Source: Fibrobacterota bacterium (lineage in GTDB: Bacteria; Fibrobacterota; Fibrobacteria; UBA11236). Taken from it: a stretch of DNA of 64,000 nucleotides. This document shows positions 1-64,000 of the stretch, one piece after another. A model generated the notes under the pieces. That model had not been told where the DNA came from and did not search any database. It worked only from the letters and a program-made list of their open reading frames with translations. The position numbers were made by a program, and so were the translations under genes. The first letter of the stretch is position 1. The number at the start of each line of letters is the position of its first letter. The stretch spans positions 1 through 64,000 of the forward strand of contig JAQBPO010000031.1 of the NCBI GenBank assembly GCA_028287465.1. The letters are read 5' to 3'.

Positions 1-634
1 TGCCCAGGTATTCCGTCCGGTAGGCCGTGCGGAGGCCGCCGTACCGGTCCACCGCTTCCTGGATCCGTCCCGCCTCCAGCGCCGCATCCACGGCCGCCGC
101 CTCCCGCTCCAGCCAATCGTAGAACGCGCGCGCTTGTTCCTCCAGGGACTGCCTATACCTTTCCTTGTCCAGGGAATACCAGGCCCAGAACTCCCCCGAC
201 GTCTCGTAAACGCCCTCCAAGCGGTATCCCTCCAGGGGATTCCCGCTCACGGTCGAGGTATGTTGAGAAAAGGTTTCCTCCCGGCCGCCGGGGTTCTCCG
301 TAAGCGTCGCCTCGTTTTCCGAGGTCACCCGCACCGAGATCTCCCGGCTGATCTGCGCCAGGGCCGAGGCCTGGGCCCGATCGCGGTAGTCCCCGGGGTA
401 CGCCCGCTTGTCCGCATGACCGATGCCCGTATACCTTTCCGGATCGAAGGGGAAACGCTCCACCCAAGCGGGCGCCCGGTCCAAGGTACCATACAGGTTA
501 CCCGACGCCGTCCGGACGGCCTGATCCGCCCCTGCGGCCAGGGGCAGCATTAATGCCACCGCGGCCACCACGCCCACCCCGCACCATGGGCCCCATGGCC
601 GCGGGGCGACCGTCCGGAGGGGCCCGGCATGCAT
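1..634 (-). CDS. LPP20-like secreted protein, 3' end cut by window edge
   Basis: Open from an ATG at 634 to the window edge (about 211 codons), so the C-terminus is missing. An AAGGA motif lies about nine bases before the ATG. After a hydrophobic signal segment (about residues 20-36, ending LAAGAD) comes a stretch with GIGHADK, then an alanine-rich helix (RAQASALAQISREI) and a strand VRVTSE. This pattern is typical of LPP20-type lipoproteins and related FlgT/CsgG-associated proteins, although no lipobox cysteine is visible. It starts two bases after the stop of the next LPP20-like gene, so the two are probably co-translated as the end of an envelope operon. A role in outer-membrane assembly or secretion is inference. 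Confidence 0.72.
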   Translation of the reverse strand, partial: MHAGPLRTVAPRPWGPWCGVGVVAAVALMLPLAAGADQAVRTASGNLYGTLDRAPAWVERFPFDPERYTGIGHADKRAYPGDYRDRAQASALAQISREISVRVTSENEATLTENPGGREETFSQHTSTVSGNPLEGYRLEGVYETSGEFWAWYSLDKERYRQSLEEQARAFYDWLEREAAAVDAALEAGRIQEAVDRYGGLRTAYRTEYLG

Positions 635-635
635 G

Positions 636-1277
636 CTAGGATCCTTGCGAGGTAAGGGGCGCGGGACGGGGAGCGGATTCAGGCGCGGATTCCCGCTGCT
701 TCCATTCACGGAAAGCCTCGATCTCCTCGTTCAATTCCTTATAGGCGCGCGAGGCCCGGAATCGATCCCGCGTGGCCTTGTCGGCATCCAATTCCCCGGC
801 CAGGGCCTTCATATACAGGTCGCTGTCCAGGACCATCAGACCGTAGACCCGGTAGGCGCCTTCCGCGTTCTGCTCGAAGCGGGTCTCCTGCAGGGTGGTG
901 CCGCGCAGGGTCTGGTCGGAAATGCTCTTGACCGCCTGGCTGAAGTGCTCGGAGAACTCCCTCCCCACCTCTTCCTGGAACTTCTTCTGCAGGGATGAGG
1001 TCTTGGATTCCAGGGACCTGGACAGCTTGGCCCGCGCCTCCAATTCCGCCTTGTCGATGCCGGTCTGGAGGTTCTTCGATTCGCCGATGGCGACTTCGGC
1101 GGCCACGCCTTTGCCGTTCAGCTTCTTCTTCTTGGACTGCAGCTCCCCGTAGAGATCGTTCTTGGCGGCCTCGTATTTGGGTTTGTGGGAACACTCGATC
1201 AGGGAAAGGGCGGCCAAGGCCATCAGGCAAGCGGCCAGGGTTCCCGTTCCCGTCCTCGATCCATCGCTGCTTCTCAT
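636..1277 (-). CDS. LPP20-like putative lipoprotein
   Basis: About 213 residues. The ATG at 1277 is chosen because GGAG lies six bases upstream and the start falls one base after the upstream CsgG-family stop; an ATG four codons earlier is less well placed. The N-terminus has a basic region, a hydrophobic stretch and a cysteine in LSLIEC. This resembles a lipoprotein signal, but Glu before Cys is atypical for a lipobox. The body shows a GESKN turn followed by long alanine- and lysine-rich helices (about residues 65-110), then QETRFEQ and YRVYGLMVLD strands, matching the LPP20-type fold. Context is an operon with CsgG-like and outer-membrane proteins. Exact function unknown. Confidence 0.75.
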   Translation of the reverse strand: MRSSDGSRTGTGTLAACLMALAALSLIECSHKPKYEAAKNDLYGELQSKKKKLNGKGVAAEVAIGESKNLQTGIDKAELEARAKLSRSLESKTSSLQKKFQEEVGREFSEHFSQAVKSISDQTLRGTTLQETRFEQNAEGAYRVYGLMVLDSDLYMKALAGELDADKATRDRFRASRAYKELNEEIEAFREWKQRESAPESAPRPAPLTSQGS

Positions 1278-1278
1278 T

Positions 1279-2232
1279 TCAATCTCCATCGTTGCGGTTG
1301 TGGTAGTTCAGTTCGAAAGGCTTGAAGGAAAACCATTCCTCGTGGGCGTGCATGCGGTATTGGATGGCCGCGCGATCGCCCTTGCGGACGTTGAAGGAAA
1401 AGGGTTCCGGCTGGTTGCCCAGCTCGCGGACCCAGCGCCCCTGCCTGTCCGCCGAGCCGTGGATCAAGGACACGGTGTGGCCGCCCGCGGCGACCTTCCC
1501 CTTATAGAGGCTGAAGTAACGGTTCAGATCGTCCACCACGGGGCTGACCCCCAGCAGCTCGTTGTCCAGGTAGATCCGGACCCGCTGGTGCGGGATGCTC
1601 GTCTCCGAAAGCAGGGATACGCCCATCTTGTATTGGATTTCCAGGGACACGCTGTCCGCCTCGGGCTTGGCGGGAACGGGCGCGGCCGACGGGGGAGGGA
1701 TGACGGCGCCATCCTTGCCGCGGACCGCCGGGACCGCGGTGCTCAGCTTGATGCGCAACTGCCTGCCGATATCCGGGATCAGGTCCAGCACGTTCGCCTT
1801 GCCGCAGGTCGCGCTGGCGGCCACCTTGATCTTCCCGGTCTGCACGTCGATGGCGCGCACGTCCAGGCGGTACTTGTCCCCGGCCCGGTTGAAGGTCCCG
1901 AACAGGATCCCGTCGACCCCGAGCCATTTGCCGAGTTCGAGGTTCCTCTCCTGGGTGAGGCCGGAGGTCTCGAGCTTCAGGGCCTTCATGGCCGTCTGCA
2001 CCTTGGTGCGTTCCACGAGCTTGACGTCGCCGGTTTCAAGAAGTTCCGTGATCAGCATGTCCGGCATGCCGTCCACGAAGGTCGGGAATTCGCCGGTATT
2101 GTTGAGGATGTCCATGACCGCCAGCAGGGTCTCCTGCTTGGGTTCGGAGGCCGGGCCTCCCGGGGCCGGGGCGGCGCGCCCGGAAGGGGTCAGGCCGCAG
2201 ACCAGGATGAGCAAAAGCGATTTCAGGCGCAT
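1279..2232 (-). CDS. CsgG/HfaB-family secreted protein
   Basis: 317 residues with an N-terminal signal peptide (MRLKSLLLILVCG). The segment VAVMDI-like (LLAVMDILNNTGEF), then PDMLITELLETGDVKLVERTKV and LGKWLGVDGILFGTF, is the hallmark order of CsgG-family N-terminal domains: an 'AV.DF' strand, a helix, 'V.R..' and 'GADY.I.G'. CsgG proteins form outer-membrane export channels in curli systems. Here there is no curli subunit, so it is better read as a CsgG-domain envelope protein. The C-terminal third (about residues 200-317) is a separate beta-rich region with a PEGA-like strand (VRIYLDNELLGVSPVV). Neighbours on both sides are envelope proteins on the same strand. Confidence 0.82.
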   Translation of the reverse strand: MRLKSLLLILVCGLTPSGRAAPAPGGPASEPKQETLLAVMDILNNTGEFPTFVDGMPDMLITELLETGDVKLVERTKVQTAMKALKLETSGLTQERNLELGKWLGVDGILFGTFNRAGDKYRLDVRAIDVQTGKIKVAASATCGKANVLDLIPDIGRQLRIKLSTAVPAVRGKDGAVIPPPSAAPVPAKPEADSVSLEIQYKMGVSLLSETSIPHQRVRIYLDNELLGVSPVVDDLNRYFSLYKGKVAAGGHTVSLIHGSADRQGRWVRELGNQPEPFSFNVRKGDRAAIQYRMHAHEEWFSFKPFELNYHNRNDGD

Positions 2233-2263
2233 GGCGTTCCCTTGGCGGAGGTGGCGGGACGGT

Positions 2264-3379
2264 TCACTTCTTGAAGTAGTTCTGGACGCGGTCGTACACG
2301 GTGGCCATGGGGATGACGCCCACGAAATTGGCGTGCAGCTTCATCTCATCGTCCTTCTTCTCGAAGTCGTAATAATGGCGGATGCCCGAGTCGATGCAGA
2401 GCCAGTTGCGGATATAGTACCGGATGCCGAGGTTGTTCTCCATGGCCTCGTTGGTCTCGATGCCTCCCGCGCCCAGGCTGGCCACGTCGGTGGGGTGCAG
2501 CAGCTTGAACTCGTACATGAACATGGTCTTGGGGCGCGTCTGCCAGGAAAGCCCCAGGCGCGGGTTGAACTTGGTGATCTGGAGGCTCTTGCCCAATTCG
2601 GGCTGGCCGGCGATTCCCGTCACCTCGTCGCGGATGATCTGGGCGCCGGGATGGACGGTGATCCGGTTGTCGCCGATCCGGAACCCTTTCGAGAGGACCA
2701 CCTCATACATGTCCTCCTTCATGGTGTAGGTATAGGATTTCTCGGCGCGGAAGGTGTTCCGCAGGTTCTTGCTCGCGGAAATGGCGGCCGCGGGCAGGTA
2801 TTTCGATTCATTCAGGAGGGAAAGCTTGAAGTACCCCATCAGGATCTTGTCCGAGATGTCCTGCACGGTATAGTACTCGTCCAGCTGGTAGCCCAGCTCC
2901 ATGATGCCCCCGAAGCCCATGGAGACGGAAGCCTTCATGGCCTCGGTGTTCATGTTTGCGAAGGTATTGTGGATGTTACCCTGGCCCCCGAAGCGGACTT
3001 CATAGGACTTGAGGGAATAGGCCGTGGGCAAGGTGAATAAGCGGGGAAGCAGGTAGGGATGGGAGGTTTCGATCACGGCCTCTTCACCCGCTGCGGAGGA
3101 AGCCGATTCCCGCGAGGTCGCGTCCAGGTCCTTTTCCGCCCGGTTATAGTCCTTGCCCCCATCCTCCAGGCCGGTGGATTGCGTCAAGCGGGTTGGTTGC
3201 TGCAGGCGGACGGGGGCCGGTTCCCCGTAGAGGGTTGCGGTATCCGATTCAGTGACGGCGGTTCCGGCAAGCGCCGGTTGCCCGGCCGATCCGGTCTTGT
3301 AGGTTTGGGCCCGGAGCGGCAAGCGGGCCGCACCGGCGATCAAAGCGGTAAGGGCGATGGCGGTGGACAGGTTTCTCAT
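2264..3379 (-). CDS. Putative outer-membrane beta-barrel protein
   Basis: 371 residues from the ATG at 3379, which has AAGGAG nine bases upstream. Signal peptide MRNLSTAIALTALIAGAARLPLRAQ. Residues about 110-371 alternate aromatic and polar residues in amphipathic strands (YEVRFGGQGNIHNTF, MELGYQLDEYYTV, MYEVVLSKGFRIG, LGIRYYIRNWLCIDSGIRHYY) that look like a transmembrane barrel, while residues 30-100 are low complexity. No family was recognised. It is the first gene of a four-gene minus-strand operon leading into the CsgG-like and LPP20-like genes, so it may be a partner or client of them. Function unassigned. Confidence 0.72.
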   Translation of the reverse strand: MRNLSTAIALTALIAGAARLPLRAQTYKTGSAGQPALAGTAVTESDTATLYGEPAPVRLQQPTRLTQSTGLEDGGKDYNRAEKDLDATSRESASSAAGEEAVIETSHPYLLPRLFTLPTAYSLKSYEVRFGGQGNIHNTFANMNTEAMKASVSMGFGGIMELGYQLDEYYTVQDISDKILMGYFKLSLLNESKYLPAAAISASKNLRNTFRAEKSYTYTMKEDMYEVVLSKGFRIGDNRITVHPGAQIIRDEVTGIAGQPELGKSLQITKFNPRLGLSWQTRPKTMFMYEFKLLHPTDVASLGAGGIETNEAMENNLGIRYYIRNWLCIDSGIRHYYDFEKKDDEMKLHANFVGVIPMATVYDRVQNYFKK

Positions 3380-3718
3380 TCGGTATCTCCTTGTTCTTGG
3401 GCCGTCGAAGCTATGGACCGACGGCGGGATTGGTCGCGCCGTATCCCAATGCAATCGTCATGCCAGGCCCGCGATGGCGATATCTGCGGGGAACAAGGGG
3501 GTAGTGTGAAACCGTTTGCGCACTCCGCGCAGCGGGAATCCGGAGGAATGCGCACTTTGAGCATCAATCGATATTAATATCACATAGGTATGCGGATGGC
3601 GGCGGGCGCGGATCAGGGGGACTTCGGAACGTTGGAGCCCGGGATCGCGGAAGCGCGGGCGTGGAAAGAGGGCGGGCGCAGGATGGGACGTCCCGGAGGG
3701 GAAATCCGGTAACCTAGG
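3380..3718. other. Gene-free stretch with palindrome
   Basis: 339 bases between two minus-strand operons with no convincing gene. It holds the leader and promoter region of the outer-membrane operon starting at 3379. The only conspicuous structure is an AT-rich palindrome, GATATTAATATC, at 3570-3581 in otherwise G+C-rich DNA. It lies about 190 bases upstream of the start codon and could be an operator or part of a promoter. No terminator with a T run was found for either direction. Confidence 0.45.
3570..3581. promoter_or_regulatory. 12-bp perfect AT-rich palindrome
   Basis: GATATTAATATC reads the same on both strands and lies in an AT-rich patch upstream of the minus-strand envelope operon. 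A palindrome of this length is consistent with a dimeric regulator site, but no regulator gene is adjacent. Assignment as an operator is inference. Confidence 0.3.
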
Positions 3719-3943
3719 TCAGACCGTCTCCTTCTTCCCCGCATACAGGAACCATAGGCTCGCCAGGATCATCACCCCGCCCCACCAGAGGCCCGGATGA
3801 TGCCCTCGCACGGCCACGGGATTGGACATGTAATAGACGCCGCAGATGAAGACCAGGCCTCCGTATACCGCAAGGACCAGGCCCACCCAGGTCCAGATGG
3901 AAATCATGCGCTTATGAGTCGGTTGGTTCAGGGGGTTTTTCAT
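3719..3943 (-). CDS. Small membrane protein next to symporter
   Basis: 74 residues from the ATG at 3943, which follows the symporter stop by five bases with a weak AAGG site inside that gene's end. Two hydrophobic helices (about residues 14-34, WVGLVLAVYGGLVFICGVYY, and 48-66, LWWGGVMILASLWFLYAG) separated by a short polar loop, ending in KKETV. The tight coupling suggests a small accessory subunit of the transporter, as known for other sodium/solute symporters with tiny partners (for example the DUF997/YhdT and DUF485 types). It does not clearly match any of those families by eye. Confidence 0.7.
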   Translation of the reverse strand: MKNPLNQPTHKRMISIWTWVGLVLAVYGGLVFICGVYYMSNPVAVRGHHPGLWWGGVMILASLWFLYAGKKETV

Positions 3944-3948
3944 ATGCC

Positions 3949-5673
3949 TTACCAGAAGATGAGGTTGAGGATGACCACCAAGGCGAGGGCCATGCAGGCC
4001 CAAAACCCGGGACGGCCCAGCCAGGGTTCCCGAACGGCCGCGATTCCACGGGCCTTACCGGTGCCGATGGCCGCGTCGTCCCCATTGGCACCGGCGCCGC
4101 GCTCCGTCGGGACCAGCCCCCGCACCAGGCCGATCAGGAGGCGCTCCTCCTTGGGCCGGGTCGCCATGGTGATGGCCAGGGTCACCAAGAGGGTCATGCT
4201 CCAGGCCCAGATGGCCTGCCATAGGTTCCGGGCCATGTCGGAAGGCCGGTCGGAGAAGGTCAAGGCATAGGTGGCTCCCGGCCCCCATAAATGCAGGCGG
4301 AAGCCCAGGAAGATGCCGAAGGACGTGATCATGCCCGCCAATAGGCCCCAGAACGCCGCCGGGGAGGTGGTCCGCTTCCAGAACATGCCGAGCAGCATGG
4401 TAGCGAACAAGGGCGCGTTCACCCAGGAGAAGATGGCTTGGAGGAAATCCATGATGGTGGGGAAGCTCTTGGCCGCATAGGCGGCGGCCACGGAGATCAG
4501 GATCCCGATGAGGGTGGTGATGCGGCCGACCTTGACCAGGTGCGCGTCCGTGGCCTTGGTCTTGCGGAGCGCCTGGTAGATGTCGAAGGTCCACACCGTA
4601 TTGAAGGCGCTGACATTGCCCGCCTGCCCCGCCATGAATCCCGCCAACAGGGCCGTGATGCCCAAGCCGATCAGGCCCGGCGGGTAATAGCGGGCGATCA
4701 GGTAAGGCAGGGTGGAGTCCGGATTCTTGAGGATGGAATCGGGCAGGTCCCCGCGGGCGATGAGCCGGTAGGCGACCAGGCCGGAAACCACCACGATGAA
4801 GGGCAGGAACATCTTGAAAAAGGAGGCCAGGATGGGCGTGAGGCGCGCGGTGCGCAGATCCTTGGCGGTGAAGGCCCGCTGGACCAGGAGGAAATCCGTG
4901 GTCCAGAATCCGAAGGAGAGCACGAATCCCACGCCCATGGCCAGCCCGAACCAATTCACCCCCATGGCGTTCCCGGAGGCATGCCCCGTATCGGCCCAGA
5001 GCCGGGACATTTCCGGAGGCAAGCCTTGGAAGACCCGCCCCAGACCGCCCAAGTCCATGATGCCGAGGATGGAGACGAGGAACAGGCCGAACCAGATCAG
5101 GAAGAATTGGATCACCTCCGTGAAGATGGCCGAAAGCAGGCCGCCCAAGGTGATATAACAGGCCACCGCGGCGGCGGAGGACCAGATGGAGACGTCCCAG
5201 TTCCACCCGAGGATGGTGCGGAAGACCAGGGCCATGAGGTAGAGGTTCACGCCGCTCATGAGCACGGTCATGATGGCGAATGAGAAGGCGCTCAGGAGCC
5301 GCGTCCGCTCATCGAAACGCAGGAGCAGGTACCCGGGCACGGAATGGATCCGGGTACTGTAATAGAAGGGCATCATGTACAAGCCCAGGAAGATCATGGC
5401 CGGGACCGCCCCTATCCAGTAGAAGTGGGAGACCAGCATGCCGTATTTGACGGTACCGCCGCTCCAACCGAGCATCTCGATGGCGCCCAGGTTGGCGGAA
5501 ACGAAGGCCAGGCCCGCCACCCATACCCCGTTGCGCCGCCCCGCCTCGAAAAAGTCCTCCTTCCGATCGGCGAACCGCTTCAGGTAGAAGCCTATGCCGA
5601 TGATGGCCGCGAAATACAAGGCGACGATGAGCCAATCGGCCGGGGTCAAGGTGATGAGCCGTTCCGTCTGCAT
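3949..5673 (-). CDS. Sodium/solute symporter (SSS family)
   Basis: 574 residues from the ATG at 5673, with GAGG upstream; the frame stays open further upstream but that part is not protein-like. It is an integral inner-membrane protein with many hydrophobic helices. Features of the SSS (SGLT-like) family include an N-terminal helix followed by DRKEDFFEAGRRNGVWVAGLAFVSANLG, YYSTRIHSVPGYLLLRF, GGLLSAIFTEVIQF, and GLGITALLAGFMAGQAGNVSAFNTVWTFDIYQ. It would couple sodium entry to uptake of an organic solute, probably a sugar by resemblance to the SGLT branch. Substrate is inferred only. A long C-terminal extension with a last helix (WACMALALVVILNLIFW) resembles 14-helix SGLT-type members. Confidence 0.9.
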   Translation of the reverse strand: MQTERLITLTPADWLIVALYFAAIIGIGFYLKRFADRKEDFFEAGRRNGVWVAGLAFVSANLGAIEMLGWSGGTVKYGMLVSHFYWIGAVPAMIFLGLYMMPFYYSTRIHSVPGYLLLRFDERTRLLSAFSFAIMTVLMSGVNLYLMALVFRTILGWNWDVSIWSSAAAVACYITLGGLLSAIFTEVIQFFLIWFGLFLVSILGIMDLGGLGRVFQGLPPEMSRLWADTGHASGNAMGVNWFGLAMGVGFVLSFGFWTTDFLLVQRAFTAKDLRTARLTPILASFFKMFLPFIVVVSGLVAYRLIARGDLPDSILKNPDSTLPYLIARYYPPGLIGLGITALLAGFMAGQAGNVSAFNTVWTFDIYQALRKTKATDAHLVKVGRITTLIGILISVAAAYAAKSFPTIMDFLQAIFSWVNAPLFATMLLGMFWKRTTSPAAFWGLLAGMITSFGIFLGFRLHLWGPGATYALTFSDRPSDMARNLWQAIWAWSMTLLVTLAITMATRPKEERLLIGLVRGLVPTERGAGANGDDAAIGTGKARGIAAVREPWLGRPGFWACMALALVVILNLIFW

Positions 5674-5901
5674 GCCGCCTCGCAATGGGGTCAGGATCCG
5701 GATGAACCCTGGCAAATTAATTTCGTCGCCCGCGGCGCGATAGCCAAAAATACCGGCCAAGCCCTTTCCGGGGTCCGCTCTCATATTGAGAGCATTTTGT
5801 GGCGCCGGGTCCCCCGTTCCCCCGCCCGGCGCGGATAGATTATCCGGACCCCTGAAACAATCGGGGGGCGGCATGCGTCCAACCCAAGAACCCGGGGAAA
5901 C

Positions 5902-6723
5902 ATGAAAGCGACGATAGCGGTCCTGGCCCTTGCGCCCATGCTCTCCTTCGGGGCCCTTTGCGACGATACCTACAATCTCCAGAGCGCGACCCAGACCCTG
6001 CTCACGGGAACCAACCCCAAGAACCTGGCCAAGACCGCCAAGGTCCTGAAGGGCGACTTCTCGGACATGACCTTCATCCATGACCAGTTGGCCTACAGCC
6101 TCCTGTACGGGTTCGAAGGGGCTTGCGCCAAGTCGTCCAAGCCGGTCCGATTCTTCGAACGGGAAGGCAGGACGGCCGCGCTCTCGCGCAAGACCGTGAA
6201 CTACCAGGTGGCGATGTACGACAGCAACACCATCCTCCAGGGCTCCCACTTCGACTATTGGTTCGGCTTCTACAAGCCCTCCGACAGCCTGCAGATCGCA
6301 CTCGGACGAAACAAGGGCGGGACGGACTTCAAGGGATGGTACGGCTACGTCGCATTCGAGGACTCCGTGCGCAATCCCGAGAGCGGACTGTGGACCAACA
6401 AGGGCATCCAGTTGCGCATGGCCGGCCCCGCCGACTCCGCCGTGCTGGACTCCATTTTGATGGTGCGGACCGGCTTCCGCAACCTCGTCTTCGATCAGAA
6501 CCGGCGCGGCCATTTCACCCTGCAATACATCCGCATCAGCCTGGAGAACAAGCCGGGCATAGCCATCCGTCACAGAGCATACGCCGCGGGCCCCGGGGCC
6601 GGCGACGACCCGGATCACGCGCGTTACGGTTGGCTTGTCAACGGAAAGCGTTCCGGAACCGAGAATGTCCCTGCATTTTCCGGAACCCGGAGATATTTTA
6701 GGGAAGCTATCAATACCCGATAG
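5902..6723 (+). CDS. Secreted protein of unknown function
   Basis: 273 residues with signal peptide MKATIAVLALAPMLSFGALC and a GGGGAAA-type ribosome site just upstream. The mature part has a repeated beta-strand pattern (VNYQVAMYDSNTILQG, FDYWFGFYKPSDSLQIALG, GWYGYVAFEDS, RGHFTLQYIRISLEN). Two cysteines (residues 20 and 75) could form a disulfide. I do not recognise a family. It is monocistronic in appearance: the divergent symporter lies 228 bases upstream and a terminator follows about 115 bases downstream. Confidence 0.68.
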   Translation: MKATIAVLALAPMLSFGALCDDTYNLQSATQTLLTGTNPKNLAKTAKVLKGDFSDMTFIHDQLAYSLLYGFEGACAKSSKPVRFFEREGRTAALSRKTVNYQVAMYDSNTILQGSHFDYWFGFYKPSDSLQIALGRNKGGTDFKGWYGYVAFEDSVRNPESGLWTNKGIQLRMAGPADSAVLDSILMVRTGFRNLVFDQNRRGHFTLQYIRISLENKPGIAIRHRAYAAGPGAGDDPDHARYGWLVNGKRSGTENVPAFSGTRRYFREAINTR

Positions 6724-6737
6724 GCGTTGGAACCACG

Positions 6738-6837
6738 AGGGGTGGATCCGTTGCCTTGCCTTTGTCGCCTTGATTCGTTCGACATGACCTGTTCCGATTA
6801 CCCGGCCTGAAAAGGCTATCGGAAGCGATCCACCCTT
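6738..6837 (+). ncRNA. Putative structured RNA element before a terminator
   Basis: A long-range stem pairs 6738-6748 with 6827-6837 (core GGGTGGATC with GATCCACCC, plus an A-T pair and a G-T wobble). Inside lies a second hairpin at 6794-6822: outer CCGAT/ATCGG, inner GCCT/AGGC closed by a GAAA loop. The element ends next to an intrinsic terminator at 6839-6857 and precedes the fibro-slime gene. It could be a 3' UTR structure, a small RNA or an attenuator-type leader. It does not match a riboswitch class I know. Confidence 0.35.
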
Positions 6838-6838
6838 G

Positions 6839-6857
6839 AGGCGCCCGCGCCTTTTTT
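6839..6857 (+). terminator. Intrinsic terminator
   Basis: AGGCG/CGCCT stem with a CCCG loop followed directly by a run of six T. It lies 116 bases after the stop of the secreted protein gene at 6723 and 70 bases before the start at 6927. It either ends the upstream transcript or attenuates the downstream one. Confidence 0.7.
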
Positions 6858-6893
6858 ACCGATCCGGCATGGGCCGGTGTTTTAACCGCATTT

Positions 6894-6916
6894 GCGCCGG
6901 ATAATCCCTCCGGCGC
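6894..6916 (+). promoter_or_regulatory. Hairpin abutting the ribosome binding site of 6927
   Basis: GCGCCGG at 6894-6900 pairs perfectly with CCGGCGC at 6910-6916, and the Shine-Dalgarno GGAGGG follows at 6917-6922. A stable 7-bp G+C stem touching the ribosome site may influence translation of the fibro-slime protein. Confidence 0.4.
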
Positions 6917-6926
6917 GGAGGGACCG

Positions 6927-9734
6927 ATGATCGCATGCACCGTATCCGAACCCATGAAGGCCGCGATATCCGCGAAGGCAAGGAAGTCCGCGGTGGCCGT
7001 CATAGGCCTGCTGACCCTTGCGATGCTGGGCTCCGCCTCCGGGCAGACCACGCCGCCGGCCGAGCTGATCCTCAAGGGTAAGGTGCGGGATTTCATCGAG
7101 GACAATCCGACCCGGACGCCCATCCATCCGCATTTCTACGGGAACCGGGCCCACCTGGCCGGCTGCAACGCCCAGGAAGCCGGCGTCAACATCGCCCAGC
7201 TGGCCATCGATACCACCAATGATCTGGGGGATACCTCCGTGTTCAAGGGGGACAACCGCGGCCCCAAGCTCGTCGCGCCCCTGGATCCCAAGGTGGCGGC
7301 CTGCTTCGAACCCGTGTCCCGCTTCAACGAATGGTACAACGACCGCACGGCCGGGGACGTGAACCGCGCCTTCCTGATCGACATCAAGTTCACGCGCAAT
7401 CCCGTGAGCGGGGTCTACGAATATTTCGACGATGAGTTCTTCCCCATCGACAACGGCAAGCCTTACCGCCAGCTGGGCGCCAACCCCACCTTCGGCCATC
7501 TGCTCGCGGCCCCGAACAACATCCACAACTACGGCTTCACCATGGAGTTCCACGCCAACTTCACCTATTTCAAGGGGACCGGGCAGAAGTTCACCTTCCG
7601 CGGGGACGACGATGTCTGGGTCTTCATCAACGGCAAGCGCGTCATCGACCTCGGAGGCATGCATCCCGCCCAGGACGCCGGTTTCGATCTCGACGCCGTG
7701 GCCGCCGCCAACGGGCTGCAGGACAGCCTGGTCTACCCCCTGGACTTCTTCTTCGCGGAACGGCATACCACCACTTCCAAGCTCCGCATCACCACCACCC
7801 TCGAGCTGGAACCGCTGCTGGGCAAGCCCGTCGTGACCGCGGGACGGTATTTCGAAGGCCAGGTCCAGGTCACCATGACCCATTCCTCGCCCGCCGCCGT
7901 GCTCCACTACACCACGGACGGCTCCACCCCCACGGCGTCCTCGCCCATCTATGCCGGCCCCATCACCCTCTCCGCCACGGCCACGGTCAAGGTCATGGCC
8001 GTCCGGCCCGGGTACCGCAACAGCGAGGTCGCAACCGAAACCTTCACCAAGATGGAAACCGTAGCCACGCCCAAGGCCGAACCTCCCGGGCAGATCTTCG
8101 TCGATCCCCTCCAGGTGGCCCTCACCGTGGCCACGCCCGGCGCCGTCATCCGCTATACCCTGAACGGGAGCGACCCCGACGGGACCAGCCCCGTGTACTC
8201 CGGCCCTCTCACGGTAAGCGTGACCACGACCCTCAAGGCCAAAGCCTTCCTGGCCGATTGGGTGGCAAGCGGGGTGATGACGGAAATCTACACCGACGCC
8301 TCGACCCTGCCTCCGCCCGTGGCCAGTCCCGCGGGAATCGGATTCGTGGGCTCCCAGATCGTCAGCCTCTCCGTTCCCGGCCATCCCGATGCGCAAATCC
8401 GCTTTACCCTGGACGGCGCCGAGCCCACCTCCTCCAGCCCCCTGTATGCGGCCGCCCTGACCTTCACCGGGACCACGACCCTCAAGGCCAAGGCGTTCAA
8501 GAAGGACTGGAAGACCAGCCAGACCATGACCGAGCGCTACGAGCGCCTGGCGGCCGCCGTAAAGGCCGTCTACGTGGACTTCGACGGCGACGGCCGGATC
8601 GACGGCGCGGTCGTCCGCCTGGACATCCCCGTCCCGGGCATCCCCGCCTCCATCCGCCTGGTGGATCCGTTCAACCGGGCCGCCCTCGTGGTCGGCTCCA
8701 GCGCGATTTCCAAAGGCGCCTCCGACGACCAACTGGTGGTCCGCTTCCCGGACGGGCAATTCACCCCGGGCACCCGCTTTCCCACGGAAGCCCTGGGTTC
8801 CTTCCCGGACGTGGCGGGCTTCGGGTTCACGCCCTTCATGGTCTCCGATTCCGCCGGGCCCGTTCCCGTCAAGGCGGTCTCGCATAACAAGACCAACCCG
8901 GAAGATCACGCTTCCGTGGACGTCACTTTCAGCGAGCCCATCAACCTCGCGGAGATCCAGGCCGGACCCTCATGGCCGTTCGACATCATCCGCAACGGCG
9001 CCATCCAGGGCGGCGGGGTGAGGGTAACCTCGGTGACCGCCGTCGAAGGCAAGCCCGATACCTACCGCTGGACCTTCGAAGTCGCCTCCCCGGTCTGGCC
9101 GGTCTATATCGACAGCCTGGTCCTGGCCGCCAAGCCCGTCCTCCATGACGCGGTGGGAAGCCCCGGCGTGGCCGGAGGCAAGCGCATCCCCGTGGAAGGC
9201 AGCCCCGTGACCCTGAACAATGTCCTGGTCATCGAAGTCACCAATCCCATCGTGCCCAGGCATATCGGCCCCGAACCCACCTTGGTCCCGGCCATCCGCA
9301 AGGATCCCTTCGCCGCCATCGGCCTGGTCCCGGGCGGGGAGATCTGCCTGAACTGCCCCGCCGGATTGGATTACGTGTTCACGGATCGCCGGAACGTGCG
9401 GCCGGAATGGATCATCCGATCCAAATACGCCTTCTCCTATTCCTTCACCATCTACGATCACCTGGGCGCCTTCGTGAACAAGACCAAGGGCCAGATCGAC
9501 GAGGCCATGATGGCCAGGATCGCGCAGGATGCGGAGGGCTTCCGTTCCATCCGTTTCCGCTGGATCCCGGTGGCGGCCAATGGGGACGCGGTGGCCACGG
9601 GAGCCTATATCCTGAAGGGGACGGTGCTCAACAAGGAGAATGAATCGCAGAAAGGGGCGCAGGGGGAGAGCCAGGTCCTGAAGCAATCCCAGACGGCCGT
9701 GTTCGCGACCTTCGGGTACCTGCGGCAGTATTAG
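6927..9734 (+). CDS. Fibro-slime domain protein with chitobiase-like repeats
   Basis: 935 residues, secreted (signal about residues 20-40, LLTLAMLGSASG). The ATG at 6927 has GGAGGG five bases upstream. Residues about 50-290 form a fibro-slime (PA14-like) domain: VRDFIEDNPTRTP-HPHF near the start, FTFRGDDDVWVFINGK, IDLGGMHPAQ and LDFFFAERH. Three repeats of the chitobiase/beta-hexosaminidase C-terminal type follow (about 300-370, 380-450, 460-530), each with RYTLNGSDPDGTSPVYSGP-like and TTLKAKAF cores. Next come an EF-like DFDGDGRIDG segment and beta-sandwich regions to the end. Fibro-slime proteins are characteristic of Fibrobacter and a few slime-forming bacteria. A cell-surface or carbohydrate-binding role is inferred. 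Confidence 0.88.
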   Translation: MIACTVSEPMKAAISAKARKSAVAVIGLLTLAMLGSASGQTTPPAELILKGKVRDFIEDNPTRTPIHPHFYGNRAHLAGCNAQEAGVNIAQLAIDTTNDLGDTSVFKGDNRGPKLVAPLDPKVAACFEPVSRFNEWYNDRTAGDVNRAFLIDIKFTRNPVSGVYEYFDDEFFPIDNGKPYRQLGANPTFGHLLAAPNNIHNYGFTMEFHANFTYFKGTGQKFTFRGDDDVWVFINGKRVIDLGGMHPAQDAGFDLDAVAAANGLQDSLVYPLDFFFAERHTTTSKLRITTTLELEPLLGKPVVTAGRYFEGQVQVTMTHSSPAAVLHYTTDGSTPTASSPIYAGPITLSATATVKVMAVRPGYRNSEVATETFTKMETVATPKAEPPGQIFVDPLQVALTVATPGAVIRYTLNGSDPDGTSPVYSGPLTVSVTTTLKAKAFLADWVASGVMTEIYTDASTLPPPVASPAGIGFVGSQIVSLSVPGHPDAQIRFTLDGAEPTSSSPLYAAALTFTGTTTLKAKAFKKDWKTSQTMTERYERLAAAVKAVYVDFDGDGRIDGAVVRLDIPVPGIPASIRLVDPFNRAALVVGSSAISKGASDDQLVVRFPDGQFTPGTRFPTEALGSFPDVAGFGFTPFMVSDSAGPVPVKAVSHNKTNPEDHASVDVTFSEPINLAEIQAGPSWPFDIIRNGAIQGGGVRVTSVTAVEGKPDTYRWTFEVASPVWPVYIDSLVLAAKPVLHDAVGSPGVAGGKRIPVEGSPVTLNNVLVIEVTNPIVPRHIGPEPTLVPAIRKDPFAAIGLVPGGEICLNCPAGLDYVFTDRRNVRPEWIIRSKYAFSYSFTIYDHLGAFVNKTKGQIDEAMMARIAQDAEGFRSIRFRWIPVAANGDAVATGAYILKGTVLNKENESQKGAQGESQVLKQSQTAVFATFGYLRQY

Positions 9735-11218
9735 AAGGAGAGGGGATGCCCCGGGGGATGCGTCTCCCGGGCTTTCGCGTCGTAAGCGGATCCGCCGGGA
9801 CCTTTCGGGGAAACGGACCAACCCGCTCCGGCCTTATGGCGGCCCGGGTCCGGCGCTGCCTTCGCATCCCTGCCCGCCCCGCCATTCCAATTACCATGCC
9901 CGCGGACCGCCGTACTCGGCGCCAGCGCCGTACTCGGCGCCAGGTACGGCCGCCCCTTATCGAAGGCCTTCAGCTGGGTGAGGAACCACCCCTTGTCCCC
10001 CATGGCCGGATCCTTGTCCGGATGGGTGAAGTCGGCATCGTCCCCCAGGCCCTTCCCCACCAGGAACCCGATGAAGCCCGCGTCCACGAAGGCCGGCACG
10101 TGCTTGAAGAAATAGGGGAAGAAGGTGTCCTCGAAGGCGCAGTTCCCGGTTTCCGATCCCAGGCCGGAAGCCGAAGCGAGCGGGCCCGGCGAGCAGGTAT
10201 TGGCCAAGCCTTCCGAACCGATGGAGATCTGCCAACCCAAGACAGGCAGATCCAGGCCCTGGCCCAACCGCTTGCACCAGCGCAGCCAATTGGCATTCTG
10301 CGCATCGTTCCAGTAATAACGCCGCGAGAATCCCGGCGTCTTCCCTTCCAGGGCATACCAATACCCGGCGCTATGGCCGTTCTTCTCCACGCCGATGAAG
10401 TCGCCCCGGTCCGCGCCGGAGCCAAGGAGTTCCTTCGCGAAGGCGATGTTCCGGTCCGCGGAGCAATCGATATCCTCCGGGGACCGCCACGGCATCCCCC
10501 AATTGCTGTTGGGGATGTCCGGAGGCTCGCAGTCGTAGGAGTCCGGGGTCCAATGGGACATGAGCACCCCTGCGTAGGCGTCCGGCGCGAAATGCTTCAC
10601 GGTGCGGATCATGCCGCGCGCCAGGCCCGAGTAGGTGTTCGGCAAATCGGACAGGAAGGAAAACTCGCCGCCCAGGTTGTTGACCAGGGCTTTAGCCACC
10701 GTGGGGTCCACGCCCGCCTGCATCGCGTAACCCCAGGTGTCCGGCTCCAGGACGAAGATGGGCTTCTGTCCCTTGGTCTTCTCGGCCACCAGCTTCAGGG
10801 TCGTGAAATAATTGAGCATGAAGACCGGGTCCTGGACATTGGTCGCCAGGGTGGCCGCGGCGGGGTTCTGATCCTCCTGCAGCATGTAGACGACGAAGGC
10901 GGACTTCATCCCCAGGGCTTGCGAATCCTTGAGGTAATCCTTCCAGGGCGTGAACAGCCAGCTATAGGCGTTCTTGGCCGGGTCCGCCTTGTTGAGGACG
11001 CCGTTGTTGATATAGACGTAACGGTACTCGAGCTGGATGCCGTCGGTCACGGCCGCCTTCATCCTCTCGTTGTAGAGATCCTTGCCGTCATTGACCAGGC
11101 CGAACTTGATGTCCGTCCAGCCCGCGGGCGGATGTCCCCATCCCGCCTGGGCCGGCATGGCCGCGGCGGACAGGAAGCCGAGGAAGACGCGTATGGTTTT
11201 GATCCGGGGAAGGTTCAA
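9731..11218 (-). CDS. Secreted glycoside-hydrolase-like protein
   Basis: 495 residues with a signal peptide (about residues 7-25, ending AMPAQA). The body alternates strands and helices like a TIM barrel (IKFGLVNDG, IQLEYRYVYINNG, KSAFVVYMLQED, KPIFVLEPDTWGYAMQ, YAGVLMSHWTP, LPVLGWQISIG, DAGFIGFLVGKG). The LEPD turn recalls glycosidases of the GH6 type but I would not assign a family. Six cysteines suggest disulfides and export. The last 60 residues are low-complexity, Ala/Gly/Pro-rich, and include a short duplicated PSTALA unit (bases about 9912-9942), possibly a degenerate tail. It overlaps the convergent fibro-slime gene by four bases. Confidence 0.62.
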   Translation of the reverse strand: MNLPRIKTIRVFLGFLSAAAMPAQAGWGHPPAGWTDIKFGLVNDGKDLYNERMKAAVTDGIQLEYRYVYINNGVLNKADPAKNAYSWLFTPWKDYLKDSQALGMKSAFVVYMLQEDQNPAAATLATNVQDPVFMLNYFTTLKLVAEKTKGQKPIFVLEPDTWGYAMQAGVDPTVAKALVNNLGGEFSFLSDLPNTYSGLARGMIRTVKHFAPDAYAGVLMSHWTPDSYDCEPPDIPNSNWGMPWRSPEDIDCSADRNIAFAKELLGSGADRGDFIGVEKNGHSAGYWYALEGKTPGFSRRYYWNDAQNANWLRWCKRLGQGLDLPVLGWQISIGSEGLANTCSPGPLASASGLGSETGNCAFEDTFFPYFFKHVPAFVDAGFIGFLVGKGLGDDADFTHPDKDPAMGDKGWFLTQLKAFDKGRPYLAPSTALAPSTAVRGHGNWNGGAGRDAKAAPDPGRHKAGAGWSVSPKGPGGSAYDAKARETHPPGHPLSF

Positions 11219-11469
11219 GGTTCCGGGAATCTAGGCGGCGAGGCGGCGTTCCGCTTGGGGACCTTGGCGGGTTTTCCGGGATTATGGCCCTGGGCATTCC
11301 CAAAAACCGCTTACCCGGGACCAAGGACCCTGGCACCGGTCCAAGCTTCAGAGCTTTTCGGAGATCTTCACCCCGGCGGAGATCGCTCCCTGGCGGGCCT
11401 CCGCGGAGGTATCGATCAAGGTGCCACGGGGCCGGAAGAGGACATCGACGTAGACATCGGGCCTCACAG

Positions 11470-11862
11470 TCAAGGCCTCGCGGCGGAGCCTTCGGAAAGG
11501 ATTCCGGTCACCCATTGCAGGAGGGTGCCCGGAGCGAACTGGACCCGTTCCTCGTCGAAGGCATCCGGGCTCCGGACGAGCCAAAGGGTAGGGGACTGGG
11601 CCTGGAAGAATACCGCCTGCATATGGGGCCTGAGGAAGGCGAGGTTCTCGGCTAGGTCCCGGCCCTTGCCCGGACCGCCATGGTCTAGGTCCGCGACCAG
11701 GAGATGGATGGGACCCGGAAAGGAGTGCCCGATGACGACGCTGGACACGCCGCATTCCCCCGCCCGCAAGACCCGGTAGCCATGGTCGTTGAGGATTTCC
11801 TGGATGACGCTCCCTACGAGGGAGATATCGGAAGCCATGAGTATGGTGATTGGAAGTTCCAT
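11470..11862 (-). CDS. Degenerate receiver-like protein
   Basis: About 130 residues from the ATG at 11862; no strong ribosome site is visible and a TTG five codons earlier is possible. The order of strands and helices (ITILMASDISLVGSVIQEILNDHGY, then IHLLVADLDHGG, then MQAVFFQA) follows a response-regulator receiver domain. However, the acidic pair is reduced to one Asp and the usual Lys near the end is not evident. It lies 88 bases downstream of a canonical receiver protein on the same strand. A phosphorylation-independent or pseudo-receiver role is inference. Confidence 0.5.
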   Translation of the reverse strand: MELPITILMASDISLVGSVIQEILNDHGYRVLRAGECGVSSVVIGHSFPGPIHLLVADLDHGGPGKGRDLAENLAFLRPHMQAVFFQAQSPTLWLVRSPDAFDEERVQFAPGTLLQWVTGILSEGSAARP

Positions 11863-11950
11863 ACTACTAATAAACAATTCGGGATGCGCCGGGGGAACCC
11901 TGAAGGGAATCGGAAAGCCCGCCGACCCTGGCCCGCCCAGGGCCTACGTA

Positions 11951-12316
11951 TCAGGACGCGAGTAGGAGTTCGAGGTTGCGCAATAGCGCGCCCGGCGGGA
12001 ATGGTTTCGGAAGGAAACCGACCTTGGGCCGCTGGATCCATTCCATGTGCTCCTCCGCGGCGGAATCGAAATACCCGCTGATGAACAGGATGGGCAGGCC
12101 GGGCCGCGACTGCCTGAGGAGATGGGCCAATTCGAAACCGTTCATGCCGGGCATGCGGATGTCGGTGATCAGGACGTCCACGGGGGTGCGATCCGCGATC
12201 ACCATGGCATCCTCACCGCAAGCGGCCTGGACGGGCAGATGCTTGGCCGATTGGACCACGGCCGTGAGCAGGGAAAGCAAGGCAGGGGTATCATCGACGA
12301 CGAGGACGGTTTTCAC
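11951..12316 (-). CDS. Single-domain response regulator (CheY-like)
   Basis: 121 residues, the exact size of one receiver domain. The acidic pocket is D8-D9, the phospho-acceptor is D52 in VDVLITDIRMPGMNG, the switch residue is S80 (LFIS) and the conserved lysine is K104 (LPKPF). No output domain follows, so it must signal by protein contact, as CheY or Spo0F do. No histidine kinase is present in the window. It is followed on the same strand by a degenerate receiver-like gene, and preceded by an inverted repeat at 12344-12362. Confidence 0.9.
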   Translation of the reverse strand: MKTVLVVDDTPALLSLLTAVVQSAKHLPVQAACGEDAMVIADRTPVDVLITDIRMPGMNGFELAHLLRQSRPGLPILFISGYFDSAAEEHMEWIQRPKVGFLPKPFPPGALLRNLELLLAS

Positions 12317-12343
12317 GCGGCATTTCCCATAGCCTGGAAAGTA

Positions 12344-12362
12344 ATTAACCTGGAAGGTTAAT
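12344..12362. promoter_or_regulatory. Inverted repeat upstream of receiver gene
   Basis: ATTAACC at 12344-12350 and GGTTAAT at 12356-12362 form a perfect 7-bp inverted repeat with a 5-base spacer. It lies 28 bases before the receiver gene start on the minus strand. No T run follows on the minus strand, so an operator or mRNA hairpin is more likely than a terminator. Confidence 0.35.
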
Positions 12363-12401
12363 GAAATTGTTTTTTCCGCGTCCCGCCCGGTCCAGGGATG
12401 T

Positions 12402-12659
12402 TCAGAATCCCGTATTGAAGGTGTTCCGTCCGGGTTTGGGCTTCGCTTTTTCGATCAAGGCCTCGACCCGGAGGCGGGTTTCCGGATCCAGCAAGGTGGC
12501 ATCCATCTCGTGAAGGTGGGTCAGCGCGTCGACCAGGCACAGGCTGGCCTTGTAGAGCGGCCGGTTCTGGGTCTCTTCCAGGATGGCCTCGAAATCCGCC
12601 AGAATCACTTCCAATTTCCCGACGGCGTCCCGCATGTTTCCGGATTTCTGAATACTCAT
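12402..12659 (-). CDS. Small protein of unknown function
   Basis: 85 residues, start ATG at 12659 with an AGGAG-type site (GGAGGCTCC region reads as CAGGAGCC on the coding strand). Predominantly helical and acidic (AVGKLEVILADFEAILEETQ, LCLVDALTHLHEMDATLL, LRVEALIEKAKPKPG). The length and helical pattern are compatible with a small coiled-coil or helical-bundle regulatory partner. It sits upstream of the receiver pair on the same strand, 85 bases away, so a link to that signalling pair is possible but unproven. Confidence 0.55.
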   Translation of the reverse strand: MSIQKSGNMRDAVGKLEVILADFEAILEETQNRPLYKASLCLVDALTHLHEMDATLLDPETRLRVEALIEKAKPKPGRNTFNTGF

Positions 12660-12873
12660 GGGAGGCTCCTGGTTGGACTATCAAGATAGGAATCGCGAGG
12701 AAGGGGTGGTCGAAGTCCCGATTTTATAGCGGGGAAGCGCGCCGGGATTCACAAAAGTGAAAGAATCCTGGAGGAAAAGGCTTAATTCCAACCCAATCCG
12801 GGCCTCTCCCCCTAGATTCAAGGCCATCCCGGGTCCGTGAAAGGGGGCGCGCCCGGGGAATCAGGAGAAACCC

Positions 12874-14223
12874 ATGATCCGGACGACACGAACTTCCGCT
12901 CTTCTGGCCTTGGCGGCCTGCGTATGCGGCCGGGCGCAAATCCCCACCGGCGTTGCCTTCGAGGCGTTTTACGATCAGGCGGTGATATCCTTCGACCAGC
13001 CCACCTTCGTGGGACCGGTGCCCGGGGATCCCGATCAGCTCATCATCGTGGAACGGGCCGGAAAGGTTTCGCGGCTGGTAAAGGCCGCGGGCGGGTACGA
13101 GAAGAAACCCTGGTTCGCCGTCGACGCCGACACCGCCACCCATTGGGACGGGGCATGGACGGTCGAGTTCCATCCGAAATTCCTCGAGAACCATCTCTTC
13201 TACGTGCTCTTCCGCCAGAAGATCAATGCGACGCGATCGGTCATCGAGGAATGGAAGGCGGACCCCTCCGGCCTGGCGAACCCGGTGAAGCTCCGGTCCG
13301 TGATCGAGTTCAACCAGAAAGGCATCCATTCGTCCGGGGACATGAAGTTCGGGCCGGACGGGTTCCTCTATTCCTCTCAAGGGGATCGCCAGCAAAGCGG
13401 CCAGGACATGAACGAGATGTGGGGCAAGGTGATCCGCATCGACGTGGACCGGAAGGATCCGGGGCTCGAATACGCCATCCCCCCCGACAATCCCTTCCGC
13501 AACGCGGCCGGGACGCGGCCGGAAATCTTCGCGACGGGATTCCGCATGCCCTGGCGCATGAGCTTCGACCGGCTGAACGGGGACCTGATCCTGGGCGACG
13601 TGGGCGACGTCACGGCCGAGGAGATCAACCTCGTGGCCAAGGGGAAGAACTACGGCGCGGGGGCGGTGGAAGGCAAATGCGCGGCCGACTGCGCGAAATT
13701 CACGGAGCCGATCCTGGCGGAAACGCGCGCGGAAGGGATATGCGTGATCGGCGGGTTCGTCTACCGCGCGGATCCCGCGTCCCAATTCTACGGCGTATAC
13801 CTGTTCGGCGATTACGGGACCAAGAAGATCTACGGGGCCAGGCTGAACGCGGCGAAGACCGGGTTCTCGGAGATGAAATCCGTGGCCGGCGCCATGCCGG
13901 GCAACGTATCCGCCCTGGGCCTGGACGGACGGGGCAATTACTATGCGGCCATGTACAAGGAAACCGGGGCCTCGACCCGGTCCCAGATCTACCGATTGAA
14001 GCATACGGAGCTGCGGCCCGTGGCGGGGACGGGGATCCTGCATTCTGCATTCCGCCGGCATCGGGATCCGTCGGAACAAGGCTCCGCGCCATCCGGCTAC
14101 CGGGTTTACGGATTGGACGGGAGGCTGCGGACCGGCAAGTTCCCGGAATCGACCGGCAGCCCGGACATCCTCATCCTGCGCGAAGCGGGAACGGGCCGGG
14201 TCGCGAAATGGATCCTGCCCTGA
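12874..14223 (+). CDS. Secreted PQQ-type sugar dehydrogenase-like protein
   Basis: 449 residues with a strong AGGAG site and signal peptide (MIRTTRTSALLALAACVCGRAQ). Six-bladed propeller features of the soluble glucose/aldose dehydrogenase family are visible: a VPGDPDQLIIVERAGKV strand, TVEFHPKFLENHLFYV, HSSGDMKFGPDGFLYSSQGDR, MWGKVIRIDVD, ATGFRMPWRMSFD, LGDVGDVTAEEINLVAKGKNYG. Such enzymes oxidise sugars with PQQ in the periplasm or outside the cell. The last 45 residues (YRVYGLDGRL ... VAKWILP) resemble a short Por-type sorting or FlgD-like tail. It is one of three such propellers in the window. Confidence 0.82.
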   Translation: MIRTTRTSALLALAACVCGRAQIPTGVAFEAFYDQAVISFDQPTFVGPVPGDPDQLIIVERAGKVSRLVKAAGGYEKKPWFAVDADTATHWDGAWTVEFHPKFLENHLFYVLFRQKINATRSVIEEWKADPSGLANPVKLRSVIEFNQKGIHSSGDMKFGPDGFLYSSQGDRQQSGQDMNEMWGKVIRIDVDRKDPGLEYAIPPDNPFRNAAGTRPEIFATGFRMPWRMSFDRLNGDLILGDVGDVTAEEINLVAKGKNYGAGAVEGKCAADCAKFTEPILAETRAEGICVIGGFVYRADPASQFYGVYLFGDYGTKKIYGARLNAAKTGFSEMKSVAGAMPGNVSALGLDGRGNYYAAMYKETGASTRSQIYRLKHTELRPVAGTGILHSAFRRHRDPSEQGSAPSGYRVYGLDGRLRTGKFPESTGSPDILILREAGTGRVAKWILP

Positions 14224-14303
14224 ATGGCCTTGAACGGCTCTTCCAAGCCCCCTGGGACTCCATCCCCCCAAGCGGAAGCCCCCGGGATCCGGGCCTGCCC
14301 AGG

Positions 14304-14312
14304 TGGTATATT
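14304..14312 (+). promoter_or_regulatory. Extended -10 promoter for the aromatic operon
   Basis: TGGTATATT fits an extended -10 element (TGn followed by TATATT). Predicted initiation near 14319 would leave a leader of about 28 bases before the ATG at 14348. No good -35 box lies 17 bases upstream, as is common with extended -10 promoters. Confidence 0.42.
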
Positions 14313-14347
14313 ATAGGGGAATCGTGACTCAGGCATCGGGGCCTCGC

Positions 14348-16420
14348 ATGGATGGATCGCCGCAATCGGATCATGAGGTGGCCTGGCGGCCGGATGCCGC
14401 CACGCGATCCCGGGCCCGGTTGACCCGCTTCATCCAGGATTGCGGGTGCGCCTCCTGGGAGGACCTGTACCGGCGGTCCATCGAGGACGTCGGTTGGTTC
14501 ACCGAACGGGTGCTCCGCTTCCTGGATATCCGCTTCCAACGCCCTTATACCCACATCCTGGATCTGGCCCGAGGCGCGGCCTGGCCGGCCTGGTGCGTGA
14601 ACGGCCGTCTCAACATCACCCAAAGCTGCCTGGACAAGCATCAGGCCACGGCGACCCGCAATCTACCGGCCGTGATCTGGGAAGGCGAGGAGGCCGGAGC
14701 CGCGCGCAGCCTCACCTACGCCGCCTTGCAGGACCAGGTGGAGCGATGCGCCGCCGGCCTGCGCGCCCGCGGCCTGGGCAAGGGCGACGCCGTAGGGTTG
14801 CACTTGCCCATGCTGCCGGAAACCGTGGTCGCCCTGCTTGCCGTCGGCCGCATCGGGGCGGTGGCCGTGCCCCTGTTTTCCGGGTACGGGCCGTCCGCCC
14901 TCGCGTCCCGCTTGCAGGACGTGGAGGCGAAAGCGGTTTTCACCTGCGACGGGTTCCCGCGCCGCGGCAGACCGGTCCCGGCGAAACCGGCCATGGATGA
15001 AGCGGTCGCGGCCTGCCCCGGGATCGGCCATGTCTTCGTCATCGGCCGTTTGGGGATGGGCCTGGCCTCCGGAACCCCCGCGCCCGCGGCTCCTTCCGCG
15101 GCCGCGCGGGAACTGGCCTGGGATGACCTGCTGGCCCTGGGCGCCTCGTCGCCGGCGGACGCGCGCTTGGCCGAGCCCACCGCCGCGGACGATCCCCTGC
15201 TGGTCCTGTACACCTCCGGGACCACCGGGCGTCCCAAGGGGATCCTGCATACCCATTGCAGCTTCCCCGTCAAGGCGGCCCAGGACATGGCCCTGGGGAC
15301 GGACGTAGGGCAGGGGGACCGTATCGCGTGGGTTACGGACATGGGATGGATGATGGGGCCCTGGCTCGTGTACGGAGCGACCCTGCTCGGCGCCACCATG
15401 GTGCTTTACGACGGGGCGCCGGATTACCCCGCCCCCGATCGCCTGTGGGCCTTCTGCGCCCGCAACCGGGTCGGCATCCTGGGGATATCCCCGTCCCTGA
15501 TCCGCGCCCTGGCCGTGCATGGGGACGATCCGCCGCGGCGGCATGATTTGTCGGGCCTGCGCATCCTGGCCTCGACGGGCGAGCCCTGGAATCCCGATCC
15601 CTGGAGGTGGCTGTTCGACAAGGTGGGCGGCGGCCGCCTGCCCATCATCAATTATTCCGGAGGCACGGAAATCTCCGGCGGCATCCTGATGGGCAATCCC
15701 CTGCTGCCCATCAAGCCCGGTTCCTTCCCCGCCCCCTGTCCCGGCATCGCCGCCGACGTGGTCGACGAATCCGGCCGGCCGGTGCGGGGGACCGTGGGCG
15801 AACTGGTCATCCGCCGGCCCTGGATCGGCATGGCGCGGGGCTTCTGGAAGGACACGGATCGTTATCTCGCCGCGTACTGGTCCCGCTGGCCGGACCTCTG
15901 GGTGCATGGGGATTGGGCCTTGATCGAATCCGATGCGGAAGGGGGGCAATGGTATATCACGGGCCGCAGCGACGACACCCTCAAGATCGCGGGCAAGCGG
16001 GTGGGACCGGCGGAGGTGGAATCCATCCTGGTGGATCACGATACGATCAAGGAGGCGGCCGTGGTGGGGGTGTCCGACGAGATGAAGGGGAGCGCCATGA
16101 TCGCCTTCTGCGTGCCCGCGCGGGCGGGCGAGGCCCTGGCCCTTTCGGCCGGAAACCTTGCGGCGGGGGAACTGGAAGCCTTGCTGACCGCGAGGGTGGG
16201 CGCGGAATTGGGCAAGCCCTTGCGGCCGGAGCGGATTTTCTTCGTGGCCGCCCTGCCGCGCACCCGGAACGCCAAGGTGATGCGGCGCGTCATCCGCGCC
16301 GCCTTCCTGGGGGAGGACCCGGGGGATTTATCGGCTTTGGAGAATCCGGAGTCCATGGAGGCGATCCGGATCGCCGGCGGCGCAAGGAAGCCTGGGGTCG
16401 GAGGCGGTAAAACGGTATAA
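14348..16420 (+). CDS. Acetyl/acetoacetyl-CoA synthetase-like enzyme
   Basis: 690 residues; ATG at 14348 chosen because it follows the promoter-like TGGTATATT and the sequence from there resembles family N-termini. It is an adenylate-forming enzyme. It has the P-loop-like [12 protein letters not shown] (about 286-297), [11 protein letters not shown], an HGDWA motif, the hinge [13 protein letters not shown] (about 538-550) and a C-terminal RNAKVMRR with the acylation-site lysine (about 642). The N-terminal [17 protein letters not shown] is typical of acetyl- and acetoacetyl-CoA synthetases. Being first in a tyrosine-degradation operon whose products are fumarate and acetoacetate, activation of acetoacetate is plausible; acetate or another short acid cannot be excluded. 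Confidence 0.85.
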
Positions 16421-16421
16421 T
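16416..16421 (+). promoter_or_regulatory. Consensus -10 box before hppD
   Basis: A perfect TATAAT overlaps the TAA stop of the synthetase gene (16418-16420). It lies 18 bases before the hppD ATG, so a transcript from here would have a leader of only about ten bases containing the GGGGGG ribosome site. No good -35 is visible. This may be an internal promoter separating the core catabolic genes from the synthetase. Confidence 0.33.
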
Positions 16422-16438
16422 GAAGGCAGGGGGGTACC

Positions 16439-17530
16439 ATGAACGAGGCGGCCCTGAGGATCAAGAAGGTCCATCATGTGGAATTCTACGTGGGGAACGC
16501 CAAGCAGGCGGACTTCTACTATCGCCAGGCCTTCGGCTTCTCCCGCATGGCCTATGCCGGGCTCGAGACCGGATGGAGGGACCGCGCCTCCTACGCGCTC
16601 TCCCAGGGCAAGGCGACCGTGGTCCTGACCTCGCCCCTTACGCCCGACGGCGAGGTGGGCGAGCATATCCGCAAGCACGGCGACGGCGTACGCGATATCG
16701 TGCTGGAGGTGGACGATGCCGGGGCCGCCTTCGAAGCGGCGGTTTCCCGGGGGGCCGAGCCCGCATACCCGCCCCGCGAGATCAAGGACGGCAACGGGAC
16801 CATCACCCGATCCGCCGTGAAGGTCTACGGGGATACCATCCATTCCTTCCTTTCCTTGGGGGATTACCGGGGGCCCTTCCTGCCCGGCTTCGAAAGATCC
16901 GAGGCCCAGGGGCGCGGCGCGGGGCTCCTGTCCCTGGATCATTACGTCGCCAACGTCACCTTGGGGGAGATGCGCAAGTGGGAGGAGTGGTACGTGCGCG
17001 TGCTGGGGCTGGATCGGTTCATGACCTTCGAGGACAAGGACATCAGCACCGAGTTCACGGCCCTCAACAGCGTGGTCATGGCCAACGGTTCCAAGAGCCT
17101 GAAGTTCCCGATCAATGAGCCCGCGCCGGGACGGCGCAAGAGCCAGGTGGAGGAGTACAACGATTTCTACCGCAGCCCGGGCGTCCAGCATATCGCGCTC
17201 CTGACCGCGGACATCGTCCGCACGGTCTCGCAGCTGCGCGCCAACGGCGTGGAATTCCTGAAGGTGCCGGACGCCTACTACGACGCCCTGCCGGCGCGGG
17301 TCGGCGCCATCGATGAGGCCATCGGTACCCTGCAGGATCTGGGCATCCTGGTCGACAAGGACGATGAGGGTTACCTGCTGCAGATTTTCACCCGGCCGGT
17401 CGAGGATCGGCCCACCCTCTTCTTCGAGATCATCCAGCGCAAGGGCTGCCAGGGATTCGGCAAGGGCAATTTCAAGGCGCTCTTCGAGGCCATCGAACGC
17501 GAGCAGGACCGGAGAGGGAACCTGGTGTGA
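16439..17530 (+). CDS. hppD: 4-hydroxyphenylpyruvate dioxygenase
   Basis: 363 residues, typical length. Converts 4-hydroxyphenylpyruvate to homogentisate with O2 in the cytoplasm, using Fe(II). Two vicinal-oxygen-chelate halves are present; the metal ligands are visible as H168 (LDHYVANV), H251 (VQHIAL) and E330 (FFEIIQRKG). Other family marks are [13 protein letters not shown], the substrate-region [10 protein letters not shown], and the C-terminal [21 protein letters not shown]. It begins 18 bases after the synthetase stop and its last four bases overlap the GTG start of hmgA, so translation is coupled. Confidence 0.96.
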
Positions 17531-18846
17531 GCGAAGGAACGGGGTCCGCCTACCAATCCGGATTCGGGAACGAGTTCGCCACCGAAGCCTTGCCCGGCGC
17601 CCTTCCGGTAGGCCGGAACTCGCCGCAACGTCCTCCGCTCGGCCTGTACGCGGAGCAATTCAGCGGAACCTCCTTCACCAGCCCGCGCCATCTGAACCGC
17701 CGTTCCTGGCTCTACCGCATCCTGCCTTCCGCGGCCCTGCCGCCCTACCGCCCCCTGGCCGGATCCCCCGGCCGGTTGCGGACCGCGCCTTTTACCGATG
17801 ACAAGGCCGAGGTCCCGGCCCCGCCCAATCCCTTGCGCTGGGATCCCTTCGCCATCCCCGGGGCGCCCGTGGATTTCCTGGCGGGCCTCTTCACCTTGGC
17901 CGGGAACGGGAACGTGGCGCAGCAATCCGGCATCGCCATCCACATGTACGCCGCCAACGCCTCCATGACCGATCGCTACTTCTGCGATCAGGACGGCGAG
18001 CTGCTGCTGGTGCCGGAGACGGGGCGCCTTATCGTGCGCACGGAAATGGGCGTCCTGGAAGCCGGGCCGGGGGAAATCTGCGTGCTGCCCCGCGGCCTCA
18101 GGTTCACGGTCGATTCGCCGGACGGCCCCGCGCGCGGCTACGTCTGCGAGAATTACGGCGCGCCCTTCCGCCTGCCCGAGCTGGGCCCCATCGGCGCGAA
18201 CGGCCTGGCCAATGCGCGGGACTTCCTGACGCCGGTGGCCGCTTTCGAAGAGAAGGAAGGCCCCTGCGTCCTGATCGCCAAGTTCCAGGGCAACTTGTGG
18301 GAGGCGCGCCTGGATCGCTCGCCCCTCGACGTGGTCGCCTGGCACGGCAACCATGCGCCCTACAAGTACGATTTGCGGCGGTTCAACGCCATGGGTTCGG
18401 TCGGATTCGATCATCCGGATCCCTCCATCTTCACCGTGCTCACCTCGCCTTCGGAAACGCCGGGGACGGCGAACGCGGATTTCGTGATCTTCCCGCCGCG
18501 CTGGCAGGTGGCCGAACGCACCTTCCGACCGCCCTGGTTCCACCGCAACGTGATGAGCGAATTCATGGGGCTGGTCCTCGGGACCTACGACGCAAAGGCC
18601 GAAGGCTTCCTGCCCGGCGGCGCCAGCCTCCACAATTGCATGACCGCCCACGGACCCGACTCCGATACCTTCGCCAAGGCTTCCGAAGCCGATCTAAAGC
18701 CGCAATTCCTCGCGGATACCCTGGCCTTCATGTTCGAATCCAGGTGGGCGCTGCAACCCACCTCCCTTGCCATGCTCTCTCCGGGACTGCAGGCCGGTTA
18801 CCACGAATGCTGGAAGGATCTGCCGAAGCGTTTCCGGCGGGAATGA
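17527..18846 (+). CDS. hmgA: Homogentisate 1,2-dioxygenase
   Basis: 439 residues, usual length. Starts at GTG 17527, which overlaps the hppD stop and is preceded by GGAGAGGG. It opens the aromatic ring of homogentisate to maleylacetoacetate using Fe(II). Family landmarks are [19 protein letters not shown] near the N-terminus, [21 protein letters not shown], and the iron-site block [15 protein letters not shown] with H and E ligands followed by [15 protein letters not shown]. It is followed by a four-base ATGA overlap with the next gene, indicating one polycistronic unit. Confidence 0.97.
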
Positions 18847-19748
18847 ACATGGATGCATCGCTACGGACATTGCTGGAAGGCCTGGTCGACTATGCCGGGC
18901 TCTTCCCTCCCGCCTCCCTGGACATGGCTTCCGCGGTGCGCAACTACCGGGACTATTCGCGGGGCCCGCAGGCTCCCTGGCTGGGCCGCTTCGTGCTGCC
19001 GGTTTCCGGCCTGGAGGAATTCGCGCGGGCGGCCGCGGAAGTCAAGCCGCCCAAGCCCGGGGAACCGGAATGGCGCCTGAGCGCCTTGATAGGCGCGGAC
19101 CTGCGGCCGGATCTGGAGGCCATCGCGGCCTTCAACTCCGGCAATCCCGCGCGCAAGCGCAAAGCCGTCGTCGATACCGTCGAAATGAAGGCGGATCGCG
19201 CCGAGACCATCTGGGAGGCCATGGGCAAGGTGCCCGCGGAGCTCACGCCTTATTTCGAAATCCCCATCCATGAGGATCCGGCGCCCCTGATCGCGATCCT
19301 CGCCGAAGCCCGGGGCCGCGCCAAGGTCCGTACCGGGGGCGTTACCCAGGCCCTGATCCCGACTACCGCGGAAGTGGCGCGCTTCATCCTGGGCTGCGCC
19401 CGGGCCGAGGTCCCGTTCAAGGCGACCGCCGGCCTGCATCATCCCGTCCGTTCCTCGCGCCGCCTGACCTACGAACCGGACAGCGGGCACGCCGTCATGC
19501 ACGGCTTCCTGAACGTCTTCCTGGGGGCGGCCTTCGCCGCGGAAGGCATGGACGCGGGAACCCTGGGCGCCCTGCTGGAAGAGGAATCGCCCGGCGCTTT
19601 CGCCTTCGCGGGCGGGGAAGCCGTCTGGCGGGGCCATAGGCTCACGGCCGCCCGGTTGCAGATGGCGCGCCGGACCTTCGCCATCGCCTTCGGGTCCTGT
19701 TCGTTCGAGGAACCCAAGGCGGATTTGACGGAAGCGGGCTACCTATGA
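18843..19748 (+). CDS. Unknown protein embedded in tyrosine-catabolic operon
   Basis: 301 residues, ATG at 18843 overlapping the hmgA stop by four bases; its own stop overlaps the fahA start by four bases. No family is recognised. Alternating strands and helices ([106 protein letters not shown]) suggest a TIM-barrel-like enzyme with candidate active-site residues in H-E-D, RTGG and GLHHPVR. There is no signal peptide, so it is cytoplasmic. It occupies the step between ring opening and fumarylacetoacetate cleavage, where maleylacetoacetate isomerase is normally encoded, but it has no glutathione-transferase features. Confidence 0.82.
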
Positions 19749-21157
19749 CCCTGCGCCTCGACGATACGCACGATGCGGCGCTCAGGAGCTGGGTCGCGTC
19801 CGCCAATGCCCCGGATTGCGATTTCCCGATCCAGAACCTGCCCTTCGGCGTTTTCAAAAGGCGCGGCGCCGCGGACGCTCCCCGGGTCGGAATCGCCATC
19901 GGGGACCGGATCCTGGACGTGTACGCCTGCCACCGGGCCGGATTGTTCGCGGGCCAGGCCGCCGATGCGGAGGCTGCCGAAGCCGCGGCGGCTTGCGACC
20001 GGCCCTCCTTGAACGACCTGGCCGCCCTGGGCCGCGGACCCCGGACGGCTTTGCGCCGGCAGGCCGGCGCGCTTCTCAAGGAAGGGGATGACCGCATCCG
20101 TTCCCAGGCGGATTGGGAGCGACGCCTGATGCCGGCCATGAAGGACGCGGAAATGTCCCTGCCCGCCGTCATCGGGGATTACACGGACTTCTACGCCTCC
20201 GTTTACCATGCGACCAATGTCGGCCGCCTCTTCCGGCCCGACCAGCCCCTGCTGCCCAATTACAAATACCTGCCCATCGGCTACCATGGCCGCGCCTCCT
20301 CAATCGTGGCGAGCGGCACGCCCATCCGCCGCCCTTGCGGCCAGGCCAAGGCCGACGATGCCGCGCGACCCTCCTTCGGACCCAGCAAGGTGCTGGATTA
20401 CGAGGTGGAGGCCGGCTTCCTGGTAGGGCCCGGCAACGCCCTCGGCGAGCCCATCGCCATCGGCGAGGCCGAAGACCACCTGTTCGGCATATGCCTGGTG
20501 AACGATTGGTCCGCGCGGGATCTGCAGAAATGGGAGTACCAGCCGCTGGGCCCCTTCCTGGCCAAGAGCTTCGCCACTTCCGTTTCCCCTTGGGTCGTGA
20601 CCATGGAAGCGCTGGAACCGTTCCGCGTACCGGCCTTCCCGCGCCCGGACGGCGATCCCGCTCCTTTGCCGCATCTCGATCAATCCGGAATCGCCGGGCG
20701 GGCCGGGCTGAACGCGACCTTCGAACTCCATCTGCTCACGCCCCGGATGCGCGAAAGCGGGAACGCCCCGTTCCGCTTGAGCCGCGCGAACTGCCGCGAC
20801 CTGTACTGGACCCCAGGGCAGCTGCTCGCCCATCATGCCAGCAACGGGTGCAACCTGCGTCCCGGGGACCTGCTCGGGTCCGGAACCCTGTCCGGTCCCG
20901 CCAAGGAGAACGAAGGATGCCTTCTGGAGCTGACCCTGGGCGGCAAGGAACCCATCGCCCTTCCCGGCGGCGAATCGCGCCGCTTCCTGGGGGACGGCGA
21001 CGAGGTGATCCTGAAAGCCTACTGCGAGGCCCCGGGCTTCGCGCGCATCGGATTGGGGGAATGCCGCGGAACCATCCTGCCCGCCCACCCGCTCGCAGGG
21101 GCCGGAGGGATCGGCCCAGGGAACCCTTCCGCCGGCGATTCGCCGCGCGAGGCATGA
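19745..21157 (+). CDS. fahA: Fumarylacetoacetase
   Basis: 470 residues. Hydrolyses fumarylacetoacetate to fumarate and acetoacetate. The N-terminal domain (FPIQNLPFGVFKRRG ... RVGIAIGDRILDV) is followed by the catalytic domain with DYTDFYASVYHATNVGRLFRP, YLPIGYHGRASSIV, PSKVLDYEVEAGFLVG, FGICLVNDWSARDLQKWEYQPLGPFLAKSF, SPWVVTMEALEPFR, and GDLLGSGTLSGP. The metal-binding acids (D in DYTDF, E in DYEVE, D in NDWSARD) are intact. It is translationally coupled at both ends by ATGA overlaps. The last 25 residues are a Gly/Pro-rich extension of no obvious function. Confidence 0.96.
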   Translation: MTLRLDDTHDAALRSWVASANAPDCDFPIQNLPFGVFKRRGAADAPRVGIAIGDRILDVYACHRAGLFAGQAADAEAAEAAAACDRPSLNDLAALGRGPRTALRRQAGALLKEGDDRIRSQADWERRLMPAMKDAEMSLPAVIGDYTDFYASVYHATNVGRLFRPDQPLLPNYKYLPIGYHGRASSIVASGTPIRRPCGQAKADDAARPSFGPSKVLDYEVEAGFLVGPGNALGEPIAIGEAEDHLFGICLVNDWSARDLQKWEYQPLGPFLAKSFATSVSPWVVTMEALEPFRVPAFPRPDGDPAPLPHLDQSGIAGRAGLNATFELHLLTPRMRESGNAPFRLSRANCRDLYWTPGQLLAHHASNGCNLRPGDLLGSGTLSGPAKENEGCLLELTLGGKEPIALPGGESRRFLGDGDEVILKAYCEAPGFARIGLGECRGTILPAHPLAGAGGIGPGNPSAGDSPREA

Positions 21158-22002
21158 GGCCCATGGAACCGCGCCCGGACTTCACCATGGACCAGCCTAT
21201 AGCGAGCTATACCCCCACCGATCACGCCACCTGGAGGACCCTGTTCGAACACCAGGCGGCCTTGCTGCCGGGGCGCGCCTGCGAAGAGTTCATGCTTGGC
21301 CTGAAGGGCCTGGGGGTGGCCGCGGACGGCATCCCGGATTTCAACCGGCTTTCGGACATCCTGGGCAAGGCCACCGGCTGGTCCATCGTGGCGGTTCCCG
21401 GCCTGGTCCCGGACGAGGTCTTCTTCGGGCACCTGGCCAACCGCCGATTCCCCGTAACCTGGTGGATACGCAAGCCGGAGCAGATGGACTACCTCCAGGA
21501 ACCCGATGTCTTCCACGACATCTACGGGCACGTCCCCCTGTTGATGAACCCGGTCTTCGCCGATTACATGCAGGCCTACGGGGAGGGAGGCGTGAAGGCC
21601 CAACGCTTGGGCGAAATCACCCATCTGGCCCGGCTCTACTGGTACACCGTGGAGTTCGGACTCATACGCGACGCGGGCGGACGTGGGCTTCGCATCTACG
21701 GATCCGGCATCCTCTCCTCCAAGTCCGAGTCGATCCATTGCCTGGACAGCGCCGCGCCCAACCGCATCGGGTTCGATCTGTTGCGGGTCATGCGCACGCG
21801 GTACCGCATCGACACCTTCCAGAAGACCTATTTCGTGATCGACAGCTTCGATCAGCTTTTCGCCGCGACCCGTCCGGATTTCCGCCCGTTCTACGAGCGG
21901 TTGCACGGGGCTCCCGATCTGGGAGCGGGCGAGGTCGCGGCCGGGGACACCGTCCTCGTCCGCGGAACCGGGGAAGGTTGGGGGCATACCGACGATGCAT
22001 GA
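21154..22002 (+). CDS. phhA: Phenylalanine 4-monooxygenase
   Basis: 282 residues, typical of the bacterial monomeric enzyme without the N-terminal ACT domain. It hydroxylates phenylalanine to tyrosine using tetrahydropterin, O2 and Fe(II). The iron facial triad is H121 and H126 (FHDIYGHVPLL) and E167 (WYTVEFGL). Other landmarks are YGSGILSSKSE and FQKTYFVIDSFDQL. ATG at 21154 overlaps the fahA stop by four bases, placing it last in the operon and feeding tyrosine into it. No tyrosine aminotransferase or pterin dehydratase gene is in the window, so those must be supplied from elsewhere. Confidence 0.95.
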   Translation: MRPMEPRPDFTMDQPIASYTPTDHATWRTLFEHQAALLPGRACEEFMLGLKGLGVAADGIPDFNRLSDILGKATGWSIVAVPGLVPDEVFFGHLANRRFPVTWWIRKPEQMDYLQEPDVFHDIYGHVPLLMNPVFADYMQAYGEGGVKAQRLGEITHLARLYWYTVEFGLIRDAGGRGLRIYGSGILSSKSESIHCLDSAAPNRIGFDLLRVMRTRYRIDTFQKTYFVIDSFDQLFAATRPDFRPFYERLHGAPDLGAGEVAAGDTVLVRGTGEGWGHTDDA

Positions 22003-22286
22003 CGCCGGTGCCACATTGTCATCCGCGCGCCGCGGCGGGACATCCGGGTTGTATTAGGGAATAATCGATCCGGATATCACATCGGATCCGCCCGCCCTGA
22101 TGGGTATCTTGCGGGTTACCGATTCCCGAAAGCGCTTACCACTCTTTTGTTGTTGACTTCCCCCGCGCTCCCCAACCATTTTCATATCGGGCCATCGGCG
22201 CCTGCGGTGCGCATAGCCCATGGGGTGGGTAAAGGCTTCGGTTCCATTCGGACAAACGGAAACCCGTTAAACCTTGGGGGGTCATC

Positions 22287-23927
22287 ATGTCCTATAGCCT
22301 GGTTACTTCGGCAATCATCCTCGGCGCCGCCCTGGCCGCGCAGGGGCAACCGATCCAGTCGACGGTGGATCACGTGGACCAGTTCCGATTGCTCAAGCTG
22401 GTCAAGACCGGCCGGAGCGACTCCGCCTTCCGGGCCGCTCAGGCGGCGGGGGACGCGTTCTTCGCCCAGCAGTTCCTGCGCACGGACGGGGTGGGCGCCA
22501 ACGTCGAGAACGGGAACCTGTTCCTCTTCACCCGCGTGCCCCGGGCGGACCTGAAGGGGACGGGCGAGTGGTACAACCACTTCCCGGCGCGCCAGGACGG
22601 GCCCAACGGGCAGTCCTGCGTCTCCTGCCACAATCAGCCGGTCGAGGACGGCGGCGGAACCACCGTATCCAACATCAACCGCGATCCCTTCCGCGAAGCG
22701 GTGCTGGGGCATTTCATCCGCCGCAACGCCCCGCATACCATGGGCATGGCCGGTCCGCAATTGCTGGCCGAGGAGATGACCGCTGAGCTGCGCGGCATCG
22801 TGGACCGGGCCAAGGAAAGCGCCTGCCGCGTTTCCCCGGGACGGACGGTTTCCCTGCGGCTCATCGCAAAGGGGGTCGACTTCGGGATCGTGAGCGTCAC
22901 CCGGCGTCCCGGAGCCGGGATCGTCCTATCGGTGGATCTGGATCAGAGGAGCGGCATCGACTCCGACCTGGTGGTCAAACCTTTCCAATGGAAGGGCAGC
23001 ACCCGCTTCATCAGGGAATTCAACCGCGGGGCCGCCCATACCGAAATGGGGATGCAGGCCGTGGAGATCCTCCATACGCCGGATGAGGACGGCGACTTCG
23101 ACGGCGTCATCAACGAATTCTCGGTCGGCGACCTGACCGCCCTTGCGATCTACAATGCCTCCCAGCCCAGGCCGGTCACGCGCCTGGAACTCGCCGACCT
23201 GGGGTTGGAGACCGTTTCCACGACGGAGAGGAAGGCCATCCTGCGCGGCGAAACGCAATTCAAGAACGTCGGTTGCGCCGTCTGCCACGTTCCGCGCCTG
23301 ACCGTGAACCGGACCCTCTTCCGCGAACCCAGCCCCAATCCGGAATACCGGGACGTGACCTTCCCGGCGGGACGGCACCCCCTGGCCACCGGCCTCGATC
23401 CCGCCTTTCCCGTGAGCTTCGACATCACCAAGGATCAACCCGACAATATCATCCGGGACGGGCAAGGGCGCATCGTAGCGCGCTTGGGATCCTTCCGGAG
23501 GGATGGCCGCGGCGGCGCCATCATCGAGCTGTACAGCGATCTCAAGCGCCACAACCTGGGGGAACCCGTCGCCGAGCCGGTGGACGAAACCGCCTCCCCC
23601 ATACCGACCGTGCCGGGGGCCTTCCAAGGGGGCGTAGGCGTCAGCACCTTCCTGACCCGCGCCTTATGGGGCGTGGGGTCCACGGCCCCTTACATGCAGG
23701 ACGGGAATTCCACCACGCTTACGGAAGCCATCGACCGGCACGAGGGCGAGGCGGCCAACTCCAAGTCCGCGTTCAACGGACTCTCCGAACCTTCGAAGGC
23801 GGATCTCATCGCCTTCCTGAACAACCTGGTCCTGTTCAAACAGGAAGCGGAGGAGGAAGGGCCCGCATCGGAAAAGCCGACCTTTACGCAACCGAACCGG
23901 GAGCAGATGCGGACCATGATGCACTGA
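22287..23927 (+). CDS. Secreted di-heme c-type oxidoreductase-like protein
   Basis: 546 residues. Signal peptide MSYSLVTSAIILGAALAAQGQ. Two CxxCH heme sites: CVSCH near residue 110 with a following NQPVEDGGG, and CAVCH near residue 330. The latter begins a cytochrome c-like half that ends with LWGVGSTAPYMQDGNSTTLTEAIDRHEGEA, characteristic of the di-heme thiol-oxidoreductase/peroxidase-like group (DUF1111-related). Such proteins transfer electrons or reduce peroxides in the periplasm. It is related in overall plan to the three larger di-heme proteins in the window but lacks their N-terminal modules. Possibly monocistronic: 284 bases separate it from phhA. Confidence 0.82.
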   Translation: MSYSLVTSAIILGAALAAQGQPIQSTVDHVDQFRLLKLVKTGRSDSAFRAAQAAGDAFFAQQFLRTDGVGANVENGNLFLFTRVPRADLKGTGEWYNHFPARQDGPNGQSCVSCHNQPVEDGGGTTVSNINRDPFREAVLGHFIRRNAPHTMGMAGPQLLAEEMTAELRGIVDRAKESACRVSPGRTVSLRLIAKGVDFGIVSVTRRPGAGIVLSVDLDQRSGIDSDLVVKPFQWKGSTRFIREFNRGAAHTEMGMQAVEILHTPDEDGDFDGVINEFSVGDLTALAIYNASQPRPVTRLELADLGLETVSTTERKAILRGETQFKNVGCAVCHVPRLTVNRTLFREPSPNPEYRDVTFPAGRHPLATGLDPAFPVSFDITKDQPDNIIRDGQGRIVARLGSFRRDGRGGAIIELYSDLKRHNLGEPVAEPVDETASPIPTVPGAFQGGVGVSTFLTRALWGVGSTAPYMQDGNSTTLTEAIDRHEGEAANSKSAFNGLSEPSKADLIAFLNNLVLFKQEAEEEGPASEKPTFTQPNREQMRTMMH

Positions 23928-23941
23928 GGCCGGATGGGGCG

Positions 23942-25384
23942 TCAATGCATCGCGTCGAGGCCCAGGATCCTCGGCGCGTTCCGGATCGCGTCCATGATGG
24001 CGTTGACCATGGCCTTGCTGGCGAAGGCATAGGCCAGGGTCTTGCCGGCGAAGCGCAGGCGGATGTTGAGGGATTTGAACACCACGGTGCATTCGCTCGC
24101 GTCGGGCGCGTATTCCACCGCCACTTTCGGGTTGCCCATGGCTTCGATGGCATCGATGATCTTCCCGATGTCGAAAGGCCGCGAGTATTCCAGGACCACC
24201 TCGTCGAACTCGGAGTTGAATACGGAACCGAAGCCGGGCGATGCCACTATCGCCGGGTTCCGGATTTCGGAAAGGATCAGGGTTTCCCGGTATCGCGAGG
24301 GATCCGCGGGATCCAGCTCCAAAGAGATGGAAAAGGTGAAGTCCGGGGTGATGCAGGAAAAGGATCCCTGGCCTTCGCCGGAAACCATCTCCGAACGTTT
24401 GTAACCCAGGTTTTTCCTGATCCTGTCGTGGAAGGAATCGAACCGGGCGCGAAGGCCTTCCGTTCCCACCGATTGGATGAAGGAGGTGGAGGAGAGGGAT
24501 GCCGTATCCGGGATCCGGAAACCCTTCTTCCATCCGGAAAGGCGCTTGACGCTTTCGGTGCTCCCGCCCCGGAAAAAGGCATGCTCGAGGGACTTCAGAT
24601 CCGAGGACTCCGCCTCGGCGCGCGCGGCGAAGATCCGCTTGAAGTCGAGAAGGACGGACGGACGGGAAGCGCCGCCCCAGGCCCGGGGCGTCTGCGTCCC
24701 GGTTCCGGTCAACAAGGTCCTCGCGGTTTTCGGGACCGAGCGGGCCAGGTATTCCTGCAGGGAGGCGTCCGTAAGCTTATGCCCTTTTTCCAGGGCCTCG
24801 GGAGCCGATCCCCTCAAGGCCTCGATCAGGTGATGGTTCCAGATCCCGCGTTTCAGCGCGGAACCGGAAAGGCTTTTTTCATCCTTGCCGCAAGAGACGA
24901 AGACGGCCATCCGCGCGCCCTGCAACTCCGCTTCGGCGATTCCGGGTTCCACCCCTTCCGCCCCGTCCTCCCCGGGCCAGCCTTCATGGCAAGGATCGAG
25001 GAAAAGGAAGGCGCTTCCGCATCCGGTTTTCCGGATGGCCTCGAGGATCCAGGCGAGTCCGACCGAGGTCTCCGCCAGGGCGGCGATCCGGGTGTCCCCG
25101 CAAGTCAGGTAGGTCCGGCCCTGCCGATGGAAAGCGTGGCCCGCGTAGGAGAATACCAGGGTATCGGCCGGCTTGAGCCGCGCGCACCGCGTCCGCACGG
25201 CCGCTTCGACCGCGGCTTTGGAGGCCCCGGCTCCGAGCAGCAGGTCCGAATGATCCGGGGCGAACCCATGCGGTTCCAGGGCGGCGCGGATGTCCCGGGC
25301 GTCGCTCTCCGCGTACTTCAGCTGAGGGAAGCCGGGATCCCCGTAGGAACCGACGGCGATCAGGATGGCATGACGGTTCGCCAA
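23942..25384 (-). CDS. Caspase-like (peptidase C14) protein with unknown C-terminal domain
   Basis: 480 residues, no signal peptide. The N-terminal 250 residues are a caspase/orthocaspase domain: start HAILIAVGSYGDPGF-QLKYAESDARDI, catalytic H83 in FSYAGHAFHRQG, and catalytic C132 in FLFLDPCHEG. Cleavage after Arg or Asp cannot be predicted. Residues 250-480 form a second alpha/beta domain without recognised similarity (SFIQSVGTEGLRARF, SCITPDFTFSISLELD, FDEVVLEYSRPFDIGKIIDAIEAM), perhaps a sensor or effector. It is convergent with the di-heme gene, 14 bases apart. Prokaryotic caspases are often linked to stress or defence, but no typical partner genes are adjacent. Confidence 0.83.
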   Translation of the reverse strand: MANRHAILIAVGSYGDPGFPQLKYAESDARDIRAALEPHGFAPDHSDLLLGAGASKAAVEAAVRTRCARLKPADTLVFSYAGHAFHRQGRTYLTCGDTRIAALAETSVGLAWILEAIRKTGCGSAFLFLDPCHEGWPGEDGAEGVEPGIAEAELQGARMAVFVSCGKDEKSLSGSALKRGIWNHHLIEALRGSAPEALEKGHKLTDASLQEYLARSVPKTARTLLTGTGTQTPRAWGGASRPSVLLDFKRIFAARAEAESSDLKSLEHAFFRGGSTESVKRLSGWKKGFRIPDTASLSSTSFIQSVGTEGLRARFDSFHDRIRKNLGYKRSEMVSGEGQGSFSCITPDFTFSISLELDPADPSRYRETLILSEIRNPAIVASPGFGSVFNSEFDEVVLEYSRPFDIGKIIDAIEAMGNPKVAVEYAPDASECTVVFKSLNIRLRFAGKTLAYAFASKAMVNAIMDAIRNAPRILGLDAMH

Positions 25385-25483
25385 GGGCTACCTGGGAAGG
25401 GGATGCGGATGGGTCGGGATGGAAGGGGAAAGAATGGACATGCCGTAAATCTATAGACTGGTCCCGGATTTACAAGGCATGCC

Positions 25484-25535
25484 CGCCCCGAAAGCGGGGT
25501 TCGCCCCGAAAGCGGGGTTCGCCCCGAAAGCGGGG
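25484..25535. repeat. Three tandem 18-bp hairpin units
   Basis: CGCCCCGAAAGCGGGGTT occurs at 25484-25501 and 25502-25519, and a third copy at 25520-25535 ends in AG. Each unit folds as CCCCG/CGGGG with an AAAG loop. The array lies in the 161-base gap between two minus-strand genes, downstream of 25546 and upstream of the caspase gene. There are no spacers, so it is not CRISPR. It may act as a terminator block or an RNA-stability element. Confidence 0.75.
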
Positions 25536-25545
25536 AGCCCCCCGT

Positions 25546-26061
25546 TTACCAGGTGATCCGGTTCATCCGATCCGGGAACTCCCGATCGAAATTCTCCCAC
25601 TTCCGCTGGATGGCCTTGCAGAGGCCCGGCTCCTCCAGGGCCCGCCTGATGGCGAGTTTATACCGGTGATCCTCGCGGTACTCCTCCGAACCGAGCACAT
25701 GGCGGAAAAAGCCCATGGCGATCAAGGCGTACAGGGTCCGGGAGCGGCTGGTCTTCTGGAGGAAGGTATCCAGGTCGCGGGTATTGGCCAGTTCTCCCTT
25801 TACCTTCTTCCTCTGCATGTCCAGCAGCCAACGGCGCTCGGCCGCTCCGCTGGCCAGCAGTTTACGGGTATTCTTCCTGCGGCTTTCCAGATCGAGAAAG
25901 CATTCCGGATCCCGCAGGCCGGCCTGGAGGTCCTCCCGGATCCGGGTCCGGTCGGCCTGGTTCGCGTAGCGTCTTTCCTTGCGGCGCGCCTTGCGGATGA
26001 TCTTGGTGGGGACCCAGGAGGGTTCCGCGGTTTCGGTGGCCAATGGATTCGAGTTTTCCAT
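25546..26061 (-). CDS. Highly charged protein of unknown function
   Basis: 171 residues from the ATG at 26061, preceded by AAAGG at a good distance; an ATG seven codons further upstream is possible. Rich in Arg, Lys and Glu (IIRKARRKERRYANQADRTRIREDLQ, LESRRKNTRKLLAS, DMQRKKVKGELANTRDLDTFLQK), mostly helical, with no signal peptide or membrane helix. The composition is compatible with nucleic-acid or ribosome binding, but no family is recognised. It lies 201 bases downstream of the dbpA stop on the same strand. Confidence 0.6.
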   Translation of the reverse strand: MENSNPLATETAEPSWVPTKIIRKARRKERRYANQADRTRIREDLQAGLRDPECFLDLESRRKNTRKLLASGAAERRWLLDMQRKKVKGELANTRDLDTFLQKTSRSRTLYALIAMGFFRHVLGSEEYREDHRYKLAIRRALEEPGLCKAIQRKWENFDREFPDRMNRITW

Positions 26062-26262
26062 TTCGGGACCTTTCCCTGGCATGATTGTGAAACCCTCGGG
26101 GCCATACCCGAGGGGGGTTCCAGCAATTAATGTCCTCATTTCCCGCCGGGCAAGCAAGCCGTCCCCGGACCTCAAAAACCGGAATAAAAGCCCGGCATCA
26201 CCCCCGTAAAGCGCCGAGCGCATCCAGGACGATTTTACCACGGGAAAATGGTTGCGGCCCGC

Positions 26263-27642
26263 CTAAAGGATCCGGATCTTGTATTTCCGGCCCTTGATCT
26301 TGTTCTCGCTCAGGCGCGCGAACGCCTTTTTGGCGGCCTTCCGATCCACGGTCACGTAGGCATCGTAGTCCATGACGTCGATCTTGCCGACGGCCTTCCC
26401 GTCGATGCCGCCCTCTCCGGTCAGGGCGCCCAGGACGTCCCCGGGCCGGATCTTATCCTTGCGGCCGGCCGCGATGCACAAGGTGACCTTGTCGGAAACC
26501 AAGGGCCTTCCCGTGCCCCCGGACAGGGAGGCGATGGGCTCGATGGGGATGTCCGCGCCGATGAATTCCCGGATGGCGTCGATCTTATGCCTTTCCCCGG
26601 GGGCGAACAGGGTGAAGGCGAGCCCGGATTTCCCGGCGCGTCCCGTGCGGCCGATGCGGTGCACGTAGGACTCGGGATCATGGGGCGCCTCGAAGTTGAT
26701 CACGGCGGAGAGTTCGTCGATGTCCAGGCCCCGGGCGGCCACGTCCGTGGCCACCAGCACCCGGCATCCCTGATGCCGGAATCGCATGAGGATCTTCTCC
26801 CTATCGCGCTGTTCCAGGTCGCCATGCAATTCCCCTACGCTGAAGCCCAGTTCGTCGAGGTATGCGTACACCTCCTTGGCGGCGATCTTGGTATTGCAGA
26901 AGATCAGGGCGGACTGGGGCTCGAAGCCCGACAGCAGGGAGACCACGGCTTCGAACTTGGCCGTGGATCCGCATGCCACCATCTTCTGTTCGATGTCGGA
27001 ATGGCTTCGTTGCGCCTCGATATTGACCCGCGCCGGATCCCGTTGGAAGCGCGCGCTCAGGGACTGGATGTTCTCGGGATAGGTGGCGGAGAAGAGCAGG
27101 GTCTGGCGCGTCTTGGGGGTGGCGGCGATGATATCGATGACGTCGTCCATGAAGCCCATTTCCAGCATGCGGTCCGCCTCGTCCAGCACCAGGACGCGGA
27201 CCCCATCGAGCGCGAGTATCTCCCGGGAAAGCAGGGCCTTGATGCGGCCCGGCGTGCCCACCACGACATGGGCGCCCTGCTCGAGGGCGGCCCTCTGCAG
27301 GGAAAGCGCCTGCCCGCCGTAAACGGTCACGACCTTGATATTGTTCCGATACCGGGCCAGCCGGCGCATCTCGTTGGAAACCTGGATGCTCAATTCCCGG
27401 GTGGGGCAGATGACCAGGGCCTGGGTGCCCGGGTCCAGGACATCCAGGCCGTTGAGCAGGGGAATCCCGAAGGCGGCCGTCTTGCCGGAGCCGGTCTTGG
27501 CCTGGGCGATCAGATCCTTCCCGATCATGGCCAGGGGCAGGGCCAGGGCCTGGATCGGCGTCATCTCCAGGTATCCCAGGGTTTCCAGGTTGGCCAATAG
27601 GGCTTCGGGGAGCTGCAGGTTCGAGAACAGGGTCTTGTCCAA
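26263..27642 (-). CDS. dbpA: DEAD-box RNA helicase DbpA-like
   Basis: 459 residues. Helicase core: Q motif near MTPIQALALP, Walker A AKTGSGKT (48-55), DEAD (154-157), SAT (185-187), and HRIGRTGRAG (328-337). A C-terminal RNA-binding domain of the DbpA type (about 385-459: KVTLCIAAGRKDKIRPGDVLGALTGEGGIDGKAVGKIDV) is specific for the DbpA branch, which binds 23S rRNA hairpin 92 and assists 50S ribosome assembly. DbpA-type activity is inferred from that domain. Its neighbour on the coding side is the MOSC gene, 36 bases upstream on the same strand. Confidence 0.93.
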   Translation of the reverse strand: MDKTLFSNLQLPEALLANLETLGYLEMTPIQALALPLAMIGKDLIAQAKTGSGKTAAFGIPLLNGLDVLDPGTQALVICPTRELSIQVSNEMRRLARYRNNIKVVTVYGGQALSLQRAALEQGAHVVVGTPGRIKALLSREILALDGVRVLVLDEADRMLEMGFMDDVIDIIAATPKTRQTLLFSATYPENIQSLSARFQRDPARVNIEAQRSHSDIEQKMVACGSTAKFEAVVSLLSGFEPQSALIFCNTKIAAKEVYAYLDELGFSVGELHGDLEQRDREKILMRFRHQGCRVLVATDVAARGLDIDELSAVINFEAPHDPESYVHRIGRTGRAGKSGLAFTLFAPGERHKIDAIREFIGADIPIEPIASLSGGTGRPLVSDKVTLCIAAGRKDKIRPGDVLGALTGEGGIDGKAVGKIDVMDYDAYVTVDRKAAKKAFARLSENKIKGRKYKIRIL

Positions 27643-27678
27643 GGGGGGTCTTTCGGTTGAACCCCTAAGATAGCAGTT

Positions 27679-28500
27679 TTAGGGCGCAACCTCCCGGTCG
27701 CCCATCCCGCCTTCCCCGACGATCCGGACGGCATCCCCGACCCGGATCCGTTTCCCGATCCCGGAAGGAGGAAAGTAGGAGTTCACGGTGAGGTAATAGT
27801 GGTTCCCGTACCGGTCCAGCCCGGACCAGGGCGGCAAATCCGCCTTCCGGCGCTTGGCGAAGGATCGGGCGAACCCAGGCCAACTCCGGCCCGAACCCGT
27901 ATCCCGGGTGGGGACGTTGCAACGGGCCCGGGGACCCATCCCGAGCAAGGTAACGTCTCCGATACGGTACTCCACGGCGGCCCCTTCGTTCGCGAACAGA
28001 TGATCCTCCCAGAACGCGGGGACGCCTTCGATTTCCAGGGTGGCCCGGAACCGCTTCCTGGTTTCCTCCAGGCCCATTCCCGGGTACCATTCCGAAACCC
28101 TTTCCAGGGTGGCGGTGGAAAGGAGGGTCGCGCCGGCGATGTCGGGGATGTCCAGGAACCGGCCCGTGACCTCGCGCCGGAATTTCGCCGGAATCCCGAA
28201 ATACCCGCTCAACCAGGATTCGATGCCCGCCAGGTCCCGGACCGCATGGAACCGGCGCCACTCCCCGTCGGAAGGCGCCCGGAAGGAAACCGTATCCGTC
28301 GCGAAATCCGCTTCGGAACGCAAGGCATGCACCAGGGGATTGGTCTTGCCTATAATGGGATTCCCATCTCCGTCCGTTATCATGAATTCCCGATCGTGGA
28401 ACAGGCAGCCGCCTTCCGCGACCATGGCCTCCTTGAGATCGATTCCGTCGAGGGATTTGATGGGGAAAATCGTGATCCGGGCGAGGGTGGGAGTCTCCAT
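27679..28500 (-). CDS. MOSC domain-containing protein
   Basis: 273 residues. The N-terminal beta-barrel MOSC_N part (ARITIFPIKSLDGIDLKEAMVAEGGCLFHDREFMI) is followed by a MOSC domain with the molybdenum-sulfur site region GMGPRARCNVPTRD, whose cysteine (C194) is the expected Mo ligand. Family members (YcbX, mARC) reduce N-hydroxylated compounds using a molybdenum cofactor. It lacks the C-terminal ferredoxin domain of YcbX, so it resembles the shorter single-module form. Divergent from the membrane protein gene at 28538, with 37 bases between starts. Confidence 0.85.
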   Translation of the reverse strand: METPTLARITIFPIKSLDGIDLKEAMVAEGGCLFHDREFMITDGDGNPIIGKTNPLVHALRSEADFATDTVSFRAPSDGEWRRFHAVRDLAGIESWLSGYFGIPAKFRREVTGRFLDIPDIAGATLLSTATLERVSEWYPGMGLEETRKRFRATLEIEGVPAFWEDHLFANEGAAVEYRIGDVTLLGMGPRARCNVPTRDTGSGRSWPGFARSFAKRRKADLPPWSGLDRYGNHYYLTVNSYFPPSGIGKRIRVGDAVRIVGEGGMGDREVAP

Positions 28501-28537
28501 CCCCTAAAAGTAGTTTGGCTTGCGCGTCCCTGCCCTA

Positions 28538-28813
28538 ATGGATATTTTCCGATCCGTGGATCGGATCTGGATTCCCGCGGCTTTACTCGCCGGATCAGCG
28601 GTCCCTTGCCGGGCCTGCGCGATTTGCCGTCCACTGGTGAAGGCCGGCGTCTATGACCAGGCCTTTCCGGAGCATCTCATGGTGATGCTGCTGCCCGTAG
28701 CGGTCCTGTCGGCGGTGGCGGCCGCGATCCATTTCCTTTTCGATCGGGTCCGCTTGGATCCTGAAACCCCGGGAGAACCGCCATGCGAAACCGATATCGA
28801 CGCGGCCCGCTGA
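28538..28813 (+). CDS. Small membrane protein with CxxC motif
   Basis: 91 residues from the ATG at 28538; no Shine-Dalgarno is evident and a TTG 18 bases upstream would add six residues. One N-terminal hydrophobic helix with CRACAICRPLVKAGVYD, then a second (MLLPVAVLSAVAAAIHF). The Cys-rich CxAC-CRP motif after a helix is reminiscent of small membrane proteins found next to DUF2243 genes, perhaps metal- or heme-linked. It overlaps the downstream DUF2243 gene by 31 bases, so the two are translationally coupled. Confidence 0.65.
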   Translation: MDIFRSVDRIWIPAALLAGSAVPCRACAICRPLVKAGVYDQAFPEHLMVMLLPVAVLSAVAAAIHFLFDRVRLDPETPGEPPCETDIDAAR

Positions 28814-29301
28814 TCGCGGCGGGCGTCCTGATGGGCGCGGGCCTGGGAGGGTTCGCCGACGGGATCCTGTTCCACCAGATCCTGCAGCTCCACAACATGC
28901 TTTCCGGCCGGATCCCCGTGACCGATCTGGTTTCCGCCAAGATCAACATGGCCTGGGACGGATTCTTCCATGCGTCCGTATGGCTGATGACCTGCATCGG
29001 CCTGGGAATGCTTTTCCGGGCCGGCGGGCGGGCGGACGTGCCGTGGTCGGGCAGGATGTTCCTGGGCTCCTTGTCCATGGGCTGGGGCCTGTTCAACCTG
29101 ATCGAGGGCGTCATCGATCATCTGGTGCTCGGCATCCATCACGTAGTGGAATACGCGCCCAACCACCTGCCCGCGGATATCGCCTTCCTGGCCTTCGGGG
29201 CGATCCTACTTACGGGCGGCTGGCTGCTTGTGCGGGCGGGCGGATTCCGGCTTGAACCGGGCGGCGAGGCGCCGGGCGGCGAGACGCGCCTGGCCGTGTG
29301 A
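28783..29301 (+). CDS. DUF2243 family membrane protein
   Basis: 172 residues with four predicted membrane helices. The family signature is clear: GGFADGILFHQILQLHNMLSGRIP near the N-terminus and GWGLFNLIEGVIDHLVLGIHHVVEYAP in the middle, with several conserved His and Asp that could bind metal or heme. Function is not established for the family; homologues often neighbour cytochrome-oxidase assembly proteins, which are not seen here. Partnered with the small CxxC membrane protein in front. Confidence 0.9.
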   Translation: MRNRYRRGPLIAAGVLMGAGLGGFADGILFHQILQLHNMLSGRIPVTDLVSAKINMAWDGFFHASVWLMTCIGLGMLFRAGGRADVPWSGRMFLGSLSMGWGLFNLIEGVIDHLVLGIHHVVEYAPNHLPADIAFLAFGAILLTGGWLLVRAGGFRLEPGGEAPGGETRLAV

Positions 29302-29304
29302 GCC

Positions 29305-30225
29305 TCAAAGGCTTTCGAACGAGCCCAGTTGAAAAGGATGGTCCGGATTGCCGTCGACAAGGCGGAGCCAACCTTGGCGCGACACCGGCCCCGTGCAGGG
29401 TCCATAGGTGAATACCCGTATCCGCCTGCTCCGCGACTCTTCCCGAAGCCTTTCCAATACATCCTGCAGAATGCGCCCTTCGAAAGGCGTATACATGAAG
29501 AAAACGGTCCCCCGGGAATAGTCCGCCCGGCGCGCATCCGCTTGCAGGGTCTCAACGCGCGTCAGGCGCAGATCGGCCGCGCAGGCGTTCGCATAGTCGC
29601 AATATGCCGGCTCGAATTCGACCCCTTTCGCTTCGGCCCCGCTGAGGAGATTGATGAGGATGGGGACCTGCCCCAGTCCGGAACCCAGGTCGAAGAAGAC
29701 GTCCGCGCCTGAAATACCTCCGGAGCCCATCATGTCGAAAACGATCCGGGCCGGGGTCTTCTGGTAGAAGACCATTTCCGGTTCCCTCTCCCGGGTCTCC
29801 TCGGGCGCGGCGAGGGGATGCAATAATCCATTGATGAAGGCGTCGAGAACGTCGTAGCCGATCCGGTTCCGGTCGGCGACGGGTTCCGCGTGCGGGCCCG
29901 TGCCGGCAGGGATCGGGACATAGGTTTCCACCAAGGTCCTAAAGCCCGCTCCCTTGTGCTCCCCCTCGCGGATCCGGGAACGGAGCCTTTGGAAGAGGGC
30001 TTCATCGATAGCCTCGAACCGGCTCCGCAATCCCTCGGCCCGGCGTCGGCACTCGAGCAAGGCGCCCGATGGATGGGATGGATCGATCAAGCCTTCGATC
30101 CGGTCCAGGATCGCGAACTCGATCCGATCCAAGGCCTCAGCCCGCTCCGGGAAATTCCTTTCCTCGGAGAGAGCGGCACGGTTCCCGATGGCATCGAGCA
30201 GCGACTCAATTTCCCGGATGATCAT
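29305..30225 (-). CDS. Class I SAM-dependent methyltransferase
   Basis: 306 residues. The SAM-binding motif I is VFFDLGSGLGQVPIL (about 177-191), with an acidic VEFEP in the next strand and an aromatic loop FFMYTPFEG at the position of motif IV. The N-terminal 110 residues are helical and unique. The DLGSGLGQ sequence plus a YCDYA helix recalls DOT1-like lysine methyltransferases, but the catalytic residues are not assured. Substrate unknown. Convergent with the DUF2243 gene, four bases apart. Confidence 0.75.
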   Translation of the reverse strand: MIIREIESLLDAIGNRAALSEERNFPERAEALDRIEFAILDRIEGLIDPSHPSGALLECRRRAEGLRSRFEAIDEALFQRLRSRIREGEHKGAGFRTLVETYVPIPAGTGPHAEPVADRNRIGYDVLDAFINGLLHPLAAPEETREREPEMVFYQKTPARIVFDMMGSGGISGADVFFDLGSGLGQVPILINLLSGAEAKGVEFEPAYCDYANACAADLRLTRVETLQADARRADYSRGTVFFMYTPFEGRILQDVLERLREESRSRRIRVFTYGPCTGPVSRQGWLRLVDGNPDHPFQLGSFESL

Positions 30226-30277
30226 GTCCGGAACCTAATACGTAACCCTTGGATTGTCCAGCCCCCGGGTCCATCCG

Positions 30278-30577
30278 TCATTCCGCTTTGCGGAAGGACA
30301 ATCCTTGCGCCTTCAATGCGGCCCGGAGTTTGGGGATGGAACCCGGACCCATGCCGTGGAGGGAGAGGATTTCCGCTTCGCTGCGTTTCGCCAGCTTCGC
30401 AATGGTGGTCAGGCCCGCCCCTTCCAAGGCGCGCCTGGCCGGAGCCGCGAGCCCGGAGAGGATCCCCGCTTCCGGCTTGCGGGCCTTTTCGCAAATGGGG
30501 CATACGGGGCAGGAACTGGATTTGAAATACTCGTGGCCGTTCGCGCAGGTTCGCGGGTTCTTGGTCGTCTTGGTCAA
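30278..30577 (-). CDS. Small zinc-ribbon/helix-hairpin-helix protein
   Basis: 99 residues from TTG at 30577, chosen because AAGGAG lies six bases upstream; the next upstream in-frame start lacks such a site. C11, H15, C23, C26 and C29 (TCANGHEYFKSSSCPVCPIC) form a probable zinc ribbon. Residues about 55-95 (GLTTIAKLAKRSEAEILSLHGMGPGSIPKLRAALKAQGL) are a helix-hairpin-helix of the type in the RNA polymerase alpha C-terminal domain. It probably binds DNA or RNA. Divergent from the ArsR gene at 30669. Confidence 0.8.
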   Translation of the reverse strand: MTKTTKNPRTCANGHEYFKSSSCPVCPICEKARKPEAGILSGLAAPARRALEGAGLTTIAKLAKRSEAEILSLHGMGPGSIPKLRAALKAQGLSFRKAE

Positions 30578-30633
30578 AGGTTGCTCCTTCCGGTCACGCC
30601 CTACTAAAAATAATCCCATGGCTTTATATTCGC

Positions 30634-30668
30634 TTTACATTATATAAGCCATTCGTTATATTATTCGC
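30634..30668 (+). promoter_or_regulatory. Sigma-70-type promoter giving a leaderless transcript
   Basis: TTTACA at 30634-30639 and TATATT at 30657-30662 are separated by exactly 17 bases. The predicted start of transcription falls at about 30669, which is the A of the ATG of the ArsR gene. No Shine-Dalgarno precedes that ATG. The AT-rich area (30620-30668) also contains repeated TTATAT-type words that could be the regulator's own operator. Confidence 0.6.
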
Positions 30669-31010
30669 ATGGACGTATTCCTGGCGATATCGGAGCCCAC
30701 GCGGCGCGGCATCCTGGACATGTTGGCGGAAGGGGAGCGGCCCGCTGGCGATTTCGTGGCGGCCTTTCCCGGACTGACCCAGCCGGGGGTATCGCGCCAT
30801 CTGCGCATCCTCCTGACCGTGGGCCTGGTTTCCGTGCGGCCCCTGTCCCAAAAGCGCCTCTATTCCCTGGAGCCGAAAAAGCTCGCGGAACTGGATCGCT
30901 GGCTGGAGCGCTATCGCGGATTCTGGGATGGCAGGCTCAACGCTCTGGAGCGGCACCTCGACAGGAAAAAAGCGTCCCGTCAAAGCAAACCGGAAAGGAA
31001 ACCTTCATGA
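30669..31010 (+). CDS. ArsR-family transcriptional regulator
   Basis: 113 residues, a winged-helix repressor (VFLAISEPTRRGILDMLAEGERPAGDFVAAFPGLTQPGVSRHLRILLTVGLVSVRP). Recognition helix is QPGVSRHLRIL. It lacks the metal-binding cysteines of classic ArsR and matches the subgroup paired with SRPBCC proteins. The adjoining SRPBCC gene overlaps by four bases. Probably autoregulatory at the AT-rich promoter at 30620-30668. Confidence 0.9.
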   Translation: MDVFLAISEPTRRGILDMLAEGERPAGDFVAAFPGLTQPGVSRHLRILLTVGLVSVRPLSQKRLYSLEPKKLAELDRWLERYRGFWDGRLNALERHLDRKKASRQSKPERKPS

Positions 31011-31516
31011 CGAACCCTCGCGGAAACGTTATCGCCAAGGACGGGAAGGCGGCCATCGCCTTCGAACGACGCATCCCCCATCCCATCGCGGAAGTGTGGG
31101 AAGCCATCACGGAACCCGAGGATCTGGGGGCCTGGCTGGGGCCCGCGCAAGTGGAAGGCGGGCCGGGCGGCAGGGTGATTCTCGAAGCAGGCCCGCACCA
31201 TATGCCCCTGGAGATGCGCCGCACGGAAGGGAGGATCCTGGAATGGGATCCGCCCAGGCTTTTCGAGTTCGAATGGAGGCAGAAACTCATCGAGCATTCC
31301 ACGGTCCGTTTCGAGCTGAGCCCGGACGGGGATGGGGCGACCTTGCTGAAGCTGACCCACCGATGGGTGAGTGTGGACAATGCCAACGGCTTCGCGCCGG
31401 GCTGGCATGCCTTCCTGGACCGCCTGGCCGCGCATATGGAAGGGGCGGAAATCCCGGAATGGCAGGATCGGTACGGCGAGGTGGCCTCCCTGTACGGAGG
31501 GGCCTGGAAGCGTTGA
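31007..31516 (+). CDS. SRPBCC/AHSA1 family protein
   Basis: 169 residues with the START-like fold: AFERRIPHPIAEVWEAITEPEDLGAWLGPAQVEGGPGGRVIL near the N-terminus, LEWDPPRLFEFEW, and a long C-terminal helix (APGWHAFLDRLAAHMEG). These proteins bind small hydrophobic ligands or act as Aha1-like co-chaperones; the ArsR pairing is a well-known arrangement. Ligand unknown. ATG overlaps the ArsR stop by four bases. Confidence 0.9.
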   Translation: MTNPRGNVIAKDGKAAIAFERRIPHPIAEVWEAITEPEDLGAWLGPAQVEGGPGGRVILEAGPHHMPLEMRRTEGRILEWDPPRLFEFEWRQKLIEHSTVRFELSPDGDGATLLKLTHRWVSVDNANGFAPGWHAFLDRLAAHMEGAEIPEWQDRYGEVASLYGGAWKR

Positions 31517-31534
31517 CGCCCCGCGAATAAGTAC

Positions 31535-31566
31535 CTTTAGGGCCTCAACCACCTATGGCCCTAAGG
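31535..31566 (+). terminator. Stem-loop after the ArsR/SRPBCC pair
   Basis: TTAGGGCC at 31537-31544 pairs with GGCCCTAA at 31557-31564, with extra flanking C/G pairs and a 12-base loop. It lies between the SRPBCC stop and the DUF1456 gene. There is no strong T run, so it is a weak terminator candidate or an mRNA hairpin. Confidence 0.35.
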
Positions 31567-31588
31567 GCCGTTTCGATCGGGAACCATT

Positions 31589-32113
31589 TTGACGAACAAC
31601 GACATCCTCCGGCGCGTCCGCTTCATTTTCGATTTCAACGATTCCGCCATGATGGAGCTGTTCGGCCTGGCGGGCCCCGAGGTCACGCGCGAGCAGGTCA
31701 GCGCCTGGATGAAGCGGGACGACAACCCGGATTTCCGGGAACTCGACGCCGCCGGCCTGGCGGCCTTCCTGAACGGATTGATCATCAAGCGGCGCGGCAG
31801 GAAGGACGGTCCGGCGCCGGAGCCCGAGACCTCCCTGAACAATAACGTGATCTTCCGGAAGCTCAAGATCGCCTTGGACTTCAAGGACGACGATATCCTG
31901 GCGGTGATGAAGGATGCGGGCTTCCCCATCGGCAAGCACGAGCTGAGCGCGCTGTTCCGGAAGGCCGAGCACAAGAACTTCCGGAAATGCCAGGACCAGA
32001 TGCTGCGCAATTTCCTGCGGGGCCTGCAGCTGAAGTACCGCGGCGCCGCCGCGGGAGCCGCTGCGGATGCTCCTGCCGACGATGAAATCGGCGACAAAAA
32101 AACCGAACCGTAA
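31589..32113 (+). CDS. DUF1456 family protein (YehS-like)
   Basis: 174 residues starting at TTG 31589; the family N-terminus MTNNDILRRVRFIFDFND fixes this start. Two tandem copies of the DUF1456 unit: residues 1-75 (VSAWMKRDDNPDFRELDAAGLAAFLNGLIIKRRG) and 80-155 (NNNVIFRKLKIALDFKDDDIL ... LSALFRKAEHKNFRKCQDQMLRNFLRGLQLKYRG). Family function is unknown. The C-terminus is an Ala/Asp-rich tail. Convergent with the di-heme gene at 32186. Confidence 0.92.
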   Translation: MTNNDILRRVRFIFDFNDSAMMELFGLAGPEVTREQVSAWMKRDDNPDFRELDAAGLAAFLNGLIIKRRGRKDGPAPEPETSLNNNVIFRKLKIALDFKDDDILAVMKDAGFPIGKHELSALFRKAEHKNFRKCQDQMLRNFLRGLQLKYRGAAAGAAADAPADDEIGDKKTEP

Positions 32114-32120
32114 ACGCAAA

Positions 32121-32147
32121 ACCGGGCCGGCTTGCGCCGGACCCGGT
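32121..32147 (-). terminator. Intrinsic terminator of the di-heme gene at 32186
   Basis: ACCGGGCCGGC pairs with GCCGGACCCGGT (one bulged base) around a TTGC loop. On the minus strand the stem is followed by TTTTGCGTTT. It lies 38 bases beyond the minus-strand stop at 32186. Confidence 0.65.
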
Positions 32148-32185
32148 CAATCTCGGCCCGCGCGGTTTGACCGCGCCACCCGCCT

Positions 32186-34747
32186 CTACAGCGACTTCAG
32201 GAACTTGATCATGGCCGCGGCATCTCCCGCGGACAGGGCCTTGAAATTGGCGGCCGCTTTCGCGCCCTCCCCGCCGTGCCACTGGATGGCTTCGGCCAGG
32301 GTGCGGGCGCGGCCGTCATGCAGATACGCCTCCCCTTCGCTTACGCCTTCCGTATAACCGATGTTCCACAACGGGGCGGTGCGCCATTCCGCGCCGGACG
32401 CGTCGCCTTCGGGCAGGTTGTCCGCCAGGCCCGGGCCCATATCGTGCAGGAGCAGGTCGGTATAGGGATGGATGGTCTGGTTGCGCAGTTCGGCCTTGGG
32501 ATGGTACGGGCCGGTGACCAGGGTGGGGGTGTGGCAGGAAGCGCAACCGGCGCTCTGGAACAGGGCCTCGCCTTTCACCACGTCCGGATCCTTGAACCCG
32601 CGGCGCAAGCTCACTCCGAGCAAGGAGATGTAATCCACCAGGTGCTGCAGGTTCACGTCGTCGATCTCGGCTCCCTTGGCGCCGCAATTCGTCTGGGCGG
32701 ATCCGCAGTCCGGCTCCGGATAGACGGATGAGGTGACTCCCATGTCCGTATTGAACGCGCCGGCCACCTGGGCCAGAACGGTCGGCTTGCCGGCCTTCCA
32801 GCCGAAGCGGCCGAGATGCGGCAGTCCCTTGTCGTACTCGGAAACGATGCGCATGCGGCCCGAGATGCCGTCGCCGTTCGCGTCCTCCGGATCGGCCAGG
32901 CCCTGGATGGCGGATTCGGGGATGGCTTCGAGCAGGCCCATGCCCACCAGTTGGGGCGAGATGCGCGCCGAGAACTGGGTGGGCGACGCCGCCCCAGAAA
33001 AAGCGTAGGCGGGCTTGCGCAGGCCGCCCACGTCGGTCCAACCGCTCAGGGTCACCGATCCCTCGGCGGCTCCGCCCGCGCTGCGCGGCTGCAGGACCGA
33101 GCCCAGTTGCGGATGGGGATTGCCGTTGCCGTCCCCGACCTTGACCACGTACTTGTTGAGGACGGCGCCGACGGCCGGGGGCAGGGCGCGTCCATTGTTG
33201 GCATGGCAGGCATTGCACGAGGAGTTCACGAAGTTGGGCCCGGACTTCCCGGCCATCTCCGCGAACTTGTCGTTGTCCGGTTCGTCATGATCGCCCGTCA
33301 CGAAATCCGTATGGTGCACGCGGCGGCCCAGGACGAAGATCTGGCCGTTCTGGGGAGCCAGGTTGGGCGCCATCTGGATGAAATGGTAGAGCGGTTCGTT
33401 CGAGGTCTGGGTCGGGAGGGTCACGCGTCCCCCTTCCCATGCGGCCACGTCCACGGGATAGGAATCCTCCCGCTCCGTCTTCGCGTCCCCGAAAACTCCT
33501 CTCGGTTCCCACGGGACCAGGCCGCCCTGCCCTATGATGTAGAGCACCACGGTGCCGTAATAGTTCGCGCGGCCTTCCGGCACCCCGGCCAGGAACTGGC
33601 TCACTTCCATTTCCATCCGGTCCCCGATCTTGAGGGGGCGGAAGTTCTCCTTGGGGTTCTGCTTGAAGCTGGTATGGTATTTGAGCGGGTCGGTCGGATC
33701 GCGATCCATGTTGTTGTTGGAATGGTACTCCGCCACCGTCCCGATGCCGCGGTAGAAGGCGCGGCAGTTGGTGGATTCCAGCTTCCATTGGGTGGTGACG
33801 TTGACCTTGACCTCGGTGCCGCCCTTGGCGACCTCGTCCACGATCTCGATCTGGGCCGTGCGGTGCATCCAGTAATGGCCCAGGTAATGATCGTAGATGT
33901 GGAACTCGTCCTCGCGGGCGTGGCGATCGCGGCCGCGGTCGGCGAAACGGGTGATGATGGCGGTGGGCGTTTCCACGATGACATCCGGTTCGAGCTTGGT
34001 GGCCTGATCGAAAAGCGGCACCAGGTTCGGCTTGCTGAAGTTGATGACGGTGGAAGACCCGTTCACGAGGGAATAGATCTGCGAGGGGAAACCGGACTTG
34101 CTGCAGGTGACCGACTCGCCCGCCCCGCCGCTGGTCTTTGCCATGGAGGCCGCGGCGGCCGATGCCGGGGTTCCGCCGGCGACGCCCTCGAAGCCGAAGC
34201 CCGCGCCGGTATTCGCGATGCGGGCGCTGGAGGAGAAGTCCCGGCTGGTAACCTTCACGAAGAACAGGCCCTTATCGTAGCTGGAGAATTCGATCCGCTC
34301 CCCCAATCCCACGGGGCGATGGAGGACGCGCCGGCCCTGGACGTTGATCACGTCGACCATGGCCTGCTCCCCCGGAGCGAGGGGGATGCGGGAAACCGAA
34401 AAGGGCTCCGCGCCCGGCAGCCGCGGCGCCCGGATCCCGGTGATGCCGGACAAGGTGAGCTTGCCGGTCGGATCCGATACCGCCGGGGTCCCGCCGTTTT
34501 GGGTGCAGGATACGCCCGGGATGGGCTTCCCGGCCGCGTCCTGCAAGGTGATGGTGATGTCGGACCAGACCGCCTGGGCCCCGGCCAGGGCCAACAGGAG
34601 GGCCGAAGCGGAAATCCGCGCCGCGCGCCGCGGTCCTGTGTCGGCGGCTCTGCCGACCTTGGCGGCGAAGCCGACCTTGGCGGTCGTGCCGTCCGTCGCG
34701 CTCGCGCCGTTCATGTATTTCTGCGAAATCATCGAGTGCCCGTTCAT
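32186..34747 (-). CDS. Secreted multidomain di-heme oxidoreductase, paralogue 1
   Basis: 853 residues; start ATG 34747 with GGAG seven bases upstream. Signal about residues 42-62 (ISASALLLALAGAQAVWS). Residues 63-115 are a carboxypeptidase-regulatory-like strand region (TITLQDAAGKPIPGVSCTQNGG). Residues 115-170 contain SRIPLAPGEQ ... INVQGRRVL ... KGLFFVKVTSRD, resembling a Por-type sorting tail placed internally. Two heme sites CNACH (about 511) and CASCH (about 734) mark a DUF1111/DHOR di-heme thiol-oxidoreductase-like domain, ending LHDMGPGLADNLPEG ... LWNIGYTEG ... YLHDGRARTLAEAIQWHGGE. The copper- or heme-associated block DRHAREDEFHIYDHYLGHYW lies before the first heme. It probably moves electrons outside the cell; substrate unknown. 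Confidence 0.88.
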   Translation of the reverse strand: MNGHSMISQKYMNGASATDGTTAKVGFAAKVGRAADTGPRRAARISASALLLALAGAQAVWSDITITLQDAAGKPIPGVSCTQNGGTPAVSDPTGKLTLSGITGIRAPRLPGAEPFSVSRIPLAPGEQAMVDVINVQGRRVLHRPVGLGERIEFSSYDKGLFFVKVTSRDFSSSARIANTGAGFGFEGVAGGTPASAAAASMAKTSGGAGESVTCSKSGFPSQIYSLVNGSSTVINFSKPNLVPLFDQATKLEPDVIVETPTAIITRFADRGRDRHAREDEFHIYDHYLGHYWMHRTAQIEIVDEVAKGGTEVKVNVTTQWKLESTNCRAFYRGIGTVAEYHSNNNMDRDPTDPLKYHTSFKQNPKENFRPLKIGDRMEMEVSQFLAGVPEGRANYYGTVVLYIIGQGGLVPWEPRGVFGDAKTEREDSYPVDVAAWEGGRVTLPTQTSNEPLYHFIQMAPNLAPQNGQIFVLGRRVHHTDFVTGDHDEPDNDKFAEMAGKSGPNFVNSSCNACHANNGRALPPAVGAVLNKYVVKVGDGNGNPHPQLGSVLQPRSAGGAAEGSVTLSGWTDVGGLRKPAYAFSGAASPTQFSARISPQLVGMGLLEAIPESAIQGLADPEDANGDGISGRMRIVSEYDKGLPHLGRFGWKAGKPTVLAQVAGAFNTDMGVTSSVYPEPDCGSAQTNCGAKGAEIDDVNLQHLVDYISLLGVSLRRGFKDPDVVKGEALFQSAGCASCHTPTLVTGPYHPKAELRNQTIHPYTDLLLHDMGPGLADNLPEGDASGAEWRTAPLWNIGYTEGVSEGEAYLHDGRARTLAEAIQWHGGEGAKAAANFKALSAGDAAAMIKFLKSL

Positions 34748-35238
34748 GGTCGCTCCAATCCCGGTATGCCCGGGTTATCGGTGAACTCCCCTTCACAACC
34801 CATCGAAAACCCCGGCACGCCATCGCGTCCCGAAAGGGCTGCCCCCCGGCCACAGTATTATCGCTCAAAGGGTGGGTAACGCGAATGCGACCCCGGACCA
34901 TATCCGGGGTCATCCGGACCCCGTCCCGGGGGTAACCTGCGGATTTCCCGATTGACCGGCATTTCCCGTTGAATAGGCCGGTTTACCCGCGTCCAAGGGC
35001 GGGCCGGGGTAACCTGGGTATGCCCTCCTTTGCGGAATTCGCGGTGGATCCAAAAAGCCCTGATGGATCGAAGGCGCAAAAGGAGCCGGTCCGTCGGATG
35101 GAAATGGGCTGGATGCGGGTCAGGGGAAGCGGGGGTCGCGGTGCTTGGGCGGATTGGAAAGGAAACCGGAACGGGAAGGGGATCAGGGGAACGGAAGGCC
35201 GGCGGCCGGAGGGATCCGGCGCCGGCGTCCGCCGGGGA
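34748..35238. other. Gene-free stretch between di-heme paralogues
   Basis: 491 bases upstream of paralogue 1 and downstream of paralogue 2, with no supported gene. It holds a perfect 9-bp inverted repeat at 34889-34911 (GACCCCGGA, five-base loop, TCCGGGGTC) and several GGTAACC words. The G+C-rich end near 35205-35235 can fold into a short hairpin but has no T run. The promoter for paralogue 1 should lie here. Confidence 0.45.
34889..34911. repeat. 9-bp perfect inverted repeat
   Basis: GACCCCGGA (34889-34897) and TCCGGGGTC (34903-34911) with CCATA between. It sits about 140 bases upstream of the di-heme paralogue 1 start, outside any gene. An operator or transcript hairpin is possible. Confidence 0.4.
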
Positions 35239-37686
35239 TTACAGGGACTTGAGGAACTTGATCAGAGCGTCCTGCTGACCGGCCGAGAGCGCCTTGAACT
35301 TGGCGGTCGTAGCGTCCGCTTCGCCGCCATGCCAGAGGATGGCCTCCTTCAGGGTGCGGGCGCGGCCATCGTGCAGGTAGCCTTCGCCGCCGCTCACGCC
35401 GGCCGTCCAGCCGATGTTCCAAAGGGGCGCGGTGCGCCATTCCGACCCGGTCGCCGCGCCTTCGGGAAGGTTGTCGGCCAGGCCGGGTCCCATATCGTGC
35501 AGCAACAGATCCGTGAAGGGATGGATGGTCTGGTTCCGCAATTCCGCCTTGGGATGGTAGTTGCCGGTCTTGAGGGTGGGGGTATGGCAGGAGGCGCATC
35601 CCGTGGAGGCGAAGAGCGCTTCGCCCTCCTTGGCGGTCGCGTCGTCCCAGTCCCGGCGGGCGCGCACGCCGAGCAGGGAGATGTAGTCGACCAGGTTCTT
35701 CAGGTTCTCGTCGGCCAGCTCCTTGCCCTTGGCGCCGCAATCGGTCTGGGCCGAGCCGCAATCCGGATCCGGATAGACCGAGGTCATCACGCCGATGTCC
35801 GAGTTCAGGGCTCCGGCCACCTGATGGGTCACGTCCACCTTGCCGGCCTTCCAACCGAAGCGTCCCAAGTGCGGCTGCCCGGTCACGTAGTCGTTGACCA
35901 CCTGCATCTTCCCGGAAATCCCGTCCTTGTCGGCGTCGTCGGGATCGGCCATGGCCAGGATGCTGGCTTCGGGAACGGCTTCCAGGAGCCCCATGCCCAC
36001 CAGTTGCGGAGCGATGCGCGGCGAGTAGTTGGACGGCTTGGCGCCGGAGAAGGCGTATTCGGGCTTGCGCAGGCCGCCGACATCGGTCCAGCCGCTCAGG
36101 GTGACGCCGCCTTCCGCGGTGCCTCCCACGCGGGAAGGTTGCAGCACCGAGCCCAGGTTGGGGAGCGGCGCGCCGGCGGCATCGCCGACCTTGACCACGA
36201 ACTGGTTGAGCGCGGTGCCGGCCGCGGGCGCGATGGCGCGGCCGTTCTTATGATGGCAGGCGGTGCAGGAGGTATTCACGTAATTGGGCCCGGCCTTGGC
36301 CTTCAGGGTGTCCCAGACCGGATTCCCGGGTTCATCGTGCACGCCGGTGATGAAGTTGGTGTGGTGCACCCGGCGGCCGTGGACGAAGACCTGGCCGTTC
36401 TGGGGGGCCATGTTGGTGGCCAGCTCCATGAACGGATCCTCGGGCTCGTTGGAGGTCTGTTGGTGGATGGTCGTGCGGCCGCCCAGCCAGGCTTCCTCGG
36501 GGATGGGATGGGAGTTCTCGCGTTCGGTGTTGGCATCCCCGAAGACGCCGACCGGGTACCAGGGCACCATGCCCCTGCCGCCGACGATGTAGAGGAAGAC
36601 CGTTCCGTAGTAATTGTCGCGTCCTTCCAAGGTGTCCCCATTGGCGAGCGTCTTCTGCAGGAACTGGCTCACCTCGATTTCCATGTTGTCGCCGATCGCG
36701 ATCGGCTTCCCGGTGCGGGCGTTGCTGGTGATCTCGGTGAAGTAATGCAGGGGGTCGTTCGGGTCGACGTCCATGCTCACGTTATGGTTGTATTCGGCGA
36801 CGGTGCCGATGCCGCGGTACCAGGCGCGGAACTCGCGCGCCTTGGGGTCCAGGGGCCAAAGGGTCCATTGGTCGATGCGGATCTTCTTGCCGCCCTTGGC
36901 CACTTCGTCCGTGATCTGGAGGGTGGCGGTGCGGTTGTCCCAGTAATGGGCGAGGTAATGGTCATACGCATGGAACTGGTCTTCGCGCGCATGGCGATCG
37001 CGGGCGCGGTCCGAGAAGCGGGTGACGAGGGCGGTCGCGGTCTCGGTGATGGTCTCGGGCTCGAGCTTGGTCGTCCCGTCGAACAAGGGCACCAGCTCCA
37101 GCTTGGAGAAGTCGATGGTGGTGGTGGCCCCGTCCTGCACCTGATAGACCTGGGAAGGCATGCCGGACTTGCTGCAGACGATGGAAACCATGCCGGACGC
37201 GGCCGAGGTCTTGGCGAAGACCTTGGCGGGGTCGTTCGCGACCGAGATGCCTTCGAAGACCATTTCCTTGCCCAGGTTCGCGAAATGACCGCGGGTCGAA
37301 TAACCGCGGGCGGAGATGTCCACGATGAGGACCCCGTGATCGGGATGGATGAAGGGAATCCGGTCGCCCAGGGAGAGGGTCCGCTGCAGCAGCTTCTGCC
37401 CCTTCACGTTGAGAATGGTCAGGGTGGCCTTTTCGCCCATGGCCAAGGGGATTCGGGAAAGCGATGCGCCGCCGGTCACGCCTCCTTGCGTCGGGCGGAT
37501 GGAGGATGCCTCTTTGGAGAGCACCAGGTTTCCCGTCGCATCGGAAGAGGAGGGCGCGCCGCCGATCACGGAGCAGGTGACCCCGGAGAGCGGTTGATTC
37601 TTGCCGTCGACCATCTTGAGGGTCAAGGCCGGCCATCCCAACTGGACACCCAAGGCCATCAAAAAGAGCGCTGATCTGGATTTCAT
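35239..37686 (-). CDS. Secreted multidomain di-heme oxidoreductase, paralogue 2
   Basis: 815 residues from ATG 37686, with GAGG upstream; the frame continues upstream but lacks a better start. Signal MKSRSALFLMALGVQLGWPA. It repeats the plan of paralogue 1: LTLKMVDGKNQPLSGVTCS, then SRIPLAMGEKATLTILNVKGQKLL ... HGVLIVDISARGYS, the DRARDRHAREDQFHAYDHYLAHYW block, heme sites CTACH (about 474) and CASCH (about 697), and the same C-terminal LHDMGPGLADNLPEG ... LWNIGWTAG ... YLHDGRARTLKEAILWHGGE. Much of the heme domain is near identical to paralogue 1, pointing to a local duplication. The roughly 490-base gap and separate promoters suggest separate control. Confidence 0.88.
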   Translation of the reverse strand: MKSRSALFLMALGVQLGWPALTLKMVDGKNQPLSGVTCSVIGGAPSSSDATGNLVLSKEASSIRPTQGGVTGGASLSRIPLAMGEKATLTILNVKGQKLLQRTLSLGDRIPFIHPDHGVLIVDISARGYSTRGHFANLGKEMVFEGISVANDPAKVFAKTSAASGMVSIVCSKSGMPSQVYQVQDGATTTIDFSKLELVPLFDGTTKLEPETITETATALVTRFSDRARDRHAREDQFHAYDHYLAHYWDNRTATLQITDEVAKGGKKIRIDQWTLWPLDPKAREFRAWYRGIGTVAEYNHNVSMDVDPNDPLHYFTEITSNARTGKPIAIGDNMEIEVSQFLQKTLANGDTLEGRDNYYGTVFLYIVGGRGMVPWYPVGVFGDANTERENSHPIPEEAWLGGRTTIHQQTSNEPEDPFMELATNMAPQNGQVFVHGRRVHHTNFITGVHDEPGNPVWDTLKAKAGPNYVNTSCTACHHKNGRAIAPAAGTALNQFVVKVGDAAGAPLPNLGSVLQPSRVGGTAEGGVTLSGWTDVGGLRKPEYAFSGAKPSNYSPRIAPQLVGMGLLEAVPEASILAMADPDDADKDGISGKMQVVNDYVTGQPHLGRFGWKAGKVDVTHQVAGALNSDIGVMTSVYPDPDCGSAQTDCGAKGKELADENLKNLVDYISLLGVRARRDWDDATAKEGEALFASTGCASCHTPTLKTGNYHPKAELRNQTIHPFTDLLLHDMGPGLADNLPEGAATGSEWRTAPLWNIGWTAGVSGGEGYLHDGRARTLKEAILWHGGEADATTAKFKALSAGQQDALIKFLKSL

Positions 37687-37822
37687 GGCGGTGTAACCTC
37701 GCTGTTCACGGTCTGAAGGAGTCGTAGCCCCATATTTTCCCACCTGGAAGGCCATAGTCACCTGTTTCCCGCGCGGTTTATCGGGGCGCATCCCACCAAG
37801 TCCGAGTCCAAAACCCATTTTA

Positions 37823-37850
37823 CATCCTCCAAATGTTCCATTTGAAGATG
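37823..37850. promoter_or_regulatory. Interrupted inverted repeat upstream of di-heme paralogue 2
   Basis: CATC ... CAAATG TTC CATTTG ... GATG: the inner 6-bp arms are perfect with three bases between, and the outer 4-bp arms are spaced unevenly. Located about 140 bases before the start. Operator role is inference. Confidence 0.3.
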
Positions 37851-38204
37851 ACACCGATTATCGCCGGTCCCGCCCCCGATCGGCCTATTGGGCCGATTCC
37901 GCTGGATTTCAGGGCGATCCCCCACCCGTCATCCGAATCTACCCCGAACCGGACCGTTAACCCGCGGGTCCTTCCGAGATGGCCCTAATTTCGGCGCGAT
38001 CCCGTAATTGCGAATGGGAACACACGGGATAATGCGGGGTCGTTTTGACCCGCGAGGGGCGGGCGGGATGCGGGCGCAAAATCTGGGAACGTGGGAGTCC
38101 GATCCGGTCAAGGATGGGTCAAATCCCGGGGTGCCAAAGTGGCGATTCCAGGCCTTTTTGGCAGGGTGGCCTGGATTGGATTTCAGGAGGCCGGGATCGG
38201 CCGT

Positions 38205-38249
38205 CTCCGGGAACCGCGGCTCCGGGAACCGCGGCTCCGGGAAGCGGGG
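38205..38249. repeat. 15-bp tandem repeat, three copies
   Basis: CTCCGGGAACCGCGG at 38205-38219 and 38220-38234, then a copy differing by two bases at 38235-38249. It ends 14 bases beyond the amidase stop on the minus strand. Possibly replication slippage; each unit can form a small hairpin. Confidence 0.75.
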
Positions 38250-38262
38250 CCCCGGAAACCGA

Positions 38263-39645
38263 TCACCAGGTGGGATCGATCGGGGTGATGCGCGGCAATG
38301 CGTTTTCGATGGCCTCGGCCGCTTCCAGGCACAGATCCTCGCGCCACAGATCGGCGTAGATCTGGATCCCGGCCGGTACGCGGTCCGCGACGCCCATGGG
38401 CAGCGCCACCGAAGGCAATCCGAGCAGGCTGCCGGGAGTGATGAAGCGCGTGGCCTCGAGCAGCATCGGCAGCCCGGATTCCGGATCGAGGTCGGCGTCC
38501 ACGGGCCAGGGCGGCCGGGTCAAGGTGGGCCCGATCATCACGGGGTACTCCGCGAGATACCCGGACCAGACCCTGGAGAGCCGGGACCGCGCGGAGTGGA
38601 GGGCGCCGTTGGGGATGCGGGCGGAGTCGAAGAACCGGCACATGCGCGTCATGTAGCGGACGAGCGGCTCGGAGAGGATGGGCCCGGCCGCTTCCAGCAT
38701 CACGGTCATATCGATGGCCATCAGGCGTCCCCAGGTTTCCGTCACGAGCCCGAGTTCCGGCGGCCCGGTTTCGGCGACCTCCCATCCGGCATCGGCCAGG
38801 ATGCGCCCGGCTTCCCGGATGGCGATGAGGGTGGCCGGCGCGATATCGGCCCCTTCGATCCGCGTTACCAGGGCCGCCTTGCGCGCGGCGGGAGGGCCCT
38901 GCAAAGGCGCGCTGACCGATCTGGGATCGCGGATGTCGCGCCCCGCCAGTACGGAAAGGCCGACCCGCAGGTCCGCGACCGTGCGGGCCATGGGCCCTTC
39001 GACCAGCATGGCCTGCATGGCGAAGCCCTGATCCAGCGGCTCCAGGGAACGCGCGCTCGGGATCCGGCCCGCGGTCGGCTTGAGCGCGGCGACGCCGCAG
39101 CAATAGGCGGGGACGCGCAGGAAGCCGCCCATATCGTTGCCCAGGCCGAACGGGGCCATGCCGGTGGCGAGGGCGGCGGCGTCCCCTCCGCTGGATCCGC
39201 CCGGGGTGAGATTCGGGTTCCAGGGATTCAGGGTCGTTCCGCGCAGGGGATTGCCCGCTCCCAGGCGCAGGCCGCATTCGGAGAGATTGGTCCGTCCGAT
39301 GGGAATGGCGCCGGCGGCCTTCATGCGCGCCACCACCGGCGCGTCCACGCGCGGAAAGGCATGCTTCAGGGCCGGTATGCCCAAGGTGGTGGCGGAACCC
39401 TCGCAATCGATGCTTTCCTTGATCGTGAACGGGACCCCGTGGAGCGGGCCTTTGATCGGGCCGTTGTCGGCCGCGTCGGCAGCCTCCAGGGCGGCGTCCG
39501 CCAATACCACGGTGACGGCGTTGACGTAGCCGTTCACCTCACGGATGCGGTCCAGATGCGCTTGGACGGCCTGGCGGCTGGTCACCTCGCGGGCGGCGAT
39601 CCGCCCGGCCAATTCGCTCGCGGATAGTTCGTGCAGTTTCGCCAT
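38263..39645 (-). CDS. Amidase-signature protein lacking nucleophilic serine
   Basis: 460 residues, the usual length of amidase-signature enzymes. Lys of the triad is present (K76 in VPFTIKESID) and so is the GGSSGG loop with the cis-serine (S151). The third motif, normally GGS-[IL]-R, reads NDMGGFLRVPA, so the nucleophile position is F175. The following FxGLKPT-type segment (YCCGVAALKPTAGRIP) is intact. The encoding codon is TTC; one base change would restore Ser. It may be an inactive or repurposed homologue, or a sequencing error may be involved. It shares the strand with, and lies 45 bases downstream of, the COG4705-type gene. Confidence 0.85.
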   Translation of the reverse strand: MAKLHELSASELAGRIAAREVTSRQAVQAHLDRIREVNGYVNAVTVVLADAALEAADAADNGPIKGPLHGVPFTIKESIDCEGSATTLGIPALKHAFPRVDAPVVARMKAAGAIPIGRTNLSECGLRLGAGNPLRGTTLNPWNPNLTPGGSSGGDAAALATGMAPFGLGNDMGGFLRVPAYCCGVAALKPTAGRIPSARSLEPLDQGFAMQAMLVEGPMARTVADLRVGLSVLAGRDIRDPRSVSAPLQGPPAARKAALVTRIEGADIAPATLIAIREAGRILADAGWEVAETGPPELGLVTETWGRLMAIDMTVMLEAAGPILSEPLVRYMTRMCRFFDSARIPNGALHSARSRLSRVWSGYLAEYPVMIGPTLTRPPWPVDADLDPESGLPMLLEATRFITPGSLLGLPSVALPMGVADRVPAGIQIYADLWREDLCLEAAEAIENALPRITPIDPTW

Positions 39646-39660
39646 GATCTCCTCGATGCC

Positions 39661-39682
39661 GGGGTTACACGGCGGTAACCCC
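39661..39682. promoter_or_regulatory. 8-bp perfect inverted repeat between 39691 and 39645 genes
   Basis: GGGGTTAC (39661-39668) and GTAACCCC (39675-39682) around ACGGCG. It lies in the 45-base gap before the amidase start on the minus strand. No T run follows, so it is more likely a processing hairpin or operator than a terminator. Confidence 0.4.
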
Positions 39683-39690
39683 CCTTGCGG

Positions 39691-40470
39691 CTAGTGGGCC
39701 TGCTCTGCGGGTTTTTGGGGGAAGATCAGGATGCACGCCAGGATGAAGGCCAGCAGGATCGCGGAGGCCCAATAGCGGCTGAGGGCCAGGCCCCCTGATG
39801 TGATTGGCTTGTCGAGCAGATCCCCGACGACGGCGCCCAAGGGCCGGGTCAGGATGAAGGCGCTCCAGAAGAGGAAGGTCCTGGATATCCGCGTCCAGAA
39901 ATAGGCCGCGGCGGTCAAGGCCAGCAACAGGCCGAACAGGACCGCGCTTCCCGCGTACCCGAAACCGGCGGAGTCGGCGGTCCAATCCCCCAAGGCCGTG
40001 CCCAGGGTCTGCGAGAACAGGATCGTCATCCAATAAAACCATTCCGCCTTGCGGGAACGCACCGAATCGATGGAGACCGAACCGAGGACCCGGTGCCAAA
40101 GGAACAAGGAGGCCATCAGCAGGCCGAACAGGAGGGCGGACCCCCCGGCATAACCGATCCCCAGGGAACGATCGAAATAATCGGCAAGGGTGGTGCCGAC
40201 GGTCGTCGTCGCGATGATGGTCAACCAATACAGGATAGGGACAAACCGCTTCGCCGATACCTGGGCGAATACGGCGAGGATGAATGCGGCCGAGAATATC
40301 GCGGTGCCGACCAGATATCCCAGGTCCAGGGACATGGTGACCGCGTCGCCGCCGGTTTCGCCGAGGGTGGTGGCCCCGATCTTGATGATCCAGAATACCA
40401 GGGTAACCTGAGGCACCTTCGCCAAAGCCCCGGAAACACCTGAGCCCGCTTCTCGCATCTCCGCCGCCAT
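39691..40470 (-). CDS. COG4705-type multipass membrane protein
   Basis: 259 residues from ATG 40470, with a strong GGAGGAGG site. About seven to eight membrane helices. Repeated motifs of the COG4705 family are visible: VFWIIKIGATTLGETGGDAVT, LYWLTIIATTTVGTTLADYFDRSLGIGYAGG, FYWMTILFSQTLGTALGDWTADSAGFGYAGS, and LTRPLGAVVGDLLDKP. The recurring TTLGDT-like turn with an acidic residue suggests a transport or metal-binding role, but none is established. Confidence 0.82.
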   Translation of the reverse strand: MAAEMREAGSGVSGALAKVPQVTLVFWIIKIGATTLGETGGDAVTMSLDLGYLVGTAIFSAAFILAVFAQVSAKRFVPILYWLTIIATTTVGTTLADYFDRSLGIGYAGGSALLFGLLMASLFLWHRVLGSVSIDSVRSRKAEWFYWMTILFSQTLGTALGDWTADSAGFGYAGSAVLFGLLLALTAAAYFWTRISRTFLFWSAFILTRPLGAVVGDLLDKPITSGGLALSRYWASAILLAFILACILIFPQKPAEQAH

Positions 40471-40636
40471 GCTTCCTCCTCCGCCTGCATTTCCGGGAGA
40501 CCGTTTTGGCGCAACCCCGAGGGAATTTAGTTTTTTGACGGGAGGACGGCCTCGATCCCGCCATCCGGAAATCCCGGTCCTCCGATCCGTCCACATTGAG
40601 CTATCCCCGGCATTTCCAGTAATGTACTTTCAGCCC

Positions 40637-41431
40637 GTGAGACCCTGGAAACTGATGCCCGTTCTGCTGGTATGCCTCTTCGCCTGCGAGCCGTTCCGAT
40701 TCAGCCCCACCGGGCTTGAGTGGAAGCACCCCAAGACCCTGTACAACCTCGCCAATCTGGACAGTCTGGCCCTGGACAGCGGCGGGACGCCCCGCCATTT
40801 CAAGATCGCCGTGATGGCGGATTCCCATCTCTGGTACGATGAATTGAAGGTCGCGGTCGAACGGATCAATGCCGATACCTCCATCGATCTGGTCATCCTG
40901 GCGGGGGACTTCACCAAGTTCGGATATGCCGACGAATACGACAGGTTCACGGACATCTTCAACAAATTGAAGCCGCCGCACCTGGTGGGCATCGGCAACC
41001 ACGACCTGCAGGCCGATGGGGTGACCGTCTACAGGAACGTGTTCGGCCCGACGGATTTCTCCTTCGCTTATCGGGGAGTCAAATTCATCTTCTTCGACGA
41101 CAATGCCCGCGGCATCAAATGCTGCGTCCCCAAATTCGATTCGCTGGAGAAGGAACTGGCTGGGGCCGGGGACTCCCTCAGGATAATCGCCGTATCGCAT
41201 GCGCCGCCCCTGAGCGATCAATTGGACACCGCGGCAAGCGAACGCATGGCGGGATTGTTCGCGAAATACAAGGTGGCCCTGTCCATCCACGGCCATACCC
41301 ATGCCTACGCATACGGCGCGGATTACGGGGGCGGCGTGCCTTACCTCGTTGCGGACGCCCTGAACAAGAGGAACTATGTCGCGGTCGTCCTGGCGGATTC
41401 CTCCCTGACGGTGGAAAGGGTGTATTTCTGA
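40637..41431 (+). CDS. Lipoprotein metallophosphoesterase, copy 1
   Basis: 264 residues from GTG 40637, chosen because copy 2 has an aligned GTG at 43077 and no upstream ATG; here an ATG at 40622 is an alternative. Lipobox LFAC with lipid-acceptor C17. Calcineurin-like phosphoesterase motifs: MADSHLWYDE, ILAGDFTKFG, GIGNHDLQ, VSHAPP and HGHTHAY, giving a two-metal site. It probably removes phosphate from an envelope substrate. Its stop overlaps the ATG of the next gene by one base. Confidence 0.86.
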   Translation: MRPWKLMPVLLVCLFACEPFRFSPTGLEWKHPKTLYNLANLDSLALDSGGTPRHFKIAVMADSHLWYDELKVAVERINADTSIDLVILAGDFTKFGYADEYDRFTDIFNKLKPPHLVGIGNHDLQADGVTVYRNVFGPTDFSFAYRGVKFIFFDDNARGIKCCVPKFDSLEKELAGAGDSLRIIAVSHAPPLSDQLDTAASERMAGLFAKYKVALSIHGHTHAYAYGADYGGGVPYLVADALNKRNYVAVVLADSSLTVERVYF

Positions 41432-42036
41432 TGCTTCGCCGCGGTTACTTCGATGGCATGAGGGCCGGAGCGCTCTGCCTTATCGCCTTGGGAGCGGTCC
41501 TATGCGGAACCTGCCGGGCGGAAGACGGTCGTTCCCCCTTCCTCCCGGATTTCGCGCGGCTTCAATTCGCCGGCCATGCGGGATTGCTGAGCGTGGGCCC
41601 CGGATACTCCTGGTGGGATAACCGGATCGAAGCCGGATTGGCCTTCGGTTTCGTGCCCGAGTTCGCAGGCACCCGGAACACCGTCATCCTCTCCCAGAAG
41701 AATTCCATCTCCACTGGCCGCTTGCGCTTGGGCCCTTCCTACTTCCTGGAGCCCCTTATGGCCGGCTTCGCGACCCACCTCTCAATCGGGAAGGAATATG
41801 AAATCGTGCTTCCCGAATCCCAACGGGACTATTATTGGCCGGACGCCCTCTACTTCTGGATGTTCGGGGCCGCCAAGGCCGGATGCATGTTCGAAAAGCC
41901 GACGTATCTTTCCGGTGTGGCGGCGATGGTCGAGGTCGGCACCATCAACCAGGACGTGCAAGCCCATACCCGGAACCACTACGTTACCCTGGGCGATATC
42001 CTCAGCGTCGCGATTTCGGCCCAATTCTACCTCTAA
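41431..42036 (+). CDS. Putative outer-membrane protein, copy 1
   Basis: 201 residues, signal peptide (GALCLIALGAVLCGTCRA). The mature region has amphipathic beta strands (LQFAGHAGLLSVGPGYSWW, IEAGLAFGFVPEF, GRLRLGPSYFLEPLMAGFATH, FWMFGAAKAGCMFE, AISAQFYL) ending in a terminal aromatic/hydrophobic FYL, as in outer-membrane barrels. No family recognised; PagL- or LpxR-like lipid A modifying barrels are possible in view of the flanking phosphatases but there is no motif support. Confidence 0.7.
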   Translation: MLRRGYFDGMRAGALCLIALGAVLCGTCRAEDGRSPFLPDFARLQFAGHAGLLSVGPGYSWWDNRIEAGLAFGFVPEFAGTRNTVILSQKNSISTGRLRLGPSYFLEPLMAGFATHLSIGKEYEIVLPESQRDYYWPDALYFWMFGAAKAGCMFEKPTYLSGVAAMVEVGTINQDVQAHTRNHYVTLGDILSVAISAQFYL

Positions 42037-42085
42037 CTCCCCCATAAGCCATAGGGCTGGAAAGACCTGTACCATCCGCCGGGAA

Positions 42086-42151
42086 GTTTGTGTAGGCTAT
42101 TAAGGCTCCCGTAACGCTTTTCCCTGCAACGATAAGCGATTGGCGAAACCA
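42086..42151 (+). promoter_or_regulatory. Conserved leader before PAP2 gene, copy 1
   Basis: The block from TAGGCTATTAAGG through CAACGATAAGCGATTGG is strongly conserved with 44524-44589 in front of the second PAP2 gene. Conservation outside the reading frame suggests a shared promoter or leader. A TATTAA at 42098-42103 is not kept in copy 2. Confidence 0.4.
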
Positions 42152-43009
42152 ATGGTCCGATTCCTATCCGCTTTTCTCGTGCTTGTATCCGGCCCGGCCC
42201 TGCTCCATGCGGCCCAGCCTTATTCCCTAAGCAAGGAAATCGATCTGCCCATGGGCGCAGGCCTGTTGGCGATGAAATACAATTCAGGAATCATGCTCGC
42301 GCAGACGCGCGCGATGCCCCGCGATCTTTCCTCCCTGCATCGGAGCCAGATTCCGGCCATGGATCGCTGGGCCATCGGGTTCTATTCCCCGCAATTGTCC
42401 GCCCTGAGCAGCGTAGTCGCGGGCGTGGAGTTCCTGGTTCCCGCGGCGGTCAACCTCATGGATACCTATCATGGCGAGCAACCCTGGCAGGGCGCCATCG
42501 TCGACGCCGTGATCCTCCAGGAGGCGCTGATGTTGTCATCGGCCCTGAGCAGCTACTCGAAAAGCATCCCCATGCATTCGACTCCGTTGACCTATGATTC
42601 CGACGTGCCGGACGAAGTGAAGCGGGCGCCGCAGAACGCGAGCAGCTTCTTTTCCAACCATACCACGTCCGCTTTCACCACCGCGGTATTCTCGGCCTAT
42701 ACCTTCCAGCTCCGGCATCCGGATTCGGAGCTTGTGCCTTGGGTTTGGGGAGGCGGCTTGGCCCTGGCGACCGGCGTGGGTTCCATGCGGGTCCTGGCCG
42801 GAAAGCATTTCCCGTCGGACGTTCTCGCGGGAGCCGCCGTGGGCGCGTTCTGCGGTTATCTCGTGCCGAAATTGCATACGCGCCGTCCCTCGATCCAAAA
42901 TGGCAAGAACGGCCCGGAAGGCAAAGCCGATCCCAGGAGCTGGGACATGGGGGTTTCGATGCCGGAAGGCACCAGCGCCGTGGGGCCCGCTTTGTTCGTC
43001 CGTTTCTAA
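42152..43009 (+). CDS. PAP2-family phosphatase, copy 1
   Basis: 285 residues from ATG 42152; a TTG 12 bases upstream would add four residues and no clear ribosome site decides. Signal/anchor MVRFLSAFLVLVSGPALLHA. PAP2 motifs: NASSFFSNHTTSAF at motif 2 and GSMRVLAGKHFPSDVLAG at motif 3 with Arg, His and Asp in the correct spacing (S-x-R-x5-H-x3-D). These enzymes dephosphorylate isoprenyl or lipid A phosphates, or phosphatidic acid, at the membrane. The pairing with a metallophosphoesterase and a barrel suggests stepwise envelope phosphate removal. Confidence 0.87.
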   Translation: MVRFLSAFLVLVSGPALLHAAQPYSLSKEIDLPMGAGLLAMKYNSGIMLAQTRAMPRDLSSLHRSQIPAMDRWAIGFYSPQLSALSSVVAGVEFLVPAAVNLMDTYHGEQPWQGAIVDAVILQEALMLSSALSSYSKSIPMHSTPLTYDSDVPDEVKRAPQNASSFFSNHTTSAFTTAVFSAYTFQLRHPDSELVPWVWGGGLALATGVGSMRVLAGKHFPSDVLAGAAVGAFCGYLVPKLHTRRPSIQNGKNGPEGKADPRSWDMGVSMPEGTSAVGPALFVRF

Positions 43010-43076
43010 TCCTCGCGTCCCTGAAACCGGTAACTTTAAGGTTTCGCGGGAATGGCGGCGAATCTAACTTCAACCC

Positions 43077-43871
43077 GTGCGCCCTCGGAAAACGCTTCTC
43101 CTCCTGCTGGCCTGCCTCTTCGGCTGTCAGCCCTTCCGATACAGCCCCACCGGGTTGGAGTCGAAGCATCCCAGGACCATGTACAACCAAGGCAACCTGG
43201 ATCGGCTCGCCCTGGACCCCCTCAGGACGCCCCGCCATTTCAAGATCGCCGTGATGGCCGATTCCCATCTCTGGTACGATGAATTGAAGGTCGCGGTCGG
43301 GCGGATCAACCTCGACCCCACCATCGATTTCGTCATCCTCGCCGGGGACTTCACCAAGTTCGGATACGCCGACGAATACGACAGGTTCACGGACATCTTC
43401 AACAAATTGGCCGCGCCGCACGTCGTGGGCATAGGGAACCATGACCTCCAAGCCGACGGGTTCACGCTTTTCACGCGCGTGTTCGGGCCGACGGATTTCT
43501 CCTTCGTCTACCGCGGGGTCGAATTCATCTTCTTCAACGACAATGCCCGCGGCATCCGTTGCTGTATCCCCAAATTCGACTGGCTCGAGACCGAACTGGC
43601 GGCGGCCGGGGACACCCTGAAGATATTCACGGTATCGCACGCCCCGCCCCTGAGCGATCAATTGGACACCGCCAAAAGCGAACGCATGGCGGGATTGTTC
43701 GCGAAATACAAGGTCGCGCTCTCCATCCACGGCCATACCCACGCCTTCGAATACAGCGAGAAATTCCGGGACGGCGTGCCTTACCTCGTCACCGATGCCG
43801 TCAACAAGAGGAACTATGTCACGGTGGTCCTGGACGGGGACGTCTTGACGGTGGAGCGGGTCTTTTTCTGA
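43077..43871 (+). CDS. Lipoprotein metallophosphoesterase, copy 2
   Basis: 264 residues, same length as copy 1, from GTG 43077 (no ATG upstream in frame). Lipobox LFGC with C17. Identical motif set: MADSHLWYDE, AGDFTKFG, GIGNHDLQAD, VSHAPPLSDQ, HGHTHAF. Differences cluster in the region before the first motif and around residues 140-200. Both copies keep all metal ligands visible in the motifs, so neither looks decayed. The stop overlaps the next ATG by one base, as in copy 1. Confidence 0.88.
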   Translation: MRPRKTLLLLLACLFGCQPFRYSPTGLESKHPRTMYNQGNLDRLALDPLRTPRHFKIAVMADSHLWYDELKVAVGRINLDPTIDFVILAGDFTKFGYADEYDRFTDIFNKLAAPHVVGIGNHDLQADGFTLFTRVFGPTDFSFVYRGVEFIFFNDNARGIRCCIPKFDWLETELAAAGDTLKIFTVSHAPPLSDQLDTAKSERMAGLFAKYKVALSIHGHTHAFEYSEKFRDGVPYLVTDAVNKRNYVTVVLDGDVLTVERVFF

Positions 43872-44476
43872 TGCCCCGCGATCGATCCTCAAATAGGACG
43901 AGCGCCCGGACCCTGCGCCTGATCGCCTTCGGCGCGATCCTGTGCGGATCGATCCATGCCGATGGGCACCGCTCTCCCCTCCTCCCGGATTTCGCGCGCC
44001 TGCAGTTCGCGGGCCACGCGGGCATGGTGAGCGCCGGGCCCGGGTATTCCTGGTGGGATCATCGGATCGAGTCGGGATTGAGTTACGGATGGGTGCCGGC
44101 CTTCGTCGGCGATCGGAACATCCATATCCTTTCCCAGAAGAACTCCATCTCCCTGGGGCGTCTGCGGCTGGGCCCGGCCTTTTTCCTGGAACCGGCCATG
44201 GCCGGATTCGCGACCCATTTTTCGGTCGGCGACAAGTACGAGATCCTGCTTCCCGATTCCCAACGGGATTATTACTGGCCGGACGGCCTGTTCTTCTGGA
44301 TCTTCGGCGCCGCCAAGGCGGGATACATGTTCGAAAAGCCGACATACCTTTCCGGTGTGGCGGTGATGGCGGAAGTCGGCACCATCAACCAGGACATCCA
44401 GGCCTATACCCGGAACCACTACGTGACCTTGGACGATATCCTCAGCCTCGCGATTTCGGCGCAATTCTACCTCTGA
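43871..44476 (+). CDS. Putative outer-membrane protein, copy 2
   Basis: 201 residues, as copy 1, about 80 percent identical in the mature part. Signal peptide (TLRLIAFGAILCGSIHA). Retains GPGYSWWD, RLRLGP, SQRDYYWPD, FGAAKAG, and the terminal ISAQFYL. Substitutions are mostly conservative. Unknown function. Confidence 0.7.
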   Translation: MPRDRSSNRTSARTLRLIAFGAILCGSIHADGHRSPLLPDFARLQFAGHAGMVSAGPGYSWWDHRIESGLSYGWVPAFVGDRNIHILSQKNSISLGRLRLGPAFFLEPAMAGFATHFSVGDKYEILLPDSQRDYYWPDGLFFWIFGAAKAGYMFEKPTYLSGVAVMAEVGTINQDIQAYTRNHYVTLDDILSLAISAQFYL

Positions 44477-44523
44477 GCCCCCGGATCCATGCGGCCGTAA
44501 GGCCCGTTACCCTCGCCGGAAAT

Positions 44524-44589
44524 GTTTTTGTAGGCTGTTAGTGCTCCCGGAACACTTTTCACTTCAACGATAAGCGATTGGTAAAATCA
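44524..44589 (+). promoter_or_regulatory. Conserved leader before PAP2 gene, copy 2
   Basis: Matches 42086-42151 with only scattered changes (for example TAGGCTGTTAGTG against TAGGCTATTAAGG) and an identical ATAAGCGATTGG near the start. Lies between the outer-membrane and PAP2 genes of copy 2. Confidence 0.4.
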
Positions 44590-45447
44590 ATGCTCCGATT
44601 CATATCCGTTTTTTTCGTGTTCGTATCCGGCCCGACCCTGCTTCACGCCGCGCAGCCTTACGCCCTCCGCAAGGAAATCGATCTTCCCCTGGGCGCGGGC
44701 CTGTTGGCGATGAAATACAATTCCGGCTCCATGCTCGCGCAGACGCGCGCCATGCCCCGCGACCTCTCCTCCTTGCATCGGAGCGAGATCCCCGCCATGG
44801 ATCGGTGGGCCATCGGGTTCTACTCCCCGCGGCTTTCCGCCCTGAGCAGCGTGGTCGCGGGCGCGGGATTCCTGATCCCCGCGGCGGTCAACCTCATGGA
44901 TATCTACCATGGCGAGCAACCCTGGCAGGGCGCCATCGTCGACGCCGTGATCCTCCAGGAGGCATTGATGTTGTCATCGGCCCTGAGCAGTTATTCCAAA
45001 AGCATCCCCATGCATTCGACCCCGTTGTCCTATGATCCAAACGTACCGGACGAAGTGAAGCGGGCGCCCCAGAACGCGAGCAGCTTCTTTTCCAACCATA
45101 CCACGGCCGCCTTCACCACCGCGGTATTCTCGGCCTATACCTTCCAGCTCCGCCATCCCGATTCGGAGCTCGTGCCTTGGGTCTGGGGAGGCGGCCTGGC
45201 CCTGGCGGCGGGCGTGGGCTCCATGCGCGTCATGGCCGGAAAGCATTTCCCGTCGGACGTTCTCGCGGGAGCCGCCGTCGGGGCATTCAGCGGTTACATC
45301 GTGCCGAAACTGCATATGCGCCGATCCTCCATTCCCAAAGGCAAGGACGGTCCGGAAGGGAAGTCGGATCCCAGGAAATGGGATGTCGGCGTTTCGATGC
45401 CGGAAGGCACCAGCGCCGTGGGCCCATCCCTTCTGGTCCGCTTCTGA
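44590..45447 (+). CDS. PAP2-family phosphatase, copy 2
   Basis: 285 residues from ATG 44590 (TTG at 44578 alternative as in copy 1). All motifs are retained: NASSFFSNHTTAAF and GSMRVMAGKHFPSDVLAG. Roughly 88 percent identical to copy 1. It is the last gene of the array; a terminator follows nine bases after the stop. Confidence 0.88.
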   Translation: MLRFISVFFVFVSGPTLLHAAQPYALRKEIDLPLGAGLLAMKYNSGSMLAQTRAMPRDLSSLHRSEIPAMDRWAIGFYSPRLSALSSVVAGAGFLIPAAVNLMDIYHGEQPWQGAIVDAVILQEALMLSSALSSYSKSIPMHSTPLSYDPNVPDEVKRAPQNASSFFSNHTTAAFTTAVFSAYTFQLRHPDSELVPWVWGGGLALAAGVGSMRVMAGKHFPSDVLAGAAVGAFSGYIVPKLHMRRSSIPKGKDGPEGKSDPRKWDVGVSMPEGTSAVGPSLLVRF

Positions 45448-45455
45448 TCCCCGCC

Positions 45456-45507
45456 GGGACTCCGGGAACAGGCATCGCTTGCCTTCCGGACTCCCATTCG
45501 TTTTTTT
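45456..45507 (+). terminator. Intrinsic terminator after the cassette array
   Basis: GGGACTCCGGGAA pairs with TTCCGGACTCCC (one mismatch, one bulge) around an inner GGCA/TGCC hairpin, and is followed within six bases by seven T (45501-45507). It closes the phosphatase array. Confidence 0.65.
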
Positions 45508-45545
45508 CAGCATAGGCCCGTCCACCGGAGCCATGAAAGGAAACG

Positions 45546-46457
45546 ATGCGCGTCGTCCAAGCCAAACATCTTCTCTGGAGCGCTCCGCTCCTGCTGGGCC
45601 TCGCCCATGGACGGGCCATGAAATGGCGGAAGTCCCGGATTTCCAAGCTGCATGCCGGGTCCCGGGTGATCGGCACCTCCAAAGGTCCGATGGAATACGG
45701 GATCCTGGGCGACGGCAAACCCGTACTGGTGTTGCATGGGACCCCCGGCGGGTATGATCAGGGGCTTGACATGGCCCGCCTTTGGACGCGGCCCGGCATC
45801 GGGTTCCTGGCCGTTTCCCGGCCCGGATACCTGCGCACGCCCCTCGATACGGGCCGCGACCCGGAAGAGCAGGCGGACGCCTATGCCGCCTTTCTCGACG
45901 CGATGGGGATCGAAACGCTTCCCGTCATCGGGGTCTCGGGCGGCGGGCCCAGCGCCATCCAATTCGCGGCCCGGCACCCCGGGCGGGTTTCCAGGCTTCT
46001 CCTGGTCGAAGCCGTTTCCGGCAGGATGAGGATCCCCCTCCGCAATCCCGTCCGATCCCTGATGGAATCGGACCTGGCGGCCTGGGCGGGCGTCCGTCTC
46101 GCCGGACTCTGGCAAGGCCAGAAGCGGCTCCTGGGCGATCCGCTTTTCACGCGCATGCCCGATCTGCTCGTATCCGGCATGGAAAGCATGCTGCCCCTGG
46201 ACCTGCGCAAGCAAGGGATCGATAACGATGTGGCCCGGATGAACGCGCTCGCGCCCCTGCCTTTCGATCGCATCCGCGCGCCCACCTTGTTGATCCACGG
46301 GCGCAAGGATACCGTGGTCCCCTTTTCCCAGTCCCTGTCGGCATCCAAGGCCATTCCCCGGGCCAAGCTATTGGATCTGCCGGAAGGGAATCATGTGAAT
46401 ACGCCGCTGAACCGGGATGCCGTCGCCGCCATCGGCGCCTTCCTCGCGGAGGTTTAG
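45546..46457 (+). CDS. Alpha/beta hydrolase
   Basis: 303 residues. AAAGGAAA site before the ATG. An N-terminal hydrophobic stretch (LLWSAPLLLGLAHG) may be a signal or anchor. Oxyanion-loop HGTPGG (64-69), nucleophile S131 in GVSGGGPS, acid D255 in HGRKDTVVP, and base H283 in GNHVNTP complete the catalytic triad. Typical of esterase/dienelactone-type proline-iminopeptidase relatives; substrate unknown. It follows the cassette terminator so it is a separate unit. Confidence 0.88.
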   Translation: MRVVQAKHLLWSAPLLLGLAHGRAMKWRKSRISKLHAGSRVIGTSKGPMEYGILGDGKPVLVLHGTPGGYDQGLDMARLWTRPGIGFLAVSRPGYLRTPLDTGRDPEEQADAYAAFLDAMGIETLPVIGVSGGGPSAIQFAARHPGRVSRLLLVEAVSGRMRIPLRNPVRSLMESDLAAWAGVRLAGLWQGQKRLLGDPLFTRMPDLLVSGMESMLPLDLRKQGIDNDVARMNALAPLPFDRIRAPTLLIHGRKDTVVPFSQSLSASKAIPRAKLLDLPEGNHVNTPLNRDAVAAIGAFLAEV

Positions 46458-46491
46458 GCCCCGAGACGGCTCAGGCGGCCCTCCGCCCGGA

Positions 46492-47310
46492 TCAGCGCGT
46501 CACGGAGACGATGAGCGCCTGGATGCCCACGTCCACCGCTCCCCGCCCGAACCGCGAGGCGATGGCCTCCTCCACGGCATCCGTCGCTTCGCCCAGCCGG
46601 TCCGGGGCGCGCTTCTCGATCTCCCCGCGCATGGGGGTTCCCTGGCAAAACCCGATGGCGGGCCCGCGCGCGGATTCCGCCTTGCTGCGCGTCGCGACCG
46701 CGTCGATGCGCGCCGGTCCCGTGAACCCGCCCGCGGCGAGATCGCGCTCGATGGCCTTGCGATCATGGTATCCGTAGGGCGTCCGCAAGAGGAAGGAGGG
46801 CGGGTCGTCCGGGAAGAAAATGCTCATCGCGGTCTGGGCCGCATCGGCGATCCCGTTTTCCTCGAGGCCGTCCCAGACGTTGAACAGGAATACGCCGCCG
46901 GGCCTCAGGACCCGGCGCGCCTCCGAATAGGCCTTGGCCTTGTCGGGGAAGAACATGGCCCCGAACTGGCAGACAACGGCATCGAAGGACGCATCCTCGA
47001 AGGGAAGCCGCATCGCATCGGCCTGGCGCCATTCCACCGGACGCGAGGTCCCCAGTCGCGCGGCCTCGTCCAGCATTCCCTGGCTCAGATCCGTGGCGAC
47101 GATGGCCGTCGATGCGGGCAGGGCCGAAGCCATGGCCCGGGTCACCGCGCCCGTACCCGCCGCGATTTCCAGAACGCGGCCTGGCTTCAGGAGCGCGAGC
47201 CTGGCGGCGATATCCGCCGCGTACGGCTGGAAGATCAACGGGACCAGGATGGTTTCGTAAATCCCGGGGATGGATCCGGCGAAGACCTTATCGTTATCGG
47301 TGACGGCCAT
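46492..47310 (-). CDS. SAM-dependent methyltransferase
   Basis: 272 residues, UbiE/Methyltransf_11 type. Motif I VLEIAAGTGAVTR (46-58), motif post-I ATDLSQGML, motif II-III FDAVVCQFGAMFFPD and ARRVLRPGGVFLF. The GMLDEA and MFFPDK regions are typical of small-molecule methyltransferases. Substrate unknown. Convergent with the hydrolase and 21 bases downstream of the DUF2277 gene on the same strand. Confidence 0.86.
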   Translation of the reverse strand: MAVTDNDKVFAGSIPGIYETILVPLIFQPYAADIAARLALLKPGRVLEIAAGTGAVTRAMASALPASTAIVATDLSQGMLDEAARLGTSRPVEWRQADAMRLPFEDASFDAVVCQFGAMFFPDKAKAYSEARRVLRPGGVFLFNVWDGLEENGIADAAQTAMSIFFPDDPPSFLLRTPYGYHDRKAIERDLAAGGFTGPARIDAVATRSKAESARGPAIGFCQGTPMRGEIEKRAPDRLGEATDAVEEAIASRFGRGAVDVGIQALIVSVTR

Positions 47311-47331
47311 GAGGTTCTCCTGGGTGTGGAT

Positions 47332-47670
47332 TCAGCCCTCCAAAAATAGGTTCTTTCCGGCCCTCGATGCATCCGGATCCAAGGGGCGTATCTTCACCGC
47401 GGCCGGACCGAACCGTTTGCGGTTTTCCTCCATGGCCTTGGCCCTCTCGATTTCGCGATCCCGGGGCGGCGAGGTCGTGACCAGGGAATGGAACAGGGTC
47501 GTGGCGGCCGCCCGCACCTGCTCCACGGCCAGATTGAAGGCGGCCTCATTGGACTTGGACGGCTTATTGAAGCCGCTGAGCTTGCGGACGAATTGGAGGG
47601 CGGAAGCCTGGATCTCCTCCTCGGTGGCGGGAGGTTCGAAGTTGAAGAGGGTTTTGATGTTACGGCACAT
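47332..47670 (-). CDS. DUF2277 family protein
   Basis: 112 residues from ATG 47670 with an AGGAG site. The family N-terminus MCRNIKTLFNFEPPATEEEI followed by ALQFVRKLSGFNKPSKSNEAAF and the later SLVTTSPPRDREIERAKA is diagnostic of DUF2277. The CRNIK motif is invariant in the family. No activity is known. The last ten residues are unlike the family core. Confidence 0.92.
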   Translation of the reverse strand: MCRNIKTLFNFEPPATEEEIQASALQFVRKLSGFNKPSKSNEAAFNLAVEQVRAAATTLFHSLVTTSPPRDREIERAKAMEENRKRFGPAAVKIRPLDPDASRAGKNLFLEG

Positions 47671-47861
47671 GGCGAATCTCCTGGGACGATCGGGAGGCGG
47701 ATGGGTCCTCCGATCCAATGTACCAGGGAAGGGCCGGTCCGGGGAGGGATTCCGCGTTGACGTCCGGAACACAACGTTAAAACGACCTTCCGCGCCATTT
47801 CCAAGGGCGGGTCCGCCGGGCCAGGATATCTTTCCTGTAAATCGATACAGGGGAGCGGTCC

Positions 47862-49157
47862 ATGACTTTTACATCCAGAGGGATCTCGGATTTCGGTAGA
47901 CGCGGATTGGGCCTCGCGGCCTTGGCCCTCCTGCTCGGCACCGCTTCCGCCCAGGACCGGACGGCCAGGATCACCTTGGTGCCCGACGCTCGATCCCCGG
48001 AAGCGACCGAATGGCGCCTGACCACGGTCGATCCGGGCGAAGGGTGGTTCGCCGAGGGATTCGACGAGTCCGCATGGCTGTTCGGGAAGGGCGGCTTCGG
48101 CACGGGCGCCGCCCAGGGCGGCTCGGCCATCGGCTATGATTGGACCACGACCGACATCTGGCTGCGCAAGACCTTCACGGCGGCTTCGACCGATTACGAA
48201 TCCCTGGTCCTGAGCATCCAACATGACGAGGAGGCGGAAGTCTACCTCAACGGGGTTCCCGTCCTGAGCGAATCCTTCAAGGACGGCAGACGGGCCGAAG
48301 CCTACCTCTCCGAACAGGCCAAGGCCGCGCTCAAGACGGGGGAGAACATCCTGGCGGTCCATTGCCGCAATACCGATGGGCCGGGCTATATCGATGCCGG
48401 ACTCATCGGAACCCGGACCCTGCGCGCCACCTACCTGGTAACCGACGCCACGTACGGCGGGGAGGAATGGCGTTGGACCGATGCCAAGCCGGGCGCGGGG
48501 TGGAACGAAACCGGGTTCGCCGACGCCGACTGGTCCACCGGCCGTTCCGGTTTCGGCTCGACGGAGTTCGGCTCCCATGTCGGGAGCGCCTGGACCAATT
48601 ATGAAATCTGGATCCGCAAGACCTTCACCATGGAGAAGGAGTTCAGCGATTTCCTGCTGTCGTACCTCCACGATGACGAGATGGAGCTTTTCATCAACGG
48701 GAACCTGGTGCTCCAGGAGGCGGGCTCGGGCACGGATTATACGGTGCAGACCCTGCCCGCCGGAAAGCTCGGTCTCGTGGTCGGGGAGAACGTCCTGGCC
48801 GTCCATTGCGCCAATTCCGGAGGCGGCCCGCAGTTCATCGATGCCGGCCTGGTCGGTCTTGAAGGCGCGCAGCCCGTGAGGATGGCCCGCGGTCGCGCCG
48901 CCGGACGCGGCCCCAATCCGTCCTTCCCGCGCATCCTCTTTTCCGACCGTAACCTGGAAGTCAACCTGTCCGGATTCCCCGCGGTCAAGGGCGCCAGCCT
49001 GGACCTGTACGGCCTGGACGGCTCTTTGCGGGCGACCCTGCGTCCCGACGGCGGGAAGATCCTGGCCCTGCCCTCCGGCCTGGGTTCCGGCGCGTTCCGG
49101 TACCGCTGGCTCTCGCCCTCCGGATCCGGCCAGGGGCTCCTGATCCAATCGCGCTGA
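47862..49157 (+). CDS. Secreted protein with two galactose-binding-like repeats
   Basis: 431 residues; GGGGAG site, signal peptide (LGLAALALLLGTASA). Two tandem jelly-roll modules of about 140 residues. Each starts EWR-TT-D-GEGW (or WTDAKPGAGW), goes through GFDESAWLFGKGGFGTG / GFADADWSTGRSGFGS, IWLRKTFT, L-I/YLHDDEMELFINGN, and ends GENILAVHCRNTDGPGYIDAGLIG. This pattern is found in carbohydrate-binding jelly rolls of secreted enzymes. The last 70 residues (GASLDLYGLDGSLR ... LLIQSR) resemble a sorting tail. No catalytic domain is present, so it may be a binding protein. Confidence 0.75.
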   Translation: MTFTSRGISDFGRRGLGLAALALLLGTASAQDRTARITLVPDARSPEATEWRLTTVDPGEGWFAEGFDESAWLFGKGGFGTGAAQGGSAIGYDWTTTDIWLRKTFTAASTDYESLVLSIQHDEEAEVYLNGVPVLSESFKDGRRAEAYLSEQAKAALKTGENILAVHCRNTDGPGYIDAGLIGTRTLRATYLVTDATYGGEEWRWTDAKPGAGWNETGFADADWSTGRSGFGSTEFGSHVGSAWTNYEIWIRKTFTMEKEFSDFLLSYLHDDEMELFINGNLVLQEAGSGTDYTVQTLPAGKLGLVVGENVLAVHCANSGGGPQFIDAGLVGLEGAQPVRMARGRAAGRGPNPSFPRILFSDRNLEVNLSGFPAVKGASLDLYGLDGSLRATLRPDGGKILALPSGLGSGAFRYRWLSPSGSGQGLLIQSR

Positions 49158-49163
49158 GGCGAA

Positions 49164-49190
49164 GGCCCGGGAGGGGCGCGCAGCCGGGCC
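49164..49190. terminator. Inverted repeat between convergent genes
   Basis: GGCCCGG (49164-49170) and CCGGGCC (49184-49190) flank a 13-base loop, between the convergent genes ending at 49157 and 49197. Without a T run it is a plausible but weak bidirectional terminator. Confidence 0.35.
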
Positions 49191-49196
49191 CGCGGG

Positions 49197-49691
49197 TCAG
49201 GCGGCCCGGCCCTCCACGAAGCGGGCCAGCTTATCAAGGGACGATTTCGTGCCTTCCTCGTTGTCCTCGGGGCGGATCCCGGAGGGGATATCCCGGAACT
49301 GGAAGGTTACGGTCGTACCTTCCCCCGCCGCCTCGAAGGTCATCTCCATGATCATCTCCCCGGCGAAGGCCGGGTCGGCCGAATCGAAGGTTACCGCCTG
49401 CACTATCCTGGAGGGCGGATCGAGCTCTACGAAGCGCGCCGTGAACCGGTCCTCCCTAGCCGAGGTTTTGCCCCGGGAAGCCTCCGGATTGCCGCGGGAA
49501 GCCGGGTCCGTTTCCGGATAGTAGAGGGACATGGAATACCCCCCGCCCACCCGGCCGTCGAAGCCATGGACCTTGCCGGTCATATCCCCGGGCGCCTGCC
49601 AGACGGCCAGGGCCGCGGGATCGGTGAAGGCGCGGTAGAGGGCTTCCCTGGGCGCCTTGATCCATTTCGAGTTCCTGGTGCTGCCCTTCAT
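49197..49691 (-). CDS. SRPBCC/AHSA1 family protein
   Basis: 164 residues with the START-like helix-grip core: KAPREALYRAFTDPAALAVWQAPGDMTG, a GGYSMSLYYPETD region, VTFDSADPAFAGEMIMEMTFEAAGEGTTVTFQF and a C-terminal helix. Same superfamily as the protein at 31007 but of different sequence; no ArsR partner here. It overlaps the upstream cupin gene by four bases (ATGA), placing it last in a minus-strand run from the DUF1080 gene. Confidence 0.86.
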   Translation of the reverse strand: MKGSTRNSKWIKAPREALYRAFTDPAALAVWQAPGDMTGKVHGFDGRVGGGYSMSLYYPETDPASRGNPEASRGKTSAREDRFTARFVELDPPSRIVQAVTFDSADPAFAGEMIMEMTFEAAGEGTTVTFQFRDIPSGIRPEDNEEGTKSSLDKLARFVEGRAA

Positions 49692-50077
49692 TTCGCTTTC
49701 GCCGTGTCCGCGGCGGGCGCCAAGGGCGGTTCCTTCAGTTCGATGATCAGGGCATGGGTCGCCGTCTTCCCGATATTCTCGCCGATATGGATTTGATCCT
49801 TCATCCAGATCACGTCGCCCTTCTTGAGTTCCTTGGTGACTTCCTTCCCGTTCCCCAAGGTGAGCTTCCGCTTGAATCCGTCGAGGGCATAGAGCACGAA
49901 GTCGGGATGATGGTGGCGGTTGGTCTTATCGCCCGGCTTGTCCGTATACTCCATGACCCTGACGCGTTCATTCTCCAATATCACCTTGTATTTGTCCCCG
50001 TCGGTCTGGGCCGGGTCCTGGGCGAAAGCGCGGAAAGCCAGCAAGGCGGCAAGGCAGGGATAGTACAGGATTTTCAT
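49688..50077 (-). CDS. Secreted cupin protein
   Basis: 129 residues, signal peptide (LAALLAFRAFA). A single cupin barrel: KYKVILENERVRVMEYTDKPGDKTNRHHHPDFVLYALDGF, with the metal-binding histidine cluster RHHHPD and a later HIGENIG. Single-domain cupins of this type often bind metal and occur next to SRPBCC genes. Activity unknown. Coupled to the SRPBCC gene through an ATGA overlap. Confidence 0.85.
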   Translation of the reverse strand: MKILYYPCLAALLAFRAFAQDPAQTDGDKYKVILENERVRVMEYTDKPGDKTNRHHHPDFVLYALDGFKRKLTLGNGKEVTKELKKGDVIWMKDQIHIGENIGKTATHALIIELKEPPLAPAADTAKAK

Positions 50078-50161
50078 GAGGTCCCTCGGGTTGAATGTGT
50101 CATCCGGTTCCCAAGGTAAATTTTCGGGTCGCGGCCAGCTCAGGAATTTTCCCGGTCGGCC

Positions 50162-51832
50162 TCAGTCGACGCCTGAAGGGGCGCCAGGAGGGGCACCAGC
50201 GGGGGCGCGATTCCCGTCCCTGCGGAAAAGCTTCCACCCCATACGGCCGGCGGCATCGTAAACCTCCTCGATGACCATGCCCGCCGATCCGGCCACGGCG
50301 CGCCTGCGACCGCTCGATGAGGCCGCACCGCCGCCCCCGCCCGGGTTGGCGCGGTGGATCGATACCGGGGGCATGCACCCCTGGTAGGTCACCTGGAAGA
50401 GGGCGTTATTGTCGTAGTCCGCCACGAACAGGCTGCCGTCCGGGCCGTATTCCATGTCCTGGATATCGGCGCTGAAGGCGAGGTTGAACGGCGATGCGAC
50501 CACTTGGCGGATGGGGGCGGGGGGCCCGGGCGGGATGACCATGAGCTTGGGCTGCCAGGCGCCGTTGATGGCGTAGATCCATTCCTTGCCTTCGAACCAG
50601 GGCGGGAACTTCACCTTGGAGTCCGAGGCCGGATCGAAGTGGTAGATCGGTCCCGCGCCGATCCCGCACCCGTCCAGTCCGGGGACCGGGTCCGGATTCG
50701 GGCCATCGTGCTCCCAGATGGCCGCGGGCATGGCCGGAGGCAGGACGTTCAAGCCGGTATTGTTGCGGGACCAGTTCACCGGACGGGCGGGATCGTATTT
50801 CATGCCCGTCTGGCCCTGGATGGCCACGCATTTCCCCGAGGCGAAATCCCAGTGGCAATAGGGCTGGTTGTCCTTGATGAAATAGGGATAGCCCATATTG
50901 CCGGCGGTCTCCGTAATGGTGATCTCGTCGGCGCCGGCGGGCCCGCGGTCCGAATTCTGCAAGGCCGCGGGACCGAACTCCCCGATGAAGAGCCGGCCCG
51001 TGATCATGTCGGCATGGATGCGGTAGGGATTGCGGTGGCCCATGGTGTAGATCTCCGGGCGCGTCTTCGCCATCCCCCCGGGGAAGAGATTCCCTTCGGG
51101 GATGGTGTAATACCTCCCGTCCACCAGGACGGGTTCGGGATGGATGCGGATGACCTTTCCCCTCAGGTCGTTGGTATTCGCCGTGCTGCGCTGATCGTCC
51201 GCGTATTCGTGCCCGGGGGCCTCGTCCATGGGCGAGTATTGATCGCTCACCGAGGGGCGCGAGTTGTCGCCGGTGGAGAAGTAGAGGTTCCCCTGCTTCC
51301 CGAAGATCATGGATCCGGCCGCATGGGACTCCACCTGCTGGGGGTACTCCAGCAGCACCTGTTCGGAAGGCAGGTCCAGCTTGTCTTCCACGACGCGGAA
51401 GCGGGCCAGGCGGTACGAGAATTTCCCGCCCGCGAAGGATCCGTTCCCGTTCCAAAGGGAGCGGGGGGCGTAGAGGACGTATAGCCACCGGTCCTCCAGG
51501 AAGGTCGGCCCCGCCGCGACGGACAGAAGGCCTCCTTTGTCCCCGCCCATGTCGGCCACCTGCAAGGTCGCGGCCACCTTGACCTGGGCGGTGAGCGGAT
51601 CGTAGACCGTGATACGGCCCGCGCGTTCGGCGACGAATACCCGGCCATCCCTGGCCACGGACAACTCCACGGGCTCGTGCAGGAATCCCGGCACGGTCAG
51701 CATGGTCTTCCTGAAATCCCCCGGCTTGGGATCCGCGCAAACCGATTGGGCCGCGGCGCGGCCCGGGTGCAAGGCGCATGCGATGAAAAGGGCGGCCAGC
51801 CCCGTAAAATCCTTACCTGGCATTGCGAACAT
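50162..51832 (-). CDS. PQQ-type sugar dehydrogenase-like propeller
   Basis: 556 residues; ATG 51832 with AAGGGGGAG upstream. Signal peptide (GLAALFIACALHPGRAAAQ). Six-bladed propeller of the glucose/sorbosone dehydrogenase family: EPVELSVARDGRVFVAERAGRITVYD, GGLLSVAAGPTFLEDRWLYVLYAP, VESHAAGSMIFGKQGNLYFSTGDN, NDLRGKVIRIHPE, GHRNPYRIHADMITGRLFIGEFGP, and DMEYGPDGSLFVADYDNN. This subtype resembles the propellers fused to or paired with ThuA-like proteins. A 60-residue Gly/Ser-rich tail ends in a degraded EVYDAAGRMGWKLFR strand that recalls a sorting tail. Periplasmic or extracellular sugar oxidation is inferred. Confidence 0.84.
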   Translation of the reverse strand: MFAMPGKDFTGLAALFIACALHPGRAAAQSVCADPKPGDFRKTMLTVPGFLHEPVELSVARDGRVFVAERAGRITVYDPLTAQVKVAATLQVADMGGDKGGLLSVAAGPTFLEDRWLYVLYAPRSLWNGNGSFAGGKFSYRLARFRVVEDKLDLPSEQVLLEYPQQVESHAAGSMIFGKQGNLYFSTGDNSRPSVSDQYSPMDEAPGHEYADDQRSTANTNDLRGKVIRIHPEPVLVDGRYYTIPEGNLFPGGMAKTRPEIYTMGHRNPYRIHADMITGRLFIGEFGPAALQNSDRGPAGADEITITETAGNMGYPYFIKDNQPYCHWDFASGKCVAIQGQTGMKYDPARPVNWSRNNTGLNVLPPAMPAAIWEHDGPNPDPVPGLDGCGIGAGPIYHFDPASDSKVKFPPWFEGKEWIYAINGAWQPKLMVIPPGPPAPIRQVVASPFNLAFSADIQDMEYGPDGSLFVADYDNNALFQVTYQGCMPPVSIHRANPGGGGGAASSSGRRRAVAGSAGMVIEEVYDAAGRMGWKLFRRDGNRAPAGAPPGAPSGVD

Positions 51833-51897
51833 CGACTCCCCCTTTTTGCCGTCCGGCTCCGGACGGAATGACGCGGCCGGGCCGCCGGATTCCCCGG

Positions 51898-52893
51898 CTA
51901 CGGCATGATGAAAGGCACACGACGCGTTACGGATCCGGAACCCGTTTCGAGGGTCGCCAGATAGGCGCCCGCGGAGCGGATCTCCGGCAACCGGAAGCTT
52001 CCTGGGGATTCGCCGCCGCGGACGGCGAGGATATTCCCGGCCATGTCCCGCACGGTGAGCCTGTAGGCTCCCGAGACTCCGATGTCCACCCGGCCCATCG
52101 AGAACCGCAGCCCGCTCGCCATCCCGGCATTACCGGCAGCGCCGACCTCCGGAGCGAGCGCGGCGGGCGGGGCGCAATTGGCGGGATTATGGATCACGTA
52201 GAGGCGGGGATCTTCCGTCTCCTTGTCGTAACGCGGCGAGGATTTGTCGGTGCACCCTTCCATGATCCCGATATCCCTGAACCAGGCCTCGTCCAGCCGC
52301 AAGTCATGCAACTGCAATCCGAAGGGACCGGAAGGGAGGACGAACTCCTTTCCCTTGTAATTCCATGCGGGCATATCGGCGCCGTTGACGCTGGTGAAGA
52401 GGTTGTCCCCTTTCGCGGTGACGACCAGGTCGTTCCAGCCGTTCTTGAGGATGCGGGCCTTGATATCGGCGGGAGGCGAATACACGCCCGCGCCGCAGGA
52501 GGTGCAATACAGGGAAAGGAGGTTCACCGCGTCCAGATCGACCTGGATGCCCGCCACGAAAGGCGTCTGCGCCAATTCCTTCGCCTTCACGTAAACGCCG
52601 CTGTTCCCCTCCAGCATCCTGTAGCTGACGCGCAGGGTGAAGAAGTCATAGGACTTGTCCGTGTAGAGCATGGAATAGTCGTCCGTAGCGGACACGTGTT
52701 TCCCATGCAGGGCCGGCGGCGACGTGGGGGTCTCCTTCTCCACGGTCCAGGCATCCTTGCCGCGGTTGTGCCAGCCGTTCAGGGTCTTGCCGTCCCAAAG
52801 CGGTTTCCAGGTGATGACCGCGGAGGCGGTCCCGAGCGCGGTGAGCACGGTGAGCGCCGTGAACGATGAAAATCGGATTCCCCGTGAAAACAT
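51898..52893 (-). CDS. DUF1080 (3-keto-glycoside hydrolase-type) protein
   Basis: 331 residues with signal peptide (TALTVLTALGTASA). Residues 28-225 are a 3-keto-disaccharide hydrolase (DUF1080) domain: KPLWDGKTLNGWHNRGKDAWTVE, MLYTDKSYDFFTLRVSYRMLEGNSGVYVKAKE, NGWNDLVVTAKGDNLFTSVNG, GPFGLQLHD. Members act on 3-keto sugars made by dehydrogenases. Residues 270-331 (GAYRLTVRDMAGNIL ... GAYLATLETG ... FIMP) look like a Por-type sorting tail. First gene of the minus-strand arm; the PQQ propeller lies 65 bases downstream. Confidence 0.82.
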   Translation of the reverse strand: MFSRGIRFSSFTALTVLTALGTASAVITWKPLWDGKTLNGWHNRGKDAWTVEKETPTSPPALHGKHVSATDDYSMLYTDKSYDFFTLRVSYRMLEGNSGVYVKAKELAQTPFVAGIQVDLDAVNLLSLYCTSCGAGVYSPPADIKARILKNGWNDLVVTAKGDNLFTSVNGADMPAWNYKGKEFVLPSGPFGLQLHDLRLDEAWFRDIGIMEGCTDKSSPRYDKETEDPRLYVIHNPANCAPPAALAPEVGAAGNAGMASGLRFSMGRVDIGVSGAYRLTVRDMAGNILAVRGGESPGSFRLPEIRSAGAYLATLETGSGSVTRRVPFIMP

Positions 52894-53018
52894 GCCTGCA
52901 TCCCCCCGTATCCGGCCGGGCTTCCGCCGGCCGTTACCGCAAAGCTACCCCGGGGCGCCGCCCGGCGTTTACCCTTTTCCACCGGGACTTTGCCATTTCC
53001 GATTATGCCGCGATTTGC

Positions 53019-53038
53019 CGTGGACATGGTTGTCCACG
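53019..53038. promoter_or_regulatory. 8-bp perfect inverted repeat
   Basis: CGTGGACA and TGTCCACG with TGGT between, about 130 bases upstream of the minus-arm start. It is the strongest operator-like site in this gap. Confidence 0.4.
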
Positions 53039-53275
53039 ACCGCCCCCAGGGCCTTGAATCCGGCCTCCGCCGTTCAGCGGCACGGATCGACCCGGCGTTC
53101 GGCGCGGGTTATCGGGCTAGCGTTTAGTGGCAATGATCGGAATCATGAAAAGGGACCCGGGAAGACCCTCCGAAGCCGCATCCGAGTAATCGATCGGGCA
53201 TAGATTCAAGGGCAGGGGGCAGGGGCGCGGGGGGCCGTGCCGAAGCAAGAAACCGCGATTAATCCAAGTAATGAC

Positions 53276-53297
53276 TTCCGATTTCCAACTATCGGAA
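53276..53297. promoter_or_regulatory. 7-bp inverted repeat upstream of plus arm
   Basis: TTCCGAT (53276-53282) and ATCGGAA (53291-53297) with eight bases between, about 65 bases upstream of the extended -10 of the plus arm. A second site of related sequence (ATGAT/ATCAT around CGGA) occurs at 53133-53146, so both may bind one regulator. Confidence 0.4.
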
Positions 53298-53360
53298 TCG
53301 ATTAGGCCCTAATTTCCGGTGTGGTGCGCCTTTTAGCCACACCCGGCGCTATCGTCCGCG

Positions 53361-53369
53361 TGCTATACT
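53361..53369 (+). promoter_or_regulatory. Extended -10 promoter of plus-strand arm
   Basis: TGCTATACT: TGn followed by TATACT, 14 bases upstream of the start codon at 53384, with GGAAGGGG between. Predicted start of transcription about 53376, so the leader would be very short. Confidence 0.42.
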
Positions 53370-53383
53370 GGGAAGGGGATCCG

Positions 53384-54796
53384 ATGATTTTCAAGCAAGA
53401 TAGTTTCCGAACCCGCCGTGTCCTGGCGGCGCTTTTGGCCGGTGCCGCGCTTTCCGCGGCATCGCCCCGATCGGCCGAAGCGGCCACCCTCCCCGGAGGA
53501 TTCACGGAAACCAAACTGATCGGCTCCCTCAATCCCACTTGCGTCGAGGTCGCTCCGGACGGTCGCGTCCTGCTGTGCGAGAAGAGCGGCCGCATCCGCG
53601 TCTACAAAGGGGAGAAATGGCTGACCGCGCCCCTCCTGACCGTGGACGCCGATTACGTAGAGGAACGGGGCCTCCTGGGGCTCGCCCTGGATCCGGATTT
53701 CGAGGCCAACCCCTTCGTCTACGTCTTCTACACCGCGAAGAACCCGGCCCATAACCGCGTCAGCCGTTTCCGCGTCGAGGGCGATGCGGTGACCGGTGCG
53801 GAGCAGGTGTTGATCGATCTCAATCCGGCCATCGCCCTCCGTTCGGGAGGCTGGCATAACGGCGGGTCGATCCATTTCGGCAAGGACGGCAAGCTGTACA
53901 TCTCCACCGGCAACAATACCATCCAGGCGAACAGCCAATCCCTGGACGTGCTGCTCGGCAAGATCCTGCGCCTCAATCCCGACGGGAGCATACCGGACGA
54001 CAATCCGTTCTACAAGACGGCGACCGGCAACAACCGGGCGATATGGGCCCTGGGCCTGCGCAATCCCTATACCACCGGCATCCACCCCGTCACCGGGCGC
54101 TACCTGGTCAACGACGTCGGGGACGGCAGCTTCGAGGAGATAAACGACGGCAAGGCCGGGACCAATTACGGCTACCCCAAGGCGGAGGGCCATGCGGGCA
54201 CCGCCCCCACGGGCCTGACGGGGACCTATGGGGATCCGGTTTCGTATTACAGCCATGGCGACGGTTGCGCCATCACCGGCGGGACCTTCTACCATCCCGC
54301 CTCCAACACCTTCGGAACGCCCTACGCCGATCTGTTCTTCTTCGCCGACTATTGCAACGGATGGATCAAGACCTTGGATCCGGCAAACGGCAACGCCGTC
54401 AAGCCCTTCGCCACCGGCGTCCCCCGGCCCATCTTCCTGAAGGCTGCCCAGGACGGGAGCCTGTACTACGTATGCCGCGGGGCCCGGGCGGCCGGCCTGG
54501 GCAGCGGATCCGCCGAGGACAACCAGTCCACCAACGACGGAAGCCTGTACCGGATCAAGGGGCCCATCGCCACCTCGGCGCGCTATGCGGGCTACGGGCA
54601 TCAAGCCGGGGAACTGGTGCCGGTCCTCCCCGCGCAGGGCAGGCTGCTTTTGCCCGCGGGCAGGGGCCATGCCTCGCTGTACTCGCTTTCCGGCCGCAAG
54701 GTTTGGGAATACCAAGGTACCGCGTCCGTTACGGCCACTTGGCTGGATCTGCCCTCGACCCTGCCGGTCGGGACCTACCGCGCGAGGTTCGAATGA
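53384..54796 (+). CDS. PQQ-type sugar dehydrogenase-like propeller
   Basis: 470 residues from ATG 53384 (GGAAGGGG site). Signal region (VLAALLAGAALSAASPRSAEA). Family landmarks: SLNPTCVEVAPDGRVLLCEKSGRIRVY, GLLGLALDPDFEANPFVYVFYTAK, WHNGGSIHFGKDGKLYISTGNN, SLDVLLGKILRLNPDGSIP, WALGLRNPYTTGIHP, VNDVGDGSFEEINDGKAGTNYGYPKAEG. The last 50 residues, ASLYSLSGRKVWEYQ ... LDLPSTLPVGTYRARFE, are the clearest Por-type sorting-tail resemblance in the window. First gene of the plus-strand arm; it overlaps the next gene by four bases. Confidence 0.87.
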   Translation: MIFKQDSFRTRRVLAALLAGAALSAASPRSAEAATLPGGFTETKLIGSLNPTCVEVAPDGRVLLCEKSGRIRVYKGEKWLTAPLLTVDADYVEERGLLGLALDPDFEANPFVYVFYTAKNPAHNRVSRFRVEGDAVTGAEQVLIDLNPAIALRSGGWHNGGSIHFGKDGKLYISTGNNTIQANSQSLDVLLGKILRLNPDGSIPDDNPFYKTATGNNRAIWALGLRNPYTTGIHPVTGRYLVNDVGDGSFEEINDGKAGTNYGYPKAEGHAGTAPTGLTGTYGDPVSYYSHGDGCAITGGTFYHPASNTFGTPYADLFFFADYCNGWIKTLDPANGNAVKPFATGVPRPIFLKAAQDGSLYYVCRGARAAGLGSGSAEDNQSTNDGSLYRIKGPIATSARYAGYGHQAGELVPVLPAQGRLLLPAGRGHASLYSLSGRKVWEYQGTASVTATWLDLPSTLPVGTYRARFE

Positions 54797-56472
54797 ATTA
54801 CGGCATCAAGGAGTCCGGCCCGGCCGGCGGCGGATGGATGAATGCAGGCGGACGGATGCATGCATGGGCCCGGGGATTCAAGCGCCTTGGATTTGGGGGG
54901 GTCGCGCTCGGCTTCGCGGCGAACTGGGCGGCGGCGGCCATCCCCGACGGTCCCGGCCTGACCAACAAGACCTGGACGGCGGCCCAGGTGGGCAAGCCCG
55001 TGGCATTGATCAAGAGCCGGGAGGGCCACGGTTCGGTGGCGATGCACCGGGGTTACCTGGTCGTCATCTTCTCCAAGGACAGCGGCCTGGGCGCGGGCGG
55101 CTATAGCTTCATGGACATCAGCGATCCCGCCCATCCGAAGGTCGTGCATACCGAGGATACGCCGGAAACCCAGAACATCCGGGAACCCCACGGCTGGGGC
55201 ATGCGCGGGGACGTCGCGTGCGTGCAGGCCAACGAAGGCATGCAGTTCTGGGATTGGAGCGATGTCACCAGCCCCAAGCTGCTGGCCTACCTGAAGCTGC
55301 CGGACATCCAGGTCAGCGATTACGACAAGGGTATGTGGTGGACCTGTTGGCAGGGAGGCTACGTATACGGCGGCGGTTCGGGCAACGGGCTCTACATCGT
55401 GGACGCGAAGGATCCGTCCAAGCCCGTTTTCATCAAGAAGCTGCCCACCAGCGCCACCGGCGGCTTCCGCGTCGGGCCCACCTTCGCCATCGGCAACCTG
55501 CTGGTCCTGTCGAGCACGGACACCCCGGGCTTCTCGACCCTGGACATCGGCGACCCGGTCAATCCCAGATTGCTGGCCACGGTGAAGGCCGGGATCTCCT
55601 ATTCCGCCATGGTCAACGGCAACCGCATCCTCGCGAGCGGTTCGGAAGCGGATCTCGGCAAGCTCCTGGTCTACGACATCTCCGATCCGTCCAAGATCGT
55701 CTCCATGGGGGCGACCGCAGCCATGGGGGACAAAGGCGGCTATAACATGTTCTCGGACGGGTACGCCTTTTCGGGCTTCTCGCATGCCGGCTTCGCCAAA
55801 TTCGATCTTTCCAAGCCGGGCTTCCCCGTGGCGCAGAGGGGAACCAGCGGCGTCGACGGCGCGGACGAGGATTTCTGCACCGCCCTCGGCAACATCGCCT
55901 TCGCGAGCAGCGACCATAGCGGCGGCAGCAGCCTCATCCCCCACCAGACCGGGCCCGATACCTCGGGACCCCGGGTGAACATGGCGGTACCCAAGGACGG
56001 GGCCGTCAAGCAACCCCTGACCACGCGGGTGGGGCTAACCTTCACCGACCTGTTGGACAAGGCCACCCTCACCTCCGCCAATCTGATCGTGCGGCCGGTG
56101 GGCGGCCAAGCCATCCCGGGCGCCATCGCCACCCAGACGGGCATCGTCAACTTCAGCCCCGCCTCCCCGCTCCTGCCCAATACCACCTACGAGGTGATCG
56201 TGAATGAGGGCGGGATCAAGGATTACGCGGGCAATGGCGTCCCCAAGGCCTATCGCGGCCTGTTCAGCACCGGCGCCGCGATCACCACCGGAATCGGGGC
56301 GGAGCACCGGAACGCCAAGGCCGACGCCCCGGCCTACGCCTACCTGAATACCTTGCCCCCCGGCCTGGCCTCCAGGTATGGCGGGAAGGAGAACGGGGCG
56401 GGACGATTCCGCGTGGACGTACGAGGCCGCTTCCTCCCGCTCTTCAACACGGCCGAAGCCCTGCGGGAATAG
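54793..56472 (+). CDS. LVIVD-repeat propeller with Big_5-type domain
   Basis: 559 residues from ATG 54793, overlapping the previous stop by four bases, GAGG site five bases before. Signal about 30-52 (LGFGGVALGFAANWAAAA). Residues 60-400 hold LVIVD-type repeats (SFMDISDPAHPKVVHTED, LYIVDAKDPSKPVFIKKL, FSTLDIGDPVNPRLLATV, LLVYDISDPSKIVSMGA), a beta-propeller. Residues 415-500 form a SbsA Ig-like (Big_5) domain (NMAVPKDGAVKQPLTTRVGLTFTDLLDKATLTSANLIVRP). Probably surface-exposed; no catalytic motif seen. Confidence 0.8.
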   Translation: MNYGIKESGPAGGGWMNAGGRMHAWARGFKRLGFGGVALGFAANWAAAAIPDGPGLTNKTWTAAQVGKPVALIKSREGHGSVAMHRGYLVVIFSKDSGLGAGGYSFMDISDPAHPKVVHTEDTPETQNIREPHGWGMRGDVACVQANEGMQFWDWSDVTSPKLLAYLKLPDIQVSDYDKGMWWTCWQGGYVYGGGSGNGLYIVDAKDPSKPVFIKKLPTSATGGFRVGPTFAIGNLLVLSSTDTPGFSTLDIGDPVNPRLLATVKAGISYSAMVNGNRILASGSEADLGKLLVYDISDPSKIVSMGATAAMGDKGGYNMFSDGYAFSGFSHAGFAKFDLSKPGFPVAQRGTSGVDGADEDFCTALGNIAFASSDHSGGSSLIPHQTGPDTSGPRVNMAVPKDGAVKQPLTTRVGLTFTDLLDKATLTSANLIVRPVGGQAIPGAIATQTGIVNFSPASPLLPNTTYEVIVNEGGIKDYAGNGVPKAYRGLFSTGAAITTGIGAEHRNAKADAPAYAYLNTLPPGLASRYGGKENGAGRFRVDVRGRFLPLFNTAEALRE

Positions 56473-56473
56473 G

Positions 56474-59137
56474 ATGATGCGTCTCCGCTCCTTGATATCC
56501 GTCATGGCCCTGGCCGGGCTGCCCGGAGCGGTGCATGCCCTGGACTGCGCCATCCGGGCCGACTCCACGGCCACCGCCGGGACGGCGATGGAGTTCGCCT
56601 TGGCCTGCGATGGACCGCTCGCCGCGCGCGTGGCCTGGGAGTTCGGGGACGGCAAGACCCTCGACTACGCGGCGCAGCCCAAGGCGACGCACGCCTATGC
56701 GGCGCCCGGCAGCTATCCCGTTTTCGCGCGCATCGAGGGCGAGGACTTCCCCGCCACCGCCCTCATCACCGTCCTCAACGCGGTCTCCAAGGTGGTCCCC
56801 ACCCGATCGGGCACCCTCCTCCTCGACCGCGCCCGGGGCCGTCTGTGGAACGTCAACACGGACAACAATTCCGTCGCGGTCATCTCGGTCTCCTCCCTCA
56901 TCCGCCTCAAGGAGATCCCCGTGGGCCGCGCCCCGCGCACCTTGGCCCAGGATCCGAAGGGCAGGATCTGGGTGGCCAACCAGGACGACGCCACCCTCAC
57001 GGTCCTGGATGGCGACGTCATGGAACCGCTCTTCACCGTCGCGCTCCCCCGCGCCTCCAGGCCCTACGGGATCTGCTTCGATCCCTCGGGGCTTAACGCC
57101 TACGTTACCCTGGAGGCCTCGGGCGCAATCCTCAGGCTGGATCCCTCCGACGGGCGGATCCGGGACAGCCTTCCTCTCTTCCCCACCCCGCGCGGGATCG
57201 CCGTGGCCCCGGACGGCAAGACCCTGTGGGTGACCCGTTTCATCTCCCCCAAGGACCATGGCGAGGTGGCCCAGGTGGCGGCGGGGCCGTTCGCCCTCCA
57301 GCGCATCATCGTCCTCGCCCATGACGAGCGGCAGGATACGGAAAGCAATGGACGCGGGGTGCCCAATGGGCTCACCTCCCTGACCATCTCGCCCGATGGC
57401 TTAAGGGCCTGGGTGCCGTTCAAGAAGGACAATACCAAGCGGGGCATGCGCCTCTCCGGCAGCCCCGATCCGCAGGGCCCCCAGCTCCCCACCTTCGAGT
57501 CCACCGTGCGCACGGGCGTGGGGCAGATCGATCTGGCCTCGGGCAAGGAGATCCCCGAGGTCCGCATCGACCTGGACAACCGCAGCCTCGCCTGCGCCGT
57601 GGCCTTCGCCCGGGACGGGGCCTTCGCCTTCGTGGCCACGGAGACCTCCAACGAGATCGCCGTGATCAACGCCGCCGAGAACGCGCGCGCCACCGCCATC
57701 GAACCCCGGGAGGCGGGCCACGAACTGGGTCCGGACGGGCTGGAGGTTTCCGGTGACGACAGCGTGCTCTTCATCCACGATTTCCTTTCGCGGGAAATCG
57801 CCGTCTACGGGATCGCCGAAGTGGGCGGGAGCAACGTCATGCCCCGCATCGCCCTCATCCCCACGGTGGGGAAGGAACGCCTGGCCCCGGAAGTCCTCAA
57901 GGGCAAGCAGATCTTCTACAATGCCGCCGATCCCCGCATGGCCCGCCACAAATACCTGAGCTGCGCGGTATGCCATCTGGACGGCGGGACCGACGGAAGG
58001 GTCTGGGACTTCACCCACAAGGGCGAAGGCCTGCGCCGCACCACCTCCCTCCTGGGCAAGGCCGGCCTGGGACAAGGGCCGCTCCACTGGTCGGCCAACT
58101 TCGATGAAGTGCAGGATTTCGAGCATGACATGCGGGACGCCTTCCAAGGCACGGGGTTCCTTTCGGACGCCGCTTTCGGACAGGGGTCCGTCAACCGCCC
58201 CCTGGGGGACAAGAAGACCGGCCTGAGCCCCGGCCTGGACGCCCTGGCCGCCTACGTAACCTCCCTGGTACGCTCGCGCCCGAGCCCCTACCGCCGCCCC
58301 GACGGATCCATGACGGACGAGGCCGAGGAAGGGGAGAAGATCTTCAACCGGCCGGACGTGGGCTGCGCCGCCTGCCATGTCCCGCCTCTGTACACGGATT
58401 CGCGCCTGGTCCCGGCTCCCGCCTCGGTTCTCGATCCACCGGTGTCGGGAAGCCAAGCCTCGGCTCCGGGCGCGTTCCGCACGGCGGAAGGGTTCCTCCT
58501 GCATGACGTAGGGACCTTGAAGCCGGAGTCCGGCTGCCGCCTGGGCGACAGCCTGCGGGGCCTCGATACGCCCACCCTGAAGGGCCTGTGGGAAGGCGAA
58601 AGCTACCTGCACGACGGTTCGGCCTCGACCCTGATGGACGTCATCACCACGGCCAATCCGCAAGACCGCCATGGGAAGACCTCGCAACTCTCCGATCCGG
58701 AACGGCGCCGGTTGGTGGCCTTCCTGATGGAGCTGGACGACGGCGCGGAGCCGACGGGCATCTTGCGCCCGGCGCCGGGCAAGGCCGCCGGGCACGGTTC
58801 GGCTTCGGGATTCGCCATATCGGCCGCCAAGGCCGGTGAGGGCATGTGCTTCACCCTTTCCCGCCAATCCCTCCTCTCCAGCCCGACCGGCAAGGCCGGT
58901 TCGGGGACCGCCGAGGTCATGCCCCGGGGACTGGACATCCGGGGACTGGACGGAAGCCTGGTGCGCAGGCTGGACTTCCCCAGACGCGGCAATGGCAGCG
59001 AAGCCACCAACAGCGTCCTATGGGACGGCCGGGATGGCCGGAGCCGGCGCTGTTCCCCGGGCATGTACCTGATCATGGCCCAAGCCCAACCAGGCGCCAG
59101 AGCGCCCGCCACCACCGCCCTAACCTGGATCCCATGA
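56474..59137 (+). CDS. PKD, beta-propeller and di-heme fusion protein
   Basis: 887 residues; ATG at 56474 follows the previous stop by one base. Signal (LISVMALAGLPGAVHA). Domains: PKD-like 25-100 (VAWEFGDGKTLDY, THAYAAPGSYPVFARIEG), a YVTN-type propeller about 105-460 (RGRLWNVNTDNNSVAVISV, NQDDATLTVLDGDV), then a cytochrome c peroxidase-like di-heme domain with CAVCH (about 497) and CAACH (about 631). The C-terminal 55 residues (LDIRGLDGSLVRRLDFPRRG ... LWDGRDGRSRRCSPGMYLIMAQ) are a FlgD/sorting-like domain. Propeller plus di-heme fusions are known in periplasmic electron-transfer proteins. Peroxidase activity is inference. Confidence 0.85.
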   Translation: MMRLRSLISVMALAGLPGAVHALDCAIRADSTATAGTAMEFALACDGPLAARVAWEFGDGKTLDYAAQPKATHAYAAPGSYPVFARIEGEDFPATALITVLNAVSKVVPTRSGTLLLDRARGRLWNVNTDNNSVAVISVSSLIRLKEIPVGRAPRTLAQDPKGRIWVANQDDATLTVLDGDVMEPLFTVALPRASRPYGICFDPSGLNAYVTLEASGAILRLDPSDGRIRDSLPLFPTPRGIAVAPDGKTLWVTRFISPKDHGEVAQVAAGPFALQRIIVLAHDERQDTESNGRGVPNGLTSLTISPDGLRAWVPFKKDNTKRGMRLSGSPDPQGPQLPTFESTVRTGVGQIDLASGKEIPEVRIDLDNRSLACAVAFARDGAFAFVATETSNEIAVINAAENARATAIEPREAGHELGPDGLEVSGDDSVLFIHDFLSREIAVYGIAEVGGSNVMPRIALIPTVGKERLAPEVLKGKQIFYNAADPRMARHKYLSCAVCHLDGGTDGRVWDFTHKGEGLRRTTSLLGKAGLGQGPLHWSANFDEVQDFEHDMRDAFQGTGFLSDAAFGQGSVNRPLGDKKTGLSPGLDALAAYVTSLVRSRPSPYRRPDGSMTDEAEEGEKIFNRPDVGCAACHVPPLYTDSRLVPAPASVLDPPVSGSQASAPGAFRTAEGFLLHDVGTLKPESGCRLGDSLRGLDTPTLKGLWEGESYLHDGSASTLMDVITTANPQDRHGKTSQLSDPERRRLVAFLMELDDGAEPTGILRPAPGKAAGHGSASGFAISAAKAGEGMCFTLSRQSLLSSPTGKAGSGTAEVMPRGLDIRGLDGSLVRRLDFPRRGNGSEATNSVLWDGRDGRSRRCSPGMYLIMAQAQPGARAPATTALTWIP

Positions 59138-59160
59138 TGGGATCTCGAACGAGGAAACGC

Positions 59161-60222
59161 ATGCCTTATCCCGCAATCAACGCCCCGGCTCCGCTCCGGG
59201 CGCCGGCCTTGGCCCCGATCCTCGCCTTAACCCTGGCCTTGTCCCTCACCTGCCCCCCTGCCCGGGCGCAGACCCTGAAGCACCGCTTCCTGGCCGTGGA
59301 CAATGGCGCGAACAAGCTCCTGCTCGTGGACGAGATCGGCGGTAAAGGCTGGACCATCCCCATCCCCTCCGGATCGCGGGACCTCCAGCTGATTCCCGGC
59401 AACAAGGTGCTGGTGAGCCATGGGGACGGCGCCGCCGAATACGATCTCGCGACCGGCGCCAAAGGATGGTCCGTCACCGGGTTCTCCGGCATCAGCACCG
59501 CCCGGCGCCTCGCCAACGGCAATACCCTGTTGGGCTCCTCGGATGCGAACGCGGTGACGGTCTACGAGCTGAACCCGGACAAGACCCAGAAAGGCAAGCG
59601 CGTCTCCGCGGGCCTTACCGATCTCCGGCTTCTGCGCCCCTTGGACAACGGCAATATCCTCCTGTCCCTGGCCTCGCCCCATAAGGTGGTGGAAGTGAAC
59701 GCGGCCGGGGCGACGGTATGGACCGCCGGGCTTACCGACAAGGCCTACGTGGCCGTGAGGCTCGCCAACGGGCATACCATCGCGACCAGCGGCGAAGATG
59801 CCCGCGTCTATGACATTTCCGTGGACGGGAAATCGTCCACCTTGGCGGCGGCCGGTTTGGAGAAATTCCCGAACAGCGGTCTACTGTGGTTCAGCGGGTT
59901 CGAAATACTCCCCAACGGCCATTACTTCGTAGCCAATTGGAACGGCCATGGCATGGAAGGCAAGGGACCCCATGCGGTGGAATTCGACGCCGCCAACAAC
60001 CTGGTCTGGAAATGGGAAGATCATGTCGCGGCCAGCACGGTCACCAACGTGCTGACCTTCGAGACCGGAACCACCTCGGTCCAACCCCGCTCGGACATTA
60101 CGGCCGCGGATCGCGGATCCCCGGGCGGGCTCCGTATCCTGCAAGGGCGCGCGGCCCTGGGAGGGGCGGGCCTGGAGGGGTTCTTCCTGCCCGACGGCAG
60201 GATCCTTCCTTTGTCCAAGTAG
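59161..60222 (+). CDS. Secreted beta-propeller-type protein of unknown function
   Basis: 353 residues from ATG 59161, chosen because GAGGAAA lies in front. Signal (PILALTLALSLTCPPARA). Repeats of about 40 residues with LLVDEIGGKGWTIPIP, LVSHGDGAAEYDLATGAKGWSV, RRLANGNTLLGSSDANAVTVYEL, LRPLDNGNILLSLASPHKVVEV and VRLANGHTIATSGEDARVYDI form a propeller of the PQQ-like/arylsulfotransferase kind. No heme or active-site motif is visible. Last in the run before the ThuA gene, 56 bases away. Confidence 0.72.
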   Translation: MPYPAINAPAPLRAPALAPILALTLALSLTCPPARAQTLKHRFLAVDNGANKLLLVDEIGGKGWTIPIPSGSRDLQLIPGNKVLVSHGDGAAEYDLATGAKGWSVTGFSGISTARRLANGNTLLGSSDANAVTVYELNPDKTQKGKRVSAGLTDLRLLRPLDNGNILLSLASPHKVVEVNAAGATVWTAGLTDKAYVAVRLANGHTIATSGEDARVYDISVDGKSSTLAAAGLEKFPNSGLLWFSGFEILPNGHYFVANWNGHGMEGKGPHAVEFDAANNLVWKWEDHVAASTVTNVLTFETGTTSVQPRSDITAADRGSPGGLRILQGRAALGGAGLEGFFLPDGRILPLSK

Positions 60223-60278
60223 GTCCGTTCCGAATCCAAACCGAAGGCCATCGGGAGGCATACCTTCGAGGATGAACC

Positions 60279-61289
60279 ATGCGAGGCGGATATATGGGAA
60301 CGGAACCGGATCGGAAACCGCTTAGGCTTTTGGATCGGAATCCGCTGGTCGGATTGCTCGCGCTCGCATCGCTTTCCATGGGATGGGCCCAGCCGCGGCT
60401 GCTCGTCTTTTCGGGCCAGCCCGAAGGCGTGTACCGCCATGACGCGATCGACTACGGCACCAAGCTGATGAAAACCCTGGCGCCCAAGGCCGGCTTCGCC
60501 TACGACACCTCCACCGATGTGAACGTCTTCACGGACGCGAACCTGGACAAGTACCAGGCCGTCATGATGAACTGCAATTGCAGGCATACGCGCCTCTTCA
60601 GCCAACCCCAGCGCGAGGCGTTGCAGCGCTTCGTGCGGCGCGGGGGAGGATGGGCGGGCACCCATTGCGCCGCCGCCATGGACCTGGACCTGGATTGGCC
60701 CTGGTACAGGAACCTCGTCGGGGCCATCCACCGGCATCATACCGACGGCTCCCAGCCCGGCATCCTGAGGGTGGACAACCGGACGCATGCCTCCATGACC
60801 CACTTCACCTCCTCTACCTGGAACATCCTGCCCAAGGAAGAGCTGTATTTCTTCCTGAACGATCCCGCCCCGAGCTGGCGCCCCAATCCCGTGCTGGCCA
60901 AGGTCAATGTGCTGCTGACCTTCCAGTCCTGGGGCAATGGCCAGACCAAGCCGCCCGCCGGGGACAAGGCGGATTCGTCCCATCTGGGCGCGATGTCCTG
61001 GTACCATGAATACGATGGAGGCCGGGCCTGGTACACGGGCCTGGGCCATGAGAATTGGATTTACCAGGACTCCACCTTCATCAAGCATGTCATGGGGGGC
61101 CTGAAATACGTTCTCAGGATGGACGGGACCAGCGGGCTCGCCGCCTCCGGCGATGCGGGGTCGGCCGATCCCCTGCGCGGTCCCAGGGCGTTCATCGGGA
61201 TGGATGCGGGCAATCCCGCGGCCATCGCCTATCGGGTCCGCATCAGGCAGGGGCAACGGTTCTACGGAATCCTGGGGAACCGGGAATGA
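60279..61289 (+). CDS. ThuA-domain protein
   Basis: 336 residues; ATG 60279 with GAGGA in front (ATG 60294 alternative). Signal (LVGLLALASLSMGWA). ThuA fold: RLLVFSGQPEGVYRHDAIDYGTKLMKTL, YQAVMMNCNCRHTRLFSQPQREALQRFVRRGGGWAGTHCAA, the H-rich GAIHRHHTDGSQPG, HASMTHF, and SWYHEYDGGRAWYTGLGHENWIYQDSTFIKHVMGGLKYVL. ThuA-type proteins take part in oxidation of trehalose-like sugars to 3-keto forms; this supports the same theme as the DUF1080 gene. Last 50 residues show a tail-like region. Confidence 0.88.
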   Translation: MRGGYMGTEPDRKPLRLLDRNPLVGLLALASLSMGWAQPRLLVFSGQPEGVYRHDAIDYGTKLMKTLAPKAGFAYDTSTDVNVFTDANLDKYQAVMMNCNCRHTRLFSQPQREALQRFVRRGGGWAGTHCAAAMDLDLDWPWYRNLVGAIHRHHTDGSQPGILRVDNRTHASMTHFTSSTWNILPKEELYFFLNDPAPSWRPNPVLAKVNVLLTFQSWGNGQTKPPAGDKADSSHLGAMSWYHEYDGGRAWYTGLGHENWIYQDSTFIKHVMGGLKYVLRMDGTSGLAASGDAGSADPLRGPRAFIGMDAGNPAAIAYRVRIRQGQRFYGILGNRE

Positions 61290-61304
61290 TTCCCCGCCCC
61301 TAGG

Positions 61305-62546
61305 CTACGGCGCCAATCTCCCCAGGGTCATCCCCTCCAGGTACACGTCATCCAATTCCAACAGGACCGTATCCCCGCCCGTCGAGGACGGATACGAGGC
61401 CTTGAAATCGATCGCGGTCATTTCCTTGGCCGCCTGCTTCCAGGTCCAGGCCTTCAGGGCCGCGGGGGCATTGGGCGTGGGCTTCAGGGAGTCGAGCGTC
61501 ACGGTATACCGGGTCCAGGCCGGGGTCAACGGCTGGATATGGGTGAAGTGGCACGAATCCAGGTAGAGGCGATGCACGGCCTGGGAGGTGAAGCGCACAT
61601 TGATGGTGCCGCTGCCCCTGGCCCAGAAGGAAAGCCGCTGGGCATCGCCGAGATCGTAGGTCCGGCCCTGGGCCGCCTCGCCGATGAAGAACCCGATCAT
61701 GGCGTAGGGATGGGTCAGGACCTTGCTCAGGCCCAAGCGGGCGCGCACGCTCGTGCCGGCATGGGCGCCGCTATCGGAATAGACCTCCAGCTGGTTGGAT
61801 GAGGCGCCGCCCGCGGGCGCATCCGTGGTCCGGTACCACTTCCCGCCGCCGATCAAGGCGCCGAGGGCGGTGCGGTCGAAGCCCTGATCGAAATCATCGA
61901 TCAGGATCCGGGTCAGCCCCACCTGGAAATCCTGTCCCGTAAGGTTGTCCCCGGGTTGGAGGACCATGGCGCGGGCCATGGCCGGCAACCGGGTTTCCCG
62001 GTAATGCATTTCCGCGACCACGGGGAAGGTGCCGGCCGCGATCCCGGCGAAGGCGTATCTGCCGTCCGATCCGATGGCGGCCCGGTAGGTGGATCCGGCG
62101 AGGCGGAGGGACGAGGCCGTCCCCGAATCCGCCGTGACCGTACCGGAAAAGGCGGCGGCGGGAGCGAGGCGGATGGCGCGGGCCGGCGCGCCGGAAGCCG
62201 TATCCACCAGGGCATCGGCCCCGCGTTGGAAGAACCCTTCCCCATCGCGGTCGATTTGGAGGTTGCAGCGCCTGCCCTTAGGGAGGTTCAGGGTGAACCG
62301 GCCGCTATCGTCCGTCACCGCGCTGTCCAGGGCCAGGGCCTTATCATCGATCACATTGGCGAGCCAGAGCGAATCGTCGACCACCAGCACCTTGACGCGC
62401 GCCGCCGGCGAACCGTTCGACAGGGTGACGGCCGCCTTGATCTCCCCGCTGGTGGTTTCCGAGGTGGCGCCCGCCAGGTCCCGTCCCTTTTCGAAACAGC
62501 CGCTTAGGGAGAGGATGGCCGCGCATGCGAGGAGTTTGCCGTTCAC
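61305..62546 (-). CDS. Lipoprotein with CBM11/CIA30-like domain
   Basis: 413 residues from GTG 62546; an in-frame TTG nine bases upstream is an alternative. Lipoprotein signal with LSLSGC lipobox. Residues about 25-85 are a carboxypeptidase-regulatory-like domain (IKAAVTLSNGSPAARVKVLVVDD) and a second follows to about 200 (FSGTVTADSGTASSLRLAGSTY). The C-terminal 190 residues (ILIDDFDQGFDRTALGALIGGGKWYRTTDAPAGG ... LSFWARGSGTINVRFTS ... DLVLLELDDVYLEG-like) match carbohydrate-binding CBM11/CIA30-type jelly rolls. Probably a surface glycan-binding lipoprotein. Convergent with ThuA. Confidence 0.75.
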   Translation of the reverse strand: MNGKLLACAAILSLSGCFEKGRDLAGATSETTSGEIKAAVTLSNGSPAARVKVLVVDDSLWLANVIDDKALALDSAVTDDSGRFTLNLPKGRRCNLQIDRDGEGFFQRGADALVDTASGAPARAIRLAPAAAFSGTVTADSGTASSLRLAGSTYRAAIGSDGRYAFAGIAAGTFPVVAEMHYRETRLPAMARAMVLQPGDNLTGQDFQVGLTRILIDDFDQGFDRTALGALIGGGKWYRTTDAPAGGASSNQLEVYSDSGAHAGTSVRARLGLSKVLTHPYAMIGFFIGEAAQGRTYDLGDAQRLSFWARGSGTINVRFTSQAVHRLYLDSCHFTHIQPLTPAWTRYTVTLDSLKPTPNAPAALKAWTWKQAAKEMTAIDFKASYPSSTGGDTVLLELDDVYLEGMTLGRLAP

Positions 62547-62783
62547 GTCATCCAATTTACCCCTTCCGCGGGATTTTTTCCCTCCGAATCGCCCTGGAGG
62601 CCCGGGGTCTTCCGCTTTTTGGGTCCGGATACGGGCTCTTTGCGATGGGAGCGCCCGGGGGAAACATGAGCAAAGCATGAGCGGTAATCCTCCGGGGCGC
62701 CACAATCCGGGGGTTGAGGGGAAATCCCGGAGATAAACTGAAGGCTCCAAGGGTGTGGGGGAACATCGATGGAGGGGAATACC

Positions 62784-64000
62784 ATGAATCCGAAGCTCAT
62801 TACGGCCTTGGCCTTAGGCTTGGCCTGTTTCCGGTCGGCGGGGTCGCAGGTGGCCATCACCTTCCTGGACGCGCAGAAGAATCCCATAGCCGGGGTCGCA
62901 TGCTCCCAGAACGGAGGGCCGTCAGGCGTATCCGACGGTACCGGGAAGGTTACCCTGGACGGGATCGTGGCCCTTCGCGGGCCCGGGGCCGGGACGCGCC
63001 GGGACGTCTCCCTTTCGCGCATCCCCTTGGAACCGGGGGAAAGGGCCCGGGTGACGGTGTCGGACACCAAGGGGCGCAAGGTATTGGATCGCATCCTCTC
63101 CCAGGGGGATCGGTTCGTTTTCGCCCAAGGGACCCAAGGGAGCAGGGGCCTATACTTCGTGGACATCTCCAGTCCCAACCGCACCCTGCGGGGACGGCGC
63201 CTCGATATGGGCGCGGGGGTGGTCTTCGAAGGTATCCGCGCCGCCGGATCGGGGAGCGCCGCCTTCCTCGGCAAGGGCACGGCGGCCATGGCGGACGAAG
63301 CGGTGATCCTGTGCAGCAACGCCGGCTTCGTCACCCAGGTCTACAAGGTGGCCGATGGCTCCAGCCTCACGGTCGATTTCACCAAGCCCAAGCTCGTCCC
63401 CTTGTTCGACGCGGCCGCCACGCCCGAGCCGGAGGTGCATTACGACCGCGGCGACGCCATCATCACCCAATGGGGCGACCGGGCGCGGGACCGGCACGCC
63501 AGGGAGGACCAATTCCAGAGTTACGATCACTACCTGACCCATTACTGGGAGCACCGCACCGCCCGGTACATCCTGACCGATCGCGTCGCCAAGGGCGGCA
63601 ACGGCATCGACGTGTCCTGGGTGACCGAATGGAAGCTGGACAACCTGCCCGAGTTCCGCGCCTGGTATTCCGGCAAGGGCAGCGTGGCCCAATATTACGG
63701 CAATTACGCGCCCCGGTTCGCCAAGGAAGGGCCCGGCACCTACGACAAGGACCACAGGAAGATCAGCGATCAGGGGACCCAGTACAAGTACACCTACACC
63801 ATCACCTCGGCGATCGGCCTGGACGGGTCGGAGCGCCCCCTGGCCGTTGGCCAGTCCATGGAAATCGAAGCCAGCCAATTCCTGGACGCGCCTCCGGTCG
63901 GCCGCGACAACTATTACGGGACGGTGTTCCTCTACGAGGTCGGCACCGGGGGGTTGGTTCCGTGGTACACGGTCGGGGACCATGCGGACCAGACGTCCGA
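62784..64000 (+). CDS. Secreted multidomain di-heme oxidoreductase, paralogue 3, cut by window edge
   Basis: 405 codons visible from ATG 62784 (GGAGGGG site), then the window ends. Signal MNPKLITALALGLACFRSAGSQ. Same architecture start as the two minus-strand paralogues: VAITFLDAQKNPIAGVACSQNGG, SRIPLEPGERARVTVSDTKGRKVL ... SRGLYFVDISSPN, SNAGFVTQVYKVADGSSLTVDF, GDRARDRHAREDQFQSYDHYLTHYW, and YYGTVFLYEVGTGGLVPWY. The heme region lies beyond 64000. Its presence 25 kb away on the other strand suggests dispersed duplication. Confidence 0.87.
   Translation, partial: MNPKLITALALGLACFRSAGSQVAITFLDAQKNPIAGVACSQNGGPSGVSDGTGKVTLDGIVALRGPGAGTRRDVSLSRIPLEPGERARVTVSDTKGRKVLDRILSQGDRFVFAQGTQGSRGLYFVDISSPNRTLRGRRLDMGAGVVFEGIRAAGSGSAAFLGKGTAAMADEAVILCSNAGFVTQVYKVADGSSLTVDFTKPKLVPLFDAAATPEPEVHYDRGDAIITQWGDRARDRHAREDQFQSYDHYLTHYWEHRTARYILTDRVAKGGNGIDVSWVTEWKLDNLPEFRAWYSGKGSVAQYYGNYAPRFAKEGPGTYDKDHRKISDQGTQYKYTYTITSAIGLDGSERPLAVGQSMEIEASQFLDAPPVGRDNYYGTVFLYEVGTGGLVPWYTVGDHADQTS

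Follow-up and report, generated by a model that had tools for sequence, protein, structure and literature searches.

The window, a stretch of 64,000 nucleotides from a 197.5-kb contig of a Fibrobacterota bacterium, holds two head-to-tail blocks of three genes (40622–43009 and 43077–45447), each encoding a metallophosphoesterase (MPPE), a barrel protein and a PAP2 protein, which raises the question of whether this cassette is more than two ordinary phosphatases. All six open reading frames (ORFs) lie on the + strand and are listed here with two upstream genes outside the cassette.

40622..41431, + strand: MPPE copy 1, predicted lipoprotein, calcineurin-like phosphoesterase (ORF; PF00149, 3.4e-16; lipobox L-F-A-C)
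41431..42036, + strand: barrel copy 1, signal peptide, predicted 8-stranded outer-membrane beta-barrel, 201 aa
42140..43009, + strand: PAP2 copy 1 (PF01569, 4.1e-16; likely start ATG 42152)
43077..43871, + strand: MPPE copy 2 (PF00149, 4.7e-17; lipobox L-F-G-C)
43871..44476, + strand: barrel copy 2
44578..45447, + strand: PAP2 copy 2 (PF01569, 7.9e-16; likely start ATG 44590)
38263..39645, - strand: amidase (PF01425), upstream synteny marker
35239..37854, - strand: di-haem oxidoreductase (DHOR; PF06537), second synteny marker

The six ORFs lie where a preliminary description of this DNA had placed them, and its equal gene lengths between the copies (264, 201 and 289 aa, counted from matching starts) and inter-copy offsets (2440, 2440 and 2438 bases) were reproduced. 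MPPE copy 1 could start at ATG 40622 or at GTG 40637. In both blocks the ATG of the barrel gene overlaps the MPPE stop codon by 1 nt (TGATG). No RNA elements were detected in the region with Rfam, and a scan for promoters and terminators gave a result not above that of shuffled sequences.

Both MPPE copies exceed the curated PF00149 cut-off of 21.5 bits (60.7 and 63.5 bits). The metal-ligand motifs D-x-H, GD, GNHD, H and GHxH are present in both window copies and in all Fibrobacterota members; most metal-ligand residues are invariant in 18 homologues, and many Bacteroidota members carry D-x-Q in place of D-x-H. The presence of a signal peptide and a lipobox predicts that MPPE is a bacterial lipoprotein with a lipid anchor, and Cys17 of the lipobox, as judged by eye, is invariant in 18/18 homologues. 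The best solved relatives by profile include Rv0805 and the 'Phosphohydrolase' entries 2zo9/3d03, known as the glycerophosphodiesterase GpdQ, and no NCBIfam equivalog cut-off was reached by MPPE. The AlphaFold2 model of the barrel protein (mean pLDDT 82) shows eight strands and, together with the signal peptide, predicts an 8-stranded outer-membrane beta-barrel. Fold matches were weak (best E 0.009, none at 0.001), and an identity as PagL (E 0.041, TM 0.37) or another known enzyme was rejected for lack of a significant match. No Pfam or NCBIfam family matched the barrel, a single-protein scan of a collection of genome contigs with the barrel as query gave no match, and where the protein is annotated it is a 'hypothetical protein'.

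Ungapped comparison of the two copies showed protein identities of 204/264 (77%) for MPPE, 147/201 (73%) for the barrel and 253/289 (88%) for PAP2, so that the previously proposed range of 80-88% holds for PAP2 and is slightly high for the other two. At the nucleotide level identities are 83%, 77% and 88%, respectively; the copies thus differ at 12-23% of bases, occupy separate branches in trees and were both found in a whole-genome search. Although the assembly is fragmented (100 contigs), a divergence of this size is incompatible with an assembly repeat, and the artefact that the preliminary description had named as a possible undoing of its reading has practically no chance of being the cause. 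In the barrel and PAP2 genes the differing bases are mostly at third codon positions, and dN/dS between copies (NG86) is 0.33 for MPPE, 0.22 for the barrel and, lowest of the three, 0.17 for PAP2, demonstrating that purifying selection acts on both copies of the trio. Rates of change are equal between the copies of MPPE and of PAP2, and only barrel copy 1 evolved faster than its counterpart (21 versus 6 unique changes, chi2 8.3), which gives little support to the earlier suggestion that the copies may have diverged in substrate.

Trees and synteny show that the duplication is local and arose after the lineage had separated from its nearest relative, in which a single trio copy occupies the orthologous place (G002:C33). 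The amidase marker is 74% identical in G002:C33 and has no comparable match in G001, G003, G004 or G005, and a DHOR homologue adjoins the amidase in L047. The trio itself predates the local duplication, as two related genomes of the genus carry it at three other loci with the gene order unchanged. A plasmid origin was considered and rejected, as no near DNA match was found in a plasmid collection. While the duplication itself is ordinary, its importance lies in the MPPE-barrel unit that it exposes.

The barrel gene is located directly downstream of the MPPE gene and on the same strand at 22/22 loci from Fibrobacterota and Bacteroidota, and at nearly all of them the two overlap or are separated by a few bases. 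Together with the recurrence of the trio within the genus, this bears out the proposal of a functional unit that includes an outer-membrane partner, and disposes of the concern that the barrel might never co-occur with the phosphatases elsewhere. When 395 Bacteroidota genomes were searched with an MPPE profile only, 12 matches below 1e-90 were obtained, every one a barrel locus, and none of the remaining matches was better than 1e-29. These weaker matches are longer proteins with a different architecture where inspected; MPPE–barrel fusions were sought among those of 615–690 aa, and the four inspected have C-terminal repeats that are PQQ-type beta-propeller-like and not a barrel. Trees of MPPE and of the barrel agree with each other inside Fibrobacterota and for most of the remaining groupings, and hosts of the pair include the gut Bacteroidota Bacteroides, Parabacteroides and Phocaeicola. 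The expected recurrence of the whole triplet in the same order was seen at the three further loci of the genus, but a fixed trio across phyla was rejected: PAP2-like neighbours were detected at only 2/17 Bacteroidota loci, in other arrangements, a count that is a lower bound since one of these two escaped the PAP2 profile. In Hymenobacter sp. NBH84, PAP2 lies in convergent orientation just behind the barrel. PAP2 is an add-on to the MPPE-barrel core and standard only in this Fibrobacterota genus. A literature search, with subscription journals largely outside its reach, found no description of the pair, so an earlier one is possible.

Both window PAP2 proteins score above the PF01569 cut-off of 27.2 bits (59.3 and 58.4 bits) and, with their fold match, belong to the PAP2 superfamily. 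Copy 1 has a signal peptide, six predicted transmembrane helices and a C-terminal beta-hairpin, and its model (pLDDT 84) matches human LPP1, B. subtilis PgpB, LpxE and E. coli PgpB. Measured against the classical signature K-x6-RP / PSGH / SR-x5-H-x3-D, copy 1 reads C1 K-x6-T-P, C2 SNH and C3 R-x5-H-x3-D, and copy 2 has the same K-x6-T-P and SNH. The statement that all recognised catalytic motifs survive is thus correct for MPPE and incorrect for PAP2, whose set of phosphatase motifs is incomplete: at the position of the phosphate-binding C1 Arg, 5/5 cassette PAP2s have Thr and 19/19 other aligned PAP2s of the class have Arg. The C2 Gly is likewise replaced by Asn in 5/5 cassette PAP2s, and the C2 His and the C3 Arg, His and Asp are invariant in 24/24 aligned PAP2s. 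Assignment as an LpxE/LpxF lipid A phosphatase on the basis of an intact PAP2 signature was rejected, the C1 Arg being missing. In E. coli PgpB, whose R104 is equivalent to the substituted C1 position, R104A leaves 2.0% (C55-PP) and 0.4% (PGP) of activity and G162A leaves 0.8% and 0.2% on the same substrates (PMC7413402). Having lost this arginine, the cassette PAP2 is therefore likely to be re-specialised or weakened, and it offers a naturally occurring case for studying this residue, without which the relatives examined so far are almost inactive. It is possible, if somewhat unlikely, that PAP2 has become a pseudo-enzyme or serves as a regulatory subunit in the membrane and that MPPE alone is catalytic, which would be compatible with the explanation favoured below and concerns its PAP2 part only; both substitutions, the residual activities of at most 2.0% in the PgpB variants and the retention of a canonical R-x6-RP PAP2 (C83) elsewhere in the same genome would fit this, whereas the conserved C2 and C3 residues, the lowest dN/dS of the three genes and the finding of the C2 Asn also in L128, a PAP2 with intact RP, speak against it.

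The sole clue to the substrate from gene context comes from Bacteroidota and points to inositol-lipid or sphingolipid clusters. In G516, one of the Bacteroidota genomes sampled, genes for MIPS, PgpA, GtrA, CDP-alcohol phosphatidyltransferase, an Aur1-type PAP2_3 protein, MPPE and barrel follow each other on one strand, an order that matches the BT1526-1522 operon of B. thetaiotaomicron, for which synthesis of PI and inositol phosphoceramide has been demonstrated (PMC9246714, PMC8791184). In Parabacteroides distasonis the order NDP-sugar synthase, hypothetical protein, CDP-alcohol phosphatidyltransferase, HAD, MPPE, barrel matches the 'alternative' inositol-lipid cluster (PMC9246714). Such neighbourhoods occur at only 2/17 Bacteroidota loci, and the word 'metallophosphoesterase' is absent from both papers on these clusters (PMC9246714, PMC8791184). 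MIPS (PF01658) is absent from the host genome and 20 relatives (21 Fibrobacterota genomes; control genomes were positive), and therefore self-made inositol cannot be the head group there, so that home-made inositol lipids were rejected as substrate in this host. The Aur1-type protein preceding MPPE in G516, and the sphingomyelin-synthase-related and inositol phosphorylceramide synthase structures among the weaker fold matches of PAP2, would be in line with PAP2 having turned into a phosphotransferase for head groups, of the kind represented by Aur1 and sphingomyelin synthase, which is also compatible with the favoured explanation and concerns its PAP2 part only; as these matches are weak and from the same superfamily anyway, and as the best profile is PF01569 and not PAP2_3 or PAP2_C, such an activity appears very doubtful.

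Phosphate scavenging, in which MPPE would strip soluble organophosphates at the surface or in the periplasm, the barrel would be a small pore or anchor and PAP2 a second broad acid phosphatase, is an unlikely account of the cassette. It would agree with the purple acid phosphatases and cyclic-nucleotide phosphodiesterases among the profile relatives of MPPE and with a barrel of outer-membrane type, but in the loci inspected no neighbour of the pair was recognised as a phosphate-uptake gene, PAP2 is of the integral six-helix lipid-phosphatase type and lacks the C1 Arg, and two Bacteroidota loci lie within lipid clusters. The cassette probably edits phosphate-bearing envelope lipids and is more than two ordinary phosphatases. 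Our best explanation, held tentatively and at not quite an even chance, combines an outer-membrane MPPE-barrel unit working on lipid head groups with an altered PAP2 and a trio duplicated for dosage. The core would be a two-gene unit, translationally coupled, of a calcineurin-like phosphoesterase with a lipid anchor and an 8-stranded barrel dedicated to it that docks the enzyme or presents the lipid, and the two may jointly act on envelope molecules that carry phosphate, lipid head groups being the likeliest, by phosphodiester or phosphomonoester hydrolysis at the outer membrane. One Fibrobacterota genus would have gained a six-helix PAP2, probably residing in the inner membrane and acting on the same lipid pool, which has since lost its C1 arginine; here the whole trio was then duplicated in tandem, and selection may keep both copies mainly as extra dosage. 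A bolder version, in our estimation quite improbable, is that MPPE and barrel form an unnamed lipid-editing machine of the Bacteroidota and Fibrobacterota outer membrane, acting on inositol or other phosphosphingolipid or phospholipid head groups, and that the cassette PAP2 represents a new subclass that functions without the C1 arginine, as a head-group transferase or a regulated partner.

The unit exposed here is an enzyme–barrel pair of gut Bacteroidota and Fibrobacterota, with a barrel that no family model covers, and its presence in culturable Bacteroides and Parabacteroides makes its role directly testable by knockout. With the inositol-lipid clusters of Bacteroides (BT1522-1526 and the alternative NTP-transferase/CDP-alcohol transferase/HAD type) it shares two loci, G516 and P. 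distasonis, where the pair stands directly downstream and on the same strand, behind genes with an established or proposed role in inositol-lipid synthesis, whereas the Fibrobacterota genomes tested are without MIPS. The predicted barrel resembles OmpX, OmpA, NspA and PagL in strand number and topology class, but differs from these 8-stranded outer-membrane barrels in having no significant fold or sequence match and no sequence family and in its strict tie to MPPE. With E. coli PgpB, LpxE, LpxF and human LPP1 the cassette PAP2s share six transmembrane helices, the C2 Ser/His, the C3 Arg/His/Asp and PF01569, and they are set apart by the C1 Thr, the C2 Asn and an extra C-terminal beta-hairpin. 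Finally, MPPE is like the GpdQ-like and class III cyclic phosphodiesterases (PF00149) in its Metallophos fold by profile and the five motifs in both copies; in contrast to these it is a predicted lipoprotein with its own N-terminal region and always paired with a barrel, and the gap from 1e-90 to 1e-29 before the next relatives marks it as a discrete family within PF00149.

The two head-to-tail blocks reported in the preliminary description are present as stated, each encoding a lipoprotein calcineurin-like phosphoesterase (MPPE), a predicted outer-membrane protein (barrel) and a PAP2 phosphatase of the PF01569 type. The blocks and other paralogues or neighbours are:

22287-23927, more distant di-haem oxidoreductase (DHOR)-like ORF
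32186-34747 (-), DHOR
35239-37854 (-), adjacent DHOR, 60% identical to the former over 808 residues
39691-40596 (-), four-repeat membrane protein of the DUF347 type, oriented divergently to MPPE copy 1
40622-43009 (+), block 1, with PAP2 at 42140-43009
43077-45447 (+), block 2, with PAP2 at 44578-45447
50162-51832 (-), glucose/sorbosone-dehydrogenase-like protein
53321-54796 (+), second such protein near the first, just 29% identical to it

In block 1 the TGA stop of the MPPE gene ends at 41431 and the barrel ATG starts on its final base (TGATG, a 1-nt overlap), the same overlap is found in block 2 at 43871, the barrel-PAP2 spacing is about 100 nt in both blocks, and a 67-nt gap lies between block 1 and the second MPPE gene. 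The copies are 77% (MPPE), 73% (barrel) and 88% (PAP2) identical, with dS (NG86) of 0.42, 0.76 and 0.39, respectively. Because the corresponding dN/dS values are 0.33, 0.22 and 0.17, both copies are under purifying selection. An assembly repeat is ruled out as the source of the two blocks by this divergence, and the tandem arrangement is a gene duplication of the ordinary kind. Just upstream, the DHOR genes form another tandem pair, which is older.

The window is the beginning of contig C7 of a 5.8 Mb genome that is 98% complete. In the relative G002, contig C33 carries only one trio, adjoining the same amidase and DHOR as in the window; other genes occupy the place equivalent to that of the DUF347 gene. 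Additional trios with unchanged gene order are found on G002 contig C28 and on contig C39 of the relative G004. The window copies are sisters in trees of MPPE (support 100/99) and barrel (100/100), and in both trees G002:C33, then G004, then G002:C28 branch beyond them. From these trees and the trios of relatives it follows that the trio predates the duplication, which was local to the window's lineage. Relative-rate counts between the copies were even for MPPE (17/18) and PAP2 (12/9) and uneven for the barrel, where copy 1 has 21 and copy 2 has 6 (chi2 8.33).

The barrel, which matched no family in Pfam or NCBIfam, occurs in 3 of 168 Fibrobacterota genomes, all of one genus. Its predicted model has a signal peptide and an 8-stranded barrel (pLDDT 82); fold matches were weak, with OmpX, PagL and OmpA the plausible ones. 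When searched with the Fibrobacterota MPPE alignment, two Bacteroidales MAGs proved to encode MPPEs, each with a barrel immediately 3'. By hhalign (probability 95.9, E 5e-9), the barrels of both groups are homologous. Searching 395 Bacteroidota genomes for the barrel yielded 12 loci in 11 genomes, all 12 with an MPPE directly 5' on the same strand. In the reverse direction, an MPPE profile recovered those 12 loci, all below 1e-90, with no other match better than 1e-29; the profile was made from paired MPPEs and is biased towards them, the empty score interval nonetheless being wide. The pair is also present in PLSDB records of Bacteroides finegoldii, Parabacteroides distasonis, Hymenobacter sp. 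NBH84 and Phocaeicola massiliensis, where the barrel, if annotated, is a 'hypothetical protein'. The order MPPE then barrel is kept at 22/22 loci (17 Bacteroidota and 5 Fibrobacterota cassettes). In the Hymenobacter plasmid record a convergent PAP2 lies directly behind the pair, with an IS1595 transposase near.

The closest solved relatives of MPPE include 2zo9/3d03 and Rv0805. Most Bacteroidota members (L074, L075, L077-L083) have D-x-Q instead of D-x-H as first metal motif, and metal binding may possibly be changed in them. A separate Bacteroidota family (L107, L110, L114, L121; ~620-690 aa) joins an MPPE domain to C-terminal repeats resembling a PQQ-type beta-propeller.

The structure predicted for PAP2 (pLDDT 84) comprises six membrane helices and a hairpin at its C-terminus, and it matches those of human LPP1, B. 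subtilis PgpB, LpxE and E. coli PgpB. In both window PAP2s the predicted beta-hairpin finishes in a terminal Phe; Phe is also the last residue of many class PAP2s, e.g. that on contig C83. Among 24 aligned class PAP2s, the arginine of signature motif C1 (K-x6-RP) is Thr in 5/5 cassette proteins whereas it is Arg in the other 19/19; the C2 (PSGH) Gly is Asn in the same 5/5, and C2 His and C3 (SR-x5-H-x3-D) Arg/His/Asp are invariant in 24/24. RP is also present in further non-cassette PAP2s of the genus, and the window's genome retains on C83 a PAP2 with R-x6-RP and SGH. In E. coli PgpB, R104A leaves 2.0% activity on C55-PP and 0.4% on PGP, and G162A leaves 0.8% and 0.2% (PMC7413402). Lipid A 4'-dephosphorylation by P. 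gingivalis LpxF is lost altogether in the R88A mutant (PMC11784228); R88 is taken to be the C1 Arg, judged by its position ahead of H116 and H157. Read with these mutants, loss of the C1 Arg suggests that cassette PAP2 is either weakened or re-specialised, and its low dN/dS argues that it has a job. The preliminary interpretation of the trio as a unit for outer-envelope phosphate processing is supported in part: the partnership of MPPE and barrel stands, and survival of all recognised catalytic motifs does not hold for C1.

The most economical reading of the MPPE-barrel unit is an outer-membrane lipid-head-group phosphohydrolase, the exact lipid varying by host; its localisation, complex formation and substrate are what we infer. 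The lasting points are this unnamed pair, the lipid clusters that adjoin it at two loci, and a PAP2 subclass in which the C1 arginine has been lost. Lipid clusters adjoin 2 of 17 Bacteroidota loci, and these two could represent one common locus where clusters were swapped; other loci have unrelated neighbours. Myo-inositol-phosphate synthase (MIPS), part of one of them, is missing from the window's genome and from 20 relatives. In the sampled Bacteroidota genome G516, genes for MIPS, PgpA, GtrA, a CDP-alcohol phosphatidyltransferase and an Aur1-type PAP2_3 precede the pair, all on one strand, the same gene content as the BT1526–1522 operon, which was shown to produce PI and inositol phosphoceramide (PMC9246714, PMC8791184). 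In P. distasonis, the pair follows genes for an NDP-sugar synthase, a hypothetical protein, a CDP-alcohol transferase and a HAD hydrolase, the same content as the proposed alternative cluster (PMC9246714).
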